DNA from: Flavobacteriaceae bacterium NBU2973
Lineage (GTDB): Bacteria; Bacteroidota; Bacteroidia; Flavobacteriales; Flavobacteriaceae
NCBI GenBank assembly: GCA_026162565.1
Contig: JAOEIQ010000001.1
Span: 186,001-250,000, forward strand
Length of the DNA: 64,000 bases
Direction: 5' to 3'
The position numbers and the translations under genes are program-made. The notes below the pieces were generated by a model that had not been told where the DNA came from, did not search any database, and saw nothing but the letters and a program-made list of their open reading frames with translations. This document shows positions 1 through 64,000 of the stretch, piece after piece. Every line of letters starts with the position of its first letter. Position 1 is the stretch's first letter.

Positions 1-335
1 TCTAAACTAAATTTTGGGCTAATAAACGTTTGCATAGTTTTAATATATTCTTCCAATTCAGATAGTTTATTAGAGGTTTCTTTATTGCCCTTTTCAGTAA
101 GCTTATAATATTTTCTTGTACGATTTTCAACTTTAGCAATTTCAACATCTAAAAACCCTTGCGCCTCTAATTTGTGAAGTGCTGGATATAATGCACCTTC
201 AGTTATATTTAATTCTCCTTGCGTTATTTTTTTTACTTTTTGGGTAATTTCATAACCATACATTTTATCACTCTCATCTAAAAGTTTTAAGATTATAGTA
301 ATAAGACTTCCCTTATATAATTTAGAATTACTCAT
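1..335 (-). CDS. PadR-family transcriptional regulator, 3' end cut by window edge
   Basis: About 111 residues are visible, starting at an ATG at 335 and still open at base 1. The protein shows the PadR winged-helix pattern: an N-terminal helix pair (YKGSLITIILKLL), the YGYEI-type motif (MYGYEITQKV, about residues 25-34), then ITEGALYPALHKLEAQGFL and a beta-wing with RKYYKLTEKG. PadR proteins are usually near 110 residues, so only the very end is likely missing. It is divergent from the reductase gene at 450. A -7 box and an inverted repeat sit just upstream, which fits autorepression, as is common in this family. The ligand and target genes cannot be read from the sequence. Confidence 0.9.
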   Translation of the reverse strand, partial: MSNSKLYKGSLITIILKLLDESDKMYGYEITQKVKKITQGELNITEGALYPALHKLEAQGFLDVEIAKVENRTRKYYKLTEKGNKETSNKLSELEEYIKTMQTFISPKFSL

Positions 336-342
336 AATAAAT

Positions 343-350
343 CAAATATA
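343..350 (-). promoter_or_regulatory. -7 promoter element of the padR-like gene
   Basis: The minus strand reads TATATTTG, a match to the Bacteroidetes -7 consensus TAnnTTTG, 7 bases upstream of the ATG at 335. I see no good TTG -33 element at the usual 17-23 base spacing. Confidence 0.5.
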
Positions 351-375
351 TACATAATTTTCTTATGCATATGTA
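351..375. promoter_or_regulatory. Inverted repeat, possible PadR operator
   Basis: Perfect 6-base arms TACATA (351-356) and TATGTA (370-375) are separated by 13 bases. A second, overlapping imperfect repeat (TATACATAA, 349-357, and TTATGCATA, 363-371) is also present. The repeat touches the -7 box of the regulator gene and lies between the two divergent genes. PadR operators commonly carry ACAT/ATGT half sites. The assignment is an inference in a very AT-rich stretch. Confidence 0.35.
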
Positions 376-426
376 AATTAGGTATAATTTTTTCTTAATT
401 ACATCTATTAACCTTTATTGCTTCCT

Positions 427-434
427 TATTTTTG
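427..434 (+). promoter_or_regulatory. -7 promoter element of the reductase gene
   Basis: TATTTTTG matches TAnnTTTG, 15 bases before the ATG at 450. It overlaps the in-frame TTG at 432, which argues that this TTG is not the start codon. No clear -33 TTG is seen. Confidence 0.45.
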
Positions 435-449
435 TCAAAAAAAATAAGC

Positions 450-1496
450 ATGTCTCAATTTTATAAACTAGCTATACAAAACATTATTAGAGAAACTGAA
501 AAAGCAGTAAGCATTGCCTTTACTGTACCAGAAAATTTAAAGAAAACCTTCACTTTTAAAGCTGGACAATATATTACTCTTAAAGCAACTATTAATGGAG
601 AGGATATTAGACGTGATTATTCTATATGTGCTTCAAAAAATAGTGGAGAACTTAAAGTTGCAGTAAAAGAAGTTGAAAACGGAACCTTCTCTAAATATGC
701 TAATAACACACTTAAAATTGGTGATATTTTAGAAGTTGCTCCACCAAATGGCCGTTTTATTTTTGAATCTAATAGCGAACGCTCAAGAACCATTACCGCT
801 TTTGCGGCTGGAAGTGGTATTACGCCAATAATGAGTATTGCAAAAACGCTTTTAGAAGAAGAACCTTTTAGTAATTTTATACTAGTTTACGGAAACCGTA
901 CTTTAAAAGAAACCATTTTTGCTGATGAATTATTACAGCTAAAATCTAAATATGGAAACCGTTTTCATATTCATTTTATTTATAGCCAATCTCAAGAACA
1001 AGATGCTTTATTTGGGCGTATAGAAAAAAGTACTGTAAACCTCATCGTCAAAAACAAGTATAAAGAGGTTGCTATTGATGCCTTCTATTTATGTGGCCCT
1101 GAAAAAATGATTCATGTTGTTAAAGATGTTTTAATTGAAAATGGCGTAAAAGAGCAATCTATCTTTTTCGAATTGTTCACATCTTCTGAAAACACTCAAG
1201 AAATCAAAGCTGACGGAACTACACAAATAAAAGTTATTGTTGATGATGAAGAACATGAATTCAGTATGCCACAGGAACAAACTATTTTAGAAGCTGCATT
1301 AAAAGAAAACATAGATGCGCCTTACTCATGCCAAGGTGGAATTTGTAGTAGTTGTATTGCTAAAATTACAGAAGGTAAAGCAGAAATGAGACAAAACAAC
1401 ATTCTAACAGATGGTGAGGTTGCTGATGGTTTAATTTTAACTTGTCAAGCGCAACCGACAACACCAACTCTTGTCGTAGATTATGATGATGTTTGA
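450..1496 (+). CDS. Ferredoxin-NAD(P)H reductase with C-terminal 2Fe-2S domain (PaaE/Hmp-like)
   Basis: This 348-residue flavin-dependent oxidoreductase passes electrons between NAD(P)H and a 2Fe-2S centre. Domains in order: FAD-binding barrel with the RDYS motif (residues 55-58), an NAD-binding domain with GSGITP (121-126) and LCGPEKM (near 214-220), then a plant-type ferredoxin domain with cysteines 294, 299, 302 and 332 in the C-X4-C-X2-C-X29-C spacing. The architecture is that of the phenylacetyl-CoA epoxidase reductase PaaE and related reductases. No paaABCD genes are present, so the electron acceptor is unknown. I use the ATG at 450 rather than the TTG at 432 because the latter overlaps a -7 box. 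The divergent PadR-like gene may control it. Confidence 0.88.
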   Translation: MSQFYKLAIQNIIRETEKAVSIAFTVPENLKKTFTFKAGQYITLKATINGEDIRRDYSICASKNSGELKVAVKEVENGTFSKYANNTLKIGDILEVAPPNGRFIFESNSERSRTITAFAAGSGITPIMSIAKTLLEEEPFSNFILVYGNRTLKETIFADELLQLKSKYGNRFHIHFIYSQSQEQDALFGRIEKSTVNLIVKNKYKEVAIDAFYLCGPEKMIHVVKDVLIENGVKEQSIFFELFTSSENTQEIKADGTTQIKVIVDDEEHEFSMPQEQTILEAALKENIDAPYSCQGGICSSCIAKITEGKAEMRQNNILTDGEVADGLILTCQAQPTTPTLVVDYDDV

Positions 1497-1519
1497 TTTC
1501 GAGAACCTCAATCACCAAA
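1494..1519 (+). repeat. Short dispersed repeat, diverged copy (family of 51255-51297)
   Basis: The stretch right after the stop codon contains ATTTCGAGAACCTCAA followed by a further ACC. The element at 51252-51272 has ATTTCGAGAGCCTCAA in the same context. Only the left half of that hairpin element is recognisable here. Confidence 0.35.
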
Positions 1520-2542
1520 CTACATAATAACATCTTTTATTTTAGAAACAATCTCTTCAGGTGAAATACTGCCAGCTGCTTGCTCATAACCATCTGGAAA
1601 TTTATTACCATAAATAGAGGTTGGAATTTTTGGAAACTTTTTTCTATCAGAAAGTAATTGATAATTGTCTAGTTGATTAAAAGGCGTAAATCCTGCAAAA
1701 GGATGCGTAACGCCCCAAACTGTGATTACTTTTTTTCCTAACATAGCTGCTAAATGTCCATTACCAGAATCCATTGAGAGCATGATATCTAAATTAGAAA
1801 TCACATTAAGTTCCTCATCTAGAGATAACTTTCCTGCAAGATTAATTACATTTTTATAGGTATCTGCAAGCGGTTGTAAAAACGAGATTTCTTTCTCTCC
1901 ACCTCCAAATAAAAGAATTTTATAATCTTTAGATAAAGCTTCTATAACATCTACCATTTTATCTAAAGGATACATTTTACTCTTATAAGCTGCAAAAGGT
2001 GCAATACCAATCCATTTGGAGCTTTTATTTCCTGTTATCTTAAGAGTCTCTTCGTTAAGTGTTTTAGCTTCTGGAAAAGATGGTTTAGTCAAGTCAATCT
2101 TAAATCCTAATGTTTCAAAAACATCAGCATAACGTTGATGAGTCGCTTTTAATTGCTTAACGTTTTCTCCAGAGACTAATGCATTTTTTTGAGCTCTACC
2201 TTTATCAATCTGAAAAAAAGGACTATTTGAAAGGAAAAACTTTAAAATATTACTTCGTAAAACATTATGTAAATCTGCAATAGCATCGATATTTAGCTTT
2301 TTAAGCTCTTTTGATAATTTATACAAACCAAAAACACCTTTATGTCTACCCTTTACATCAGCAGCAAAAACTGAAACATTTGGTAAATCTCTAAAAAAGG
2401 GTTTAAAAAACTCCCGTGTTAAAACGGTAAGTTTTACATCAGGATTTTGTTCTGTAAATGCTCTTAAAACAGGAATACTCATTGCTACGTCTCCCATTGC
2501 TGAAAGGCGTATTACTAGAATATGTTTTGGAAGGTTTTGCAT
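1520..2542 (-). CDS. Glycosyltransferase family 9 (heptosyltransferase-like)
   Basis: A 340-residue GT-B fold enzyme of family 9, whose members transfer heptose or related sugars from a nucleotide donor to the lipopolysaccharide core. The N-terminus carries the family pattern HILVIRLSAMGDVAMSIPVL. The C-terminal half has the donor-binding region SMDSGNGHLAAMLGKKV (near 256-272) followed by TVWGVTHP. The enzyme is expected at the inner face of the cytoplasmic membrane. It is the second gene behind the DUF4254 gene (gap 43 bases), a pairing I recall from other Flavobacteriaceae. The donor sugar cannot be told: many Bacteroidetes lack heptose in their core, so the label heptosyltransferase is only a family name. 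Confidence 0.85.
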   Translation of the reverse strand: MQNLPKHILVIRLSAMGDVAMSIPVLRAFTEQNPDVKLTVLTREFFKPFFRDLPNVSVFAADVKGRHKGVFGLYKLSKELKKLNIDAIADLHNVLRSNILKFFLSNSPFFQIDKGRAQKNALVSGENVKQLKATHQRYADVFETLGFKIDLTKPSFPEAKTLNEETLKITGNKSSKWIGIAPFAAYKSKMYPLDKMVDVIEALSKDYKILLFGGGEKEISFLQPLADTYKNVINLAGKLSLDEELNVISNLDIMLSMDSGNGHLAAMLGKKVITVWGVTHPFAGFTPFNQLDNYQLLSDRKKFPKIPTSIYGNKFPDGYEQAAGSISPEEIVSKIKDVIM

Positions 2543-2551
2543 CTCAACTTG

Positions 2552-2580
2552 TGAGATCCTGAAAATAAATTCAGAATGAC
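2552..2580 (-). repeat. Short dispersed intergenic repeat
   Basis: The segment TGAGATCCTGAA, six bases, then TTCAGAATGAC lies between two genes. It contains a CTGAA/TTCAG inverted repeat. A diverged relative is at 50101-50128. The form resembles the short CTGAA...TTCAGGATGAC elements I recall from many flavobacterial genomes. Confidence 0.45.
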
Positions 2581-2585
2581 ATATT

Positions 2586-3194
2586 TTACTTCTGTGCTCT
2601 TAACACAGGGTTTAATTCATCGTCATTGTACATTTTCATCTGCTTGTACACTTTCATGTACTTATCTCCATTTGAAATGTCATTTAGTAAATCATCAATA
2701 GCAGAACTTAAATCAATACGCTGCTCCAATAAAACATCTAGTTTTTTCTGGCAAGCTGCTCTATGATCTGCAGTTGCATCTTCACGAGTTGCCTCAAGAT
2801 TCATGTGATAAATTTTAAGTGCAAGAATTGACAATCTATCAATTGCCCAAGCTGGGCTTTCAGAGTTAATTTTAGCATCAGATTTTACAGCTACATCTTT
2901 ATACTTATTTAAAAAGTAACTATCAATAAACTCAACTGTATCAGTTCTGTCCTGATTAGACGCATCAATCATACGCTTTAACTTTAAAGCAGCAACAGGA
3001 TCGATGTTTGGATCGCGAATAATATCTTCATAAGCCCATTGTACAGTATCTATCCAACACTTTCTGTATAATAAATGTGCGATCAGATCGTCATTTTTAT
3101 CATACTTATTTGTAAATGGTTGATCAACTGTATTTAAAACTTTATAGGTTTTTATAACATCTTGAAAAATAGTATTCGCTTTATCTGAAAACAT
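2586..3194 (-). CDS. DUF4254 family protein
   Basis: A 202-residue, mostly helical, soluble protein with no signal peptide or membrane segment. I recognise it as a DUF4254-type protein (early WIDTVQWAYEDIIRDP, then DRLSILALKIYHM and a C-terminal helical region). The function is unknown. It is the first gene of a two-gene unit with the family 9 glycosyltransferase. This neighbourhood suggests, but does not prove, a role in lipopolysaccharide core assembly. Its own -7 element lies at 3218-3225. Confidence 0.75.
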   Translation of the reverse strand: MFSDKANTIFQDVIKTYKVLNTVDQPFTNKYDKNDDLIAHLLYRKCWIDTVQWAYEDIIRDPNIDPVAALKLKRMIDASNQDRTDTVEFIDSYFLNKYKDVAVKSDAKINSESPAWAIDRLSILALKIYHMNLEATREDATADHRAACQKKLDVLLEQRIDLSSAIDDLLNDISNGDKYMKVYKQMKMYNDDELNPVLRAQK

Positions 3195-3217
3195 AATATT
3201 AGAGTATTTAAGGACTG

Positions 3218-3225
3218 CAAATCTA
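3218..3225 (-). promoter_or_regulatory. -7 promoter element of the DUF4254-glycosyltransferase unit
   Basis: The minus strand reads TAGATTTG, matching TAnnTTTG, 23 bases before the ATG at 3194. No good -33 TTG is found at 17-23 bases. Confidence 0.45.
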
Positions 3226-3292
3226 CGGATTTTTTAGCAGGAAATAATCTTGTTATTAGTAACTTTAGCATTCAAAAAAAGAAACGCACATC

Positions 3293-3952
3293 ATGCTTAT
3301 TCATAACTTATCTGACGAAAATTCTATACTAAACACTTTTATGTCTGAAATTAGAGATCAACACATTCAAAAAGATCGCATGCGTTTTAGACGAAATATA
3401 GAACGTATAGGTGAAGTTATTGGTTATGAGATGAGCAAATCTCTTAATTATGAATCTACAAAAATTGAAACACCTTTAGATATCAGTTTAATTAACTTAC
3501 CAAAAGATGATATTGTTTTGTGCTCTATTTTAAGAGCTGGTGTCCCACTTCATAATGGCTTATTAAATTATTTTGATACTGCTGAAAATGCTTTTATTTC
3601 TGCTTATAGGCAACATAAAGAAAATCCCGAAACTTTTGATATTGTTGTAGAGTATTTAGCGTGTCCAAGTCTAGAAGGTAAAACATTAATTCTTGCAGAT
3701 CCTATGCTGGCGACAGGACAATCTATGGTTGCTACTTTCGAAGCTTTACTTCCTTTTGGCAAGCCAAAATCGGTACATTTAGCTTGTGTAATTGGTGCAA
3801 AAAAGGGGGTTGATTTTATTTCTAATTATTTTTCTGAAGACACACATCTTTGGATTGCGGCAATTGACGAAACTTTAAATAGTAAAGGCTATATTATACC
3901 AGGTTTGGGTGATGCAGGAGATTTAGCCTTCGGTGAAAAAACTCAGCATTAA
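3293..3952 (+). CDS. upp: Uracil phosphoribosyltransferase
   Basis: A 219-residue pyrimidine salvage enzyme that joins uracil and PRPP to give UMP and pyrophosphate in the cytoplasm. The PRPP loop is LILADPMLATGQSM (DPMLATG at 136-142). ILRAGVPLHNGL (79-90) and the C-terminal uracil-binding region IIPGLGDAGDLAFG are both present, so the enzyme looks complete. A weak -7-like TAACTTTA lies about 30 bases upstream of the ATG. The last 30 bases overlap the 3' end of the convergent membrane-protein gene at 3923. Confidence 0.95.
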   Translation: MLIHNLSDENSILNTFMSEIRDQHIQKDRMRFRRNIERIGEVIGYEMSKSLNYESTKIETPLDISLINLPKDDIVLCSILRAGVPLHNGLLNYFDTAENAFISAYRQHKENPETFDIVVEYLACPSLEGKTLILADPMLATGQSMVATFEALLPFGKPKSVHLACVIGAKKGVDFISNYFSEDTHLWIAAIDETLNSKGYIIPGLGDAGDLAFGEKTQH

Positions 3953-4864
3953 AAAAGTTGATGACACCAAGAACAGTAATACTAAAAGTAAATCTATAAC
4001 CCATTTTTTTTGAGCTTTTTCTAAATAAGTAGCAGTCATAATAGCTAACGACCCAAATAAAAAAATTAGTTCTCCACCAGTTTTTATTGGTGCTATTATT
4101 TCTATAACTATTGCGACAATAGACGCTATTACAATTAAAATATAAGAAGGCTTTATCTTACTGGTTTTTTCAGAGATAGTTTTTATAAAAAACAAAGACA
4201 TAATTGCCAATAATATTACAATAATCAAAAACTTGATAATAGATTGATAGGTTTTAAATGATGAGAAATCAAAACTTAATCCCGGGTAAAAATTTTCTTG
4301 TGGTAAGTAAGAGTCATACAAAACTATATGATAGGATATTACTAATAATGCTAAAACAATTAATGCCACAAAGGGTATTATCCAGTTTTTAATATCATTT
4401 TGCGAATAATATAGTAATGCTATTAGTATTAAAATAAAAAATAAAATTGACCAGAAATAAAATAATGATGCGACTCCAATCCAAAAAGCAGCATCAACCA
4501 GTTTTTTTTTAATCTCTAATTTGGAGTGAAGGCTTATTAAACGCCTCAAGGCAAACAAAATAAAAAGATTAGAAAGTAATAAGTTGGTTTGCGCTATACT
4601 CTCCGGAATTAAAGTTATAAATAACCCAAACAACAGAATGGCATAACTGTTTTTTTGAGTTAGATTATTCTTTCCAATTATAAAATCTAAAACAAAAACC
4701 GAAAAAATAGCTGTAAGTAAAAGACCTAGTTGTTTTAATATTTCATATACACTGAAATTACCTAAAATATGATCAAACTTTACTAATACAAACACAATGC
4801 CTATTAAAAAAGCAACTATAAGAATATTTATTGGTTTAGATTTCCCGAAAAAGCTTGAAAACAT
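3923..4864 (-). CDS. Polytopic membrane protein (DUF6427-like)
   Basis: A 313-residue protein with about eight to ten hydrophobic segments, for example INILIVAFLIGIVFVLV near the start and LLLVLLFLVSSTFLML at the end, so it is an inner-membrane protein. I recall a DUF6427 family at this spot between upp and purD in Flavobacteriaceae, but cannot verify the family number. No catalytic motif is visible and the function is unknown. It is divergent from the small protein at 4909 and converges with upp, sharing 30 bases of 3' end. Confidence 0.65.
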   Translation of the reverse strand: MFSSFFGKSKPINILIVAFLIGIVFVLVKFDHILGNFSVYEILKQLGLLLTAIFSVFVLDFIIGKNNLTQKNSYAILLFGLFITLIPESIAQTNLLLSNLFILFALRRLISLHSKLEIKKKLVDAAFWIGVASLFYFWSILFFILILIALLYYSQNDIKNWIIPFVALIVLALLVISYHIVLYDSYLPQENFYPGLSFDFSSFKTYQSIIKFLIIVILLAIMSLFFIKTISEKTSKIKPSYILIVIASIVAIVIEIIAPIKTGGELIFLFGSLAIMTATYLEKAQKKWVIDLLLVLLFLVSSTFLMLSFFTEG

Positions 4865-4884
4865 TTATAGAGTTTGTATATTTG
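4855..4884 (+). promoter_or_regulatory. Bacteroidetes-type promoter (-33 and -7)
   Basis: TTG at 4855-4857, a 19-base spacer, then TATATTTG at 4877-4884, a full match to TTG-N17-23-TAnnTTTG. It lies 24 bases before the ATG at 4909. The -33 TTG is the first codon of the longest open frame here, so that longer start is false. Confidence 0.7.
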
Positions 4885-4908
4885 CTGCGTAAATATAAAT
4901 ATATAAAG

Positions 4909-5136
4909 ATGAAAGATTTCTTTTACGCAATACAAGATTTATTTGTAAACTATTTATTCGCTCCACTAGATTATTTAAGATCGCTTGAGTTAGAAAACTG
5001 GTGGTTGGCTAATTTAGTGTCTTGGATTTTTATTATAGTTGGTATGGTAGCTTTTGTTTATTGGATGAAACAATTAGCAATTTTTAATGCTAATGGTGAA
5101 GAAGATAAAAGTATTTCTTCTCACTCATACCTATAA
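4909..5136 (+). CDS. Small membrane protein (DUF6341-like)
   Basis: A 75-residue protein starting MKDFFYAIQDLFVNYLFAPLDYLRSLE. It has one strong transmembrane segment (LVSWIFIIVGMVAFVYWM, about residues 37-54) and a short acidic tail. Function unknown; I recall a DUF6341 family next to purD in flavobacteria. I reject the upstream TTG at 4855 because it is the -33 box of the promoter at 4855-4884. The 3' end overlaps that of purD by six bases. Confidence 0.65.
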   Translation: MKDFFYAIQDLFVNYLFAPLDYLRSLELENWWLANLVSWIFIIVGMVAFVYWMKQLAIFNANGEEDKSISSHSYL

Positions 5137-6402
5137 ATCGAAACCTATATCTTTACGATAATTCATCTTATCAAAATGTAGTTTATCTATGTTTTGATAA
5201 GATTTTTTTAGTGCCTCATTATACGTATTTCCGTAACTAGTAATTGCCATTACTCGTCCTCCAGAAGTCACTACTTTTCCGTTTTCTTGTTTAGCTCCAG
5301 CGTGAAAAACTATGGAATCTTCTATAGATTCTAATCCTGAAATTTCTTTACCTTTTTCATAGGCTTCAGGATAACCTCCAGACACTAACATAACCGTTGT
5401 AGCAGCACGATCATCTATTTCAATATCTAAGGTATCTAAAGTTTGATTACCTACAGCTTGAAATAGCTCAACTAAATCATTTTTTAATCGTGGTAAAACT
5501 ACTTCAGTTTCAGGATCTCCCATTCTAACATTATACTCAATTACTTTAGGGTCATCTCCTACTTTAATTAAACCGATAAATACAAAACCTTTATAAGGCA
5601 AATTATCCTTTTGAAGTCCTAAAATAGTTGGTCTAACTATTCGTTCTTCAACTTTTTGCATTAGAGCATCATTTACAAAAGATACTGGAGAAATTGCCCC
5701 CATTCCGCCTGTATTTAAACCTGTGTCGCCTTCACCAATTCTCTTGTAATCTTTAGCTGTTGGTAATATTTTATAGTTTTTTCCATCAGTTAGAACAAAA
5801 CAACTAAATTCTATACCATCTAAAAACTCTTCAATAACAACTTTAGAACTTGCAGAACCAAATTTAGCATCTACTAACATATTTTTAAGTTCTAATTTTG
5901 CTTCGTCTAAATCGTTTAAAATTAGCACACCTTTACCTGCTGCTAATCCATCAGCTTTTAAAACATAAGGTGGTTTTAAGCTTTCTAAAAAAGCAAATCC
6001 TTCTTCTAAATTAGTTGCATCAAAACTTTGGTAAGCTGCAGTAGGAATATTATGTCTATACATAAACTCTTTAGCAAACTCTTTACTTCCTTCTAGTTCT
6101 GCAGCTGCTTTTTCAGGTCCAATTACTGCAACATTTTTTAAAGCATCATCACTTAAAAAGAAATCATGAATGCCTTTTACTAAAGGATCTTCTGGACCAA
6201 CAACAACCATATCTATATTCTTTTCAATAACATGTTTTTTTATAGCTTCAAAATCAGTCACATTAATATTAATGTTAGAAGCTATTTCAGTAGTTCCTGA
6301 ATTTCCAGGAGCTACATATAAATTGTTACAATGTTGACTTTGATTGATTTTCCAAGCGAAAGTATGTTCCCTTCCACCAGAACCAAGAATAAGAATGTTC
6401 AT
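5131..6402 (-). CDS. purD: Phosphoribosylamine-glycine ligase (GAR synthetase)
   Basis: A 423-residue ATP-grasp enzyme for the second step of purine synthesis: it joins phosphoribosylamine and glycine using ATP. The N-terminal loop is GSGGREH (7-13). The ATP-grasp core has KADGLAAGKGV, the GGMGAISP motif and the metal-binding region YNVRMGDPETEV. Length fits the family and nothing is missing. A good promoter lies at 6420-6451. It is convergent with the small membrane protein gene (6-base overlap) and divergent from the polysaccharide gene at 6485. Confidence 0.95.
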   Translation of the reverse strand: MNILILGSGGREHTFAWKINQSQHCNNLYVAPGNSGTTEIASNININVTDFEAIKKHVIEKNIDMVVVGPEDPLVKGIHDFFLSDDALKNVAVIGPEKAAAELEGSKEFAKEFMYRHNIPTAAYQSFDATNLEEGFAFLESLKPPYVLKADGLAAGKGVLILNDLDEAKLELKNMLVDAKFGSASSKVVIEEFLDGIEFSCFVLTDGKNYKILPTAKDYKRIGEGDTGLNTGGMGAISPVSFVNDALMQKVEERIVRPTILGLQKDNLPYKGFVFIGLIKVGDDPKVIEYNVRMGDPETEVVLPRLKNDLVELFQAVGNQTLDTLDIEIDDRAATTVMLVSGGYPEAYEKGKEISGLESIEDSIVFHAGAKQENGKVVTSGGRVMAITSYGNTYNEALKKSYQNIDKLHFDKMNYRKDIGFDL

Positions 6403-6419
6403 TTAGTTGTGTGTTTGCG

Positions 6420-6451
6420 CAAAAATAATTGGTTTTGCGTTTAAAAAACAA
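6420..6451 (-). promoter_or_regulatory. purD promoter (-33 and -7)
   Basis: Read on the minus strand: TTG (6449-6451), a 21-base spacer, then TATTTTTG (6420-6427), 17 bases before the purD ATG. It lies in the DNA that a longer reading of the rightward gene (TTG at 6407) would call coding, which supports the shorter start at 6485. Confidence 0.6.
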
Positions 6452-6484
6452 TTATTTTACAAAAACATATTTAGAGTTTTTCTT

Positions 6485-7804
6485 TTGAATTTATTTGACA
6501 CTACTTTAAAATTAAATGGTTTTCCGATTAAGGAAGCAAAAGCGTTGTTAAAAAGAATTCAAAGTAACAATGACTCTGAATTTCAAACGTATATTCAAGA
6601 TAAAAAACAGGAGATTCTTGACTACCATCTAAAGTATAATCCGTTTTATAAATCATTTATTGGAACTAAAGATATTTCTAATTGGAACTCTATTCCAGTA
6701 ATGACAAAACGTTATTTACAGCAACCTCTTGAACAAAGGCTTTCTGAAGGTTTTACAAAAAACAGTGTTTATGTAAATAAAACTTCAGGGTCTTCAGGTG
6801 ATCCATTTATTTTTGCAAAAGATAAGCTATGTCATGCCTTGACTTGGGCAATAATTCAAGATCGTTTTGGATGGTATAAACTTGATTTTAATTCCAGTAA
6901 GCAAGCTCGATTTTATGGAATTCCTCTAGACACTAAAGGGTATTATAAAGAGCGATTTAAAGATGCTTTGAGTAAACGTTTTCGGTTTTCAGTTTTTGAT
7001 TTAAGCGATGAAGCTTTTACTAAACATTTAAAAAAGTTTGAAACGACTACTTTCGATTATATAAATGGCTATACAAGTTCTATAGTACAGTTTGCGAAAT
7101 TTTTAAAGAAAAAGAACATTGTTTTAAAAAACATATGCCCAACTTTAAAAGCCTGTGTGGTTACTTCTGAAATGCTTTTTGATGATGACAAACAACTTAT
7201 GGAAACTGTATTTGGAATTCCAGTGATTAACGAATATGGTGCTTCTGAACTGGACTTAATTGCATTTCAAAACCCTGATGATTACTGGCAACTTAATAGT
7301 GAAACATTATTTGTAGAAATTTTAGATGAGAAGAATAATCCTTTACCAAACGGTCAAGAGGGTCGTATAGTCATTACATCACTTTATAATAAAGCACATC
7401 CTTTTATTCGGTATGATATTGGTGATATTGGTATTATTTCAAAATCTAGCACTGCTAAAAAGCCTGTTTTAGAAAAACTTATTGGTAGAACTAACGATAT
7501 TGCTTTTTTGCCAAGTGGTAAAAAAGCAGCTGGTTTAACCTTTTATTATATTACTAAAAGCATTATCGAAGATAATGGCCTTGTAAAAGAGTTTATAATT
7601 GAACAAGTATCCACAACCAATTTCAATATTAAATATGTAAGTTCTGTTAACCTTACTCAAGAAAAAATAATGACTATAAAAAAAGAAATGGAAAACTATC
7701 TTGAAAGTGGTTTAGATATTACCTTTGAGCGACTTGATAAATTAGAAAGAAGCCAAAGTGGGAAATTAAAGCAGTTTACGAGTTACATAAAACACGATTC
7801 ATGA
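6485..7804 (+). CDS. CapK / phenylacetate-CoA-ligase-like adenylating enzyme
   Basis: About 439 residues of the ANL adenylating superfamily, in the CapK-like branch often found in capsule loci. Visible motifs are TSGSSGDPFIFAKD (P-loop-like ATP site), YGASELDLIAF and FIRYDIGDIG. Such enzymes activate a carboxylic acid as an adenylate. The acid and acceptor in polysaccharide loci are unknown. No ATG is near: the frame is open from a TTG at 6407, but homologous proteins in my memory begin just before LKLNGFPI, so I choose the TTG at 6485 (MNLFDTTLKL). The stop overlaps wecB by 4 bases (ATGA), so the two are co-translated. Confidence 0.8.
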   Translation: MNLFDTTLKLNGFPIKEAKALLKRIQSNNDSEFQTYIQDKKQEILDYHLKYNPFYKSFIGTKDISNWNSIPVMTKRYLQQPLEQRLSEGFTKNSVYVNKTSGSSGDPFIFAKDKLCHALTWAIIQDRFGWYKLDFNSSKQARFYGIPLDTKGYYKERFKDALSKRFRFSVFDLSDEAFTKHLKKFETTTFDYINGYTSSIVQFAKFLKKKNIVLKNICPTLKACVVTSEMLFDDDKQLMETVFGIPVINEYGASELDLIAFQNPDDYWQLNSETLFVEILDEKNNPLPNGQEGRIVITSLYNKAHPFIRYDIGDIGIISKSSTAKKPVLEKLIGRTNDIAFLPSGKKAAGLTFYYITKSIIEDNGLVKEFIIEQVSTTNFNIKYVSSVNLTQEKIMTIKKEMENYLESGLDITFERLDKLERSQSGKLKQFTSYIKHDS

Positions 7805-8895
7805 GAATTACTATCGTTGCTGGAGCCAGACCAAATTTTATGAAAATAGCGCCAATTATTGAAGCTATTTCTCATAAAAAAGAAACAGGTCATGATATTG
7901 ATTATCGTCTGGTACATACAGGACAGCATTATGACAAAAATTTAAGTGGTACTTTTTTTGAGGAACTTAATATACCTTTTCCTGATAGCAATTTAGACGT
8001 TAAAAGCGGAACGCAAGCAGAACAAACTGCTGCTATTATGATTGGTTTTGAAAACGAATTAACACAAAATCCATGCGATTTAGTTATGGTAGTTGGCGAT
8101 GTAACCTCTACAATGGCCTGTACAATTGTTGCAAAAAAAGCTGGTATTAAGGTGGCTCATGTGGAAGCTGGGATTCGTTCTGGTGATATGAATATGCCAG
8201 AGGAAATTAATCGGATTGTAACTGATAGCCTAACTGATTATTTTTTTACAACCTCAAACCATGCTAATAAAAATTTAAAAAAATTAGGTGTTGCTGACGA
8301 TGCCATTTTTTTTGTAGGTAATGTTATGATTGATACACTTCTAAAAAATAAATCAAGATTAACAAAACCTCAACTTTGGAATGACCTGAAACTAGAGTCA
8401 AAAAAATATATGGTCATGACATTACATAGACCTAGTAATGTTGATGAAGAAAAGCAACTTAAAACCTTAATTACTCAACTCTCATCATTAGCAAAAGATT
8501 ATCCTATTATATTTCCTGTTCATCCGAGAACAAAAAAACTTCTTCAAGGCTTACATTTGAATTTTGAAAATCTTCATTTTGTAGAACCTTTAGGCTATTT
8601 AAATTTTAATTACCTAGTGAAAAATGCCTTTGCAGTATTAACCGATTCTGGTGGTATAACAGAAGAAACCACTGTCATGAATGTACCTTGTATTACTTTA
8701 AGAGATTCTACAGAAAGACCAGAAACTTGTGAAATGGGGACAAATGTTCTTGTTGGTAGTGATTCAGTAAAAATTGAAGAGGCTTTTAAAAAATTACTTT
8801 CAGGAAATTGGAAACAAGGACAAATTCCAGAATTATGGGATGGTCATGCAGCAAAAAGAATTGCGGACTCTTTAATAGATATTTATAATTTATAA
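7801..8895 (+). CDS. wecB: UDP-N-acetylglucosamine 2-epimerase, non-hydrolysing
   Basis: A 364-residue cytoplasmic enzyme interconverting UDP-GlcNAc and UDP-ManNAc, a precursor for surface glycans. Family motifs are all present: VHTGQHYDKNLSG, VVGDVTSTMA, HVEAGIRSGDMNMPEE, TLHRPSNVD and LTDSGGITEET. It sits between the CapK-like gene and a glycosyltransferase with 4-base and 1-base overlaps, forming a three-gene rightward unit. No UDP-ManNAc dehydrogenase is obvious in the window, so UDP-ManNAc may be used directly. Confidence 0.92.
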   Translation: MRITIVAGARPNFMKIAPIIEAISHKKETGHDIDYRLVHTGQHYDKNLSGTFFEELNIPFPDSNLDVKSGTQAEQTAAIMIGFENELTQNPCDLVMVVGDVTSTMACTIVAKKAGIKVAHVEAGIRSGDMNMPEEINRIVTDSLTDYFFTTSNHANKNLKKLGVADDAIFFVGNVMIDTLLKNKSRLTKPQLWNDLKLESKKYMVMTLHRPSNVDEEKQLKTLITQLSSLAKDYPIIFPVHPRTKKLLQGLHLNFENLHFVEPLGYLNFNYLVKNAFAVLTDSGGITEETTVMNVPCITLRDSTERPETCEMGTNVLVGSDSVKIEEAFKKLLSGNWKQGQIPELWDGHAAKRIADSLIDIYNL

Positions 8896-10058
8896 TGAAA
8901 GACATACTCATTATAACAAGTTATTACCCTCCTGAAACTGGAGCGGCGTCTAATAGAATTTCTCATTTAGCTGAAGGTTTACAAAAACATAATTATAAAG
9001 TTTCGGTTTTAACTCCTTTACCAAACTATCCAACTGGTAGAATATTTGAAGGCTATAAAGGTGTCTTTAAAAAAAAGAGTGTTGAAAACACTGTTAGCGT
9101 CACAAGACTTTGGGTTTATGCAAGCAATTCTAAAAACAAACTATTGCGTTTATTATCAATGCTATCTTACAGTTTTAGTTTGATTTGGTTTTTTGTTTTT
9201 AATAAAATTCCCAGGACAGTTATTATACAATCTCCTCCATTGCTGGTTGCTTTTACAAGCTTACTTTTTTTAAATTCTAAAAAACATAAGCTTATACTTA
9301 ATGTTAGTGACCTATGGCCAATTGCTGGATTAGAACTTGGAGCTTTTAAAAAGAATTTTAGTTATAAATTATTAGAAAGGATTGAGCGATATAATTATAA
9401 AAAAGCAAATGTAGTTTTAGGACAAAGTGAAGAAATTTTAACACATGTAAAATCTTTATTCCCAGATAAAAAAACGTTTTTATATAGAAACTTTCCTGAT
9501 TTTAAAGCTCCAGAAATAATTAAAGGACCTAGTAATAATAAAAAATTAAAATTGGTTTATGCTGGATTGTTGGGTGTAGCTCAAGGTATTTATAAACTTC
9601 TCGATAATTTAGATTTTACTAATATTGAATTCCATATTTATGGTAATGGAGCAGAACGTGAATTAATAGAAGCCTTCATTTTAAAAAATCCTGAGCTGTC
9701 AATTCATTATCATAGAGAAGTTACTCGAAAAGAGTTACACAAAGAACTTTATAAATATGATATTGCTATAATTCCATTACTCAATAGAATTTATGGTTCA
9801 GTTCCTTCTAAAATATTTGAATATACTAGATTGGGAATACCTATATTATATTTTGGTGGCGGAGAGGGTGAAACTATTATAGAAAAATATAATTTAGGTT
9901 GGGTTGCTGAAGCTGGTAATTATTTAGAATTAAACTCAAAAATTTACAGTATAAATAAAGAGAATTTAAGTTTTAGCTTTAGGAAAACTATTCAAAAAAC
10001 TGCTTTGCAAAATTTTGATTTTCAAAAACAGCTATCCGCTTTATTAAAACAACTTTAA
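8895..10058 (+). CDS. Glycosyltransferase, GT4 family (WbuB-like)
   Basis: A 387-residue GT-B enzyme. The N-terminus (IITSYYPPETGAASNRISHLAEGL) is the typical start of the WbuB/WcaI branch of GT4. The C-terminal domain has YAGLLGVAQG, the segment IAIIPLLNRIYGSVPSKIFEY and LGIPILYFGGGEG. WbuB transfers N-acetylfucosamine, but the sugar here is unknown. It is translationally coupled to wecB. Its stop overlaps by four bases the stop of the convergent sugar-phosphate transferase gene, so there is no room for a terminator. Confidence 0.85.
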   Translation: MKDILIITSYYPPETGAASNRISHLAEGLQKHNYKVSVLTPLPNYPTGRIFEGYKGVFKKKSVENTVSVTRLWVYASNSKNKLLRLLSMLSYSFSLIWFFVFNKIPRTVIIQSPPLLVAFTSLLFLNSKKHKLILNVSDLWPIAGLELGAFKKNFSYKLLERIERYNYKKANVVLGQSEEILTHVKSLFPDKKTFLYRNFPDFKAPEIIKGPSNNKKLKLVYAGLLGVAQGIYKLLDNLDFTNIEFHIYGNGAERELIEAFILKNPELSIHYHREVTRKELHKELYKYDIAIIPLLNRIYGSVPSKIFEYTRLGIPILYFGGGEGETIIEKYNLGWVAEAGNYLELNSKIYSINKENLSFSFRKTIQKTALQNFDFQKQLSALLKQL

Positions 10059-11410
10059 TACGCCTTATCTTCTCCTTTTAAGGCATTTATAAATGTCTGA
10101 ACTATTATTTTTATATCTAACAGAAGGGACCAATTTTCTATATAGAAAATATCATATTTAACACGATTAATTATATCCTTATCAGTTTCTATTTCGCCTC
10201 TAAAACCGCTAACTTGTGCTAAACCTGTAATACCTGGTTTCACAAAATGACGCACCATAAACTTATCTATTTTTTTAGCATACATATTGGTATGGCTAAC
10301 CATATGAGGTCTAGGGCCAACAACTGACATATCTCCAAACAAAACGTTAAAGAATTGCGGTAGTTCATCAATACTCGTTTTTCTAATAAACTTCCCTATT
10401 TTAGTAACTCTTTGGTCTCCTCTTGTAGCTTGATGTAAATGAGCATTTAGATTTGGGGTCATGGATCTAAATTTATAACAATCAAACTCTCTATAGTTAA
10501 ATCCATTACGAGATTGTTTAAAAAACACTGGGCCTTTAGATTCAAACTTGATAAGAATTGCAATAATTGGTGTTAGCCAAGATAAAATAAAAATAATTAC
10601 AGCTGAAGAGAATACGATATCGAAAGTTCTTTTGATTAATTGATTAAATGAATCTTCTAACGGGATGTTTCTAAAGGACAAAATTGGAATAAAATCATAA
10701 TATTCATACTTTAATTTTTTAGAATACACTTCCCTATTATCTGGTAAAAATTTTAAGATTTTCAGATTATTGTCTGCAAAGTCAATTACCTGATGTAACT
10801 GTTTATTTGATAATTCTGAAATAGAACAATAGATTTCGTCTACAAACTCATCTGCTACATATTTAAAGCAATTTTCTAGAGAGACGTTTGAGTCTTTAAA
10901 ATCAAACGTTTTCTTATACTTGTACCCATATTCTGGATATTTGTTAAAAAAATCCTTTAATGCTAAAGTTTGTTTATTTTCTCCAAAAATCACAGTATTC
11001 CTGTAGTTACCACCAAAAGATGATCTATACTTTTGTAATAAATAGTAGATAGTAAATTTAATAGATGCAATTAAAAAAAATGAGACCAAGACATATTTAA
11101 TAATTGAATATGGTTCTATTTTTAAATCTAAATTAAGCCCTGAAAAAGCAAACATTATTAGCGTAAATAATATAAGTTGCTTTAAAATAAATGATAAAAC
11201 TGTTACAGCTCTGGTATACCTGTATACCTCATAGAATTTTGATGTTAACGATAAAATAATCCAAGAAACAGATATAACAACAATAAAAAATACAGGGTCT
11301 ATGCTTTTAAAAAAATAAAATAATGCTAAACAGTTTAAAACCACTAAATCAATTACATATGAAATAGGTCTTAAATAGCCCGAATATCTTCCTTGTTTAA
11401 ATAAACTCAA
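10055..11410 (-). CDS. Polyprenyl glycosylphosphotransferase (WcaJ/WbaP type)
   Basis: A 451-residue membrane enzyme that starts the repeat unit by moving a sugar-1-phosphate onto undecaprenyl phosphate. It has four N-terminal transmembrane segments, a Rossmann-like middle domain (NTVIFGENKQ), a further membrane helix (IVFSSAVIIFILSWL) and the catalytic bacterial sugar transferase domain: YKFRSMT, SIDELPQFFNVL, VVGPRPH and KPGITGLAQVSG. Last gene of the long leftward operon. The start is a TTG one base after the UDP-xylose synthase stop. The reading MSLFKQGRYSGYLRPISYVI fits homologues I recall, so the non-ATG start is probably real. Confidence 0.93.
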   Translation of the reverse strand: MSLFKQGRYSGYLRPISYVIDLVVLNCLALFYFFKSIDPVFFIVVISVSWIILSLTSKFYEVYRYTRAVTVLSFILKQLILFTLIMFAFSGLNLDLKIEPYSIIKYVLVSFFLIASIKFTIYYLLQKYRSSFGGNYRNTVIFGENKQTLALKDFFNKYPEYGYKYKKTFDFKDSNVSLENCFKYVADEFVDEIYCSISELSNKQLHQVIDFADNNLKILKFLPDNREVYSKKLKYEYYDFIPILSFRNIPLEDSFNQLIKRTFDIVFSSAVIIFILSWLTPIIAILIKFESKGPVFFKQSRNGFNYREFDCYKFRSMTPNLNAHLHQATRGDQRVTKIGKFIRKTSIDELPQFFNVLFGDMSVVGPRPHMVSHTNMYAKKIDKFMVRHFVKPGITGLAQVSGFRGEIETDKDIINRVKYDIFYIENWSLLLDIKIIVQTFINALKGEDKAY

Positions 11411-11411
11411 A

Positions 11412-12398
11412 TTACTTTCTTATATGTTTAGTAAAATCCTTGTGTTCTTTTTTATAAAGTTCTTCTTCAGATAAACTTTTAAAATATTCAAAGGTAATTT
11501 TCATACCTTCAGTCCTATCTATTTTTGGTTGCCAATTTAATAATTTTCTTGCTAAAGAAATATCTGGTTGTCTTTGTAAGGGATCATCTTTAGGTAATTC
11601 TTTGAAAATAATTTTTTGATTCGAGTTGGTTAGTTTTATAATCTCTTCGGCAAAGTCTAAAATAGAGATTTCATTTGGATTACCAATGTTTACCGGTAAT
11701 GAATAATCACTCATTAGTAATCTATATATTCCCTCTACTTGATCATCTACATAGCAAAAGGATCTTGTTTGAGAACCATCTCCAAATACGGTTAGGTTTT
11801 CACCTCTTAAAGCTTGACCCATAAATGCGGGAATTACCCTTCCATCATTTAAACGCATTCTTGGGCCATAGGTGTTAAAAATTCTAACTATCCTCGTTTC
11901 TAGCCCATGGAATCTATGATAGGCCATTGTAATAGATTCTTGAAATCGTTTAGCTTCATCATACACTCCTCGCGGCCCTATTGTATTAACATTGCCATAA
12001 TATTCCTCTGTTTGAGGATGAATAAGTGGGTCGCCATAGACTTCAGAGGTTGAGGCTATTAAAATTCTAGCTTGTTTCTTTTTAGCTAAACCTAATAAAT
12101 TATGTGTGCCTAAAGCACCAACTTTTAATGTTTGAATAGGAATTTTTAAATAGTCTATTGGACTTGCTGGTGAAGCAAAGTGTAAAATATAGTCCAAATC
12201 GTTATCAACGTTAACATATTCGGTTACGTCATGAAATTTAAATTCAAAATTACCGTTATCATTTAAATGCTCAATGTTTTTTAAATCTCCTGTGATAAGG
12301 TTATCCATTCCTATAACATAGAATCCTTCAGCTAAAAAGCGGTCACATAAATGAGATCCCAGAAAACCTGCTGCACCAGTTATTAATACTCTTTTCAT
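11412..12398 (-). CDS. UDP-glucuronate decarboxylase (UDP-xylose synthase)
   Basis: A 328-residue short-chain dehydrogenase that decarboxylates UDP-glucuronate to UDP-xylose. The NAD site [10 protein letters not shown] is at 7-16. The UXS signature [17 protein letters not shown] (135-151) holds the catalytic pair Tyr146 and Lys150. A general epimerase would not carry this [14 protein letters not shown] stretch. It sits 5 bases after ugd, which supplies its substrate, so the two form a UDP-glucose to UDP-xylose route. Xylose or a derived sugar is therefore a likely constituent of the glycan. Confidence 0.9.
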
Positions 12399-12403
12399 TT
12401 TAA

Positions 12404-13711
12404 TTAAACCGTTTTTCTACCAATTGAGCTATAGTAAAAGCCTTCGGATTTTAAGTCACTAATATCATAGAGGTTTCTCCCATCAAAAATAACTGGACTA
12501 TTCATTTTGTCTTTTAATTTAGAAAAATCTGGTGTTCTAAATATACTCCATTCTGTACAAATTACAAGTGCATCTGCATCAGCAACTGTATCATACATAT
12601 TTGACTCTAGGTGGATTTTATCACCAAATTTTTTCTTGATATTTTGCATAGCTTCAGGATCAAAAGCTTTTATTTTTGCACCTCTAGCTAATAAATCTTC
12701 TATGATATAAATGGAAGGAGCTTCACGTATATCGTCTGTTTCTGGTTTAAATGCTAATCCCCAAATTGCTATGGTTTTGTCTTGTAACTGATTTTTAAAG
12801 TAATCATCTATTCTTGGTATTAAGACTCTTTTTTGAATATCATTAACCTTTATTACAGAGTTTAAAATTTCAAAACTATAATTATTGTCTTTTCCAGATT
12901 TGTGAAGTGCTTTTACATCCTTAGGAAAACAGGAACCTCCATATCCAATGCCAGGGAATAAAAAACGTTTACCAATTCTGGAGTCGGTTCCCATACCTAC
13001 TCTAACTTTATCAACATCTGCTCCCACTCTCTCGCAAAAGTTAGCTATCTCATTCATAAAAGTTATTTTGGTAGCTAAAAAAGAATTAGCTGCATATTTT
13101 GTTAATTCTGCAGAACGCTCATCCATAATAATAATAGGATTTCCAGAGCGTACAAAAGGTTTGTAAAGCTTTTCCATTAGCTTTGTTGCTTTTTCAGAAC
13201 TGGAACCAATTATAATTCTTTCGGGTTTTAAAAAATCATCTACAGCAAAGCCTTCTCTTAAAAACTCTGGATTAGAAATTACATCAAAATCAATGCTTGT
13301 TTCGTTTTCTATTGTGGCTTTTACTTTATCTGAAGTTCCTACAGGAACAGTACTTTTATCTACAATTACTTTATATTGCTTTAAAAGTTTGCCTATATTT
13401 TTTGCTACTCCAAGAACATAGGATAAATCTGCCGAACCATCTTCATCTTCAGGTGTTGGCAATGCTAAAAAAATAATTTCACCGTGTTCTAAACCCTCTT
13501 CTAATGATGTAGAAAACTTTAATCTATCAGCTTTAATGTTTCTTTCAAATAAAATATCAAGATGAGGTTCATATATAGGCACCTCTCCTTGTTTCATTTT
13601 TTTAACTTTATCTTCATCGATATCAATACATAATACCTCGTTTCCAGTCTCTGCTAAACATGTTCCTGTTACAAGCCCTACATAACCCGTTCCTATCACT
13701 GATATTTTCAT
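12404..13711 (-). CDS. ugd: UDP-glucose 6-dehydrogenase
   Basis: A 435-residue NAD-dependent enzyme oxidising UDP-glucose to UDP-glucuronate. The Rossmann motif [10 protein letters not shown] lies at 7-16, [10 protein letters not shown] at 118-126, and the catalytic cysteine is Cys261 in [10 protein letters not shown]. The C-terminal UDP-binding domain ([17 protein letters not shown]) is complete. It feeds the UDP-xylose synthase directly downstream. UDP-ManNAc dehydrogenase (WecC) is a related alternative, but the neighbouring decarboxylase favours Ugd. Confidence 0.93.
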
Positions 13712-13717
13712 GTAAAC

Positions 13718-14833
13718 TTATTTTTGCTCTATAAATTGTTTGTATTTTTCCTCTACGAACTCTTTTATTTCCTTCTCAAACCTCTCTTTAGAAAATTTAA
13801 GTGCATTCTCTCTAATAGTTTCTGGTTTAAAATTTAGCTTTTCAAAAGCTTCTACTGCATTTATAATGGCTTCAGGATTTTGATTATTAAAAAGATACCC
13901 TGTTTTGTTATGAACAACCGTTTCTCTAACTCCTCCTTCATTAAAAGCAATAACTGGTGTTCCACAGGCTTGAGCTTCAACTGGAATAATCCCAAAATCT
14001 TCTTTAGCAGCAAAGACAAAGGCTTTAGCCTTTTTCATAAGCTCTTTTAATTCATGAGCATCAACAAATCCTTTAAGGTCTATGTTTCTGTTTGCTATAT
14101 TTTTTATGGCAATATATTCAGGTCCATCTCCAGCAACAATTAGCTTTTTATTTGGCATTTTATTAAATGCCTCTACAATCATCTTTATTCTTTTATATGG
14201 TACCATTCTAGAAGCTGTAAAGTAATAATCGTCTTTTAGTTTTTCAATTTCAAAATTATTAACATCTACTGGAGGATAAATTACTGTACTTTCTCTGTTA
14301 TAAACTTTTTTAATTCTTTTAGCTATATAGTTTGAATTAGCAATAAAGTGATCTACTCTATTTGTTGTTGATATATCCCATTGTCTTATTTTGTGCAATA
14401 CTCTTTTAGCATACATACCCTTTAACCCTTTATTAAGGTTAGAATCACTTAAATATTGATGGTATAAATCCCAAGCATATCTCATAGGTGAATGGCAGTA
14501 GCAAATATGTAGTTGGTCTTGGGTGGTTAAAACCCCTTTTGCAATAGAAGCTGAAGAAGATAAAACTAAATCGTAATCTGAAAGATTAAACTGTTCTACA
14601 GCTAAAGGAAACCATTGAAGAAATTTTCTGTGATTAGATTTTGCTGTAGGAAGTTTTTGTATAAAACTAGTTTGAGCTTTTTTTCCGTTTAAAATGAAGT
14701 TTCTATCTTTTTCGTTTAAAAAATCTACCAGTGCATAATGATCAAAATCGTTCCAAATATTATTAAATGAGTGTACTACTTTTTCTGCGCCTCCACTAAT
14801 GTAATACCAATCATGTACTAATGCTTTTTTCAT
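13718..14833 (-). CDS. Glycosyltransferase, GT4 family
   Basis: A 371-residue retaining GT-B enzyme. The N-terminal domain starts KALVHDWYYISGGAEKVVHSF and has ICYCHSPMRYAWDLYHQYL. The C-terminal domain carries FTASRMVPYKR and the donor-site motif FGIIPVEAQACGTPVIAFN followed by GGVRETV. Enzymes with the CHSPMRYAWD segment are common in O-antigen and capsule loci; donor and acceptor are unknown. The start overlaps the Wzy-like gene end by 23 bases, and ugd follows 6 bases after its stop. Confidence 0.9.
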   Translation of the reverse strand: MKKALVHDWYYISGGAEKVVHSFNNIWNDFDHYALVDFLNEKDRNFILNGKKAQTSFIQKLPTAKSNHRKFLQWFPLAVEQFNLSDYDLVLSSSASIAKGVLTTQDQLHICYCHSPMRYAWDLYHQYLSDSNLNKGLKGMYAKRVLHKIRQWDISTTNRVDHFIANSNYIAKRIKKVYNRESTVIYPPVDVNNFEIEKLKDDYYFTASRMVPYKRIKMIVEAFNKMPNKKLIVAGDGPEYIAIKNIANRNIDLKGFVDAHELKELMKKAKAFVFAAKEDFGIIPVEAQACGTPVIAFNEGGVRETVVHNKTGYLFNNQNPEAIINAVEAFEKLNFKPETIRENALKFSKERFEKEIKEFVEEKYKQFIEQK

Positions 14834-16076
14834 GTAACTTACTTCCTAAAATCTCAAAAACAAGAAGCATAAGCAAAAATGATAATATTGGATAAATTCC
14901 TGCGCCTCTTAAATAATTTATCACCAACAAAAATACATTAATTATTAAAAAATAAATTAAAATCGGTGCGTAAATGAAGGATTTGATACTTTTTTGATAA
15001 ACGTACTTTTGAAGCACGCCAAATAAAAACATAATAATTAAGGTTGCCCATCTAAAATCAATATATAAACCACCAAATGTTGTTAGATAAACATATGTTC
15101 TTGGAGAGGGATTACCATAAGAGATTCTGTTAAACAAGCCTATTTTATTTATAAATTTAGGGATGGCCACAAATGTATAACTGCCTTTTGTTTTAGTAAG
15201 ATCCTGATTGTCTATAATATGATTAAACTCAAAAACACCATGGCAAATATATTGCCCTGTTTGTAAAAAAATTAAAGTGTATAGTTTTAAAACTTCTGGG
15301 TATGATTCGTTATTAAAAAAGTTTTCGACATAGGGCTTGGGTTTGAGCATGTCGTTATATTTACTATTTAACATCCTGTTGTAAAAAACTGAATTGTCTG
15401 AATAACTGTTCTCCCTCTTTAATAAAATAGTTAGAGAAATGGTTAAAACAACCAAACAACCTAAAATTAATACAATTATTTTTTTAAAGTTTAATTTACT
15501 TCTATCGTAAATTACTAGAAATAATAAAACTATTAGAAAAATTTCAAAAACTGGTTTTCTAGTCCCTTTAAGGATAGCTTCTATTAGAGGTAATAAAAGA
15601 ACTATATAAGACAGAATAGCTAATAAATGAGTTCTCTTAAATTTGCTTGCCAAAACAATAACAACAGGGAAGAAATAGAGGCTTTTAAAAATAGATGCCA
15701 TTGAAAATAAAATATTACTTCTATGGTAATTTAAATCATTAATCCATCTGTTTACCTTAAACTCATTATTAAATGATAACTCTCTTACAAAAAATAAATC
15801 TATCCATCTTAAAATAAAACTACTTACAATAATTAGGATAAGTATTTTTAAAATAGTTTTAACTTTAAACTTATGAGTTGTTTCAGCAGATTTATTAAAT
15901 CTGGAACATAAAAATCCTAAAATTAATGCCAAATATGAAGCAACAATAAAGGCAATTGTATCTGTTTTAATAGCCTCTGTTATGGTAACTGGTAAAAAAG
16001 CAAATAATACACCCCAGAGAATTAAGCCTAAAAAAATACTTCCAAAAAATAATTGATATTTTTTTACAAAACTCAT
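14811..16076 (-). CDS. Wzy-like O-antigen polymerase, copy 1
   Basis: A 421-residue integral membrane protein with about 11-12 hydrophobic segments and a large periplasmic loop (roughly residues 225-340). Its C-terminal part, PSPRTYVYLTTFGGLYIDF through LIYFLIINVFLLVINYLRG, is clearly related to the protein at 22947-24269, so the two are paralogues. The topology and locus suggest a Wzy-type polymerase acting on lipid-linked repeats in the periplasm. This class is poorly conserved, so function rests on context. I use the ATG at 16076, four bases after the flippase stop, instead of the GTG at 16106. Confidence 0.7.
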   Translation of the reverse strand: MSFVKKYQLFFGSIFLGLILWGVLFAFLPVTITEAIKTDTIAFIVASYLALILGFLCSRFNKSAETTHKFKVKTILKILILIIVSSFILRWIDLFFVRELSFNNEFKVNRWINDLNYHRSNILFSMASIFKSLYFFPVVIVLASKFKRTHLLAILSYIVLLLPLIEAILKGTRKPVFEIFLIVLLFLVIYDRSKLNFKKIIVLILGCLVVLTISLTILLKRENSYSDNSVFYNRMLNSKYNDMLKPKPYVENFFNNESYPEVLKLYTLIFLQTGQYICHGVFEFNHIIDNQDLTKTKGSYTFVAIPKFINKIGLFNRISYGNPSPRTYVYLTTFGGLYIDFRWATLIIMFLFGVLQKYVYQKSIKSFIYAPILIYFLIINVFLLVINYLRGAGIYPILSFLLMLLVFEILGSKLHEKSIST

Positions 16077-16080
16077 TTGG

Positions 16081-17343
16081 CTAAAAAATGAAAATATAAC
16101 AACCACATATAATCAAATATATAACGATTAAGCTACACATAGATTTTAAAAAATAGATTTCCTTTTTATATAGACTGAAATATTGTATGATGTTAGCAAG
16201 AAAAATAACACTTAAATGGCAAAAAGTAAGAAGGGATAGAGTCATTACATCTTTTAACAAAAATAATGCTATACTTGATAATACAATTAACAACAAAAAC
16301 CTAGTGTTATTTCTTGCCGCTAAGTTTTCGCGATCTATGATATTAGAATTTAAAGCGCTTGCTATCCACATGACCATTTGAGCAGATAGTAAAAAATAAA
16401 CGACTCTGTTCTCCATATAAGTTTTGCTAAAATACTCTGATATGGAATTAACTAAATAGGGAGCGCATAAAAATATTATAATTGATAGTGTAAATATGAA
16501 AATAAAAAAAAGAAAATAGTATCTATCTAATACACGAGGATCAAAAGTGTATATTTTTTTAAAAAAAGCAATGTTTACTACTTGATGTATCATTACTACA
16601 ATTGCAGCTAATCTAAAATAAAAGGCATAAACTCCTACGGTTTCAAAATCAAAAAACAACTCTACTAAAATACGCCCAGAGGTAGTTATTAAAAATATTA
16701 AAAACGTTGAAATTAGTAAGTGAACACTAAAGTTTAATATGGTTTTATAATCTGTAATTAATATGCTGGTCTTATTTTTAAAATAACCATATATCGCATA
16801 CATAACATATACTAAACTATATAGTAATATAAACTTATTTATTGTTGAAATACCTATTGAAACTAAATCCAATCTTGATAATAAAAAGAAAGCTAACAAG
16901 ATAAGGTACACTCCAGAATCAAAAAAAACTGCAATAGTAGATCTTTCGTGAGATTTAAATTGAGTAGAATAAAATACCTGATTAGCAATAATATATGATA
17001 TATTAAAAGCTAAATAGAAATTAATATCTAAATTAAAACCAAAATATACGATTTGATTTATTACAAATGGAATCAATAAAATTATTGGATGTAAACTAAA
17101 AGTTGCTTTTAAATCTCTCCTCTTTTTTCTTAAAATAAAATATGGGTAAGCACCTGGTACACCAAGATTTATTAGTGTATTAACAATCATACCTAATCCA
17201 GCTAAAGCGTACTCTAAAACGCCAAAGTCAGATTCTGATAAAACATCTGCAAGTAGTAATGGAACAAAGTAAACTGTTGCTTTTGCAAGAGTAAACGCAA
17301 ATCCAAAAACAGCATGATTTTTAAGTAGTTTTAAAATTTGCAA
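16081..17343 (-). CDS. Wzx-type polysaccharide flippase
   Basis: A 420-residue protein with about 12 transmembrane segments of the MATE/MOP polysaccharide transporter type. It begins LKLLKNHAVFGFAFTLAKATVYFVPLLL, the usual Wzx opening. It should carry lipid-linked repeat units across the inner membrane. No ATG start exists upstream of this opening: the frame starts at TTG 17343, preceded by an in-frame stop codon. It is followed by the Wzy-like gene 4 bases later. A 135-base gap separates it from the upstream beta-helix gene, with no promoter consensus that I can see. Confidence 0.85.
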   Translation of the reverse strand: MQILKLLKNHAVFGFAFTLAKATVYFVPLLLADVLSESDFGVLEYALAGLGMIVNTLINLGVPGAYPYFILRKKRRDLKATFSLHPIILLIPFVINQIVYFGFNLDINFYLAFNISYIIANQVFYSTQFKSHERSTIAVFFDSGVYLILLAFFLLSRLDLVSIGISTINKFILLYSLVYVMYAIYGYFKNKTSILITDYKTILNFSVHLLISTFLIFLITTSGRILVELFFDFETVGVYAFYFRLAAIVVMIHQVVNIAFFKKIYTFDPRVLDRYYFLFFIFIFTLSIIIFLCAPYLVNSISEYFSKTYMENRVVYFLLSAQMVMWIASALNSNIIDRENLAARNNTRFLLLIVLSSIALFLLKDVMTLSLLTFCHLSVIFLANIIQYFSLYKKEIYFLKSMCSLIVIYLIICGCYIFIF

Positions 17344-17478
17344 ACTATCAGTTATTAATAAATCTAATATAACAAGTTAATCAAGTTTAAAAGTAGAATA
17401 ATAATTCTATTAAAGGCTTATAGAAGTTTACTATATTACCAAAAATGAAAACAGATTACTAAAAAAGATTAAATAAAT

Positions 17479-18531
17479 TTATTCTTTTATTTCTATAATA
17501 ACTCCATTAGTGTCTTCCTCTAAAATATTAATTTTAGGTGAGTCATTTTCAACTTTAAAAGTACCAATTGTTACAGGTCTATTTTTATCACCATAATCAA
17601 AATGAGCGGTGTATTTGCCTTTAGAATCCTTTTCATTAATTGTTATTTTTTCAATGAAACTATCATAACACTTATTAACCCATAAAGCCTTAAATTCTTT
17701 GTTTTCGCCTATTTCATTATTAGCATCCTGCATACCTGACATATCTTTAGAAGAGCCATCACCAAATTTATCTATAATCACATCTCCTATTAGGTGATCT
17801 TTTCCTGTAAGATAAATTCCATGTCTATCTGAAGATTTTATGTGCACCTTTTTTATTTGTACATTTTCTGGATTATTATTCCAACCATCAACTGCAAGTG
17901 CGGCATGATAGTTTTTATATTTGTCGCCTCCAGAACCAAGTCCTTCAATTATTAATTCGTTTATGCTTATGTTTTTTGTACCAGCATAAATATGACAGCC
18001 TTGACTTAATAAACCATAAATATTTTTGTCTTTATTAGATTTTATGGTTAAGTCATTAATAGAAATATCGTTAGATTTTCTTGATAAAAATCCTACATAC
18101 GAACTTAAACTACCTTTAAATGTAATATTTTGCGATGGAGTAGAGTCATTTTCAATAATTTGAATAACACCTCCAAATTCAGCATCATCAAACTTTAAAG
18201 TTATATTTTCTCGTCCTTTAATAAAAATAGATGTCTTGTAATACCCTTTAGGGAAACTCATTTCAATTTCTTCGTTTTGAGCTAAATCTAAAATCGTTTC
18301 AATTTTCGATTTTTTACTAAAAGGATGATTGGCCGCATACGCAGAGTCAGGAAATATACCATAACGTCTAACATCACCTACTTTGTAATCTGGATTTAAA
18401 GCATAATCTGAATCGTCGAATGTTTTAACAGCCTCAACCTTATTATCTATAACTTGTTCTTTTTTAGTTGAGTCATTTTTACAAGATGCTATAAAAACAA
18501 TTAATGTTAAAAGTGTAATCAGTTTTTTCAT
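17479..18531 (-). CDS. Parallel beta-helix lipoprotein, copy 1
   Basis: A 350-residue exported lipoprotein: the signal peptide ends in the lipobox IASC (Cys17). The mature part opens with VGDVRRYGIFPD, like the N-terminus of pectate-lyase-type beta-helix proteins. Repeated short strands (ITLKFDDAEFGG, ISINDLTIKSN, ISINELIIEGLG, VQIKKVHIKSSDRHGIYLTG) follow, as in right-handed parallel beta-helices. Such folds bind, cleave or epimerise polysaccharides. No catalytic set can be assigned. It is a clear paralogue of the protein at 19818-20864, and the O-antigen-ligase-like gene lies between them. It may act on the nascent glycan at the periplasmic or outer-membrane face. Confidence 0.7.
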   Translation of the reverse strand: MKKLITLLTLIVFIASCKNDSTKKEQVIDNKVEAVKTFDDSDYALNPDYKVGDVRRYGIFPDSAYAANHPFSKKSKIETILDLAQNEEIEMSFPKGYYKTSIFIKGRENITLKFDDAEFGGVIQIIENDSTPSQNITFKGSLSSYVGFLSRKSNDISINDLTIKSNKDKNIYGLLSQGCHIYAGTKNISINELIIEGLGSGGDKYKNYHAALAVDGWNNNPENVQIKKVHIKSSDRHGIYLTGKDHLIGDVIIDKFGDGSSKDMSGMQDANNEIGENKEFKALWVNKCYDSFIEKITINEKDSKGKYTAHFDYGDKNRPVTIGTFKVENDSPKINILEEDTNGVIIEIKE

Positions 18532-18580
18532 TAGTAAATTTTATTTCTGCAAATATACTATTATTCCTTTTTTATCTATA

Positions 18581-19825
18581 CTAATGAGTCATTGTTTCTT
18601 GCTCGTATTTATAAAACAAGAAAATAAAAAAGCTTAAAAAAGCTGTTCCATGGTGTCTTACTAAAAAGGATTCGAATAGACAGGTTATGGTTACACATAA
18701 AACACAATAGAATAGATACGATTTATTTTTGTAGCCATATCTAATAAGTGTAAGGATGATTAGTAAAAAACTTATAAATCCTAAAACACCTGTTTTAATA
18801 TAATCTTCTAGATATTGATTGTGAGCATTAAATTTTTCTTTAATTCCTGCAATAAAATTCAATTTTTTATACTCTTGTTCTAAAGTGGATAAGTAATCTC
18901 CTGTGCCAACTCCAAACACAGGATTCTTCTTTATTATTTTAAGAGAAGCAAGGTTAATCATAACACGTTGCTCAAAGGTGTTTTTTACAAAAGTGATACT
19001 GTTTTTTGTTTTTATGATATCGAGATCTAAATCTGTAGTTTTAATTAAAATATCCGCTTTTTTTCTTAATTCTGGTGAACTGTAAAATCCAATAACACTT
19101 ATAGATAGTCCTAGCGCAACAATTGATAATTTAATCCCTAAATTATAATGATTAAAGTGTTTAATAAAGAAGATGATTAAACAAAACACAAGTATTAATA
19201 AACTTGAACGACTAGATAATATTAAAAGAAAAGCAAGAAGTAATACTGCTAAAAGACTATTAACGATTATATGTGTTTTATTATATAATTGATGCGTTAT
19301 TATCATGATAGCTATCACTAACAACACTCCTATATAGTGCTGACTTATACCAATTTTTTCTAAAGCAAAATGTACTGTTTCTCCAATAGGTCTATCTAAA
19401 ATATAAAACTGATAAAACAGTATATAGAAGATTGTGTATACTAAAGAGAATTTTAAAACATTAAATAATTTTATATAGTAAGATGCCTCAAGTTTTTCAG
19501 ACATAATAATCAAAGGAAGCACCACTAAGGGCGAGAGTCTTGTAATTATGTTTAATCCTCTAGATATATCATCTGTATAAGTAAGCCCAATACATTGAAT
19601 AATAAAGTAAAAAAAGAAAAGGTAGATGAGTTTGTTAGCTCTTACTTTACGAATTTTACTAATAATGTTATCGTGAGTATCTATAAAGAAAAAAAGGGCC
19701 AAAGCTATAATAACTCTAGAGTTCCAATTAAATGTAGTTGGAAACGACAGAATAAACAACGCTAACAAAATAAAATATATTTGCTGTCTGTGTATTCTAG
19801 ATATGTGCTGTCTTAAACTACTCAT
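18581..19825 (-). CDS. O-antigen ligase (WaaL/Wzy_C family)
   Basis: A 414-residue membrane protein with about 11-12 transmembrane segments. The large periplasmic loop holds NPVFGVGTGDYLSTLEQEY and then NAHNQYLEDYIKTGVLGFI, the His-containing signature of WaaL-type ligases and related Wzy_C polymerases. It most likely transfers the finished glycan from undecaprenyl diphosphate to lipid A core, or to protein in a PglL-like role. Family membership is firm but the acceptor is not. I use the ATG at 19825 (MSSLRQHISRIH), overlapping the upstream gene by 8 bases, rather than the TTG nine codons earlier. Confidence 0.82.
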   Translation of the reverse strand: MSSLRQHISRIHRQQIYFILLALFILSFPTTFNWNSRVIIALALFFFIDTHDNIISKIRKVRANKLIYLFFFYFIIQCIGLTYTDDISRGLNIITRLSPLVVLPLIIMSEKLEASYYIKLFNVLKFSLVYTIFYILFYQFYILDRPIGETVHFALEKIGISQHYIGVLLVIAIMIITHQLYNKTHIIVNSLLAVLLLAFLLILSSRSSLLILVFCLIIFFIKHFNHYNLGIKLSIVALGLSISVIGFYSSPELRKKADILIKTTDLDLDIIKTKNSITFVKNTFEQRVMINLASLKIIKKNPVFGVGTGDYLSTLEQEYKKLNFIAGIKEKFNAHNQYLEDYIKTGVLGFISFLLIILTLIRYGYKNKSYLFYCVLCVTITCLFESFLVRHHGTAFLSFFIFLFYKYEQETMTH

Positions 19826-20864
19826 TTTGGGTTTTAAAATGCCTAACGACAATATTTGTTAGGTCGTTAGGTAGCATTTTTATATTAGAATCATTGTTAA
19901 TTATCTGCAAATAATCAATAACTGTAGGTTCTCCTGAAGATCCTTCATCAAAATTCACTGTGTAATTTGCTTTAGAGTTACGGCAATCTATGGTTACGTT
20001 ACTAATTTTTGAATTGTTTAGTTTATTCATCCATAAAGCGGAAATAAATTTTAATTCTTCAGTTTCGGCATCTTCTAGTCCATTATTGTAGTTAATTGTT
20101 CCTAATCCAACTTTTTTAATGAGAAGTTTGTCTATAGAATTATTATTGCCTGTTATATAGACACCATGCCTGTCTGATTTTTCAATAATTGCTTCAGAGA
20201 TATTTATGTATTCTGGATTATTGTCCCATCCATGTATTTGCAAAGCAGCTACAGAGAATTTATAATACTCATCTCCAGATCCTAAATCTTCTACTATTAA
20301 TTTTTTAATGTTAAGGTGTTTTGTACCACCATAAATATTGCACCCTAGACTTCTTTTATTGTAGTTGTTTTTTAGCGTGTCTGATGCTATAATTAAAGTG
20401 TCTATTGAAATATTTTGAGACTTACGAGAAAAGAATTTGTTATACGTTTTTAGAGTGCCTAATAAATTTATGTTACGAGACTCTTTTCCCAATTCATCTT
20501 CAATAATTTGAATTTGCCCAGAAAAAGAAACATTATTAAAATGTATATTAACGTCTTCTCTTCCTTTTAAAATTAAATTAGTATTGTAATGTCCAGTAGG
20601 GAAAGTGATTTCTTGACCCGATTCTGCAAGGTCTAAAATAACATTAATTTTGTTTTTTTTATATTTTTGGTGATTACCAATTTCAATATTAGGAAAAATT
20701 CCATAACGTCTAACGTCTCCTAAAGAATAGCTAGAATCAATAACATACTCTGCCTCATTTATATTGTTTGAGTTATTTAATGGCGTTATTAGATTTTTAT
20801 TCTTCTCATCACATGAAAAAAATAATAATAAAACCAATACAATGTAGTTACTTTTGATAAACAT
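19818..20864 (-). CDS. Parallel beta-helix lipoprotein, copy 2
   Basis: A 348-residue lipoprotein with a short signal peptide ending in LFFSC (lipobox Cys18). It shares with the copy at 17479 the opening GDVRRYGIFP, the segment TKHLNIKKLIVEDLGSG, and SDRHGVYITG in place of SDRHGIYLTG. The same beta-helix build is expected throughout. The start overlaps the acyltransferase gene by 17 bases and the stop overlaps the ligase gene by 8, so it is embedded in the glycan operon. Likely a glycan-binding or glycan-modifying protein anchored in a membrane; the activity is unknown. Confidence 0.7.
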   Translation of the reverse strand: MFIKSNYIVLVLLLFFSCDEKNKNLITPLNNSNNINEAEYVIDSSYSLGDVRRYGIFPNIEIGNHQKYKKNKINVILDLAESGQEITFPTGHYNTNLILKGREDVNIHFNNVSFSGQIQIIEDELGKESRNINLLGTLKTYNKFFSRKSQNISIDTLIIASDTLKNNYNKRSLGCNIYGGTKHLNIKKLIVEDLGSGDEYYKFSVAALQIHGWDNNPEYINISEAIIEKSDRHGVYITGNNNSIDKLLIKKVGLGTINYNNGLEDAETEELKFISALWMNKLNNSKISNVTIDCRNSKANYTVNFDEGSSGEPTVIDYLQIINNDSNIKMLPNDLTNIVVRHFKTQNE

Positions 20865-21579
20865 CTTCGACTAGATTAGGTATATTAACCTTTTCGAGAG
20901 CGACTCTAACATCATCAATGTTTTTTTCAATGAATCTTAATTTTTGGCCTACATACATACCTGGTTCCAATAGGCTTTTTGAAATTGTAGAATTACTTCC
21001 AACTGTAATTCCTTTTTCTATAGTTACGCCAGCATTTACAATGCAATTAGAGCCAATGTAAACGTTGTTTTTAATATTTACCTCTCCATCTATTCTTATT
21101 CTACCATCTCCATGAGTATCATGTATATAACCATGAGTCCATACTTGGGAAGCAGCACCAGCAATAGTAGAAAAATTACCTATGGTTATATTTCTAGTTA
21201 AATCTATAGTATGCCTTGCAGTGATTTTAGCTAACTCGCCTAATTTTAAAACAGCATCTCCATAAGTTACACCCAAAGGTGCTCTTGAGATAATATTGGA
21301 GTTACCAATTGCTCCTCTAGCACAAAAATCCATTGCAAAAGGACCTTTTATTATGTTTAAATGACCTATATAAGCTCTTTTGGCAAGTTTAATTGAGTTA
21401 ATTTTTATAATGTTAAAGTGACCAATTTTAGTAAATTCATCTAAATTTAATGTGTTTACTAAAAGAATAGAAAATCCAATTTTAACAGACCAACTTACCT
21501 TATGACCTATCATTTTTAAAAATAATACAGCTATTTTACTCGGCAACAAACAAAAAAGAGCTGTTAATAGTCTTTTCAT
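20848..21579 (-). CDS. Left-handed beta-helix acyltransferase (243 aa)
   Basis: The protein has hexapeptide-repeat strands (VYIGSNCIVNAGVTIEKGITVGSNSTI) and a hydrophobic N-terminus (LLTALFCLLPSKIAVLFLKMIG). This pattern is that of membrane-associated O- or N-acyltransferases that decorate sugars, usually with acetyl from acetyl-CoA. The central part with THGYIHDTHGDGRI differs from typical WbbJ/CysE proteins, and the acceptor is unknown. Its N-terminal 60 residues match the remnant at 24292-24477, showing that a second copy once existed in this locus. It follows the next acyltransferase gene by one base. Confidence 0.75.
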   Translation of the reverse strand: MKRLLTALFCLLPSKIAVLFLKMIGHKVSWSVKIGFSILLVNTLNLDEFTKIGHFNIIKINSIKLAKRAYIGHLNIIKGPFAMDFCARGAIGNSNIISRAPLGVTYGDAVLKLGELAKITARHTIDLTRNITIGNFSTIAGAASQVWTHGYIHDTHGDGRIRIDGEVNIKNNVYIGSNCIVNAGVTIEKGITVGSNSTISKSLLEPGMYVGQKLRFIEKNIDDVRVALEKVNIPNLVEDVYQK

Positions 21580-21580
21580 A

Positions 21581-22087
21581 TTAATCGGCTTTTAAGTTTC
21601 TATTTCTTGCTCCAACAATTATAGCATTTTCAGGAACATCTTTAGTAATAACTGCACCAGCACCTATCAAGGCATTTTTATGTATGGTAACTCCTGCTAA
21701 AACTAATGCGTTCGCGGCTATCCAAACTCCATCTTCAATAACAATTGGTTTAGAATAATGTTTGTAAGGTGGAGGTTTTGATAAATCTAATGCAGCTGTC
21801 TCAACCATAACGCTACGTGAAAGAGTCACGTTATCGCCAATTTTTATGGGTGATTTAGCGCCTAAACAACTATTTGGCCCAATAGCAACACCATTACCAA
21901 TGGTAATGTTTTTTCCGTATTTAATTTCTGTACTATAGTGACAAACACTATTCCCAGAATTTGGAATTAAAGCTTTAAACCTAAAATGACTCCATATTCT
22001 AGAGTAAACCCAATATAATTTTATAAAAAAAAGTGCCATCCATTTTATGAGTAATAATTTTGATAGCCATCTTATAATTTTTTTCAT
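21581..22087 (-). CDS. Hexapeptide-repeat acetyltransferase (WbbJ/LbH type)
   Basis: A 168-residue protein with hexapeptide repeats: YGKNITIGNGVAIGPNS, IGDNVTLSRSVMVETA and IEDGVWIAANALVLAGVTI, ending in GAGAVITKDVPENAIIVG. The last part is the standard CoA-site and C-terminal turn of WbbJ/maltose-O-acetyltransferase-like enzymes. The N-terminus (residues 1-30) is hydrophobic. It probably O-acetylates a sugar of the glycan using acetyl-CoA. It overlaps the dioxygenase-like gene start by 4 bases. Confidence 0.85.
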   Translation of the reverse strand: MKKIIRWLSKLLLIKWMALFFIKLYWVYSRIWSHFRFKALIPNSGNSVCHYSTEIKYGKNITIGNGVAIGPNSCLGAKSPIKIGDNVTLSRSVMVETAALDLSKPPPYKHYSKPIVIEDGVWIAANALVLAGVTIHKNALIGAGAVITKDVPENAIIVGARNRNLKAD

Positions 22088-22944
22088 TGTAACAATAATC
22101 TGTTAATATAAGGATCATAATCGTGTTTGCCAATATCAATTGGCTGGTAATCTTCAATTCTAATTGGATTTAAAGAGTATTGAACTTGTAATAACAAGCG
22201 TTTGTCTTTCTCTGGAAGCAGCCCTTTGTGAAACCCATAAGTATCTACAATAAAAGAAGAGCCTTTTGGTGCTGTAAAGTATTTAATTTTGCTTTCTCCA
22301 AAAGCATTGATGATTTCAGAATCTTGATATCTTCTAATTTTCATTAGTTTTTCGCTAGAAGAAGAGCCTTCTACATAGACATGTGGTCCATTTTGCATTC
22401 CAACATCTGTAAGATATATAAATAGTTTACAAAATTTAAAGTCATCTACGTCTCTGTGAAACAATTGTGCTTGTTCTGCTTGTTCTTTTTCTGGTAAAGA
22501 CCACCACATATTAATATTACTTATGGTTGGTGTAGCCCCAAGAAAACTTTGTACCGCATTTAGCACATCTGTATTATTTGCAATATCTAAAATCTCTTTA
22601 ATTGATGATAGATCAGCTCTTTTGTAATTTGCAACGTGAACCTCTTTAGGTGTTTCGGAAAATTTAAAGGTTCCTAAATCTTTTCTAAAAGGATCATAAC
22701 ACTTAAAATCTGAAACTTTAGTTATCAAGTTTGAAACTTCTTCTTCAGATAGTAAAACTCCTAAATCAGTATATCCTTTAGAATCAAGCTCATTTTTATC
22801 TATCATAAGAGGCTTTCCAATTTTAGGGATAATTTCTTTCGTCCCTATTTGAGAGGCTCTTTTTTTAATAAAATAATCTCTAACTTTTTTTGATCTAGTA
22901 GATCTCATTAAATGAAATTTCACTTTATTAATTAATTTTTCCAT
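22084..22944 (-). CDS. Phytanoyl-CoA dioxygenase (PhyH) family protein
   Basis: A 286-residue Fe(II)/2-oxoglutarate-dependent oxygenase-like protein. The metal triad is readable as His163 and Asp165 in FHRDVDDF, and His239 in DTYGFHKG. Arg249 in KDKRLLLQ is the expected 2-oxoglutarate ligand. PhyH-family enzymes hydroxylate small molecules or lipids. In a glycan locus the substrate may be a sugar, a lipid carrier or a glycan substituent, but nothing in the sequence tells which. It sits between a polymerase-like gene (2-base gap) and an acetyltransferase gene (4-base overlap). Confidence 0.8.
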   Translation of the reverse strand: MEKLINKVKFHLMRSTRSKKVRDYFIKKRASQIGTKEIIPKIGKPLMIDKNELDSKGYTDLGVLLSEEEVSNLITKVSDFKCYDPFRKDLGTFKFSETPKEVHVANYKRADLSSIKEILDIANNTDVLNAVQSFLGATPTISNINMWWSLPEKEQAEQAQLFHRDVDDFKFCKLFIYLTDVGMQNGPHVYVEGSSSSEKLMKIRRYQDSEIINAFGESKIKYFTAPKGSSFIVDTYGFHKGLLPEKDKRLLLQVQYSLNPIRIEDYQPIDIGKHDYDPYINRLLLQ

Positions 22945-22946
22945 AT

Positions 22947-24269
22947 TTACGATGAAGGCTTTAAAATTCTAACAAACTGTTTCTTATTATTTTTATTAGA
23001 AATGATGATTTTTCCTGAAAGCAAGGTATAAATTATAGCAAACAATACAAAAGATGTCAAAGTATATATTCCTTGCGCTCCACTGATAAAATTAATTACT
23101 GGCATGAAAAAATTAATAATCAAAAAATAAAATAACAGAGGTACAAATTGAAATCTTCCTAGTAAAACTTTATTATAAGTGCTTTTTTGATAAGCCCCAA
23201 AGAAAAACATAAATACCAAAGATACCCAACCAAAATCTATAAAAATAGGACCAAAAAAAGTAGTGTAAATTCCTGTTCTAGGTGGACTCTCTTGGATTTT
23301 TTCTAAATCAATATTAGTTCTAAATATAATGTTACTAAATTTAGCAAAGACATTAAAAGTGAAAGCTCCATAATGATGATTTGAATCATAATTATGATAT
23401 AAATAACCAAATTCATAAGCACCATGTAAATAGTATTGAACAAAATTTATTATTCCTAGATGAGCAGATTGATAAGTTTTATTTTTACTATTTATAATAG
23501 AAGATTTAGTTGATTCTGTTGGCTCCACTGTGAAATTATAATTTGCTCTTGTTAAAATGTGTTTTATTGAAAGAGTATCAGATTTCGTGAAATCTGTAGT
23601 TCTAGTAATAAATAAATTAACCGAATAAATACCTAAAAAGGCAAAGATCGTTGTTAATATGATAATTTTTTTTAATGAGAGTTTTAGCTTTTTGAAGAAA
23701 AATAAATAAAGTCCAAAAAGAATAATTAAAATAAATAATCCCGAACGCGAGCCCAGTATAATAAATTCAAATGAAGCAGAGAAAAATAAAAAGATACTTA
23801 TAAAGAGTAAGCCTTTTCTTTTGAGTTGTAAATGATAGTATATAAATAATGGCAAAAAGCTAAAAGGGTTAGTAATAGCTGAAATTATACTAATAATTGA
23901 AGGTCCTGATTTAGACAATAGAACCCTATTTTCTGACATTGTATTAGAAAAAGAAGTGTCTCTCAAATAAAATTTATCAAATATTTTTAAAAAAAAACCT
24001 ATTAATGCAATAGCGATTATTACATACATAATTTTTTTGAGAATTTTAGCTTCTGTAGTATAGCGTAAAAAAGATTTACTAGAGACTGTTTTTATTGAAG
24101 TAAGTCCTAATAAAAAAAATAAGTAATTTAAAAAAATAAATAAAACAGGGAGAAAAGTAAGGTTATATTTAACTTTAAGCGGGAAAAATAAAAAAAGTAA
24201 CAGCCAAAATAATAAGCCTGTTAAAGTAACTCTTATTGGGTTGTATTTTCTTATAAAATTAATATTCAT
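22947..24269 (-). CDS. Wzy-like O-antigen polymerase, copy 2
   Basis: A 440-residue membrane protein with about 12 hydrophobic segments and a long hydrophilic loop in the second half. The C-terminal region PPRTGIYTTFFGPIFIDFGW through LLFYFLIINFFMPVINF aligns with the protein at 14811-16076 (PRT, FG, IDF.W, MF.FG..QK and YFLIIN are shared). Two paralogous Wzy-like proteins with one flippase in a single locus is unusual. They may form different linkages or serve different glycans. Function is inferred from topology and context. Confidence 0.68.
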   Translation of the reverse strand: MNINFIRKYNPIRVTLTGLLFWLLLFLFFPLKVKYNLTFLPVLFIFLNYLFFLLGLTSIKTVSSKSFLRYTTEAKILKKIMYVIIAIALIGFFLKIFDKFYLRDTSFSNTMSENRVLLSKSGPSIISIISAITNPFSFLPLFIYYHLQLKRKGLLFISIFLFFSASFEFIILGSRSGLFILIILFGLYLFFFKKLKLSLKKIIILTTIFAFLGIYSVNLFITRTTDFTKSDTLSIKHILTRANYNFTVEPTESTKSSIINSKNKTYQSAHLGIINFVQYYLHGAYEFGYLYHNYDSNHHYGAFTFNVFAKFSNIIFRTNIDLEKIQESPPRTGIYTTFFGPIFIDFGWVSLVFMFFFGAYQKSTYNKVLLGRFQFVPLLFYFLIINFFMPVINFISGAQGIYTLTSFVLFAIIYTLLSGKIIISNKNNKKQFVRILKPSS

Positions 24270-24291
24270 AAAAAAGATTATTCTTAACGTT

Positions 24292-24477
24292 TTATACCAA
24301 TATTAAATTAAAATGCCCTATAACGACATTATCCTCAAGGTATAATGAGTCACAGTGGATTAAGTTAAAACCAATTTTGGTGTTTTTACCAACTTTGTGC
24401 CCTAATAATTTAAGTAAAGACCTTAAAAGAAAACTAGGTAAAAAAAGTATAATTAATGTAGTTAAAATATTTTTCAA
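24292..24477 (-). pseudogene. Truncated acyltransferase remnant
   Basis: A 61-codon open frame from a TTG codon, resembling the first 60 residues of the 243-residue acyltransferase at 20848: LLKLLGHKVGKNTKIGFNLI here versus FLKMIGHKVSWSVKIGFSIL there, then VVIGHFNLI versus TKIGHFNII. The frame stops before any hexapeptide repeat and the next gene starts 22 bases later, so about three quarters of the protein is gone. It is best read as a decayed copy left by a duplication or deletion. A short functional membrane peptide is possible but unlikely. Confidence 0.7.
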
Positions 24478-24486
24478 AATATCTTT

Positions 24487-25794
24487 CTATCTTAAAATAT
24501 CATTAAACGCCTCTGTCAATAATTCTATGTTTTTATTAGACATACAATTAGAATCTGTATAAGGATCAGATATAACACCTTTATAACTAGTTTTGTTTAA
24601 AATGTTAATGAAATTAATTTTATCACCTATAGTAAGATTGATATGGTTTTTAGATTTGACCTGATTAACAACTTCATTTAATTGATTGTTTATATCATCT
24701 ATAAAGATACAATTTTTAGCTTGATTGTTTATAGTTTTTATAAGAGTTGCCACAGGTTTATTGCTTAATACACACTCAATCGCTATAGTTCCTGTAACTG
24801 TTATTACCAAATCTACTTTAGGGAGTACATTATCCATTTTGGAACCATGTAGTAAATGTTTGATTTTTGAGTTGTTTTTAACCAAATCTAATAATTCTGG
24901 TGTTAATTCATATTTAGATTTAGGGTTAGGTTTAACATATAATACCTCATCATCTTTCAAAGCGTTAGCCAATAATTTAATAAGCTCTGTTTGGTCTCTA
25001 TGTTTGCGCCCCCAGACATCTATATTAGCTTCAGGTTGCATTTGAAGAGGATATAATATTTTAAACTTATTGTCTTCAGAAACAGTTTCAAAAGCATTTT
25101 CGTCCCACTTAATTATATTATACTTTTTATCCTTTTCAATCTTGTATTTTACAATTGGATTTGGTGTGTTATAAACTTCCCCTTCAGCATAGGAGTATAT
25201 TTTTTTTACTTGATCTTTAAGAATATCTATTTTAGAAATTGGAGCAGCTTTCATATAATCTGGCGCAACTTTTCTATAAATAATTTGATCTATAACTTGT
25301 TTTGCGTCCTCATTATTAAGAGTTTCCCCACTTCCTTTGTATGGTATAAGTGAATCGTATTGATAAAATGAAAAGCGACCTATTGGATAACGACAAGTAG
25401 AAGGATTTAAATATAAAATTCCTTGTTGCTTACAATTAGTAATTGTTAATAGTTCATGGAAAGCTGTTGATTCTCCAAAAACTACATCAGGTTTAACTTG
25501 TTCTAAAATTTTTCTTATCTCATTATTATAATAATAGAAGTAAGTTTTGTCAACTTTTTTAAAATGGTTTTGTTGCCTATCACTTTTAATAATATCTTCA
25601 ACAAAAGGATCTTTAGTATATCCGTTTATTCTGTTTTTTGGATATTTTATTATATGAAAAGTATTATTGTTTTTAGGCAAAAATTGTTTGTTTTGAACAA
25701 TCCAATGAATAGTATAGCCGTTTGAGCTTAAATTATTAGCTATAGCCTCAAAAAAATACGTTTTATGTCTATTCTCAACAAAAAGTAATGTCAT
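24487..25794 (-). CDS. Capsule-type GT-B glycosyltransferase, candidate pseudaminic acid transferase
   Basis: A 435-residue protein with a GT-B-like plan. The N-terminal half starts TLLFVENRHKTYFFEAIANNL and the C-terminal half has DLVITVTGTIAIECVLSNKPVAT. The GT-x-x-x-E segment is typical of capsule polysaccharide synthesis proteins of the KpsC/KpsS type. It lies directly after the pse genes (1-base gap to pseI), so it is my candidate for the enzyme that uses the CMP-activated nonulosonate. That assignment is position-based only. The truncated acyltransferase follows 9 bases later. Confidence 0.6.
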   Translation of the reverse strand: MTLLFVENRHKTYFFEAIANNLSSNGYTIHWIVQNKQFLPKNNNTFHIIKYPKNRINGYTKDPFVEDIIKSDRQQNHFKKVDKTYFYYYNNEIRKILEQVKPDVVFGESTAFHELLTITNCKQQGILYLNPSTCRYPIGRFSFYQYDSLIPYKGSGETLNNEDAKQVIDQIIYRKVAPDYMKAAPISKIDILKDQVKKIYSYAEGEVYNTPNPIVKYKIEKDKKYNIIKWDENAFETVSEDNKFKILYPLQMQPEANIDVWGRKHRDQTELIKLLANALKDDEVLYVKPNPKSKYELTPELLDLVKNNSKIKHLLHGSKMDNVLPKVDLVITVTGTIAIECVLSNKPVATLIKTINNQAKNCIFIDDINNQLNEVVNQVKSKNHINLTIGDKINFINILNKTSYKGVISDPYTDSNCMSNKNIELLTEAFNDILR

Positions 25795-25795
25795 T

Positions 25796-26842
25796 CTATA
25801 AGCCTTCGATCATTTCTAGGGTTAATGGTTCGCCTCTTTCTATATTAGATATAAACTTCTTTCCGAGTATTTTATTGTAATACTTTGGATGTAACCCATA
25901 ACCAGGTCTAATTGAACGAATGTTTTCTTTGGTTAAAATATCTCCTTTTTTTACATCCTCGACAACAAAAAGCGATCTAGCAAATTTTCTATTTTTCTTT
26001 ACTTTTTCAGAAATATCATACGATACTTTCCCTAAAAGTTTTTCAGTGTCTCTAACTTTAGACACCATTTCAGTAAATTCTGTCACATCGAGAGAAAAAT
26101 CAGCATCTGGCCCTCCAACAGATTTATCTAAAATAAAATGTTTTTCAATAATTCTAGCTCCTAATGTTACAGCTATTGTTGGAGCTAACGAACCATATGT
26201 ATGATCACTAAAACCTACTTCAACACCAAATCTGTTTTTTAAATCTGGAATTGTATTAAGGTTCGCTAAATCTAATGGTGCTGGATAAGAAGATGTACAC
26301 TTTAAAAGAATAATATCAGTATTACCTACTTTTTTACAAGTTTCAACAGCTAAATTAATATCCTCTTCTTCTGCAATTCCAGTAGACATGATTATAGGTT
26401 TGCCTTTTGAAGCTGCATACTCTATTAATGGTATGTCTTGAATCTCAAAAGAGGCAATCTTATAAGCTGGAACATTTAATGATTCTAAAAAATCTACAGC
26501 TGTAAAATCAAATGGTGAAGAAAAACAGATTAAACCTTCTTCTTCGGCAACCTCAAAAAGTTTTTTATGCCATTCCCAAGGAGTGTAAGCTTCTCCATAT
26601 AATTCATGGAGTGATTTACCATCCCATAAGGTTCCTCCGTCAATTTTAAAATAATCCTTATCGCAATCTATAGTTAATGTGTCTGGAGTATACGTTTGAA
26701 GTTTTATAGCGTCTGCACCTGTTCGTTTTGCTGCTCTAATAGTTTCTATTGCTACCTCTAAATCGCCATTATGATTCGCTGATAATTCTGCAATTATAAA
26801 ACACGGATTATCTCCGCCTATAGTTTTATTTCCTATTTTCAT
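25796..26842 (-). CDS. pseI: Pseudaminic acid synthase (NeuB family)
   Basis: A 348-residue enzyme condensing phosphoenolpyruvate with the 6-deoxy-AltdiNAc-type hexose to give the nine-carbon acid. NeuB motifs are present: FIIAELSANHNGD near the start, DAIKLQTYTPDTLT, IMSTGIA, LLKCTSSYPAP and GFSDHT. The C-terminal antifreeze-like (SAF) domain has IRPGYGLHPKYYNKILGKK. YFKIDGGTLWDGKSLHELY favours the PseI rather than the NeuB or LegI branch. I use the ATG at 26842, overlapping pseG by 17 bases, instead of the TTG at 26866. Confidence 0.9.
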   Translation of the reverse strand: MKIGNKTIGGDNPCFIIAELSANHNGDLEVAIETIRAAKRTGADAIKLQTYTPDTLTIDCDKDYFKIDGGTLWDGKSLHELYGEAYTPWEWHKKLFEVAEEEGLICFSSPFDFTAVDFLESLNVPAYKIASFEIQDIPLIEYAASKGKPIIMSTGIAEEEDINLAVETCKKVGNTDIILLKCTSSYPAPLDLANLNTIPDLKNRFGVEVGFSDHTYGSLAPTIAVTLGARIIEKHFILDKSVGGPDADFSLDVTEFTEMVSKVRDTEKLLGKVSYDISEKVKKNRKFARSLFVVEDVKKGDILTKENIRSIRPGYGLHPKYYNKILGKKFISNIERGEPLTLEMIEGL

Positions 26843-28715
26843 TTGTAAATCTATTTCCTTTAACAAAAGTACACTTTTCTGTTCTTATATCTATTAGCTC
26901 TACTAAACCGTTCTGCGCTTTTACTATAATATTTGGTTCTGTTTCAATAATTTCGCCATCAATTAAATTATCTAATTGACTAGAATCTAAAATTGCAACT
27001 TTATCTATAATAATTTTATCTCCATCATAAAAAGTAAATGCGCCTGGATAAGGATGAGCTTGTGCTCTTACCCAATTTTTTATAGCTTCTTTTGTCCAAC
27101 TCCAATTAATTTCACCATCTAAAGGTGTTCTTTTTCCAAAATATGTGGCTTCATCTTCATTTTGACTTACAAGATTTAAGTTATTAGAAGAAATATCACT
27201 TAAAACTTGTTGAACAAGCGGATAATATTTGCTAGCATATTTTTCAAGCATAATTGCCCCTGTGTCTTCTTCCAGAATAGGGACTTCTATTTGATGAATT
27301 ATTGTACCTGTATCGCAACCCGAATCTATAACGTGAGCTGTGATTCCTGCTTTTGTTTCTCCATTAATTATAGACCAAACATGTGGAGTTCTGCCTCTAT
27401 ATTTAGGCAAAAGAGACCCATGAATATTAAAAGTTAAAACATTGGCGTGTTTTATTATATCGTTTTCTATTAAAAAAAGGTAATTAATTGATGCTATAAC
27501 ATCTACGCTAAAGCTTTTAATAAATTCATAGCCTTTTCCATTTCTTGGGTTACCTATGTATATTGGTATATTGTTTGCTTCAGCCAAATCAATAATACCT
27601 TGAGATTTTTTATCTGTAAAAATAAATTGAATATTATAATCCTTAACCATTTTAGATAAAGTATCTAAACCTAAACCTCCACTACAAAGTACTCCAATTG
27701 TAAGCATAGTTTTGTTAATTAAATTTAAGTGTCTTGAAGCTATTTTATTGTCAAATAATATTTTTTGAGCATTAATCTTTTCTTCATAGTCAGAATTTTC
27801 TAATATCTTTTTTACTCGTAAAGTAAAATCTTTTGCGTTATAGTTTTTAAAATTACTGCCTTTATAAATTGCTTGATTATCTGTGAACCCTTTATAAATT
27901 AATTCTTGATTATCTACATAAAAACCACTTAAAATAGGTATCTTAAAACATGACAGTTCGTACAAGATAGTACTGGCAGGCGCAATAGCAAAATTACAGT
28001 GTTTCATTACACTTACTAATTCTTCTTCTGATAAGTTTTTATGAAGTTTAATAACTTGGGAGTATTCCTCTTGCAAACTAAAAATATCTTGATGCTTGTA
28101 GGCTCCGCCAAGGACAACATGTATATTCTTAAATTCTGGTATTTGCAATAAACCTTCTACAGCTTTTTGAGTAAGATTATAAGGATCTGCTCCTCCAAAA
28201 CAAACAAAAGCCGAGTCTATCTTATTAATTTTACTTTCTTTTTTTGCTTGTTCAAGAAATAAAGGTCTTAATAATGCATATTGAGTACCAAGAGCTAATG
28301 CTGTGTAAGGTTCTTTCGTGTAGTGCTCCTCTTTTAAATAAGGAGAGTGGTTTATCACTACATCAGCATACATATGCTCTTTGGCTAAATCATCTATATA
28401 AATTAATTTATATCCTTTTTCTTTTACTGATTTCTGATATTTTGAATCAAATTGATAGCCATCTGCTATAACTAAGTGTTTTTGAGGACTAAAATTTGAC
28501 AAAAGCCAATTTGGTTCTTCTGCAATTGTAATTTCTTTGGGAATAATAGATTTGTGATAGCGATTTGGTATTACAGAAGCAGTAGATGTTTCGTGAGTTA
28601 AAAAAATAAACTCAATAGACTCTTTTACAATTTCTACTAAACTAAATAACCTGTATAGATGACCTAATCCTGTTGTAGAACTACCATCTGCCCTAAAGAT
28701 TATTTTCTTGGTCAT
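26826..28715 (-). CDS. pseG: PseG UDP-sugar hydrolase fused to an N-formyltransferase domain
   Basis: A 629-residue two-domain protein. Residues 1-335 are PseG: FRADGSSTTGLGHLYRL with the catalytic-type His19, VCFGGADPYNLT, and CNFAIAPASTILYELS. PseG removes UDP from the altrose intermediate. Residues 337-629 are a formyltransferase of the methionyl-tRNA/ArnA type: VLTFNIHGSLLPKYRGRTPH with Asn430 and His432, and HVIDSGCDTGTI with Asp468, the complete N-H-D triad for 10-formyl-tetrahydrofolate chemistry. FGKRTPLDGEINW and PYPGAFTFYDG of the C-terminal subdomain are also present. No pseH is nearby, so this domain probably formylates the amine that PseH would acetylate. The start overlaps pseF by 23 bases. 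Confidence 0.9.
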   Translation of the reverse strand: MTKKIIFRADGSSTTGLGHLYRLFSLVEIVKESIEFIFLTHETSTASVIPNRYHKSIIPKEITIAEEPNWLLSNFSPQKHLVIADGYQFDSKYQKSVKEKGYKLIYIDDLAKEHMYADVVINHSPYLKEEHYTKEPYTALALGTQYALLRPLFLEQAKKESKINKIDSAFVCFGGADPYNLTQKAVEGLLQIPEFKNIHVVLGGAYKHQDIFSLQEEYSQVIKLHKNLSEEELVSVMKHCNFAIAPASTILYELSCFKIPILSGFYVDNQELIYKGFTDNQAIYKGSNFKNYNAKDFTLRVKKILENSDYEEKINAQKILFDNKIASRHLNLINKTMLTIGVLCSGGLGLDTLSKMVKDYNIQFIFTDKKSQGIIDLAEANNIPIYIGNPRNGKGYEFIKSFSVDVIASINYLFLIENDIIKHANVLTFNIHGSLLPKYRGRTPHVWSIINGETKAGITAHVIDSGCDTGTIIHQIEVPILEEDTGAIMLEKYASKYYPLVQQVLSDISSNNLNLVSQNEDEATYFGKRTPLDGEINWSWTKEAIKNWVRAQAHPYPGAFTFYDGDKIIIDKVAILDSSQLDNLIDGEIIETEPNIIVKAQNGLVELIDIRTEKCTFVKGNRFTNENRK

Positions 28716-29400
28716 GATTTAACATAAGGTTAAATTTTATTTCTGCTAATTTCCAGTCTGTTTCTGTGTCAATATCTTGAGCATGCAACTCTGATATGAT
28801 TATTGCTCCAGAATTATTAGTAAACAATTTCTTTTCTTTAGTAAAAGTTGTTTCATTTAACCAATAAAACTGACCAGAATCATGATATCTCGGTTCCAAA
28901 TCTTGAGACCTAGAGTTTAAATGATCAGGCCATACCATAGAAACTTTATTAGAATTCATTTTTAGAGATCTCTGTATTGGAAAAGAAAACTCCAAAACCG
29001 GAAAAACACTATCAAAATTATTTTCTTTTAGTTTTATATAAGCCTCTTCTAACTTTTCTGACGTAATAAAAGGTGCTGTAGGTAAAATACAGCATATGCT
29101 TTCAAACTTTTTTTTATTTTCTGAGTACTTATCCAGTACTTCACTAACAACATCAGCTAATACAGCAAAATCGTTAGCATTATCTGCACTTCTTAAAAAG
29201 GGAACTTTTGCACCATATTGAATAGCTATTTGTGCAATGTCTTTATCATCTGTAGAGACCATAACCTCATCAAAAAGCTCACTTTTTAATGCTGCCTCAA
29301 TAGAATAAGCTATAATTGGTTTACCCAAAAACGGTTTTATGTTTTTTTTAGGAATACGTTTACTACCTCCTCTTGCTGGTATAATTGCTAGATTAGCCAT
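28693..29400 (-). CDS. pseF: CMP-pseudaminic acid cytidylyltransferase
   Basis: A 235-residue NTP-transferase that activates the nonulosonate with CTP. The N-terminal nucleotide motif is AIIPARGGSKRIPKKNI, followed by PFLGKPIIAYSIEAA and VSTDDKDIAQIA. CCILPTAPF, and YHDSGQFYWLN near the C-terminus, match the PseF branch of the NeuA/PseF/LegF family. Its end overlaps pseG and its start overlaps pseC by 8 bases, within the pseB-C-F-G-I order. Confidence 0.9.
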   Translation of the reverse strand: MANLAIIPARGGSKRIPKKNIKPFLGKPIIAYSIEAALKSELFDEVMVSTDDKDIAQIAIQYGAKVPFLRSADNANDFAVLADVVSEVLDKYSENKKKFESICCILPTAPFITSEKLEEAYIKLKENNFDSVFPVLEFSFPIQRSLKMNSNKVSMVWPDHLNSRSQDLEPRYHDSGQFYWLNETTFTKEKKLFTNNSGAIIISELHAQDIDTETDWKLAEIKFNLMLNHDQENNL

Positions 29401-30538
29401 TAGAGTAAGTTAGTACTTTTTCTATAACAAATTGCTGTTCCTCTTCTGTAAGTGTTGGATACATTGGTAAGCTAATACATTTAGAGTAGTAATTTTCTGC
29501 CACTTTTAAATCAGCAGCATCATAACCAATTTCTTTGTAATAAGGCAACGTATGTACAGGAATATAATGTATTTGAGCAAAAATATTATGCGATTTTAAA
29601 TAGTCGTATAAGCCTTTTCTGTCTTCTACTTCTATAACAAATAAGTGATGTGCATTATACATCCCTTTTGGCAAGCTTTGGTATTTCATTTTACCCTTAA
29701 ATGCTTGCTTATATGTTTCAGAGATTTTATTTCTTTTTAAAACGCCCTCTTTGTTTTTCGATAACTGTGTGATGCCTAAAGCTGATTGTATATCGGTAAG
29801 TCTATAATTATAGCCTAAAGCTTGCATTTCATAAAACCAACCTCCATGATCCTCACTCATGTTTTCTTTGGTTATACCATGTGTTCTTAAATAAGATAGC
29901 TTTTCATAAATGGCTTTAGAATTAGTAGTTACCATACCTCCTTCTCCGCAAGCAATATGTTTTACTGGGTGAAAAGAAAAAATGCCTATCTCTGCATATT
30001 TACCATTACCGCACATTTGTTTTTCTCCTTTAGAATCTGTAAAAAATCCACCTGGAGCATGGCATGCATCTTCAATAATCCATAAATCATGTTTATCTGC
30101 TAATTCTCTAAAAGCTTCAAGATTTACAGGTAAGCCTGCAAAATCTACAGGAATAATACCTTTAAAAAACCCTTTAGGCTTGCTTTCTATAAGCTTTTTA
30201 GTACTTTCTAATGATAATGTATATGTTTCTGGATCAATATCAGCAAACCATACTTCTCCGCCAGCATATCGAACACAATTAGCAGAAGCAGCAAATGTAA
30301 TTGGTGTTGTAATAACACGCTCATTTGGTTTTAAATCTAAAGCCAAAACAGCTATATGCAATCCAGCAGTAGCATTAGAAACAGCAACCGCATATTTTAC
30401 ACCAATATATTCTGCGAATTTTTCTTCAAACTCTCGAACCTTTGGGCCTTGAGTTAAAAAATCTGCGGTTAAAGTTTCGATTACAGCATCTATATCTGTT
30501 TGATCTATATGTTGTCTTCCGTATGGTATTGCTTGCAT
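29393..30538 (-). CDS. pseC: UDP-4-amino-4,6-dideoxy-N-acetyl-altrosamine transaminase
   Basis: A 381-residue PLP-dependent DegT/DnrJ/EryC1-family aminotransferase, second step of pseudaminic acid synthesis. It converts the 4-keto sugar made by PseB to the 4-amino sugar using glutamate. The PLP lysine is Lys193 in FSFHPVKHIACGEGG. Other family marks are SNATAGLHIA (54-63), EDACHAPGG (156-164) and NYRLTDIQSALG. The opening IPYGRQHID is characteristic of PseC. It starts 2 bases after the pseB stop. Confidence 0.93.
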   Translation of the reverse strand: MQAIPYGRQHIDQTDIDAVIETLTADFLTQGPKVREFEEKFAEYIGVKYAVAVSNATAGLHIAVLALDLKPNERVITTPITFAASANCVRYAGGEVWFADIDPETYTLSLESTKKLIESKPKGFFKGIIPVDFAGLPVNLEAFRELADKHDLWIIEDACHAPGGFFTDSKGEKQMCGNGKYAEIGIFSFHPVKHIACGEGGMVTTNSKAIYEKLSYLRTHGITKENMSEDHGGWFYEMQALGYNYRLTDIQSALGITQLSKNKEGVLKRNKISETYKQAFKGKMKYQSLPKGMYNAHHLFVIEVEDRKGLYDYLKSHNIFAQIHYIPVHTLPYYKEIGYDAADLKVAENYYSKCISLPMYPTLTEEEQQFVIEKVLTYSNG

Positions 30539-30540
30539 TA

Positions 30541-31560
30541 TTATACAGTGAAATTAGGATCTACATGCTCTTTAATAAGTTTTCTTAAACTATCAACTGT
30601 CTCCCAGTCGTCATTTTCTCCAGAATTATAACTAAATCCTAACGGAACTTTTTTAGCATTGAATGTTTGTTTAAACTCTTCTAAACTCCATTTATGAGTT
30701 GCTGGTAAAATAGTATAATATTTACCCAAATCATACGTATAGAATGAATCTGATGGTGTAATCATTTCTTCATGAACTTTCTCTCCTGGTCTTATACCTA
30801 TAACTGGTTTTTCGCAATTTGGACCGATTGCTTCAGCAACATCCATGATTTTATATGAAGGGATTTTAGGTACAAACAATTCTCCTCCCCAAGCATGCTC
30901 TAAAGCATGCATAACCATATCAACGCCTCCTTGTAACGAAATGTTAAATCGTGTCATGTTTGGATCTGTAATTGGTAATTTACTTTCTTCTTTCTTTTTA
31001 TTAATAAAGAATGGAATAACAGAACCATTAGATCCCATTACATTACCATATCTAACAACAGAAAATCTTATTGGGTTTTCGCCCTTAATATTGTTAGCGG
31101 CAATAAATAATTTATCCGAAGTTAATTTTGTTGCTCCATAGAGATTTATTGGAGCACAAGCTTTATCGGTGGAAAGTGCTACCACTCGTTCTACTTTTGT
31201 TTTAAAACAAGCATCCACTACATTTTCTGCACCACCAATGTTAGTTTTTATACATTCGTCTGGATTGTACTCTGCTATGTGTACATGTTTCATGGCTGCG
31301 GCATGAATTACATAATCAACTCCTTGAAAAGCTCTTTCTAAACGTTCCTTGTCTCTTACGTCTCCTATAAAATAACGAAGTTGAGGATGTTTATTCCCAG
31401 GAAACTCTTGAGCCATTTGAAACTGCTTCTGTTCATCTCTAGAATAAATAACAAGTCGTTTAATCTCTGGATGTTTATTTAAAATATGTTTTGTGAGTGC
31501 TTTACCTAATGATCCTGTTCCTCCAGTTATAAGTAATGATTTTCCTTTTAAATTGAGCAT
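30541..31560 (-). CDS. pseB: UDP-N-acetylglucosamine 4,6-dehydratase (inverting)
   Basis: A 339-residue short-chain dehydrogenase. It dehydrates UDP-GlcNAc and inverts C5, the first step to pseudaminic acid. NAD motif TGGTGSLGKA at 12-21. The catalytic set is Asp132, Lys133 (STDKA) and Tyr141 with Lys145 (YGATK), the same residue numbers I recall for Helicobacter pylori FlaA1. RDEQKQFQMAQEF is typical of the PseB branch. I use the ATG at 31560, because the longer frame starts at a TTG that overlaps the promoter at 31586-31615. First gene of the pse part of the leftward operon. Confidence 0.95.
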   Translation of the reverse strand: MLNLKGKSLLITGGTGSLGKALTKHILNKHPEIKRLVIYSRDEQKQFQMAQEFPGNKHPQLRYFIGDVRDKERLERAFQGVDYVIHAAAMKHVHIAEYNPDECIKTNIGGAENVVDACFKTKVERVVALSTDKACAPINLYGATKLTSDKLFIAANNIKGENPIRFSVVRYGNVMGSNGSVIPFFINKKKEESKLPITDPNMTRFNISLQGGVDMVMHALEHAWGGELFVPKIPSYKIMDVAEAIGPNCEKPVIGIRPGEKVHEEMITPSDSFYTYDLGKYYTILPATHKWSLEEFKQTFNAKKVPLGFSYNSGENDDWETVDSLRKLIKEHVDPNFTV

Positions 31561-31585
31561 GTAAATTATTTTATAGTATGTGCTG

Positions 31586-31615
31586 CAAAAATACAATAAT
31601 TATAAACCTAAACAA
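31586..31615 (-). promoter_or_regulatory. Promoter of the pseB-led operon (-33 and -7)
   Basis: Read on the minus strand: TTG (31613-31615), a 19-base spacer, then TATTTTTG (31586-31593), 25 bases before the pseB ATG. This is a full match to the Bacteroidetes consensus with the same spacing as the promoter at 4855. It probably starts the transcript for pseB and many genes downstream of it. Confidence 0.7.
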
Positions 31616-31655
31616 CTTCTCATTTGAGTAAGAATATATTAGATGAAATTTATTT

Positions 31656-31781
31656 TTATTTGAAGAAATTTCCCTTTAATGCTCGTTCTTTTATTCTCCA
31701 ACCTTGAATAATAGCTGTGTCTAATTTATCACAATTTAAAAACCAAAGTTCTATTATTCTATGATGCTCTGGTAACCGTTT
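31656..31781 (-). pseudogene. Possible gene remnant, 41 codons
   Basis: On the minus strand a stop-bounded frame encodes a protein-like peptide: KRLPEHHRIIELWFLNC, then IIQGWRIKERALKGNFFK and a stop. It has no start codon and an in-frame stop directly upstream. The composition (Trp, Glu, Arg, Leu) looks more like a decayed coding end than AT-rich spacer. I do not recognise the family. Confidence 0.3.
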
Positions 31782-31879
31782 TTAAGATCTTGATGGGAAT
31801 TAGCATTAATATTTGTATTGTAAATTTTATAATCACTTTAATAGCTTTTAATGCAGCTTAAATAGTAATCGTTAACTGT

Positions 31880-32737
31880 TTATCTAACATAATCACTCAA
31901 CATTTTATTTAGACTATCATCCCAATTTAAAATATTGATCCCAAATGTAGTTTCTACTTTTTTGGTATTTAAAACACTGTATTTAGGTCTTTTGGCTAGT
32001 GTAGGATATAAGTGTGATGGAATTGGGTTAAGAATTGTGTCTCTGTTATAATGGCTTAATATTTTTTGAGCAAAACCATACCAACTTGTATCATCATTAT
32101 TAGAGAAGTGATATAAACCATAATGAGTACTCTCCTGTTTTATAATTCTTAAAATGAAGATTGCTAAATCTTCAGCGTTAGTAGGAGAACCTATTTGGTC
32201 ACTCACAATATTTATTTCTTCCTTTTCCTTTGAAAGTCTTATAATTGTCTTCACAAAATTATTTCCATATTTAGAGTAAAGCCATGATGTTCTGAAAATA
32301 AAATAGTTTTCTAATATTTCTTGAATATGTTTTTCTCCTTGAAGTTTAGATTTCCCATACACATTGATTGGATTAGTCGCATCAGCTTCTATGTAAGGCG
32401 ATTCTTTTTCACCATCAAACACAAAATCAGTAGAGATATGAATCAAAATTACATTGTGTTGGCTGCAGTTTAAAGCTAGGTTTTTTACAGCTTCAGAATT
32501 TATTGAATACGCTTTTTCTATTTCTTGTTCAGCTTTATCAACTTTGGTATAAGCCGCACAATTTATACAGTAATCAAAACTAATTTCATTAAATAAAGAG
32601 ACCAGCTGTTTTTTATTAGTAATGTCTAATTCAGAACTAGATGCAAATACAAAATTTATGTCATGGTTTATTGATAGTTCTTTAATCGTACTACCCAATT
32701 GACCATTAGAACCTGTAACTAAAACCTTTTTAAGCAT
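31880..32737 (-). CDS. rfbD: dTDP-4-dehydrorhamnose reductase
   Basis: A 285-residue short-chain reductase making dTDP-L-rhamnose, last step of the pathway. The NADPH motif is VTGSNGQLGSTI (7-18). CAAYTKVDKAEQE, STDFVFDG and the catalytic YGKSKLQGE (Tyr and Lys four apart) are all present. It overlaps rfbC by 8 bases, and the set rfbB-A-C-D is complete and contiguous. Confidence 0.94.
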   Translation of the reverse strand: MLKKVLVTGSNGQLGSTIKELSINHDINFVFASSSELDITNKKQLVSLFNEISFDYCINCAAYTKVDKAEQEIEKAYSINSEAVKNLALNCSQHNVILIHISTDFVFDGEKESPYIEADATNPINVYGKSKLQGEKHIQEILENYFIFRTSWLYSKYGNNFVKTIIRLSKEKEEINIVSDQIGSPTNAEDLAIFILRIIKQESTHYGLYHFSNNDDTSWYGFAQKILSHYNRDTILNPIPSHLYPTLAKRPKYSVLNTKKVETTFGINILNWDDSLNKMLSDYVR

Positions 32738-33278
32738 TTAAATAACTGTTTAATGACGGTAGGTTTTGATCTTTGTTAGATAATATAATATCTAAATCAG
32801 GTAGCTTCCAATCTATGTCTAAAGTTGTATCATTGTAAATGATGCCTCTTTCAAACTCTTTATTGTAAAAATTATCGCATTTGTATGAAAATACAGTATC
32901 ATTCTCTAAAACTAAAAACCCATGAGCAAAACCTCTTGGAATATAGAGTTGTTTATGGGATTCTGCATTTAATTCTATGGATATGTGCTCTCCAAAGGTT
33001 TTAGAATCCTCTCTAATATCTACTGCAATATCTAAAACACTTCCTTGTATTACTCTAACTAGTTTGGCTTGAGCATAGTCATCTATTTGAAAATGTAAGC
33101 CTCTTAATACGCCTTTAGATGATTTTGATTGATTGTCTTGAACAAAATTTGGATTTAATCCTGTTTCCTTTTGAAACTTTTTAGAATTAAAGCTTTCAAA
33201 AAAATAGCCTCGTTCATCTTGAAACATAAGAGGTTCTATTATAAAGCATCCTTCAAGTTTTGTTTGATGTACTGTCAT
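32730..33278 (-). CDS. rfbC: dTDP-4-dehydrorhamnose 3,5-epimerase
   Basis: A 182-residue cupin-fold epimerase acting on dTDP-4-keto-6-deoxyglucose. It carries DERGYFFESFN, the RGLHFQ motif with the catalytic His, the KLVRVIQGSVLDIAVDIR core and YIPRGFAHGFLVL. Length is normal for the family. It lies 2 bases after rfbA and overlaps rfbD. Confidence 0.95.
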   Translation of the reverse strand: MTVHQTKLEGCFIIEPLMFQDERGYFFESFNSKKFQKETGLNPNFVQDNQSKSSKGVLRGLHFQIDDYAQAKLVRVIQGSVLDIAVDIREDSKTFGEHISIELNAESHKQLYIPRGFAHGFLVLENDTVFSYKCDNFYNKEFERGIIYNDTTLDIDWKLPDLDIILSNKDQNLPSLNSYLNA

Positions 33279-33280
33279 TT

Positions 33281-34138
33281 TTACTTTAATTGCAATAAAT
33301 ATTCTCCGTAACCACTTTTTAATAATGGTTTTGCGAGTGCCTCTAATTGCTTTTTAGAGATCAAATTCATTTTGTATGCAGCCTCTTCTATAGATCCTAT
33401 TTTTAACCCTTGACGCTCTTCAATAACTTGAACAAATTGCGAGGCCTGTGTGAGAGAGTTAAAAGTTCCCGTATCAAGCCAAGCAGTTCCTCTGTCTAGA
33501 ATACTAACACTCAGTTTTCCTCTTTTTAAATATGCTTTGTTTACATCTGTAATTTCAAGTTCGCCTCTGTTACTTGGCTTTATATTTTTAGCAATATTTA
33601 CAACCTCATTATCATAAAAATAAATACCTGGAACTGCATAATTAGATTTAGGATTTATAGGTTTCTCTTCAATAGAAATAACTTTTCCAGATTCGTCAAA
33701 ATCAACAACTCCGTAGCGTTGAGGGTCTTGCACATGATAGGCGTACACAATGCCTCCATCTGGATTAATGTTAGATTGTAATAAGTTTGATAAGCCCGAA
33801 CCATAAAAAATATTATCTCCTAAAATTAGCGCTACACTATCAGATTCAATAAAACCCTCTCCAATTATAAAAGCTTCAGCTAAACCATTAGGATTTTCTT
33901 GAACTTCATAACTAAATTTACAGCCTAGTTGGCTTCCGTTACCTAATAGTTTTTTAAATAGTGGTAAATCGCTAGGTGTGGATATGATTAAAATTTCGCT
34001 AATACCAGAATAAATTAGAGTTGATAAGGGATAATAAATCATAGGTTTATCGTAAACAGGCATTAATTGTTTACTAATAGCTATCGTTAAAGGATGTAGT
34101 CTAGTTCCAGATCCTCCTGCAAGTATTATTCCCTTCAT
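33281..34138 (-). CDS. rfbA: Glucose-1-phosphate thymidylyltransferase
   Basis: A 285-residue nucleotidyltransferase joining dTTP and glucose-1-phosphate, first step to dTDP-rhamnose. The nucleotide site [11 protein letters not shown] lies at 8-18. [38 protein letters not shown] and [11 protein letters not shown] are all as in RmlA. It overlaps rfbB by 4 bases. Confidence 0.96.
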
Positions 34139-35157
34139 AATTTTTGATATTTATTAATATACCAATCTATTGTTTTTATTATTCCAGATTTAAAATCTTC
34201 ATCTGCTTTCCATCCTAATTCATCCTCAATTTTACTAGCATCTATTGCATATCTAAAATCGTGTCCAGGTCTATCGTTTACAAAAGTAATTTGCTCTGTG
34301 TAAGATTTACTTTTTGGTATTTTTAAATCAAGTATTTCGCAAATTGTATTGGCAATGGTAATATTTTCATTCTCGTTATTTCCTCCAATATTGTATGTTT
34401 CACCTTTTTTCCCATTTTTAAAAGCTATATCTATTCCTTTGCAATGATCAATCACATATAACCAATCTCTGATATTTTTACCATTACCATAAATAGGTAT
34501 TTTTTCTCCTTTTAGTGCTTTTCGGATTATCGTTGGAATTAATTTTTCGTCATGTTGTTTGGGCCCATAATTATTAGAGCAATTAGTGGTAACAACATTT
34601 AAACCATATGTATGAAAATAACTTCTCACCAAAAAGTCAGAGGAAGCTTTAGAGGCACTATAAGGGCTATTGGGAGCATAAGGCGTTTGCTCTGTAAATA
34701 AACCTGTTTCTCCTAAACTTCCATAAACTTCATCTGTGGAAATGTGCAAAAACCTTGAATTAGTATGTTCCTTTTTAATAGTATTAGAGGTGTCCATCCA
34801 ATTATTTTTAGCCACATCTAATAAATTAAAAGTCCCAACTATATTGGTATTAATAAAAGCATTTGGGTTTTTAATAGAATTGTCTACATGAGATTCAGCA
34901 GCAAAGTGAATAACGCCATTAAAATCATATTCTTTAAACAGCTTTTCTATTAAGTCTCTATCACATATATCTCCTTTAACAAACTTATAGCGACTATGGT
35001 TCTCTATTCCTCTTAAATTAGAAAGCTCACCTGCATAAGTGAGCTTATCTAAATTAATAATCGTTATTTCTTTATTATTATATAAAAAGTAAGGAATAAA
35101 ATTTGAACCTATAAATCCAGCTCCACCAGTAACAAGTATTGATGTTCTATTATTCAT
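34135..35157 (-). CDS. rfbB: dTDP-glucose 4,6-dehydratase
   Basis: A 340-residue extended short-chain dehydrogenase, second step of dTDP-rhamnose synthesis. The NAD motif is [21 protein letters not shown] (with the catalytic Asp-Glu pair), YSASKAS (Tyr and Lys), [10 protein letters not shown] and [10 protein letters not shown] are the RmlB marks. The 5' end overlaps the Wzz-like gene by 8 bases. Confidence 0.96.
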
Positions 35158-36202
35158 ATTCTTTTACAAATCTAATAAACTTAACTAAAATATAAATCAA
35201 GCAGAGTAGTATAAATGATATAACAGGAAATATTAAGCTATGTTTATCTCTAAATTCTCTTACAGGGCTACCTATTTTTTGAAAGCTAGAAATGGTATCA
35301 AAAAACACGTCTTCTTGTATTTTTTCTTCATCTAATTTACTCAACTCATTACGTAATTGTATTTCACGGTTAAGCAATTCAAATTCACGTGTTTTTTTAG
35401 ATTCTGTTGTTAAAGACAAATTCTCTCCTAAAGAAATTTTATTTTCTTTGGATTTAGATTCTTCTTCTAAAACATTAATATAAATACTTTGTAGTTTTTG
35501 TACTTCATCAATATCTTTAAGAATATTTGCTTTTTGTATAGAAATCATAGAATCTCTTTTCTCCATTTTTTTAATGGAATACTTATTTGTAAAAGATGAA
35601 TTAAGTCCATCTTCTAAATTTGGAAAAATATCTTTTTTATATGAGTGTACTTTTATTTGAAACAAATTTCCAGAATAAATACTTCTATTCTCAATGTAAT
35701 CGTCAAAATCTATGTCCTGTGCTCTTATGCTGTCAATCGATTTTACAAAACGATCATATTGAACTATTCGTTCATTTTCTGTTTCAGGTCCAGGGGATAT
35801 CTTGAATGATATTATCTCTTTGGCGTTATCCTCATTTACATTAAAAATATTAGATAATGTTTCATAGTCTTTAGTTGATATTAATGAGTTATAATATTCT
35901 ATATTGTCGACTAGTTGATATTGAGAATCAAAATAAGGCCTAACCAACATTTGTGAAGAGTAAATAGTAATTTTACTTTTTTCTAGTATTTTACCTCCTA
36001 TAAAAGATAAAACAACAACACCTACAATAATCTTCCAATGCTTAATAATTGGTTTAATTGAGTAAATTATAACAGAAAAAATAGTAGTAAAAACTGCTTT
36101 TATAAATGCAAAAAGCTTGTTAAATAATTTGCCAATAGCATTAAATAACTGCCCTAAATCTATTTCTTCTGATGGTTGTTGGTTTGGTAATTTTTCACTC
36201 AT
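35150..36202 (-). CDS. Wzz-like chain-length determinant protein
   Basis: A 350-residue inner-membrane protein with two membrane segments: IIVGVVVLSFIGGKIL (about 58-73) and HSLIFPVISFILLCLIYILVKFI near the C-terminus. The long periplasmic part between them is charged and probably coiled (near residues 205-295), with the EFRDKHSLIFP turn before the last helix. That is the Wzz/polysaccharide co-polymerase layout. The N-terminal 50 residues add an amphipathic or hydrophobic stretch before the first helix. It sits before the rfb genes and after the DUF6909-like gene (7-base gap). It is expected to set glycan length with a Wzy protein. Confidence 0.75.
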   Translation of the reverse strand: MSEKLPNQQPSEEIDLGQLFNAIGKLFNKLFAFIKAVFTTIFSVIIYSIKPIIKHWKIIVGVVVLSFIGGKILEKSKITIYSSQMLVRPYFDSQYQLVDNIEYYNSLISTKDYETLSNIFNVNEDNAKEIISFKISPGPETENERIVQYDRFVKSIDSIRAQDIDFDDYIENRSIYSGNLFQIKVHSYKKDIFPNLEDGLNSSFTNKYSIKKMEKRDSMISIQKANILKDIDEVQKLQSIYINVLEEESKSKENKISLGENLSLTTESKKTREFELLNREIQLRNELSKLDEEKIQEDVFFDTISSFQKIGSPVREFRDKHSLIFPVISFILLCLIYILVKFIRFVKEYE

Positions 36203-36209
36203 AGCTCTA

Positions 36210-37892
36210 TTAGTTAAATATCTGTTCTAAAATCTTTGTTGTAATTAAATATGTTGGTTTAACTCCTGAAGTTCCTAGACCTCCAGAAGCTAAAGTGCTT
36301 CCTGTTTCTAAAGGATTATCACTTGCATAATAAGCATAACGTACTTTTACGCTTTCTCGTATACTCCCTCTTATTTTAGAGGCCGATTGAATTGCTTTTT
36401 GATAATGTGCTCCTTCCATTTCAAGACCAATAACGTTCCATGTAGAGTCCTGAAAAAACTTTAATATATCCTTATTTTGTAAAGAGGTTCCTAAAACAGT
36501 AATCATAGAACCTTCAAAAATTTCTAAACCTTGTCCTTTAAGTTCATCTGCTTTTAATTCATTTTTAAAAGGATAGTTATCTGCAGTACCCTCAAAAATG
36601 TGTGCTGAAGGAATCATTATATCTCCTTTTCCACCTTCTAGAATTCCTGCTTTTCCCATTATTGAAATAGATTCTACATTTAAAAAATTTGTTTTAGAGT
36701 TAGATTTATAGGGTTTCAAAAGCTCATCAATAGTTTCGTAGGCCTGTTCTCCAAAAGCATAATCCATTACAAATAAAACTGGCTTGTCTTCGTCTTTTAA
36801 AATATTTTTATTTAAATATTGACTCTTTACTGTTTTAATTTTAGCGGTATCAAATATTTGAACATTGATATTTGTACCTGATTCATCTTCTATGTAAATC
36901 ATCCCGTTTTTTAACGCTTCCTTTTCCACCTTTTTTCTTAAAGAATCGGAATGACTTATCTGCTCAAAAATATCAAACTCATCTTGAGTTTTTAATTGTT
37001 TTGATAATAAGTTAGGTGCAAATAGCGAATTCATAACACTGTGCATATTGGCACTTATTATATGAATTGGCCTATCAATTAAATCTTGGTCTTTTAAAAC
37101 AGACTTGATTTTATGAGCCCAAATCTCTCCATGAATATGATGCCCTAAACGCTCTCTTAAAACAGGCGAGAACGTAATAGTTCGTTTTTTGTTTTTAGCA
37201 ATTTCATCAATAGCTAATTTACCAAGCCAGTAAATAATATTTAAAAATCGTTCAGGATATTGTTTGGTTGAAAACGTATTATAAACATGTAAAACCTCTT
37301 TAAAAGTTCGTCCTAAAATATTAGCCGTATGTGTTACTGCTATCTCTCTTTCTGCTTGTGTTAGTTTTTTAGTTTTTAAAACTGCAGCTTCTAACTTTTC
37401 CCAATCTCTTGTTGTTTCTGAATTATCATTGATTAGAACACGATTTGCAATTTTATGAGACTCAATAAACAAAAACGTTAAATGGGTTAAAATATCATAA
37501 ATTTCAGATCGTCCTCTGGTAATTTCAATATTCATTTGTTCAGAATCAATCCTGTAACAATTTCTGCGTCTTTTAGGAGGAATAATTACTTCAAAATGAG
37601 AGTTTTTATAACCTTCTTCTGATGTTAAATTTATAAATCGACACTCTTCTATTCCCAAAGGAAGTCTATCTATAACATACAACAATCCATTAATCTCTGC
37701 TTTATCTTCTGCTATAGAACCATAAATTTCAGGACGAAGGAGTAGTAAAGCATTTCTTAAAGTCTCACCAGAAATTCCCATAGGTTTGTAAAAACCTCTA
37801 TTAAATAAATGCCTCATTGTGATGTATAATCTCTCAATGGCATTGGATGATTCTTGAGCTCTTGTTCTTCCTTGTATCTTAATGTTGTTCAT
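36210..37892 (-). CDS. DUF6909-like protein with nucleoside-phosphorylase-like C-terminus
   Basis: A 560-residue cytoplasmic protein with no signal or membrane segment. I recall this flavobacterial family as DUF6909, function unknown. The last 150 residues carry marks of the PNP/MTA-SAH-nucleosidase fold: GKAGILEGGKGDIMIPSA (413-430), EMEGAHY (491-497) and, 27 residues on, VRYAYYASDNP with Arg518 and Asp525. In MTAN-type enzymes the ME pair binds ribose and the SD aspartate is catalytic. The N-terminal 400 residues are helical and unassigned. It has its own -7 box and is the first gene of the wzz-rfb unit. The fold claim is my inference by eye. Confidence 0.55.
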   Translation of the reverse strand: MNNIKIQGRTRAQESSNAIERLYITMRHLFNRGFYKPMGISGETLRNALLLLRPEIYGSIAEDKAEINGLLYVIDRLPLGIEECRFINLTSEEGYKNSHFEVIIPPKRRRNCYRIDSEQMNIEITRGRSEIYDILTHLTFLFIESHKIANRVLINDNSETTRDWEKLEAAVLKTKKLTQAEREIAVTHTANILGRTFKEVLHVYNTFSTKQYPERFLNIIYWLGKLAIDEIAKNKKRTITFSPVLRERLGHHIHGEIWAHKIKSVLKDQDLIDRPIHIISANMHSVMNSLFAPNLLSKQLKTQDEFDIFEQISHSDSLRKKVEKEALKNGMIYIEDESGTNINVQIFDTAKIKTVKSQYLNKNILKDEDKPVLFVMDYAFGEQAYETIDELLKPYKSNSKTNFLNVESISIMGKAGILEGGKGDIMIPSAHIFEGTADNYPFKNELKADELKGQGLEIFEGSMITVLGTSLQNKDILKFFQDSTWNVIGLEMEGAHYQKAIQSASKIRGSIRESVKVRYAYYASDNPLETGSTLASGGLGTSGVKPTYLITTKILEQIFN

Positions 37893-37906
37893 ATAATGTA
37901 TCCAAG

Positions 37907-37914
37907 CAAAAATA
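37907..37914 (-). promoter_or_regulatory. -7 promoter element of the DUF6909-like/wzz/rfb unit
   Basis: The minus strand reads TATTTTTG, 14 bases before the ATG at 37892, in the 82-base gap after cysN. No good -33 TTG is found. It would drive the DUF6909-like, wzz and rfb genes. Confidence 0.5.
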
Positions 37915-37974
37915 ACAGAATTTTTTGGTAAATAGGTTAAAATATAATGGCTATAGTATAAAGATTCAAAGTAC

Positions 37975-39228
37975 TTACAAAATCATACCAGCAGCTACAG
38001 TTTCATTGGTAGAATCATCTATTAAAATAATACTTCCTGTTGCTCTATTCTCTCTATAAGTATCTATCATTAATGGTTGAGTTGTGCGAATTTTAACTTT
38101 ACAAATATCATTCATTTTTAAAACCTTATCATCATAATTTCTCTTAAGATCATTAATATCTATTTTGTAGATAACATCTTTAATGATTGCTTTCTGAATA
38201 TTTGTTGTGTGTAAAATAGAGTATTTAATTTTAGGTTTTGCATTTTCATTATTAAGCCAACACAACATTACTTCAATCTCTTTTTCTATTTTAGGTTGGT
38301 TATTTAAGCGAACTATCATATTTCCTCTGCTAACATCTAAATCGTCTTCTAAAGCTATTGAAACTGACATGGGAGCATGTGCCTCTACTAATTGATTATC
38401 ATATAGCATTATTGATTTAATTTTAGAAATAAGACCAGAAGGCAAGACTTTAACCTCATCATTTACTCTAAAAACTCCACTAGATATCTTTCCTGCGTAT
38501 CCTCTATAATATCTATATTTTTCATTTTGAGGTCTTAATGCAGTTTGTACAGGAAAACGCGCATCTACTTTATTAATATCGCTACTGATATGTAATGTTT
38601 CTAACATATGTAATAAAGGTGAGCCTTGATACCAATTCATGTTGATAGAACGTTTAACAACATTGTCACCTAACAATGCACTTATTGGGATAAATCGAAT
38701 ATCTTTTACTAATAATTTAGATGAAAACTCTTCAAACTCTTCAATGATTTTGTTAAAAAATTTTTCTTCATAATTAACTAAATCCATCTTATTTATGCAA
38801 ACTAAAATGTGTGGTATTTGCAATAGAGAAGCAATAAAAGCATGGCGTTTTGTTTGCTCAACTACTCCTCGTCTTGCATCTATTAGTATTAAGGCTACAT
38901 TAGCTGTTGATGCTCCAGTTACCATATTTCTTGTATATTGAATATGTCCTGGTGTATCAGCTATAATGAATTTTCGCTTAGGTGTAGTAAAGTATCTATA
39001 CGCTACATCAATTGTAATGCCTTGCTCTCTTTCATCTCTTAGACCATCTGTAAACATTGCTAAATCAACTTCTTGAATACCTTTCCTTGAGCTAGTCTTT
39101 TTTATTTCTTCTAATTGATCTTGAAAAATAGATTTTGAGTCATACAATAAGCGACCTATGAGTGTACTCTTACCATCATCTACGCTGCCTGCGGTTGTAA
39201 ATCGTAATAATTGATTATTATTTAACAT
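37975..39228 (-). CDS. cysN: Sulfate adenylyltransferase, GTPase subunit
   Basis: A 417-residue EF-Tu-like GTPase that with CysD makes adenylylsulfate from sulfate and ATP. G motifs: GSVDDGKST (14-22), DTPGHIQYTRNM and CINKMDLVNYE. The EF-Tu-like barrel domains follow. Length fits a stand-alone CysN without the fused APS kinase seen in NodQ/CysNC, in line with a separate cysC upstream. Last gene of the M23-GH3-cysQ-C-D-N operon, 2 bases after cysD. Confidence 0.95.
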   Translation of the reverse strand: MLNNNQLLRFTTAGSVDDGKSTLIGRLLYDSKSIFQDQLEEIKKTSSRKGIQEVDLAMFTDGLRDEREQGITIDVAYRYFTTPKRKFIIADTPGHIQYTRNMVTGASTANVALILIDARRGVVEQTKRHAFIASLLQIPHILVCINKMDLVNYEEKFFNKIIEEFEEFSSKLLVKDIRFIPISALLGDNVVKRSINMNWYQGSPLLHMLETLHISSDINKVDARFPVQTALRPQNEKYRYYRGYAGKISSGVFRVNDEVKVLPSGLISKIKSIMLYDNQLVEAHAPMSVSIALEDDLDVSRGNMIVRLNNQPKIEKEIEVMLCWLNNENAKPKIKYSILHTTNIQKAIIKDVIYKIDINDLKRNYDDKVLKMNDICKVKIRTTQPLMIDTYRENRATGSIILIDDSTNETVAAGMIL

Positions 39229-39230
39229 AC

Positions 39231-40136
39231 TTAAAAATAGCCTTGTTTTTTTCGGTCTTCCATCGCTGTTTCAGAACGCTTATCATCACTTCTATTACCT
39301 CTTTCCGTTTGTCTCATTTTCGAAATCTCTAAAATAATTTTTTCTATAGTGTCTGCATGAGATTCAATTCCTCCAGTAATGGTTATATCTCCTAATGTTC
39401 TAAAACGAACTTTTTTTGTTAAAATTTCTTCATGGTTTTCTAAAATTAGATATTCAGAATAAGGAATCCAAGAGTTGTTTCTCCATAATACTTGACGATC
39501 ATGAGAAAAATAAAGTGATGGTATGTCTATTTTCTCTCTTTTTATATAATTCCAAATATCCATTTCTGTCCAATTACTAATTGGAAAAACTCTAAAATGT
39601 TCGCCTTCAAAATATTTTCCATTAAATAAACTCCAAAGTTCTGGTCGTTGATTTTTTGGATCCCATTGACCAAAATCGTCACGATGAGAAAAAAATCTTT
39701 CTTTAGCTCTTGATTTTTCTTCATCTCTCCTCCCTCCTCCAATTGCGCAATCAATTTTATTAGTCTCTATTGTGTTTAATAAAGTTGTAGTTTGCAAGGC
39801 ATTTCTAGTGGCATTCTTTCCTTTTTCTTCTGTAACCTCTCCTTTTTCTATAGATTCCTGAACCGACCCAACAATTAAATTCACATCTAATTTATGTACT
39901 AATTCGTCTCTAAATTTGATAGTTTCTGGGAAATTATGACCCGTGTCAATATGCAGTAATGGGAATGGTATTTTACATGGATAGAATGCTTTTTTTGCTA
40001 GATGAGTCATTACAATCGAATCTTTTCCGCCAGAAAATAAGAGAACTGGGTTTTGAAATTGAGCATAAACTTCTCGCAAAATATAAATCGCTTCACTTTC
40101 TAACTCATCTATATAGTTTAAATAATATTTACTCAT
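39231..40136 (-). CDS. cysD: Sulfate adenylyltransferase, small subunit
   Basis: A 301-residue PP-loop ATP pyrophosphatase of the PAPS-reductase-like fold. The P-loop is SGGKDS (35-40). HIDTGHNFPETIKFRDE, GGGRRDEEKSRAKER and FPISNWTEMDIWNYI are CysD signatures. It forms the heteromeric ATP sulfurylase with CysN. There is a 2-base gap to both neighbours. Confidence 0.96.
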   Translation of the reverse strand: MSKYYLNYIDELESEAIYILREVYAQFQNPVLLFSGGKDSIVMTHLAKKAFYPCKIPFPLLHIDTGHNFPETIKFRDELVHKLDVNLIVGSVQESIEKGEVTEEKGKNATRNALQTTTLLNTIETNKIDCAIGGGRRDEEKSRAKERFFSHRDDFGQWDPKNQRPELWSLFNGKYFEGEHFRVFPISNWTEMDIWNYIKREKIDIPSLYFSHDRQVLWRNNSWIPYSEYLILENHEEILTKKVRFRTLGDITITGGIESHADTIEKIILEISKMRQTERGNRSDDKRSETAMEDRKKQGYF

Positions 40137-40138
40137 GT

Positions 40139-40732
40139 TTAGATGCTTAATTTGGGTTTTATAAAGCTCATAATTTTATCTACTGCTAAATCAACACTTT
40201 CTTCTTCAGTTTTAATAACAATATCAGGATTTAGAGGTACTTCATAGGGTGAGGATAATCCTGTCATGTTGGTGATTTCTCCCTTTTTAGATTTTTTATA
40301 TAACCCTTTTACGTCTCGCCTTTCACATTCAAATAATGAGGTGTCAACAAATACTTCAATAAAGTTTTTAGCTTGAACAGTTGCTTTAACATTTTCTCTA
40401 TCTTTTCTGTAAGGAGATATAAAAGCAGCTATTACAATTAAACCAGCATCAATCATTAGCTTCGACACTTCTGCAACTCGTCTAATATTTTCTTTTCTAT
40501 CATTTGGAGAAAAAGATAAATCTTTATTTAAGTTTTTTCGAATATTATCTCCGTCTAAAACATATGTTTTGAATTTTTGGTTATGCAATTTCTCTTCTAA
40601 AGCATTAGCAATTGTTGATTTTCCAGAACCAGACAATCCAGTAAACCAGATTAAAAAAGAGTTGTGTTCATTTAACTTTCTTCTATCTGTTACAGAGGTT
40701 TTATAACTGTGCTTTTTAATATTTGTTGACAT
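40139..40732 (-). CDS. cysC: Adenylylsulfate kinase
   Basis: A 197-residue P-loop kinase phosphorylating APS to PAPS. Walker A is GLSGSGKST (32-40). LDGDNIRKNLNKDLSFS and FISPYRKDRENVK bind APS, and FVDTSLFECERRDVKGLYKK is typical. Its presence shows that the cell makes PAPS. It lies between cysD and cysQ. Confidence 0.96.
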   Translation of the reverse strand: MSTNIKKHSYKTSVTDRRKLNEHNSFLIWFTGLSGSGKSTIANALEEKLHNQKFKTYVLDGDNIRKNLNKDLSFSPNDRKENIRRVAEVSKLMIDAGLIVIAAFISPYRKDRENVKATVQAKNFIEVFVDTSLFECERRDVKGLYKKSKKGEITNMTGLSSPYEVPLNPDIVIKTEEESVDLAVDKIMSFIKPKLSI

Positions 40733-40750
40733 AACTTCTTGTTTAAAAAG

Positions 40751-41563
40751 CTAATTAAAAACTGATTTTTGTGAAGATACTATAAACTTAGAATTTAGCA
40801 AGTTTTCTTTATTATAAAGCATTGCTTTGTTTGTGTCTAATGATATAACTTCTATATTAACAGCATTGCATATTGCATGTCCTGCGGCAGTATCCCATTC
40901 CATTGTTGGAGCATAGCGTGGGTATATATCTGCCTCTCCATCTGCAATTAAGCAAAATTTTAATGAGCTTCCCTTCGAAATTATTTTAATATTTTTATTT
41001 TTAGATTTTAACGTTTCAATAAAGTTTTTTGTATCATCGTTTAAATGGGATCTACTACTAACTACTCTTATTGTATCACTAATTTTTTTTCCTTGTTTAA
41101 GTGGTAATGTATTATTTAGAACTTCACTTATTGAAGAATCATGTCTATTAAGTTTAGCTTTATAAGCTGTTTTAGTTGTTACATCTCCAAAAAACAGAGT
41201 TTTAGTAGTTGGTGCATAAATTACTCCTAATAAAGGTTTTTTGTTCTCTATTAAAGCTATATTAACAGTAAACTCTCCATTTTTTTTAATAAACTCTTTT
41301 GTTCCATCTAAAGGATCTACAATCCAGCAAGTTTGCCAATTTTTTCTCTCACTATAGGATTTTTCGTTATTTTCTTCACTAATTATTGGTGTATTAGTTG
41401 ATTCTAAAAAAAAATTAATAATGTTGTTTGCTCTTCTATCTGCTTCTGTTAAAGGGGATTTATCTTCCTTATAATCTACAATAAAGTTCGAATTATATAT
41501 CTCCATTATAGCTTCCCCAGCTTTTAGCGCAGCTTTAATAGCTGTTTCTAAATTCTTATTCAT
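40751..41563 (-). CDS. cysQ: 3'(2'),5'-bisphosphate nucleotidase
   Basis: A 270-residue Mg-dependent phosphatase of the inositol monophosphatase family. It removes the 3' phosphate from PAP or PAPS and so keeps sulfur flux open. Metal motifs: WIVDPLDGTKEFIK and MEWDTAAGHAI, with EADRRAN upstream. I use the ATG at 41563, 8 bases inside the GH3 gene, rather than the TTG two codons earlier. Confidence 0.92.
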   Translation of the reverse strand: MNKNLETAIKAALKAGEAIMEIYNSNFIVDYKEDKSPLTEADRRANNIINFFLESTNTPIISEENNEKSYSERKNWQTCWIVDPLDGTKEFIKKNGEFTVNIALIENKKPLLGVIYAPTTKTLFFGDVTTKTAYKAKLNRHDSSISEVLNNTLPLKQGKKISDTIRVVSSRSHLNDDTKNFIETLKSKNKNIKIISKGSSLKFCLIADGEADIYPRYAPTMEWDTAAGHAICNAVNIEVISLDTNKAMLYNKENLLNSKFIVSSQKSVFN

Positions 41564-43055
41564 TGACAAACTTCTTTAATTCTTCTGCAATTTTTCTGTC
41601 GTTAGATAAACGAGGTATTTTGTTTTGTCCACCTAGCTTTCCAATAGATTTCATATAGTCTTTAAACCCATTTTTCTTAATTTTTGTAATCTTTAATTGT
41701 TGTAAAACTTTACCGTCAATTAAATCAAAATAATAACTGTTTTGTTGTTGTAAAGATCGATCAATTTTCTGCTCTAAAATTGAAATATCATCCTGCTCAT
41801 TTTCAAACTCAACAAACCACTCGTGGAAAGGTAATCCACTTTCTGGGTTAATTTGAGGAGCCACTGTAAACTCTGTAATTTGAATACTAGTATCACTTGT
41901 TGCTTCTCTCATAGCTTGCTCAACCTCTTTACCAATAACATGCTCTCCAAAGGCTGATATAAAATGTTTGATTCTTCCAGAAACGATTACACGATAGGGT
42001 TTTATGGAAGTAAACTCTACTGTATCTCCAATATTATAAGCCCAAAGTCCTGCTGTGGTAGAAATTATCATCACGTAATTTACACCTACTTCTACATCTT
42101 TTAAGCTTATACGATTCGGGTTTTCATTAAAAAAGTCATCTGCTTTAATAAACTCATAAAAAATTCCCGAATTAAGCTGAAGTAGCATTCCTTTTTGATC
42201 TTGCTTATCTTGAAATGCGAAAAACCCTTCACTTGCAGGATACAGTTCTATACTATCAACTTTTCTTCCAATTAAATTTTCAAATTTAGCACGATAAGGT
42301 TCGTAATTTACACCTCCAAATATAAATAGATTAAAATCTTTAAATACATCTCCAACTTTTTTACCTGTTCGCTCTATAATTCTCTCAAAATACATCTGTA
42401 CCCAAGACGGAATACCAGAAATAATAGACATATTTTCTGGTAATGTTTCGTCTACAATAGCCTCAACTTTAGTCTCCCAATCTTCAATACAATTGGTTTC
42501 CCAACTTGGTAGTCTGTTTTTTTGAAGGTATCTAGGCACATAATGCGCAACAATTCCTGATAGTCTCCCTAATTGAATGCCATTCTGCTTATTTAATATT
42601 GGGCTTCCTTGTAGGAAAATCATTTTACCATCAACAAATTTTACATTACCTGTTTCTGCTATGTACATTAAAATGGCATTTCTAGCTGCTTCAACATGAG
42701 TTGGCATGCTTTCTTTTGTAATAGGAATATATTTAGCTCCTGATGTGGTTCCTGATGTTTTTGCAAAGTAAATTGGTTTACCTTTCCATAAAACATTTGC
42801 TTCTCCAGAAACTACTCTGTCTACATAAGGTTTAAGTGCTTCATAATCTCTAACTGGAACTCGTTTTTTATAATCTTGATAATTATTAATACTTACAAAA
42901 TCATGATCCTTGCCAAATACAGTTTTTGCGCCTTCGCTTATTAGATTTTGAAATACTTTTTCTTGAGTTTCAATTGGTTTATTAACCCATTTTTGGATTT
43001 TTTTGGAGATATATTTAGCAAAAGGTTTTGCTAATGCAGCTTTTAATGAAATCAT
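41556..43055 (-). CDS. GH3-family acyl-adenylate enzyme
   Basis: A 499-residue member of the GH3 family, named after plant auxin-amino acid synthetases and found widely in Bacteroidetes. The ATP motif is FAKTSGTTSGAKYIPIT (near 107-123). LYPASEGFFAFQD and LWAYNIGDTVEF follow the ANL-superfamily order. Plant members join carboxylic acids to amino acids; the bacterial substrate is not established. It overlaps the M23 gene by one base and cysQ by 8 bases, but a link to sulfur metabolism cannot be read from the sequence. Confidence 0.88.
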   Translation of the reverse strand: MISLKAALAKPFAKYISKKIQKWVNKPIETQEKVFQNLISEGAKTVFGKDHDFVSINNYQDYKKRVPVRDYEALKPYVDRVVSGEANVLWKGKPIYFAKTSGTTSGAKYIPITKESMPTHVEAARNAILMYIAETGNVKFVDGKMIFLQGSPILNKQNGIQLGRLSGIVAHYVPRYLQKNRLPSWETNCIEDWETKVEAIVDETLPENMSIISGIPSWVQMYFERIIERTGKKVGDVFKDFNLFIFGGVNYEPYRAKFENLIGRKVDSIELYPASEGFFAFQDKQDQKGMLLQLNSGIFYEFIKADDFFNENPNRISLKDVEVGVNYVMIISTTAGLWAYNIGDTVEFTSIKPYRVIVSGRIKHFISAFGEHVIGKEVEQAMREATSDTSIQITEFTVAPQINPESGLPFHEWFVEFENEQDDISILEQKIDRSLQQQNSYYFDLIDGKVLQQLKITKIKKNGFKDYMKSIGKLGGQNKIPRLSNDRKIAEELKKFVNE

Positions 43056-43921
43056 TAATTAAAGTCAATAAAGTTTGTAGGGTTAATTGGGTAACCATCA
43101 CTCCAGAGTTCAAAATGCAAGTGAGGTCCAGTAGTTAGTTTTCCTGTATTTCCTGCTGTTGCAATTACTTCTCCTGCTTTTACCAAATCTCCTTGGTTTT
43201 TGGTAACTGAAGCATTGTGCTTATAAACAGATAGTAAATTATTAGCGTGTTCTAAAATTACTACAAAACCCGTTTCTGTTGTCCACTCTGCAAAAATTAC
43301 AGTGCCATCTGCGGTAGCTTTTATTGGTGTGTCTTCTGCAACAATTATATCTACAGCGTAATGCTTGTCTTTTGAATTGTATGGCTCGCTTATAGTTCCT
43401 TGAACAGGAGGAAATAGTACAAAATTTGCAGTATTATCCTGTTCAAATAAATTGTATTTATCTTCTTTATCTACTTTTTCTCTTAAAATTGAATCCTCTT
43501 TTATTGGGTTTAGATCTGCTTCTGAAACGTCTAATTTTGCTGCTTCAATAATGGAATCTCTATTAAAATTTACCGTTTTAACATCGCCTTGCAATACTTT
43601 TTTAATAGATGCATAATACCTATCATTCATTTGTAGTATTTGCTGAAGGGAATCTGTTTTAAAACTTAAACTTGTAGCTTTCTTTTTTAATGCTGTTGAA
43701 GAATATCCTGGAATATATTCTCTTAAAGGAGTATATGCTATAAGTAGTGTTGTGCCGATTATTAAGAAAATTGCGGCCAGAGACATCATTACAAATACAT
43801 TTAGCCTAGTTAATTTAATTGTTAAGCGCTCTTCAAACGTATCTTCATTAAGTATAACAAGCCTATACTTATCAAGTAACTTTTTCTTTATTCGTTTTTT
43901 TTCTTTTTGGTCTTTAGCCAT
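43055..43921 (-). CDS. M23 (LytM-type) peptidase, membrane-anchored
   Basis: A 288-residue protein with a basic cytosolic head (KDQKEKKRIKKKLLDKYR), one membrane helix (NVFVMMSLAAIFLIIGTTLLI), a coiled stretch and a C-terminal M23 domain. The zinc-site residues are visible: His and Asp in KHYAVDI, and GPHLHFELW. It likely cuts, or regulates cutting of, peptidoglycan in the periplasm. I use the ATG at 43921 because the TTG at 43930 overlaps a -7 box. First gene of the leftward operon. Confidence 0.9.
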   Translation of the reverse strand: MAKDQKEKKRIKKKLLDKYRLVILNEDTFEERLTIKLTRLNVFVMMSLAAIFLIIGTTLLIAYTPLREYIPGYSSTALKKKATSLSFKTDSLQQILQMNDRYYASIKKVLQGDVKTVNFNRDSIIEAAKLDVSEADLNPIKEDSILREKVDKEDKYNLFEQDNTANFVLFPPVQGTISEPYNSKDKHYAVDIIVAEDTPIKATADGTVIFAEWTTETGFVVILEHANNLLSVYKHNASVTKNQGDLVKAGEVIATAGNTGKLTTGPHLHFELWSDGYPINPTNFIDFN

Positions 43922-43927
43922 AGAAAA

Positions 43928-43935
43928 CAAAATTA
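43928..43935 (-). promoter_or_regulatory. -7 promoter element of the M23-GH3-cys operon
   Basis: The minus strand reads TAATTTTG, 6 bases before the ATG at 43921, so the 5' leader would be very short. It overlaps the in-frame TTG at 43930. No -33 TTG at standard spacing. Confidence 0.4.
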
Positions 43936-44008
43936 ATTAAAATATTAAACCCTGCACTTTGTATATGTGAAAGTTATTGTAAAAACAACGATATTAAAGT
44001 TTAATTAT

Positions 44009-44016
44009 TAAATTTG
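44009..44016 (+). promoter_or_regulatory. -7 promoter element of tatA
   Basis: TAAATTTG, 19 bases before the tatA ATG. A TTG lies 29 bases upstream, too far for a normal -33, so only the -7 is supported. Confidence 0.4.
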
Positions 44017-44035
44017 CAGTATAAATTAAGATATT

Positions 44036-44218
44036 ATGATTTCATCTACTATATTATTAGGAATGATTGGTCCATGGCAATATGTAATTATTGGTCTAGC
44101 AATTTTATTGCTTTTTGGAGGTAAGAAAATACCTGAACTAATGAGAGGTTTAGGAAGTGGTATTAAAGAATTTAAAGATGCATCAAAAGACGATACATCT
44201 AAAAAAGAAAAAGAATAG
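44036..44218 (+). CDS. tatA: Sec-independent protein translocase subunit TatA
   Basis: A 60-residue protein. It has the TatA membrane helix (WQYVIIGLAILLLFGG), then KKIPELMRGLGSGIKEFKDA, the FGGKKIPEL hinge and amphipathic helix of the family, and a charged tail. It forms the twin-arginine export pore with TatC, which is not in this window. It is a single-gene unit with its own -7 box and a strong terminator directly after it. Confidence 0.93.
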   Translation: MISSTILLGMIGPWQYVIIGLAILLLFGGKKIPELMRGLGSGIKEFKDASKDDTSKKEKE

Positions 44219-44235
44219 CTTTTACATTTTAGTAT

Positions 44236-44268
44236 AAAAAAAGCCAACGCAATGCGTTGGCTTTTTTT
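44236..44268. terminator. Bidirectional rho-independent terminator
   Basis: Perfect 8-base stem GCCAACGC / GCGTTGGC with an AAT loop, flanked by seven A on the left and seven T on the right. It ends tatA on the plus strand and the DUF4837/LysM unit on the minus strand. Confidence 0.92.
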
Positions 44269-44280
44269 ATCAGTGCTTTT

Positions 44281-45258
44281 TTACTTAATTTTTAGAGACC
44301 GAATAATAGATTCTAGCTCAAACATATAATCTCGTTTTTCTACAGAAGGGGCAAATGCAAATCCCTCAATTACTAAATAACGATTATTAATTTTATCTTC
44401 TATAACATAGTTAGCAAATGGCCCAGCCATAAAAGCATTAGCAACTTCCCAAGTACTTTTTGTTTCATAAGTAGGTTTGTTATCTACAATGGTTTTATAA
44501 AGAGATGGTGTATACGCTTTTTCTGTAATCATGTACGAGTCTTCGGTTGGTCCTGGAATATGTGCCTTCCCTACTGAATCTCTGATTTTTATAATCTCTG
44601 AAATAACAGTGTCGTCATCAGTTATTGCATCTAAAGGAATTTGATACATCATAATATTGGTTGTTCCTGTTTTGATGTCTTTTCGTAACCACACAAAACC
44701 ATCTTCTTCTTTAGCAATGCGATATACAGAAGGAAACTCTAAAGTAGCACCAAAACGTTTTTCAATAACATCTGAAGTATGTAATGACTTTTTTATACGT
44801 CGTTGTTTTTCGGTTATTTCAGCATTTTTAAATACGCTTATAATTTTTGATGCATTGTCATTTAAAACCTTATTGATCTCCGGGTTAGTTTTCCCGCTAA
44901 CAACAATTAGTTTTTGAGGTCTTGCAAAAACATCTTCTGCAAACTTGATAGTTGCATCACCACCTTTTTCAATTTTTAAAATGATTCTACCTTTAGTAGT
45001 AAAATCGCTAAAAACTGCTGTTGGCATTTGTCTGATAGAAAATAATGGCTCTTCTTGAGGTAAACCATCAATTGGAGCAGCTAAAATATTTCTGATGGTT
45101 TCTCCTACACTGCCTTCCCATAAATCATTATCTACAACTGCTGTAAGATTGTTAATGTTTCCTGAAGAACTAGATAATGTTCTTTTACCTGAATTTCCAG
45201 AGTCTTCGCATGAATATATGGTGAAAACTAAAGCGAATACATAAATGAGTTTTTTCAT
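44281..45258 (-). CDS. DUF4837 family lipoprotein
   Basis: A 325-residue lipoprotein with signal peptide and lipobox IYSC (Cys17). The mature part has VVDNDLWEGSVGETIRN, FSIRQMP, RFGATLEFPSVYRIAKE and TKSTWEVANAFMAGPFANY, which I recognise as the Bacteroidetes DUF4837 family. Function unknown. It lies downstream of the LysM transglycosylase gene (28-base gap) and ends at the shared terminator, so a cell-envelope role is plausible. Confidence 0.8.
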   Translation of the reverse strand: MKKLIYVFALVFTIYSCEDSGNSGKRTLSSSSGNINNLTAVVDNDLWEGSVGETIRNILAAPIDGLPQEEPLFSIRQMPTAVFSDFTTKGRIILKIEKGGDATIKFAEDVFARPQKLIVVSGKTNPEINKVLNDNASKIISVFKNAEITEKQRRIKKSLHTSDVIEKRFGATLEFPSVYRIAKEEDGFVWLRKDIKTGTTNIMMYQIPLDAITDDDTVISEIIKIRDSVGKAHIPGPTEDSYMITEKAYTPSLYKTIVDNKPTYETKSTWEVANAFMAGPFANYVIEDKINNRYLVIEGFAFAPSVEKRDYMFELESIIRSLKIK

Positions 45259-45286
45259 TTCTTGATAGTTTGTTTAGAATGTTAAA

Positions 45287-46933
45287 TTATTCAGAAACTA
45301 TTAATATAGTTCCTAAAGATAATTTAGTACCACTAATATCGTTCCAATCTTTAATATTTTGAACAGAAACTCCAGGAAATTTTTGAGCAATGCTCCATAA
45401 TGAATCTCCTTGTTTTACTTTATAAGTCTTTTTACCCTCTGTATTTACTACAGTTTTAGGTTTGCTATTACTTTGAGGTGCAACGGCTTTTCTTGGATAA
45501 ATGGTTAAGCGTTGTCCTATTTTTAAGTTGTTGCTTCGTAAGCCATTCCATTGTTTAATTTGGCTAACTCTAACACCATATTGTCTAGCTATTTTACCCA
45601 GATAATCTCCAGATTTAACACGATATCTAACTCGTGTATCTGTTTCAAAAAATTGAGGTAATGGTTTTTCGCGTTTACTTAACTCCTCTTTAGCTTGAGC
45701 ATATATGTCTTTCTCATTATTTACAAAAATACCTAGTGCCGATTTTGGTAACCGTAAGGCATAATCTTTTCCTTTAATTTTAGGTATGATATCTAACTTG
45801 TACGAAGGATTTAAAAACTGAAGCTCTTCTATTTTTACGCCTGTAACCTCTGAAACTTGGTCGAGAGTAATCATGTCTTTTACACGAATAGTGTCTGTTT
45901 CTATATAATTAAACTCTGGTTTTCTTGCTTCAAAACCATGCTCTTCGGCATATTCAAATACATACATAGTAGCTAAAAATAGTGGCACATAACCAGCAGT
46001 TTCACGAGGTAAATAGCTTCTTAAATTCCAGTAATTTTTATACCCTCCAGATCTTCTAATAGCTTTACTAACATTTCCTGGACCAGAGTTATAAGCCGCT
46101 AAAGCTAAATCCCAATCACCAAATATTTCATATAATTTAGACAAGTACTTTGCTGCAGCATCAGTAGATTTTAAAGGGTCGCTTCTTTCATCCACATAAC
46201 TACTTACATCTAATCCATACTGCTTACCTGTAGCAAACATAAATTGCCATAAGCCTGTTGCTCCAACTCTAGATTTTGCTCTTGGCTTCAAAGCAGATTC
46301 AACTATAGATAGATATTTTATTTCAAGAGGAATATTATAATTATCCAGCTCCTTTTCGAACATTGGAAAATAATAATGACTTAATCCCATTAACTTTTCT
46401 AATGAATTCCTTCTGTTTTTTAAAAACGATTTGATAACACGCTCAAGTGTCGGGTTATATTCTACATTAAATGGTGTTCTGGTATTTATCTCTGCTAGTC
46501 GAGCCTTTAAAGTATCTGTTGGTAGTTCTGGATAATAGACATCTGTATTATAATCTAAATCTGTAACTGTTTTGTAAATTGTATCATATAAAGACGTACT
46601 GTATAATTCTTCAAGCCATTTTTTATCAATTTCAGCTGCAAAGGCATCATCTATTAAAGGTTCTTTTTCTTCAACTGGTTTTATCTCTTGAGATGGTTGA
46701 GCTAAACTAACATCAATAGGTTTTACTGCTTCATCTAATTTTGGTTCTGATGGAGTTTCTTTAAAATAGGCTTGACCGTTTATTATGGTGTCTATAACAT
46801 AATTTTTTCCTGATATTAGTTCAGACTCTTTTAACCTATTTGAATTAGAAACTTGAAGTGAATCTTGTGCTAAAATTGAATTAACTTGAAAAAAAGTAAG
46901 AATAAAAATAATAGATTTTAGCTGTCTATACAT
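45287..46933 (-). CDS. LysM-containing lytic transglycosylase (MltD-like)
   Basis: A 548-residue exported protein with a signal peptide ending near residue 22 (SILAQDS). An SLT domain follows about residue 175: VESALKPRAKSRVGATGLWQF with the catalytic Glu, then LALAAYNSGPGNVSKAI. Two clear LysM modules close the protein: YRVKSGDYLGKIARQYGV and YKVKQGDSLWSIAQKF. A third, degenerate module (VKDMITLDQVSEVTGV) precedes them. It cleaves peptidoglycan glycan strands in the periplasm. It is likely co-transcribed with the DUF4837 gene. Confidence 0.92.
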   Translation of the reverse strand: MYRQLKSIIFILTFFQVNSILAQDSLQVSNSNRLKESELISGKNYVIDTIINGQAYFKETPSEPKLDEAVKPIDVSLAQPSQEIKPVEEKEPLIDDAFAAEIDKKWLEELYSTSLYDTIYKTVTDLDYNTDVYYPELPTDTLKARLAEINTRTPFNVEYNPTLERVIKSFLKNRRNSLEKLMGLSHYYFPMFEKELDNYNIPLEIKYLSIVESALKPRAKSRVGATGLWQFMFATGKQYGLDVSSYVDERSDPLKSTDAAAKYLSKLYEIFGDWDLALAAYNSGPGNVSKAIRRSGGYKNYWNLRSYLPRETAGYVPLFLATMYVFEYAEEHGFEARKPEFNYIETDTIRVKDMITLDQVSEVTGVKIEELQFLNPSYKLDIIPKIKGKDYALRLPKSALGIFVNNEKDIYAQAKEELSKREKPLPQFFETDTRVRYRVKSGDYLGKIARQYGVRVSQIKQWNGLRSNNLKIGQRLTIYPRKAVAPQSNSKPKTVVNTEGKKTYKVKQGDSLWSIAQKFPGVSVQNIKDWNDISGTKLSLGTILIVSE

Positions 46934-47039
46934 CGTTTAGAATTTGTTATATAACGAGAGTGTGGCTAAATTAGTGTTTTTTAAGGAAAGCCAATAATGG
47001 GGTTTTTGAAAGGTATTAACCTCTATATAAAATAACTTT

Positions 47040-48227
47040 TTACTCTAAAATTGCAGCAATTCCAGGGAGTGTTTTTCCTTCTAAACTTTCTAACATCGCG
47101 CCTCCTCCTGTACTGACGTAACTCACCTTATTTTCAAACCCAAACTGTTTAACTGCTGCTACAGAATCTCCTCCTCCAACTAGTGAAAAAGCGCCATTTT
47201 TAGTAGACTCTGCTATAGCATAACCAAGAGCAATAGTTCCTTTAGCGAAGTTTTCCATTTCAAAAACACCTAGTGGTCCATTCCAAAGTATTGTTTTAGA
47301 TTCATTTACAACTTGAGCAAATTTAGCTTCAGTATTTGGACCAACATCTAATCCCATCCATCCATCAGGAATCTCATTTACAGCAACAGTATTGGTATGA
47401 GCATCATTACTAAACGCATCAGCAATAATAACATCTACAGGTAAGTGGACTTGTACATTTTTAGATTTTGCTTTGTCTAAAATTTCTAATGCTAAATTCA
47501 ACTTGTCATCTTCTACTAAAGAATTTCCTATTTTACCACCTTGTGCTTTAATGAAGGTAAAAGTCATTCCGCCGCCTATTATTAGGTGATCTATCTTATC
47601 TAAAATATTATCAATAATGGTAATTTTAGAGGATACTTTTGCACCACCAAGTATTGCTAAAACAGGTTTATCTCCTGTTTCCATTACCTTATTAATGCTT
47701 TCTATTTCTTTTGCTAATAAATAACCAAAGCATTTATTGTACGGAAAAAATTCTGCTACTACAGTTGTTGAGGCATGAGCTCTATGCGCTGTTCCAAAAG
47801 CATCATTTACATAAATATCTCCCAATTTAGAAAGCTGTTCTGCAAAACTTTTGTCTCCTTTCTCTTCTTCTTCATGAAAACGTAAATTTTCTAATAGTAA
47901 AATTTGTCCAGGCTCTAAATTAGCAACGGCTTCTTCTGCTTCTTGACCAACACAATTAGCAACAAATTTAACTTCTACTCCTGTAATATCTTCGACAGTG
48001 TCTACAATATGACGTAAAGAAAACTCATCTTGAACGCCTTTTGGCCTTCCTAAATGACTCATTAAAACACAGCTCCCTCCATCTTCTAAAACTTTAATAA
48101 TTGTTGGTTTAGCAGATTGTATTCTTGTGGTGTCTGTTACTTGAAAATCGTCATTTAAAGGCACATTAAAATCTACACGAATTACTGCTTTTTTATTCTC
48201 GAAGTTAAAGTCGTTAAGGGTTTTCAT
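47040..48227 (-). CDS. pgk: Phosphoglycerate kinase
   Basis: A 395-residue glycolytic enzyme moving phosphate between 1,3-bisphosphoglycerate and ADP. Family signature [10 protein letters not shown] near the start, then [39 protein letters not shown] and the C-terminal GGGDSVAAV. Nothing is missing. I use the ATG at 48227, not the TTG two codons earlier. It is divergent from holB. Confidence 0.97.
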
Positions 48228-48289
48228 TTTCAAAGGGTTTGAAACACAAATATAATAGATTCCCTATTATTTAAAGATAGTATTTCTGT

Positions 48290-48297
48290 TATCTTTG
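48290..48297 (+). promoter_or_regulatory. -7 promoter element of holB, leaderless arrangement
   Basis: TATCTTTG ends 4 bases before the holB ATG at 48302. With the usual start 5-7 bases past the -7 box, transcription would begin at or within the start codon. No clear -33 TTG. Confidence 0.45.
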
Positions 48298-48301
48298 CCT
48301 T

Positions 48302-49456
48302 ATGTTGTTTTCAGAAGTTTTAGGTCAAAAACATATAAAAAACCACTTGACTCAAAGTGTTAATAATGGTCGTATTCCTCATGCGCAATTATTTGTTGGC
48401 CCTGAAGGATCCGGAACCTTACCAATGGCTATCGCTTATGCGCAATATATTTTATGTGCCAATATAAATGGAGAAAACAATACTGGAAATGAGGCTTGTA
48501 ATTTAAAGTTTGATTCTATATCTCATCCAGATTTACACTTTGCTTTTCCTGTAACTTCTAATGATAAAGTTAAAAAACATCCCGTTTCTAAACACTTTTT
48601 AGAAGAATGGCGAGAACTCTTAAAACAACAACCTTACGGAAATTTGTTTGATTGGTATAAACTTTTGGGAGTAGATAACAAGCAAGGACAAATTGGTGTT
48701 GATGAAGCTATTGATATTGTAAAATCGCTGTCTTTAAAATCGTATGAAGGTGGTTATAAAGTCATGTTGATTTGGATGGCTGAAAAAATGAATACTGCTG
48801 CCGCTAATAAATTATTGAAACTCATTGAAGAACCACCAAATAAAACGGTGTTTATTTTAATTGCTGAAGATGAAGAACAGATTATAAATACGATTCGCTC
48901 TAGATGTCAATTATTACACTTTCCTCCTCTTGCAGAAGACGATGTTAAAGATGGTTTAGTAAAGCAATACGATTTAGAGACCTCTATAGCAACTAAAATT
49001 GCGCATCAGGCAAATGGTAATTATAATAAAGCTTGCGATCTCGTTTATCAAGATAGTGAAGACTTACAGTTTGAAGAATGGTTTGTATTCTGGATTCGTT
49101 CGGCTTTTAAAGCAAAGGGCAATAAAAGTGCTATTCATGACTTGATATCTTGGAGTGAGGACATAGCAAAAACTGGTCGTGAGACTCAAAAACAATTTTT
49201 ACAATTTTGTATTAACTTTTTTAGGCAAGCCATGCTTTTAAACTATAAAGCTAACGATCTCGTTTTTATAGAACCAAAAGCAAAAAACTTTAAGTTAGAA
49301 AATTTTGCCCCTTTTGTACATAATGGTAATATTTTGGAAATTAGTGATGAGCTTCAAGATGCTATTTACCACATTGAACGCAATGGGAATTCTAAAATAA
49401 TATTAACCGATTTGTCTATTAAGTTAACACGCTTGCTACACACGAAATCAACCTAA
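48302..49456 (+). CDS. holB: DNA polymerase III delta' subunit
   Basis: A 384-residue clamp-loader AAA+ subunit. The opening FSEVLGQKHIKNHLTQSVNNGRIPHAQLF and KLLKLIEEPPNKTVFILIAE with SRCQLLHFPPL are typical. The Walker A position reads GPEGSGTLPMA with no Lys, as is frequent in delta', which does not hydrolyse ATP. The SRC motif (arginine finger) is intact. Flanked by a likely leaderless promoter and a bidirectional terminator. Confidence 0.9.
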   Translation: MLFSEVLGQKHIKNHLTQSVNNGRIPHAQLFVGPEGSGTLPMAIAYAQYILCANINGENNTGNEACNLKFDSISHPDLHFAFPVTSNDKVKKHPVSKHFLEEWRELLKQQPYGNLFDWYKLLGVDNKQGQIGVDEAIDIVKSLSLKSYEGGYKVMLIWMAEKMNTAAANKLLKLIEEPPNKTVFILIAEDEEQIINTIRSRCQLLHFPPLAEDDVKDGLVKQYDLETSIATKIAHQANGNYNKACDLVYQDSEDLQFEEWFVFWIRSAFKAKGNKSAIHDLISWSEDIAKTGRETQKQFLQFCINFFRQAMLLNYKANDLVFIEPKAKNFKLENFAPFVHNGNILEISDELQDAIYHIERNGNSKIILTDLSIKLTRLLHTKST

Positions 49457-49483
49457 ACAACTGATTACTATATAATTAAAATA

Positions 49484-49512
49484 AAAAAAGCCAATATTTA
49501 ATATTGGCTTTC
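49484..49512. terminator. Bidirectional rho-independent terminator
   Basis: Stem AAAGCCAAT / ATTGGCTTT with A-rich left and T-rich right sides, lying between the convergent holB and Skp-like genes. The inner bases (ATTTAAT) can form the loop. Confidence 0.8.
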
Positions 49513-49533
49513 TATGTATATTTAATTTTAAGT

Positions 49534-50052
49534 TTACTTCTCCTGTTTATATTGAGCGTTTAGTAAATCTAAAATTGTTTGAGTTAAATCGCTAGTATCT
49601 TGTCCATACATTACAGATCCTGCTTCGTTACTTCCTAGTATAAAGTTATACCCATTTTTCTTACCATAGTCTTTAACAAAATTCTTTACTTTTTTAATTA
49701 AAGAATCATTTTTAGATTGACTTTCTTGAGCTATTTGCTGTTGTTCAAACTGCACACGTTGTGATAAGGCTGTTTCTTTATCTTGAAGATCTTTAGATAG
49801 TTTCTGAACCTCTTTTTGAGACATACGTCTTGCTTTTATTTCAGCTTCGTTAATTTCTAACTGAAACGCTTGGCGTAAACTATCTGTTCTTTTTTGAAAA
49901 GCATCTATTTTAGATTGCAAATGCGCTTCAACATCTTTCTTCTCTTGATAATCATTTACTAAAGTGGCATTATCAACATAACCAATTTTTTGAGTCTGTT
50001 GACAAGACATAAAAGCCAACATAACTAAAACTACTAATACGAAATTTTTCAT
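49534..50052 (-). CDS. OmpH/Skp-family periplasmic chaperone-like lipoprotein
   Basis: A 172-residue helical protein with a lipoprotein signal peptide, lipobox FMSC (Cys17). After it come QKIGYVDNATLVNDY, a long charged coiled-coil part (near 40-120) and DYGKKNGYNFILGSNEAG with YGQDTSDLTQTIL, the end pattern of OmpH/Skp proteins. Classical Skp is a soluble trimer that guides outer-membrane proteins. This one would be membrane-anchored. A possible -7 box (TATTTTTG, minus strand) lies at 50183-50190. Confidence 0.82.
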   Translation of the reverse strand: MKNFVLVVLVMLAFMSCQQTQKIGYVDNATLVNDYQEKKDVEAHLQSKIDAFQKRTDSLRQAFQLEINEAEIKARRMSQKEVQKLSKDLQDKETALSQRVQFEQQQIAQESQSKNDSLIKKVKNFVKDYGKKNGYNFILGSNEAGSVMYGQDTSDLTQTILDLLNAQYKQEK

Positions 50053-50389
50053 TTATCTATTTTTTAATAATTGTCAGTTAATAAATCATAAAAAAAATTC
50101 GTCAAACTGAAACAAGTTCGGAATGACGTTTAAAAGATGATTATCATATTAAACAGACATTCAATTATTTTTTATAACTGCGCAAAAATAAAAAAGTAAA
50201 TGAGATAATAGGTATTAAAAATTACAATGAATAGTGCTTATAATTAAAGTCTATTGAATTAATTAAAATAAATAAATAATAATTATTGAATATAAATCAA
50301 AATAAGACGATTTAAAGGGTTTTTATTTTATCGTAACCCAATCTTATCTTTTGTAATAAAGAATAAGTCTATTGAGTATTAAAATGAGA
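50053..50389. other. AT-rich intergenic region
   Basis: 337 bases without a gene. It holds one short dispersed repeat (50101-50128) and a possible -7 element for the Skp-like gene (50183-50190). The rest is very AT-rich. I looked for DnaA-box-like TTATNCACA and tRNA-like segments and saw none. Confidence 0.6.
50101..50128 (-). repeat. Short dispersed intergenic repeat
   Basis: CTGAAACAAGTTCGGAATGAC preceded by GTCAAA, related to the copy at 2552-2580 (shared CTGAAA, TTC and GAATGAC). Confidence 0.45.
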
Positions 50390-51244
50390 TTAGTCCTTTT
50401 TGAGTATATAAATTACAGAAGAATATTCTTTTGTGCTTTTGGCTTTAATATTTGAAATCACACCAATAGAAAAAGCTCTAAATACATTCATCCATCCGGT
50501 TTTATATTTTTCAGAAAGTAATGACACATAATAAGCATCAAACTTCATTGGTAAAGATTTTTCTAATCTAAAATTATGTTTACCAAATAGTTTTGAAATA
50601 GAGCTTCTAGAAAAATGCCACAAATGTCTTGGCACATCATATGCAGCCCAAAACGATTTATAAAATTTCGCATCATAACTTTTATAGTTTGGTACAGCTA
50701 TAATTAAAACACCATCATCTTTTAAAAGTGATTTAATTATTTTGATGTGCTCTTCTAGTTTTGGTAAATGCTCCAATACATGCCAGAGTGTGATTACATT
50801 AAAACTCTTTGGATGAAACTTTGACAACTGCTCTATTTGAAAAACCGAATTATCGGTTTTAGAGTTAGCAATTTGCCTGGCATTTTCATTTGGTTCTATT
50901 CCAGAAACTAACCAATTATTCTCTTTAGCAACTTTTAAAAAATCTCCCGTTCCACATCCAATATCTAAAAGATTTTTTTCTGAAGAACTAAACGAATTAA
51001 TAAGTTTTAATTTTCGTTTTAAAGACATATTTCTAACCAAATGGTATACTTTCTCAAAGAGGTTTCTCTGTGTGTCTGTATGTGAAATATAATCTTCAGT
51101 TTTATAATATTCAGAAAGTCTATCTTCTTTAGGTTGCGGGACTGTTTCTAACATGTCTAACTCTTCGTTATATAACAATTGAAATAGTTCTCCTGAAACA
51201 GAATAATCTTTTACATTTAAATATGTCTGATTTTTTATATTCAT
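50390..51244 (-). CDS. Class I SAM-dependent methyltransferase
   Basis: A 284-residue methyltransferase of the Methyltransf_23/UbiG-like type. The SAM-binding motif is NLLDIGCGTGDFLKVAKE, followed by VSGIEPNENARQIA, VITLWHVLEHLP and LIIAVPNYKSYDAKFY. The YDVPRHLWHFSRSS segment is common in flavobacterial proteins near mnmG and in sugar-modifying methyltransferases. The substrate is unknown. It is downstream of mnmG on the same strand, with a parS-like site and a hairpin repeat in the gap. Confidence 0.85.
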   Translation of the reverse strand: MNIKNQTYLNVKDYSVSGELFQLLYNEELDMLETVPQPKEDRLSEYYKTEDYISHTDTQRNLFEKVYHLVRNMSLKRKLKLINSFSSSEKNLLDIGCGTGDFLKVAKENNWLVSGIEPNENARQIANSKTDNSVFQIEQLSKFHPKSFNVITLWHVLEHLPKLEEHIKIIKSLLKDDGVLIIAVPNYKSYDAKFYKSFWAAYDVPRHLWHFSRSSISKLFGKHNFRLEKSLPMKFDAYYVSLLSEKYKTGWMNVFRAFSIGVISNIKAKSTKEYSSVIYILKKD

Positions 51245-51254
51245 AACTGGTCAT

Positions 51255-51297
51255 TTCGAGAGCCTCAAAGACCGTTTTGGTGGCAGAGGCTCTCGAA
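51255..51297. repeat. Hairpin-forming dispersed repeat
   Basis: Perfect 12-base inverted repeat TTCGAGAGCCTC (51255-51266) and GAGGCTCTCGAA (51286-51297) with a 19-base loop, which itself contains ACC/GGT. It lies between mnmG and the methyltransferase gene. A diverged half copy is at 1494-1519. It may also end the mnmG transcript, though no T-run follows. Confidence 0.6.
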
Positions 51298-51307
51298 GCC
51301 ACCATCT

Positions 51308-51323
51308 TGTTCCACGTGGAACA
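51308..51323. promoter_or_regulatory. parS-like centromere site, exact 16-base palindrome
   Basis: TGTTCCACGTGGAACA, a perfect palindrome fitting the chromosomal parS consensus TGTTNCACGTGNAACA bound by ParB/Spo0J. It lies 8 bases past the 3' end of mnmG. A second copy lies before mnmG at 53215-53230. Confidence 0.88.
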
Positions 51324-51331
51324 TTTAAAAT

Positions 51332-53203
51332 TTAACGTCCCATATAAACCAAAAGAACAGAAATGTCATTGGGTGAAACTCCAGAAATTCTAGAAGCTTG
51401 TGCTATTGAAGTTGGTTTAATTTGTTTTAATTTTTCTCTTGCTTCCATACTCATAGATTTGATTTGAGAATAGTCAAAATTCTCTGGTATTTTTACATAC
51501 TCTAACCTATTAAGCTTATCGGCATTATTCTTTTCTTTCTCTATGTAACCAGCATATTTAACTTGAATTTCTGTTTGCTCTAATACTTCTCGATCTAAAT
51601 TATTATCTTGAATATATGTCTCAACAACTTTAAATTGTCGTACATCTTCAAGTGTAATATTTGGTCTTGCAAAAAGCTTAAACATCTTATCTTTTTGTTT
51701 GACAGTTGCAGAATTTTTAGATTCTAAAACAGGATTTGCTTCTTCTGGAGCGACACTAGTATCTCTAAAAAATTGTACAAATTGTTCAGCTTTATTATGC
51801 TTTTCTTCCATACGCTTTAAACGTTTTTCAGAAGCAATTCCTAATTCATATCCTTTAGGAGTTAATCGCAAATCAGCATTATCTTGACGCAATAACGTTC
51901 TGTATTCTGCTCTCGATGTAAACATGCGATAAGGCTCTTCAGTGCCTTTTGTAATTAAATCATCAATTAAAACTCCTATATATGCTTCATCTCTATTTAA
52001 TGTAAATGGTTCTTTTTCTTGAACTTTTAAACTAGCGTTTATTCCTGCCATTAAACCTTGAGATGCTGCTTCTTCGTATCCAGTTGTCCCATTAATTTGT
52101 CCAGCAAAATATAAGCCATCAACTAACTTTGTTTCTAAAGTGTGACGCAATTGTGTTGGTGGAAAATAATCATATTCAATAGCATAACCAGGCCTAAAGA
52201 ATTTCACATTTTCAAATCCTGCTACAGAACGTAATGCTTTAAATTGAACATCCTCTGGAAGTGATGTAGAAAACCCATTAACATAAACCTCAACAGTATT
52301 CCAACCTTCAGGTTCTACAAATAATTGATGTCTATCTTTATCAGCAAATCGATTAATTTTATCTTCAATAGACGGACAATATCTAGGCCCTAAACTTTTA
52401 ATTCTACCGTTGAACATAGGAGAGCGATCAAAACCTTCGCGAAGTAAATCATGTACTTCTGTACTTGTATAAGTCATATGGCAAGCACGTTGCTCTTTTA
52501 ATGGTTTCGTGGTATCTAGATATGAAAATTTTTCTGGATTATCATCTCCAGGTTGAATGATCATTTTAGAGTAATCTAAAGAGCGCCCATCCACTCTTGG
52601 TGGTGTTCCTGTTTTCATTCTACCTGAATCAAAACCTAAATCGACCAATTGCTCTGTAATACCAGTTGCCGCTCTTTCTCCTGCTCTTCCTCCACCAAAT
52701 TGCTTTTCTCCAATATGAATTAACCCATTTAGAAAAGTTCCGTTGGTTAGAACAACAGATTTAGTTTTGACCTCAATGCCTAATGACGTTTTAACGCCAA
52801 CTACTTTACCATTTTCAACTACTAAACCAGAAACCATCTCTTGATAAAAATCAAGATTAGGTGTGTTTTCTAAAAGCAGCCTCCAGTCTTCAGCAAATCG
52901 CATACGATCACTTTGCACTCTAGGACTCCACATGGCTGGTCCTTTAGACTTATTCAACATTTTAAATTGAATAGCAGACGTATCACTAACAATCCCAGAA
53001 TAACCACCAAGTGCATCAATTTCTCTTACAATTTGCCCTTTAGCAATTCCGCCCATAGCTGGATTGCAAGACATTTGAGCAATGTTTTGTAGGTTCATGG
53101 TTATGAGCAATGTTTTACTTCCCATGTTAGCAGCAGCAGCAGCAGCTTCACTACCAGCGTGACCACCTCCAACAACAATAACATCGTAAACTTCGTTAAA
53201 CAT
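51332..53203 (-). CDS. mnmG: tRNA uridine 5-carboxymethylaminomethyl modification enzyme, FAD subunit
   Basis: A 623-residue flavoprotein that with MnmE modifies uridine 34 of several tRNAs. The FAD motif GGGHAGSEAAAAAANMG is near residue 12. SCNPAMGGIAKG with the active-site Cys, NGTFLNGLIHIG, MKTGTPPRVDGRS and RPGYAIEYDYFPPTQL are all conserved, as is GTTGYEEAASQGL. Full length. The gene is flanked by two parS-like palindromes, one in its 5' leader. Confidence 0.97.
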   Translation of the reverse strand: MFNEVYDVIVVGGGHAGSEAAAAAANMGSKTLLITMNLQNIAQMSCNPAMGGIAKGQIVREIDALGGYSGIVSDTSAIQFKMLNKSKGPAMWSPRVQSDRMRFAEDWRLLLENTPNLDFYQEMVSGLVVENGKVVGVKTSLGIEVKTKSVVLTNGTFLNGLIHIGEKQFGGGRAGERAATGITEQLVDLGFDSGRMKTGTPPRVDGRSLDYSKMIIQPGDDNPEKFSYLDTTKPLKEQRACHMTYTSTEVHDLLREGFDRSPMFNGRIKSLGPRYCPSIEDKINRFADKDRHQLFVEPEGWNTVEVYVNGFSTSLPEDVQFKALRSVAGFENVKFFRPGYAIEYDYFPPTQLRHTLETKLVDGLYFAGQINGTTGYEEAASQGLMAGINASLKVQEKEPFTLNRDEAYIGVLIDDLITKGTEEPYRMFTSRAEYRTLLRQDNADLRLTPKGYELGIASEKRLKRMEEKHNKAEQFVQFFRDTSVAPEEANPVLESKNSATVKQKDKMFKLFARPNITLEDVRQFKVVETYIQDNNLDREVLEQTEIQVKYAGYIEKEKNNADKLNRLEYVKIPENFDYSQIKSMSMEAREKLKQIKPTSIAQASRISGVSPNDISVLLVYMGR

Positions 53204-53214
53204 AGTATTAAAAA

Positions 53215-53230
53215 CGTTCCACGTGGAACA
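53215..53230. promoter_or_regulatory. parS-like centromere site, 15 of 16 bases
   Basis: CGTTCCACGTGGAACA: a 14-base perfect palindrome (53216-53229), differing from the exact site at 51308 only in the first base. It lies between the mnmG -7 box and start codon, so ParB binding could affect mnmG transcription. Confidence 0.85.
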
Positions 53231-53257
53231 TAAGTTTTTTCTTAATTAAAATTTTTG

Positions 53258-53265
53258 CAAATATA
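53258..53265 (-). promoter_or_regulatory. -7 promoter element of mnmG
   Basis: The minus strand reads TATATTTG, 54 bases before the mnmG ATG, with the parS-like site in the leader between. No clear -33 TTG. Confidence 0.45.
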
Positions 53266-53282
53266 CGTTGATTCTGTGAGAA

Positions 53283-53693
53283 TTAAAGGCGTGTGTTTAT
53301 GTAGAAATTTTCCTTGTTTCTCATGACTGTAGCATCCTCATCAGTTTTATCCTTATAACCACAATAGTGTAATATACCATGAACCAAAACACGTGCTAAC
53401 TCATCTTGAAAAGAGACCTTAAATTCTCTAGCGTTTTCTACAACACGTTCGACTGAAATAAAAATATCTCCTTGTAAGTTTTTTCCTATAGAATAATCAA
53501 AGCTAATAATATCTGTTAGTGTGTCGTGATTTAAATATTCTAAATTGATTTTATGTAAATAATTATCGTCACAAAACACATAATTAATATCTCCTTCTAC
53601 ACAGTTTTCTGATTCAATAACAGACGATATCCAGTTGGAAATTTCTGTTTCATTTTCTAATTTAAAATCTGTTTCGTAATTAAAATTAATCAT
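53283..53693 (-). CDS. ybeY: Endoribonuclease YbeY (rRNA maturation factor)
   Basis: A 136-residue metalloprotein for 16S rRNA maturation and ribosome quality control. The core LNHDTLTDIISFDY and the metal motif VHGILHYCGYKDKT are readable, with His105 and His109. The third classical His (HxxxHxxxxxH) is Asp115 here, a change I associate with Bacteroidetes YbeY. It overlaps the upstream gene by 8 bases and is followed by mnmG, a common flavobacterial order. Confidence 0.92.
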   Translation of the reverse strand: MINFNYETDFKLENETEISNWISSVIESENCVEGDINYVFCDDNYLHKINLEYLNHDTLTDIISFDYSIGKNLQGDIFISVERVVENAREFKVSFQDELARVLVHGILHYCGYKDKTDEDATVMRNKENFYINTRL

Positions 53694-55107
53694 TTATTTG
53701 TTTGTCTTCAAACTTAAAAACCTTGGATTTTTTATCATACACGAAAGATCTAAAAGTATCACCAAGAAAAACGCTTGACATATGGTCTAGTCCTTTTTTT
53801 TCTTTTAGTTCCTTAATATGTTTCTTTTTATCAACCTTTAAAAGTTTCGTTTCTGTAGTAGCATCTTGATCAATAATATTGTCAGCATCAATTACTATTT
53901 CAAAATAATGGTGTTTAACAGGCTTGTAATATATATCTTCTAGAATTAATTTTGGACCAAATCCTGTTGGAGTATTAACTTTGATTTGACGCATCATTTG
54001 TTGTTGTTGCCACATCATCATCATTTGGTGATGCCATTGATGGTGCCACCACCAATTATAATTATAGCTATAATCTGCTTTATCTACATAATCTGCTCTA
54101 ATGACAGATTTACCTTCTTTACTAGTGTTTACTGTTACCGTAGGCTCTTTTGAACCTTTTGTAGCCTGTTTGATGAAATCTTCAAGACTAGTAAACCCTA
54201 TAGACTTTTTTGTGATTGTTCCATCACTCAAATTTAGAGCCTCTAACTTATCAGATGATAAATTAATAACATTAAATGTCATTTTTTTCTTACTAAGTAA
54301 CAACTGAAAAAGTTTATCTTCATTTACGTATGTTGATGTTTTTTTATGCTTTTCAAAAGCATTAAAATTATACGATTTAGATTTAATGTCTAAATCACCC
54401 TTAGCATTAGCTGCAAAACGTAAAACATTTGTTGATTTACCTTTATTATCATCTCTAGTTAATACAATATCATTATCAATAACATAAGCTTTAATAGAGT
54501 TGATTGATCCGTTTTGGACATATTCATCTGTTTTTACTGCGTCTATAGTTTCGTCATCTAATCCTTCCAAAACACCCTTATTCTCTTCAGATAAAGCAAC
54601 TCTTAAGCTGTTTATATTATTGCAATCCATTATTGTTTTAACATATAAATCGTCGTTTTCGTTAGAGAATAATAAATGGTTTTTATCTTCTTTTCTAATA
54701 GCAGTTTTGAAACCTTTGGCCGGAAATGTTTTAGATCTAGTATGAGTTCCTGTTTCAAGATTTAAGTCTATAACCTGCATCAATTCGTCTTTTTTTTCTT
54801 CATATGAGGCGATTATTGAAACACCATTATCGTTACTATGATAAGAAACTATAGATGGTTGCTTTTTAAAAACAATTGGTTGTAACCTAATCAAATTACC
54901 ATCTTTATTATTTACAGGGATTAGTTCATGTTGTTTAGCTTTTGTGTTTTTTGCAATAATCAAATGAAAGCTATCATCACTATTAAAATCACCTGAAAAA
55001 GTACCAATAACTTCATAACCTTTTTCTAATTTAAGCGTACTTGAATTGGGTGGAGAAAATGAGAATGAAATTGCGATTAATAATAAAAGCGTAAGTAGTT
55101 TCTTCAT
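53686..55107 (-). CDS. Exported protein of unknown function with a Trp/His/Met/Gln tract
   Basis: A 473-residue protein with a signal peptide (MKKLLTLLLLIAISFSFS). It is mostly beta-type sequence with short repeated strands, which could form a propeller-like fold, but I do not recognise a family. Around residues 352-372 there is a striking low-complexity tract, WWWHHQWHHQMMMMWQQQQ, preceded by Tyr/Asn. His and Met clusters of this kind can bind copper or other soft metals. I use the ATG at 55107 rather than the TTG seven codons earlier. It lies between the DUF4175 gene and ybeY, on the same strand. Confidence 0.6.
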   Translation of the reverse strand: MKKLLTLLLLIAISFSFSPPNSSTLKLEKGYEVIGTFSGDFNSDDSFHLIIAKNTKAKQHELIPVNNKDGNLIRLQPIVFKKQPSIVSYHSNDNGVSIIASYEEKKDELMQVIDLNLETGTHTRSKTFPAKGFKTAIRKEDKNHLLFSNENDDLYVKTIMDCNNINSLRVALSEENKGVLEGLDDETIDAVKTDEYVQNGSINSIKAYVIDNDIVLTRDDNKGKSTNVLRFAANAKGDLDIKSKSYNFNAFEKHKKTSTYVNEDKLFQLLLSKKKMTFNVINLSSDKLEALNLSDGTITKKSIGFTSLEDFIKQATKGSKEPTVTVNTSKEGKSVIRADYVDKADYSYNYNWWWHHQWHHQMMMMWQQQQMMRQIKVNTPTGFGPKLILEDIYYKPVKHHYFEIVIDADNIIDQDATTETKLLKVDKKKHIKELKEKKGLDHMSSVFLGDTFRSFVYDKKSKVFKFEDKQIND

Positions 55108-55157
55108 GATACTATTGTTTTGGAGCAATATAATTAATATCCTGATATTACGTTTAT

Positions 55158-58100
55158 TTAATCATTCTTTTGCTTAAAATACTCTTGTACTTTCTTTTTA
55201 TAAACTTGCTGCAAAGGTAAGGCTTGCCTGTTTAAAATTTCTGTAGTATTAAAATATTGTTTCGCGGTTGGAATTTGGTTTGTAGAATTGTTGTTAAAGT
55301 CTTCCTTATTAGTTTTAGCCTCTCTCTTATTCTCTTCTCCTTGTTTAAATGCAGCATTTTCTAATTTTAGTAATTGATGCTGCAAGTCCATCATTTTTTG
55401 AAGTGTTTCGTTAGTAAAACCTTTATTTAATAAATCAAGCTCTACTTCTTCCATTTCTTTTAAAAGGTTTTTAGCTGATCCTTCTTTTCCTTCTTTCGCT
55501 AATCTATCTTCTAACGCTTGACGTAATTGCTGCTGCTGTTGGTAGATTTTAAATAACTCACCATTAAGCATTTCATTCTGCTGCTCACCATCTCCTTGTT
55601 GGTTACCTTCTTGACCTTCATTTCCCTCTTTGCTATCTTGTCCTTGTTCTCCCTCTTTTTGACCTTGTGGTTTTTCTCCTTCTTCACCTTCTTTCCCATC
55701 TTTCTTTTCATCTCCTTCTTTTTCTCCCTCCTTTTTACCTTGTTGCTTTTCCATCTGCTCTTTCATCTCTTGATTAAGTTGCTCCTGACTCATGATAATA
55801 TCTGGTAATTGCATATCTCCTTGATCTTGACCTGGAGAAGGATTCATTTGATTTTCCATGTTATCTAAAACATCACTTAAAAAATCAGCGAGGTTATTAG
55901 CTGATGTAACTGTATATTGTTGCGAGGCAACTCCTTGATATAATCTATTTTCTGAAAACTGTGCTAATGATTTATCTATTTGATAGAATACTTCAGTAAT
56001 TTCCTTATTAACACGTTCAGAAATTTTAGGTTGCCGTAATGATAAGGCGAATAAACTATCATCTACATGTGCAAAATGCTCTTTTAAATTACTCTGCTTA
56101 CGTAAGTAGTTAGCATATTTATTGTGGTTAACTTGAATGCTTTTAAATTGATTCATCAGCTTTTCCTGATCGAAGGAAAATAGCACCAAATTATCGAGTA
56201 TTTGTCTTAAGGTATCAATATCTTCCTGTTGTTGGTCTCCACCTCCACCTCCCATTGGCATAGCTTGAGCCATCTCTTTTGCCATTTGCATCATTTTTTT
56301 TGCTGCTTTCTTTTGGCTTTTTTGAGCATTTTTTTGATTTTCCTGTTTTTGAGATTCTTGTTGAGGGCTAAATTCTTGTTGATCACCTTCAGCTTCTTGT
56401 TGTTCTTTCTTTTCTAGTTCTTTTGAAGCTGTTTTTTGCTCCTCTTTTACTTCTTGTTCAGTTAGTTTATCACGAGGAACATCCATTGGTTGCTTTAACT
56501 CTTTATTATCTTTTTGGAGGTCTTCTAGTTGTTTTTGGAAATCTTCAAATTTCTTGTTCAGCTCATCTTGCTTGTCTTTCGTGTTTTTATCTTCAGGTTC
56601 GTTAGATAATTTTTCCTGATCTATCGCAAGTTTAGATAGTTCTTCTTGAAGTTTCTCTAATTTTTTAGCAACGTAATAGCGCTTGGTTAGCTCTAATAAT
56701 TGCTGTAAGCTTCTTTTCTTGTTTTTATTTTGTTTTGCCAACTTATCTAACTTTTCTGAAAGCTCTTCTTTAGATAATTTTTCGCGGAGCTTCTCTAATT
56801 CTTCAAGTAATTTTTCGTCTTGTTTAAGTTGTTCTTCGTTTTCTTTTAAACGCTCTTTTAAATCTTCTTTAAACTGATCTTTTTCTTGGTTATCTTTTTG
56901 AAAATCTTCAAGGTTATCTTTTAATTTTTTGTTGAAGTTTTTCATCATGTCTTCTTGTCGTTTTTGACGCTTCAAAAACTCTTCAAACTTCTTTTTATCA
57001 TTAAAGTTAAGTTCGGATTTTTCTTTTTGAGTTTTAGAAAACTCTTTTAACTCTTTATCTTGTTCTTCAAATTTTTCGAGTGATTTGTTTAAATCCTGAA
57101 TGGTTTCATTTTGCTCTTGAAGTTGTTTATTCTCTTCTTCTGCCTTGGTTCGCTTTCTATAACTAAACACTTGACTTTTTGTGCTCTTATACTTTCCTAT
57201 AGCATCGTTATCAAATACTTGAAAATATAAATCGTAGGCTATGCCTTCTTGAATTGGCAAATTATTAGGAAATGCATTTACAAATTCATCAAAATTAGAT
57301 TTGGCAATCTGCAAAGGTTCAACTTTTTTATTTGTCTCATTATCAGAAGGATAATATACTAATTGCAATTTACTCAAGCCATAATCATCACTGATTTGTC
57401 CATAAAAATAAAGCGTCTGAAGATCTAGTGTATCTTGTTCCATTTTTACATTCAGTTCTGGGTATTCATCCTTAACCACGTCAATACTAAATGCTAAATT
57501 CTCGTAATCTTTTAGATTGCTGTTGCTAGTACTTAAACTATAATCTAAATTGTTATAAATACGTTTAGAGACCTCAAACTTACCATCAGGCAAGTTGTTA
57601 AATTGAGTTGTGTCTTTTGCATATAGAAACACATTATCTGTTGATTTTGTGTTTAAGTTCCAAGTAACTTTTGTGCCTTGTGGAATAACAGCATTGCCAG
57701 AACTTTTTATAACCTCATCCTTTTTTCTTGTGTGTGATGGATAATCTAAAAACATCTCAAAACTCAATAAAGTAGGAACCTCTAGAACACTTAAAGTATA
57801 GGGTTTTGAATTAACCTCATTAGCTGAAAGATTAAAAGACACATCTGTTTTAGGTCTCGTAAATACATACTCAAACTCTCCTACTCCTTTTTGTTGTAAA
57901 AAATACGTTTCGTTATTATAGTTTATTTGAACATTCTCTGGAGTTACCTCTCCAGAAGTTCTTACTTGTAATTTAAAGTCTTTGTTTTCAATGGCATTTA
58001 AATTCTCATTAATTACAAAGAACTGAAAGGGAGCTGGAGGTTCATAAGCTGTTTGGTAATTAACAACTCGTTCGTAACTATCGCTAAACCAATTAAACTT

Positions 58101-58610
58101 ACCTGAAACAAATGAAAGTAACAATATTACTACTGGAATAGCGGCATATTTTAGATACTTAATATTATCCTTGAAATTAACAGCTAACTTAAACGGAATA
58201 GGTTTTAATTCTGCAGATTTTTGTTCAATACTTGCTAATAATAATTCAGAATCATTACTATTTTCTTTAAGCTGAAGTACATTAAGAAGTTTGTCATTAA
58301 CCTCTGGAAAATGATTACCAATAATTTTTGAGGCGTCTTGATAATTAATTCCTTTTTGGAGTTTAAAAAGTTTCCCTAAAGGAATAGCTATAAACTTTAC
58401 AAAAAGCGCTAATTCTACAACAACAAATAGCCAAAATAAAATGGTTCTACCTGTTGGGTTCAACCATAAGAAATATTCTATAAGTAGTGTGATAATGAAA
58501 TACAGCAAGCCAATACTAAAAAATAGTATAGCGCCTTTAAGCAATTCATTAGAATAAAACTTTTTAATGAACTGCTCTAACTTGTTTTGTATGGTATTAA
58601 AATTACTCAT
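55158..58610 (-). CDS. DUF4175 family membrane protein, 1150 aa
   Basis: Three membrane segments near the N-terminus (LLKGAILFFSIGLLYFIIT, TILFWLFVVVELALFVKF and YAAIPVVILLLSFVSG) are followed by a periplasmic-type beta domain (to about 480). A very long Lys/Glu/Gln coiled-coil region (about 480-830) comes next, and then a Gly/Gln/Glu low-complexity stretch (about 955-1030). I recognise the Bacteroidetes DUF4175 pattern. Function unknown; the layout suggests an envelope-spanning or scaffold protein. First gene of a leftward unit with the His/Met-rich protein and ybeY. Confidence 0.75.
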   Translation of the reverse strand: MSNFNTIQNKLEQFIKKFYSNELLKGAILFFSIGLLYFIITLLIEYFLWLNPTGRTILFWLFVVVELALFVKFIAIPLGKLFKLQKGINYQDASKIIGNHFPEVNDKLLNVLQLKENSNDSELLLASIEQKSAELKPIPFKLAVNFKDNIKYLKYAAIPVVILLLSFVSGKFNWFSDSYERVVNYQTAYEPPAPFQFFVINENLNAIENKDFKLQVRTSGEVTPENVQINYNNETYFLQQKGVGEFEYVFTRPKTDVSFNLSANEVNSKPYTLSVLEVPTLLSFEMFLDYPSHTRKKDEVIKSSGNAVIPQGTKVTWNLNTKSTDNVFLYAKDTTQFNNLPDGKFEVSKRIYNNLDYSLSTSNSNLKDYENLAFSIDVVKDEYPELNVKMEQDTLDLQTLYFYGQISDDYGLSKLQLVYYPSDNETNKKVEPLQIAKSNFDEFVNAFPNNLPIQEGIAYDLYFQVFDNDAIGKYKSTKSQVFSYRKRTKAEEENKQLQEQNETIQDLNKSLEKFEEQDKELKEFSKTQKEKSELNFNDKKKFEEFLKRQKRQEDMMKNFNKKLKDNLEDFQKDNQEKDQFKEDLKERLKENEEQLKQDEKLLEELEKLREKLSKEELSEKLDKLAKQNKNKKRSLQQLLELTKRYYVAKKLEKLQEELSKLAIDQEKLSNEPEDKNTKDKQDELNKKFEDFQKQLEDLQKDNKELKQPMDVPRDKLTEQEVKEEQKTASKELEKKEQQEAEGDQQEFSPQQESQKQENQKNAQKSQKKAAKKMMQMAKEMAQAMPMGGGGGDQQQEDIDTLRQILDNLVLFSFDQEKLMNQFKSIQVNHNKYANYLRKQSNLKEHFAHVDDSLFALSLRQPKISERVNKEITEVFYQIDKSLAQFSENRLYQGVASQQYTVTSANNLADFLSDVLDNMENQMNPSPGQDQGDMQLPDIIMSQEQLNQEMKEQMEKQQGKKEGEKEGDEKKDGKEGEEGEKPQGQKEGEQGQDSKEGNEGQEGNQQGDGEQQNEMLNGELFKIYQQQQQLRQALEDRLAKEGKEGSAKNLLKEMEEVELDLLNKGFTNETLQKMMDLQHQLLKLENAAFKQGEENKREAKTNKEDFNNNSTNQIPTAKQYFNTTEILNRQALPLQQVYKKKVQEYFKQKND

Positions 58611-58738
58611 ATAGCATTCTAACTGACTAATCTACAATTTTATTTTAATCATAATTATGTAAATTTGGTAAGATTCTGTTAATTATCGAGGAGACTTGTT
58701 AAAATATAGATAAACGGATCGTAAAACCCATTATTACT

Positions 58739-59779
58739 ATGAAAGACCTGAAGTATTTAGCTGCATTTTCAATACCTATTGTAGCTTTTTTAAGTATTTA
58801 TTTTAAAGGAATTTGGTCCTTTTCCACCCTTGTTTTTGTTTTTGTTTTACTACCTGTTTTAGAACATTTAGTTTCTACTGATACGTCTAATTTAGATGAA
58901 ACAGAAATAGACAATAATCTCAAAAAGAAAATTTTTGACTGGTTGCTATATCTAAATCTTCCTATTGTTTATGGAGTGTTATTTTATGGATTATCTGAAG
59001 TTGTCTCATCATCTTTAGAAACTTACGAATTTATTGGATTAGTTTTTTCGGTTGGAATTGTTTTAGGTGTTAATGGAATTAATGTTGCTCATGAATTAGG
59101 ACATCGACAAGCTTCAAAAGAACGTTTTATTGGTAAAGCCTTGCTTCTACCTTCCTTTTACATGCACTTTTACATCGAGCATAATTTTGGCCACCATTTA
59201 CACGCAGCAACACCTGAAGATCCAGCAACAGCAAGGTACAATCAAACAGTATATTCCTTTTGGTTTACCTCAACAATTAGACAGTATATTAGTGCGTGGG
59301 ACATTCAAAAAAAGCTCCTTAAAAACTATAAACTCACATTCTTTTCGAAGCATAACGATATGTTTTGGTATCTCATTATACAAGCTATCTACCTATTAAT
59401 TGTGTTTTCAATATTCGGATTAACAGGTTTGTTATTCGCTATTCTAACAGGAATAGTTGGTTTTATTCTATTAGAAACCGTAAACTATATAGAACATTAT
59501 GGCTTACTTCGATTAAAAAAATCATCTGGTCGTTATGAACGCGTTAGAGAAATTCATTCTTGGAATTCCAACCATGTTATAGGACGTATTGTTTTATATG
59601 AATTAACAAGACATAGTGATCACCATTTTAAATCCTCAAAAAAATATCAAATATTGGATTGTCACGATGAAAGTCCACAGATGCCTTTTGGGTATCCAAC
59701 ATCTATGGTATTGTCTCTATTTCCACCTTTATGGTTTAAGATTATGAATAAGCGTGTGCCGAAAGAAATGATTGTATGA
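58739..59779 (+). CDS. alkB: Alkane 1-monooxygenase (AlkB type)
   Basis: A 346-residue membrane di-iron enzyme. About six hydrophobic segments carry the eight-His set: HELGHR (118-123), EHNFGHHLHAA (147-157), NYIEHYG and RHSDHHFKS. AlkB hydroxylates the terminal carbon of alkanes or fatty acids with O2 and a rubredoxin, which is not encoded nearby. A weak -7-like TAAATTTG lies at 58660-58667. The stop overlaps the RES-domain gene by 4 bases (ATGA), so the two are coupled. Confidence 0.9.
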   Translation: MKDLKYLAAFSIPIVAFLSIYFKGIWSFSTLVFVFVLLPVLEHLVSTDTSNLDETEIDNNLKKKIFDWLLYLNLPIVYGVLFYGLSEVVSSSLETYEFIGLVFSVGIVLGVNGINVAHELGHRQASKERFIGKALLLPSFYMHFYIEHNFGHHLHAATPEDPATARYNQTVYSFWFTSTIRQYISAWDIQKKLLKNYKLTFFSKHNDMFWYLIIQAIYLLIVFSIFGLTGLLFAILTGIVGFILLETVNYIEHYGLLRLKKSSGRYERVREIHSWNSNHVIGRIVLYELTRHSDHHFKSSKKYQILDCHDESPQMPFGYPTSMVLSLFPPLWFKIMNKRVPKEMIV

Positions 59780-60678
59780 CAAATATTGACTTAAAAAAAT
59801 CTTTAGAAAAAATTAAATCAATAAATTGGAAAAAGAAATTTAAAAATGTAGATGAGTCTATTTTTGAAGAAATAAATCAAATTTATTTTAGCATTTTCCC
59901 TTTTTTTCTTATACCTAGCCAGCTATATAATACAGAACAATTTAATGGTAATTATTATAGAGTAAGACCTTATAAAGAAATTAAAAATCATCATAGTTTT
60001 TCTGAATATTCTTACCCTCCTCATGAGTTCGTTAAAAATCAAAGAGCTAATATTAAAAATCATCCTGTCCTTTATTTAAGTCTTCACCCTAAAACTTCTG
60101 TTTTAGAATATATAGTTAATCAAAAAGACGATTCATACAATGAATTATTATCATTATCTGTTTGGAATGTAAATTGTGATCGTGATATTAGAGTTATAAA
60201 TTTATTAAATGAGAAAACAACTAAAGGAGCAACAAGTTTTTTAGGGTTACATAATACACAGTCCTTTAAGGAGTATACTGAATCTAATTTTAATACAAAA
60301 GATTCTAAATATCTAATAGAGCTTTATCAGTATTTTATTAATTCATTTTGTGTTAAAAACGATCATATATTTTCCTCTTACATTGCTCATAAATATCTAT
60401 ACACAAATGAACATCAAGTAGATGTCTTGATATATCCAAGTTTAGCTCAAGATAACACTTCAATTAATTTAGCTTTTAATAAGAGTTTTTCAGATAAATA
60501 TTTAAACCTTAAAAGAGTTTATGTGATCAATTCATTTAAAAAAGAAGTTGAAAGTCCAACAATCTATGGTGATGTTAAATTTTTTAAAGACAATGAATTT
60601 GAAAAAGAAATGATTTTAGATAGTTATACTAAAATGTACTCGCTTTTGAATATAGATTTTGGTGATTCAATCATATAA
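59776..60678 (+). CDS. RES-domain protein
   Basis: A 300-residue soluble protein. The RES pattern is readable: YYRVRPYKEI with Arg62 or Arg64, an Arg-Ala-Asn block (90-92) and PVLYLSLHPKTSVLEYI with Glu111. RES domains occur in NAD-degrading toxins paired with Xre antitoxins, but also in solitary proteins. No Xre gene is present and its partner here is alkB, with 4-base coupling. Codon use and AT content look slightly higher than in its neighbours, suggesting later arrival. Function undetermined. Confidence 0.6.
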   Translation: MTNIDLKKSLEKIKSINWKKKFKNVDESIFEEINQIYFSIFPFFLIPSQLYNTEQFNGNYYRVRPYKEIKNHHSFSEYSYPPHEFVKNQRANIKNHPVLYLSLHPKTSVLEYIVNQKDDSYNELLSLSVWNVNCDRDIRVINLLNEKTTKGATSFLGLHNTQSFKEYTESNFNTKDSKYLIELYQYFINSFCVKNDHIFSSYIAHKYLYTNEHQVDVLIYPSLAQDNTSINLAFNKSFSDKYLNLKRVYVINSFKKEVESPTIYGDVKFFKDNEFEKEMILDSYTKMYSLLNIDFGDSII

Positions 60679-60685
60679 ATAATCC

Positions 60686-60693
60686 TATCTTTG
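60686..60693 (+). promoter_or_regulatory. -7 promoter element of gltX
   Basis: TATCTTTG, 18 bases before the gltX ATG. A TTG at 60659-60661 lies 24 bases upstream, just longer than the usual spacer. Confidence 0.5.
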
Positions 60694-60711
60694 CACTCTT
60701 AATCGTAGTTT

Positions 60712-62223
60712 ATGAGTCAAAATGTTCGTGTAAGATTTGCACCAAGTCCAACAGGACCATTACATATTGGAGGTGTTCGCACTGCGTTGTTTAATTATTT
60801 ATTTGCTAAAAAACATAAGGGAACTTTTGTGCTTCGTATAGAAGACACAGATCAAAATCGCTATGTTGAAGGCGCTGAAGATTATATAATAAACGCTTTA
60901 AATTGGTGTGGTATTCCGTTTGATGAAGGTGTTGGTAAAAACGAAAAATTTGGTCCATACAGACAAAGCGAACGTAAACACTTATATAAGCAATATGCCG
61001 ATCAACTAATTGCATCTGGAAATGCTTACTATGCTTTTGATACTGCAGAAACATTAGACTTTCATAGAAAAGATCATGAAGCAAAAGGCAAAACCTTTAT
61101 CTATAATTGGCATAATCGATTAAAGTTAAGTAACTCGTTATCGCTCTCAAATGAGGACGTTCAAGCTAAATTAGATAATGGTGACGATTATGTTATTCGT
61201 TTTAAATCACCTCAAGATGAAACGCTACACTTGAAGGATATTATTAGAGGTGACATAAAAATTGATACGAATATTTTAGATGATAAAGTGCTGTTTAAAA
61301 GCGATGGTATGCCAACCTATCATTTAGCAAATATTGTAGATGATCATTTAATGGAAATTTCTCATGTAATTCGTGGTGAAGAATGGTTGCCATCTCTGGC
61401 TTTACATCAACAATTGTATGATGCTTTTGGTTGGCAAGCACCAGAATTTGCGCATTTACCTTTAATATTAAAACCTACTGGAAAAGGGAAATTAAGTAAA
61501 CGTGATGGAGATAAGTTGGGCTTTCCTGTATTTCCTTTAGAGTGGACAGACCCAAAGACTGGAGATATTGCAAGAGGCTACAAAGAAGATGGTTATTTTG
61601 CTGAAGCTGTTATAAACTTTTTAGCGTTTCTTGGATGGAATCCAGGAACAGAACAAGAAATTTTTAGCCTCAACGAGTTGGTCGCTTCTTTTGATCTTGA
61701 AAAAGTGAATAAGTCTGGCGCACGATTTGATCCTGATAAAACCAAGTGGTTTAATCATCATTACATGCAAGAGCAATCTAATAGTAATTTAGCAGAAGCC
61801 TTTAAAAATAGTCATGAGGAATTAGCTGATATTGATAGCAGCTACATAGAGATGGTTATTGCTTTAGTAAAAGAGCGTGCTACTTTTGTGTCTGACTTTT
61901 GGAATTTAAGTCATTTCTTTTTTATAGCTCCAACATCATATGATGAAAAAGCATCTAAAAAGGCATTAAAAGACGGTACAAAAGAACTTATGGAAGAGTT
62001 AATAGCTGTTGTTGAGGCAGCTGATGATTCCTCAAAAGATGATCTTCAAAATGCAGTGAAAGGTTGGATAACCTTCAAAGATATAGGATTTGGTAAGGTA
62101 ATGATGCCGTTACGTTTAGCGCTTGTTGGAGCGCTTCAAGGTCCTGATGTATTTGATATTATGTTTATGATTGGTAAAAACGAAAGTATTAAGCGAATAA
62201 AACACTTTATTGAAACGATCTAG
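60712..62223 (+). CDS. gltX: Glutamate-tRNA ligase
   Basis: A 503-residue class I aminoacyl-tRNA synthetase charging tRNA-Glu. The HIGH motif reads PTGPLHIGG (12-20), with the Glu-site residues FVLRIEDTDQNR. The KMSKS equivalent is KLSKRDG. DGMPTYHLANIVDDH and HVIRGEEWLPS are family marks. Full length. Its 3' end overlaps the stop of the convergent barrel-protein gene by 4 bases. Confidence 0.97.
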   Translation: MSQNVRVRFAPSPTGPLHIGGVRTALFNYLFAKKHKGTFVLRIEDTDQNRYVEGAEDYIINALNWCGIPFDEGVGKNEKFGPYRQSERKHLYKQYADQLIASGNAYYAFDTAETLDFHRKDHEAKGKTFIYNWHNRLKLSNSLSLSNEDVQAKLDNGDDYVIRFKSPQDETLHLKDIIRGDIKIDTNILDDKVLFKSDGMPTYHLANIVDDHLMEISHVIRGEEWLPSLALHQQLYDAFGWQAPEFAHLPLILKPTGKGKLSKRDGDKLGFPVFPLEWTDPKTGDIARGYKEDGYFAEAVINFLAFLGWNPGTEQEIFSLNELVASFDLEKVNKSGARFDPDKTKWFNHHYMQEQSNSNLAEAFKNSHEELADIDSSYIEMVIALVKERATFVSDFWNLSHFFFIAPTSYDEKASKKALKDGTKELMEELIAVVEAADDSSKDDLQNAVKGWITFKDIGFGKVMMPLRLALVGALQGPDVFDIMFMIGKNESIKRIKHFIETI

Positions 62224-62897
62224 AAGGTTATTAAAGCTGTAAACACCAGCATACTTTGGTTACCTTCAAATTTTTCAAGTCCATTAGCAAAATCTTGATC
62301 ATTTAGTTTATCAAGTATATTGGTAAATCCATAAATATATTGTGCCCGCAACTTAAAATGACCAAAACCTAACGTTGCACCTATAGCACCATTGATATTA
62401 AACTGTGAAATATCACTAATATCTTCTGCTAATAGGGCGTCATAATTATTGATGAAATAGGTTTCTTGTTCATCATTTTCTAATTCTAACTTGCTATTAT
62501 ATTGCAACATGGGTCCAATGTCTATTGTAAAATGATCTTGAAACGGTTTAATATGCATTAGTAAAGCTACTTGAGCTGTAAATAACTTATACTCTATTGC
62601 TTCATCTGCTAAAACAGTAGCTTGTTGCCTACCAGAAATTTCAATTGTATTTTGCGACAGTTGCATGCCATAACTAATGTTATACCATTTATGTGGTAAA
62701 TCAGCAGTAGCAGTAGCATGAACCATCCAACCATTACCAGATTTAGTTTCAAAATTATCTGTGTTAATATCAAATTGTGTCAATCCACCACCAATAGCGA
62801 AGCCATTTTTTATATCATAACTTCTACGTTGTGAATGCGAAAGTGTAACAAAACCTATAGTTAGTGCTACTAATAGTATACGTTGTCTAAATTTCAT
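62220..62897 (-). CDS. Outer-membrane beta-barrel protein
   Basis: A 225-residue protein with a signal peptide ending near SHSQ (residue 22). The mature chain has alternating strands (FAIGGGLTQFDI, WYNISYGMQLSQNTIEI, FTIDIGPMLQY, IGATLGFGHFKLRAQYIYG) and ends in a terminal Phe (VFTALITF), the pattern of small eight-stranded barrels such as PorT/OmpW-like proteins. Function unknown. It is the only leftward gene between gltX and the SPFH gene. Confidence 0.75.
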   Translation of the reverse strand: MKFRQRILLVALTIGFVTLSHSQRRSYDIKNGFAIGGGLTQFDINTDNFETKSGNGWMVHATATADLPHKWYNISYGMQLSQNTIEISGRQQATVLADEAIEYKLFTAQVALLMHIKPFQDHFTIDIGPMLQYNSKLELENDEQETYFINNYDALLAEDISDISQFNINGAIGATLGFGHFKLRAQYIYGFTNILDKLNDQDFANGLEKFEGNQSMLVFTALITF

Positions 62898-63061
62898 GAT
62901 GTGATTGCTAGTGATTGCGTAAATATAACTTAATTTAGTAACGATTTATTTTAATCTGTTCATTTAGTTTTTATATTAAGGTCAGATTAAATTCGCTTTT
63001 AAAAAAATAGTAAACTATTAAGCTTTTATCTAGCTTATTTTAACCATTAAAAAAACGTGTT

Positions 63062-63994
63062 ATGGGACAATTTCTTTTTATTCCTTTTATTTTTTTCGGA
63101 CTTATCATTTTTATCTCTTCATTTTTTATTGTTAAGCAGCAAACAGCAGCTGTAATAGAACGTTTTGGTAGGTTTCAAAGCATCAGACAATCTGGTCTAC
63201 AATTAAAAATTCCTTTAGTTGATAGAATTGCTGGAAAATTAAGTTTAAAAATTCAGCAATTAGATGTTATTATCGAGACTAAAACGTTAGATGATGTGTT
63301 TGTAAGACTAAAAGTGTCTGTACAGTACATGGTGATTAAAGACAAGGTTTATGAGGCTTTTTACAAGCTTGATTATCCTCATGATCAAATTACGTCTTTT
63401 GTGTTTGATGTGGTTAGAGCCGAAGTACCAAAAATGAAATTAGATGATGTTTTTGTTAAAAAAGATGATATTGCCATTGCTGTAAAAAGAGAGCTACAGG
63501 AGTACATGTCTGAATATGGATATGATATTATTAAAACATTAGTAACAGATATTGATCCTGATGCGCAAGTAAAAGAAGCCATGAACAGAATTAATGCTGC
63601 AGAGCGTGAAAAAACTGCTGCACAATTTGAAGGTGATGCACAACGTATTTTAATTGTAGAACGTGCCAAAGCGGAAGCTGAAAGTAAACGTTTACAAGGA
63701 CAAGGTATTGCCGATCAACGTCGTGAGATTGCTCGTGGTTTGGAAGAATCTGTAGAAGTTTTAAATAAGGTTGGTATTAACTCACAAGAAGCCTCTGCTT
63801 TAATTGTGGTTACACAACATTACGACACACTTCAAGCTATTGGAGGTGAAACTAACAGTAACTTAATTTTACTACCAAATTCTCCACAAGCAGGAAGTAA
63901 TATGCTTAACGACATGGTTGCTAGTTTTGCGGCTAGTAATGAGATTGGTGAAGCTATGAAGCAAGCAAAGGAGAATAAGAAAAAAGAGAGTTAG
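63062..63994 (+). CDS. SPFH/band 7 domain membrane protein (stomatin-like)
   Basis: A 310-residue protein with one N-terminal membrane helix (FLFIPFIFFGLIIFISSFFIV), then the SPFH domain: QQTAAVIERFGRF, GLQLKIPLVDRIAGKLSLKIQQLDV and FDVVRAEVPKMKLDDVF. The alpha-helical C-terminus is Ala/Glu-rich (near 180-215, AKAEAESKRLQGQG). Proteins of this kind form membrane microdomains or control FtsH-type proteases. No NfeD or FtsH gene lies in the window. Full length, ending 6 bases before the window end. Confidence 0.9.
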   Translation: MGQFLFIPFIFFGLIIFISSFFIVKQQTAAVIERFGRFQSIRQSGLQLKIPLVDRIAGKLSLKIQQLDVIIETKTLDDVFVRLKVSVQYMVIKDKVYEAFYKLDYPHDQITSFVFDVVRAEVPKMKLDDVFVKKDDIAIAVKRELQEYMSEYGYDIIKTLVTDIDPDAQVKEAMNRINAAEREKTAAQFEGDAQRILIVERAKAEAESKRLQGQGIADQRREIARGLEESVEVLNKVGINSQEASALIVVTQHYDTLQAIGGETNSNLILLPNSPQAGSNMLNDMVASFAASNEIGEAMKQAKENKKKES

Positions 63995-64000
63995 AGTATT

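Follow-up and report, generated by a model that had tools for sequence, protein, structure and literature searches.

A PseG-formyltransferase fusion in a flavobacterial pse locus and its predicted role in the synthesis of a formylated pseudaminic acid

The pse locus and its fused gene

The window analyzed here, a stretch of 64,000 nucleotides from Flavobacteriaceae bacterium NBU2973, carries on its minus strand a set of pseudaminic acid genes in the order pseB-C-F-[G-FT]-I, where FT denotes a formyltransferase. The genes for the inverting 4,6-dehydratase, pseB (30541-31596; TIGR03589, 498.2 bits), and the C4 aminotransferase that would make the presumed FT substrate, pseC (29393-30538; TIGR03588, 451.9 bits), are followed by the CMP-pseudaminate synthetase gene pseF (28693-29400; TIGR03584, 309.5 bits), which overlaps the pseG-FT fusion gene (26826-28715) by 23 bp. 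At its 3' end the fusion gene in turn overlaps the pseudaminate synthase gene pseI (25796-26866; TIGR03586, 523.3 bits). All five functions, B, C, F, G and I, which a sequence-only reading of this DNA had described as present, score above their curated cut-offs. PseC is the only sugar aminotransferase recognized in the locus, and the next gene downstream on the same strand, a Capsule_synth-like gene (24487-25794; PF05159, 22.2 bits against a cut-off of 20), possibly encodes a transferase that uses the pathway product.

The fusion gene is a single open frame of 629 residues, and stops occur throughout the plus strand of the same interval. Its PseG part (residues 1-334; 27714-28715) matches TIGR03590 over residues 4-273 (180.2 bits, cut-off 153.55), resembles Campylobacter jejuni PseG (3hbm/3hbn), and contains a GxGH motif in which His19 aligns with His17 of that protein (chain position 17 in 3hbm), which we take to be its catalytic residue. 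The FT part (residues 335-629; 26826-27713) contains both ArnA-type domains, with Formyl_trans_N (residues 396-494, 84.7 bits) and Formyl_trans_C (residues 531-627, 59.3 bits) each above the Pfam cut-off. A predicted structure of the whole protein (mean pLDDT 91, pTM 0.67) shows a PseG-like domain plus an ArnA-FT-like domain, for which Foldseek retrieved 3hbn (TMt 0.80) and the ArnA FT structure 2bln (TMt 0.88), respectively. In addition, alignment confirmed the complete triad of Asn430 (27426-27428), His432 (27420-27422) and Asp468 (27312-27314), so that both the two-part frame and the intact triad of the earlier reading stand.

A rare fused frame and its origin

Although adjacency of PseG and FT is common (Aquimarina acroporae is one example), a single PseG-FT frame was found in only 2 of 397 genomes of the family, and no published description of such a fusion was found in searches of open-licence PMC papers. 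Three loci with near full-length tblastn matches (L066-L068) were rejected as further fusions when ORF calling resolved each into two adjacent genes.

The nearest relatives of the window locus, L100 and L101, have separate pseG and FT ORFs that overlap by 7 bp. Comparison with L100 shows that the window has one additional base in an A/T-rich stretch just upstream of Met337 (27705-27707, minus strand), a remnant of the FT start codon that is kept in frame, and that this base joins the two overlapping frames. These features are what would be expected if the fusion were an assembly or sequencing frameshift and the real state were two overlapping genes, an explanation that we consider unlikely but worth weighing. 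Against it, the second fused frame (L099, genome G332) has lost the FT start codon and is grouped in the FT tree with L109, a locus with separate genes, so fusions of this kind are not confined to the window. Joining of PseG to GNAT is also common (35 of 77 loci). A frameshift would be compatible with formylation as the function of these genes.

Exchange of formyltransferase and GNAT modules

The sequence-only reading had recognized no GNAT-type PseH in the window, and this was upheld both by reading the listed ORFs of at least 90 residues and by a GNAT profile of our own, which gave no match at E < 1e-6 within positions 12000-44000. Across the genome, the curated PseH model TIGR03585 found no protein above its cut-off of 93.1 bits and 11 matches below it (best, 51.6 bits), but the same model gave only 33.4 and 43.1 bits for two PseG-fused GNATs of relatives, so it was rejected as too weak to serve as the sole support for absence. 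Further checks consisted of our own GNAT profile, a GNAT tree that included 7 of the 11 sub-cut-off matches, and a conservation test, in which the best GNAT match of the genome proved to be a core gene present in 27 of 31 genomes.

The 100 loci compared with the fusion came from PseG, FT and GNAT' searches (GNAT' being a PseH-fold protein described below), so the proportions given here are not prevalences. Twelve were dropped because the stretch contained no PseI or because PseG was weak or missing, and 88 were classified; a small number of genomes contributed two or more loci, and two of the loci (L147 and L156, both from G565) overlap, each with its own PseG. GNAT was scored as present if fused to PseG or encoded within 1 kb, a distance chosen by the analyst. 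By these rules, the 77 Bacteroidota loci with PseG and PseI include 46 with GNAT (35 fused to PseG, 11 within 1 kb), 16 with FT (2 fused) and 15 with neither, five of which (L115, L116, L142, L153 and L159) had the neighbors of PseG read. No locus among the 77, or among all 88 classified, has both FT and a GNAT so defined. A Fisher test gave p 2e-8, a value that ignores the relatedness of loci. The idea that PseH is absent wherever the FT occurs, for which the sequence-only reading had proposed a check on the fusion, is thus supported across these loci.

A tree of 54 labelled PseGs requires at least 8 changes between FT and GNAT, and includes sister pairs that differ in this respect (L103 with FT and L105 with GNAT; L068 with FT and L111 with GNAT). 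Where they are fused, FT and GNAT are each attached after one shared C-terminal stretch of PseG, so the window has a formyltransferase at the place where the PseG-GNAT fusions have an acetyltransferase. In effect, nature has run an experiment in these loci in which one module is swapped for the other. The deep forks of the GNAT tree are weak, and of the 11 GNATs encoded separately but nearby, only 5 cluster with fused ones. Some GNAT is encoded 2.9-7.2 kb away in 5 of the 16 PseG loci with FT (L068, L103, L151, L154 and L192), and in three of these the type found probably has another role, because it also accompanies a PseG-GNAT fusion (L105).

The FTs of pse loci form one clade of 17 in the tree (support 100/99), and all 17 have the triad and the motif HGSLLPKYRGRTPHVW. 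Matches of ~225 residues in seven GNAT loci (L114, L119, L120, L125, L128, L135 and L143) were rejected as exceptions to the exclusion; they form a separate branch in which V, I or C takes the place of the triad Asn, and were therefore left out of the FT count; the one in L119 has 1zgh as its best PDB match. Since this related short family of other pse loci has lost the Asn, the FT half of the fusion might also be suspected of being a degenerate or inactive homolog of ArnA or of methionyl-tRNA formyltransferase. This is highly improbable given the complete triad here and throughout the clade, the 74 invariant columns in an alignment of 14 sequences, and the well-predicted ArnA fold. In plasmid records, no clear clade member was present among the best 20 of 401 and the best 50 of 393 matches; the best identity among the matches listed was 35.5%, and the annotated ones were mostly ArnA, Fmt-like, PurN or NRPS/PKS proteins, with many others unannotated.

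A predicted route to a formylated pseudaminic acid

FT and a fused or nearby GNAT do not coincide in any classified locus, and the PseG tree calls for 8 or more switches between them. It is therefore very probable that the FT takes over from PseH and formylates the amine at C4, with Pse5Ac7Fo as the predicted product. PseB and PseC would generate UDP-4-amino-4,6-dideoxy-L-AltNAc, and the C-terminal ArnA-type FT would transfer a formyl group to its C4 amine from 10-formyl-tetrahydrofolate, a donor predicted from family and fold, at the step where PseH uses acetyl-CoA. The N-terminal PseG half would then release UDP from the 2-acetamido-4-formamido sugar, PseI would add pyruvate, and PseF would activate the product to CMP-Pse5Ac7Fo. 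The fusion is thus likely to be a bifunctional enzyme of CMP-Pse5Ac7Fo synthesis, and having both steps on one chain may be of benefit. The earlier proposal of a Pse5Ac7Fo-type sugar gains support from the lack of FT/GNAT overlap in the 77 loci, the repeated alternation and the shared attachment site.

The FT domain of ArnA, which acts on a UDP-linked 4-amino-L-sugar, is the best sequence and fold match and shares the N and C domains and the Asn-His-Asp triad with the window FT, but it comes joined to a UDP-glucuronate dehydrogenase domain, lies in the arn operon and has RAPLNW where the pse FTs, in their own clade, have RTPHVW. The model NF005998, which describes the full-length bifunctional ArnA, scores the fusion protein at 180.1 versus 777 bits, in a match confined to the FT part. 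Replacement of PseH by formylation already has a precedent, one that the earlier reading did not name, in PseJ, an Anoxybacillus formyltransferase (PDB 6ci2, 6ci4, 6ci5 and 6edk) that formylates the product of PseC where PseH would otherwise act; the reaction proposed for the window FT is the same. PseJ chains comprise 192-217 residues, and the window FT adds a C-terminal domain and the fusion to PseG. Our FT profile scores 66 bits over 102 of 289 positions against PseJ and 180 bits over 263 against ArnA, values that are similar per aligned position. The predicted sugar is also known, as the earlier reading had stated for 7-formamido pseudaminic acids in general: Pse5Ac7Fo is reported from Pseudoalteromonas distincta (PMC3210612). 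Excerpts of another report describe a predicted formyltransferase gene, HrrPV6_1050, in a nonulosonate cluster of Halorubrum sp. PV6, but it belongs to an archaeal legionaminic acid pathway with the formyl group on N5, and those excerpts make no mention of a fusion (PMC6137143).

A different assignment would have the FT formylate another amino sugar, while an unlinked GNAT or hexapeptide enzyme acetylates the PseC product to give Pse5Ac7Ac. Some hexapeptide acetyltransferases N-acetylate UDP-4-amino sugars, and the window encodes two hexapeptide (LbH) acetyltransferases (20848-22087), which the earlier reading had left out of account and which reach at most 34.3 and 77.3 bits with NCBIfam models, in every case below cut-off. 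Among PseG loci with FT, 6 of 16 have a relative of the first and 3 of 16 one of the second, against 3 of 46 and 4 of 46, respectively, among those with GNAT; the slight excess of the first counts against formylation, which is therefore held slightly less firmly, and acetylation slightly more. The genome also encodes several GNATs and five strong DegT-type aminotransferases besides PseC, so other amino sugars that the FT could use may exist, and the argument that the lack of other sugar aminotransferases fixes its substrate was rejected. For Caulobacter, redundancy or promiscuity has been reported at the PseH step (PMC7591256). Acetylation to Pse5Ac7Ac is nevertheless quite improbable, since PseC is the only enzyme of its class recognized within the locus, the FT clade occupies the GNAT position of sister loci and was never found with it, the best GNAT of the genome is a core gene, and in the stretches examined most FT loci have no relative of the first (10 of 16) or second (13 of 16) hexapeptide enzyme.

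The exchange may also extend to PseG. In 11 loci without PseG its place is taken by GNAT', which lacks the acetyl-CoA loop; FT accompanies it in 5 of these and GNAT in 6, with FT fused to GNAT' in L118 and GNAT fused to GNAT' in L221 and L224. We tentatively suggest that Bacteroidota pseudaminic acid synthesis has two exchangeable slots, fused or separate, one for UDP release (PseG or GNAT') and one for acyl transfer (GNAT, FT, perhaps a carbamoyltransferase); four combinations were observed, and the PseG-FT chain represents one of them. GNAT' would then be a second, unrelated UDP-sugar hydrolase, a putative role suggested by its position, its mutual exclusion with PseG and the failure to find PseG in these loci; replacement of PseH by FT is well supported.

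By reading FT as the replacement for PseH, annotations such as ‘PseG’ and ‘formyltransferase-like’ become a prediction of surface chemistry, namely Pse5Ac7Fo and not Pse5Ac7Ac in strains with the FT clade. This clade can serve as a marker for formylated pseudaminates, and the fusion is a candidate one-chain enzyme to make them. That GNAT and FT repeatedly trade places while PseG stays the same points to the acyl group as the variable part of the sugar, and such variation could affect recognition by phage, predator or host.

The fused frame and its locus

The PseG-formyltransferase gene is encoded on the minus strand at window positions 26826-28715, where the plus strand is closed, and is part of the gene order pseB-pseC-pseF-[pseG-FT]-pseI (FT, formyltransferase module); pseF overlaps its start by 23 bp and pseI overlaps its end. 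The sequence-only reading had placed a PseG, a formyltransferase and a full triad in this one frame and had listed pseB, C, F, G and I as all present, and database models bear this out. Residues 4-273 match the NCBIfam PseG model (180.2 bits, cut-off 153.55), Pfam places two formyltransferase domains at residues 396-494 and 531-627, alignment identifies the triad as Asn430, His432 and Asp468, and the four remaining pse genes each pass their curated cut-off. In an AlphaFold2 model computed from a 29-sequence alignment (mean pLDDT 91, pTM 0.67), Foldseek recognises the formyltransferase domain of ArnA (2bln; TMt 0.88, 2.2 Å) and C. jejuni PseG (3hbn; TMt 0.80). The catalytic His17 of C. jejuni PseG aligns with His19 of the fused protein.

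Searched for elsewhere, the fusion proved rare: among 397 family genomes it turned up in 2, the second being G332. In the genus of G332, one of 14 genomes, six of which are at least 90% complete, contains any match. In the nearest relatives, loci L100 and L101, the two genes also overlap but are read in different frames. Compared with L100, the window has one extra base directly before the FT start; it merges the two frames, and the start codon of FT survives in frame as Met337. In the other fusion (L099) the FT start codon is gone, and L099 and the window occupy separate places in the FT tree, each next to a separate-gene relative. We read this as two or more events in which neighbouring pseG and FT genes were fused, although the window fusion may be an error in this one assembly. 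What is proposed about function holds with or without the fusion.

Two observations made by reading concern the surrounding polysaccharide locus: it contains two similar lipoprotein-like paralogues (17479-18531 and 19818-20864), and beside it lie genes resembling CysN, CysD, CysC and CysQ (37975-41569), whose likeness to sulfate-activation genes suggests a sulfated glycan.

Acyl modules in pse loci

Loci were collected from 397 family genomes, with a PseG model from 395 phylum genomes, with an FT profile from 395 order and 395 phylum genomes, and with a profile of a second protein, GNAT', from 296 order genomes; with three named records added, the sample comprised 100 pse or pse-like regions, the window among them, of which 88 were classifiable. 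PseG is present in 77 of these, accompanied by a GNAT-type acetyltransferase (GNAT) in 46 (35 fused, 11 within 1 kb), by FT in 16 (two fused, 14 separate) and by neither in 15. In the proposed test for absence of pseH alongside FT, none of the 77 combined FT with a GNAT that was fused or within 1 kb. The GNAT tree contains ten of the 11 separate GNATs; five cluster with the fused ones and five fall elsewhere. A more distant GNAT (2.9-7.2 kb) is present in five of the 16 FT loci; those of L068, L103 and L151 are of a type that also accompanies the PseG-GNAT fusion in L105, and those of L154 and L192 lie close to a second PseC-like gene. An extended cassette (L105 483-7506, L223 8442-11893, with parts in L068, L103, L112, L151 and L220) has the order pseC, extra GNAT, aldo/keto reductase-like, SpsF-like cytidylyltransferase, glutamate-semialdehyde-aminomutase-like, then pseG or GNAT', with names assigned by reading and individual parts unseen in some loci (for example, the extra GNAT in L112). 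Two of the 15 loci with neither module carry, between pseG and pseI where others have GNAT or FT, a carbamoyltransferase-like gene (L153 5246-6928, by Pfam; L159 7987-9666, by likeness).

In a tree of 41 rows, the 17 FTs of this kind from pse loci cluster as a single clade (support 100/99) that excludes ArnA, Fmt and a short FT family. They share the motif HGSLLPKYRGRTPHVW, at whose position a later member, L192, has HGSCLPKYRGRTPHVW. Short formyltransferase-fold proteins in or near pse loci (L119 6151-6834, L120 9428-10108, L125 6324-7019, L114 6442-7590, L128 4411-5106, L143 5920-6615, L135 9941-10627) have lost the triad Asn, and most co-occur with a GNAT; the best PDB match of the L119 protein is 1zgh. 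On a quick PseG tree of 81 rows (SH-aLRT only; 27 rows without a module label), at least eight FT/GNAT state changes fall among 54 labelled rows (14 FT, 40 GNAT). Sister groups with different modules are L103 (FT)/L105 (GNAT), L068 (FT)/L111 (GNAT), L106 (FT)/L110 (GNAT), and the window with L100 and L101 (FT)/L102 (GNAT), with SH-aLRT of 83 to 96. In fused forms both modules start directly after the same PseG C-terminal stretch. Together, these sequence comparisons indicate that PseG is constant and the acyl module is exchanged.

In 11 pse loci without PseG, a GNAT-fold protein of ~185 residues, GNAT', is found instead, separate or fused to an acyl module (L112 8706-9269, L117 8563-9129, L118 891-2342, L189 9168-9725, L191 9071-9622, L220 7517-8071, L221 7405-8418, L222 8087-8644, L223 7878-8435, L224 7463-8479, L225 7544-8104). 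Five also have FT (fused in L118) and six another GNAT (fused in L221 and L224). No PseG exceeded the cut-off in the 11 genomes (best 23.3 bits; G413 is 88% complete), and none of the examined loci had both GNAT' and PseG. By Foldseek E-value the GNAT' model best matches H. pylori PseH (4ri1), with spermidine acetyltransferases close behind, some at higher TM-score, and it is without the RG-containing acetyl-CoA loop kept in five aligned pse-locus GNATs. GNAT' is a candidate replacement for PseG.

Acetyltransferases of the genome

None of 11 matches to the PseH model TIGR03585 in the genome passed its cut-off (best 51.6 versus 93.1 bits). Alone this is a weak absence test, because two PseG-fused GNATs of relatives score just 33.4 and 43.1 bits, so a profile was made from pse-locus GNATs. 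The best match on it (64 bits; C29:17946-18470) is found in 27 of 31 genomes tested, this one counted, and is therefore a core gene; seven of the 11 matches were placed in a 69-GNAT tree with weak deep branches, none in a supported group with PseG-fused GNATs. A promiscuous acetyltransferase may nevertheless act on the PseC product; redundancy of the PseH step is described for Caulobacter (PMC7591256). Relatives of two hexapeptide (LbH) acetyltransferases encoded at window 20848-22087 occur, in stretches of limited length, in 6 of 16 PseG+FT versus 3 of 46 PseG+GNAT loci (first enzyme) and in 3 of 16 versus 4 of 46 (second); by these counts neither is a regular FT partner, though relatives of the first turn up somewhat more often where FT is present.

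Predicted chemistry and known parallels

PseC provides a free amine at C4 of the UDP-L-altrose, the amine that PseH acetylates in H. pylori (PMC4363471). The proposal that FT replaces PseH, formylating this amine to give CMP-Pse5Ac7Fo as the predicted end product, is supported by its position in the place of PseH, the complete triad, the ArnA fold and the FT/GNAT exchange. The substrate of ArnA itself is a UDP-linked 4-amino-L-sugar, which it formylates at the C4 amine. Other amino sugars may also serve as FT substrate, as five strong DegT-type aminotransferases besides PseC are encoded in the genome.

A precedent for a formyltransferase acting instead of PseH is PseJ, known from PDB entries. 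For Geobacillus islands, PMC5109656 notes PseH as missing and, elsewhere, formyltransferase genes in some strains. That 7-formamido pseudaminic acids are known is confirmed by the 5-acetamido-7-formamido-tetradeoxy-L-glycero-L-manno-nonulosonate of Pseudoalteromonas distincta KMM 638 (PMC3210612). The sugar chemistry is already known; as far as the searches reach, what is new is the PseG-FT chain, the pse-dedicated ArnA-type clade and the repeated exchange of GNAT and FT.
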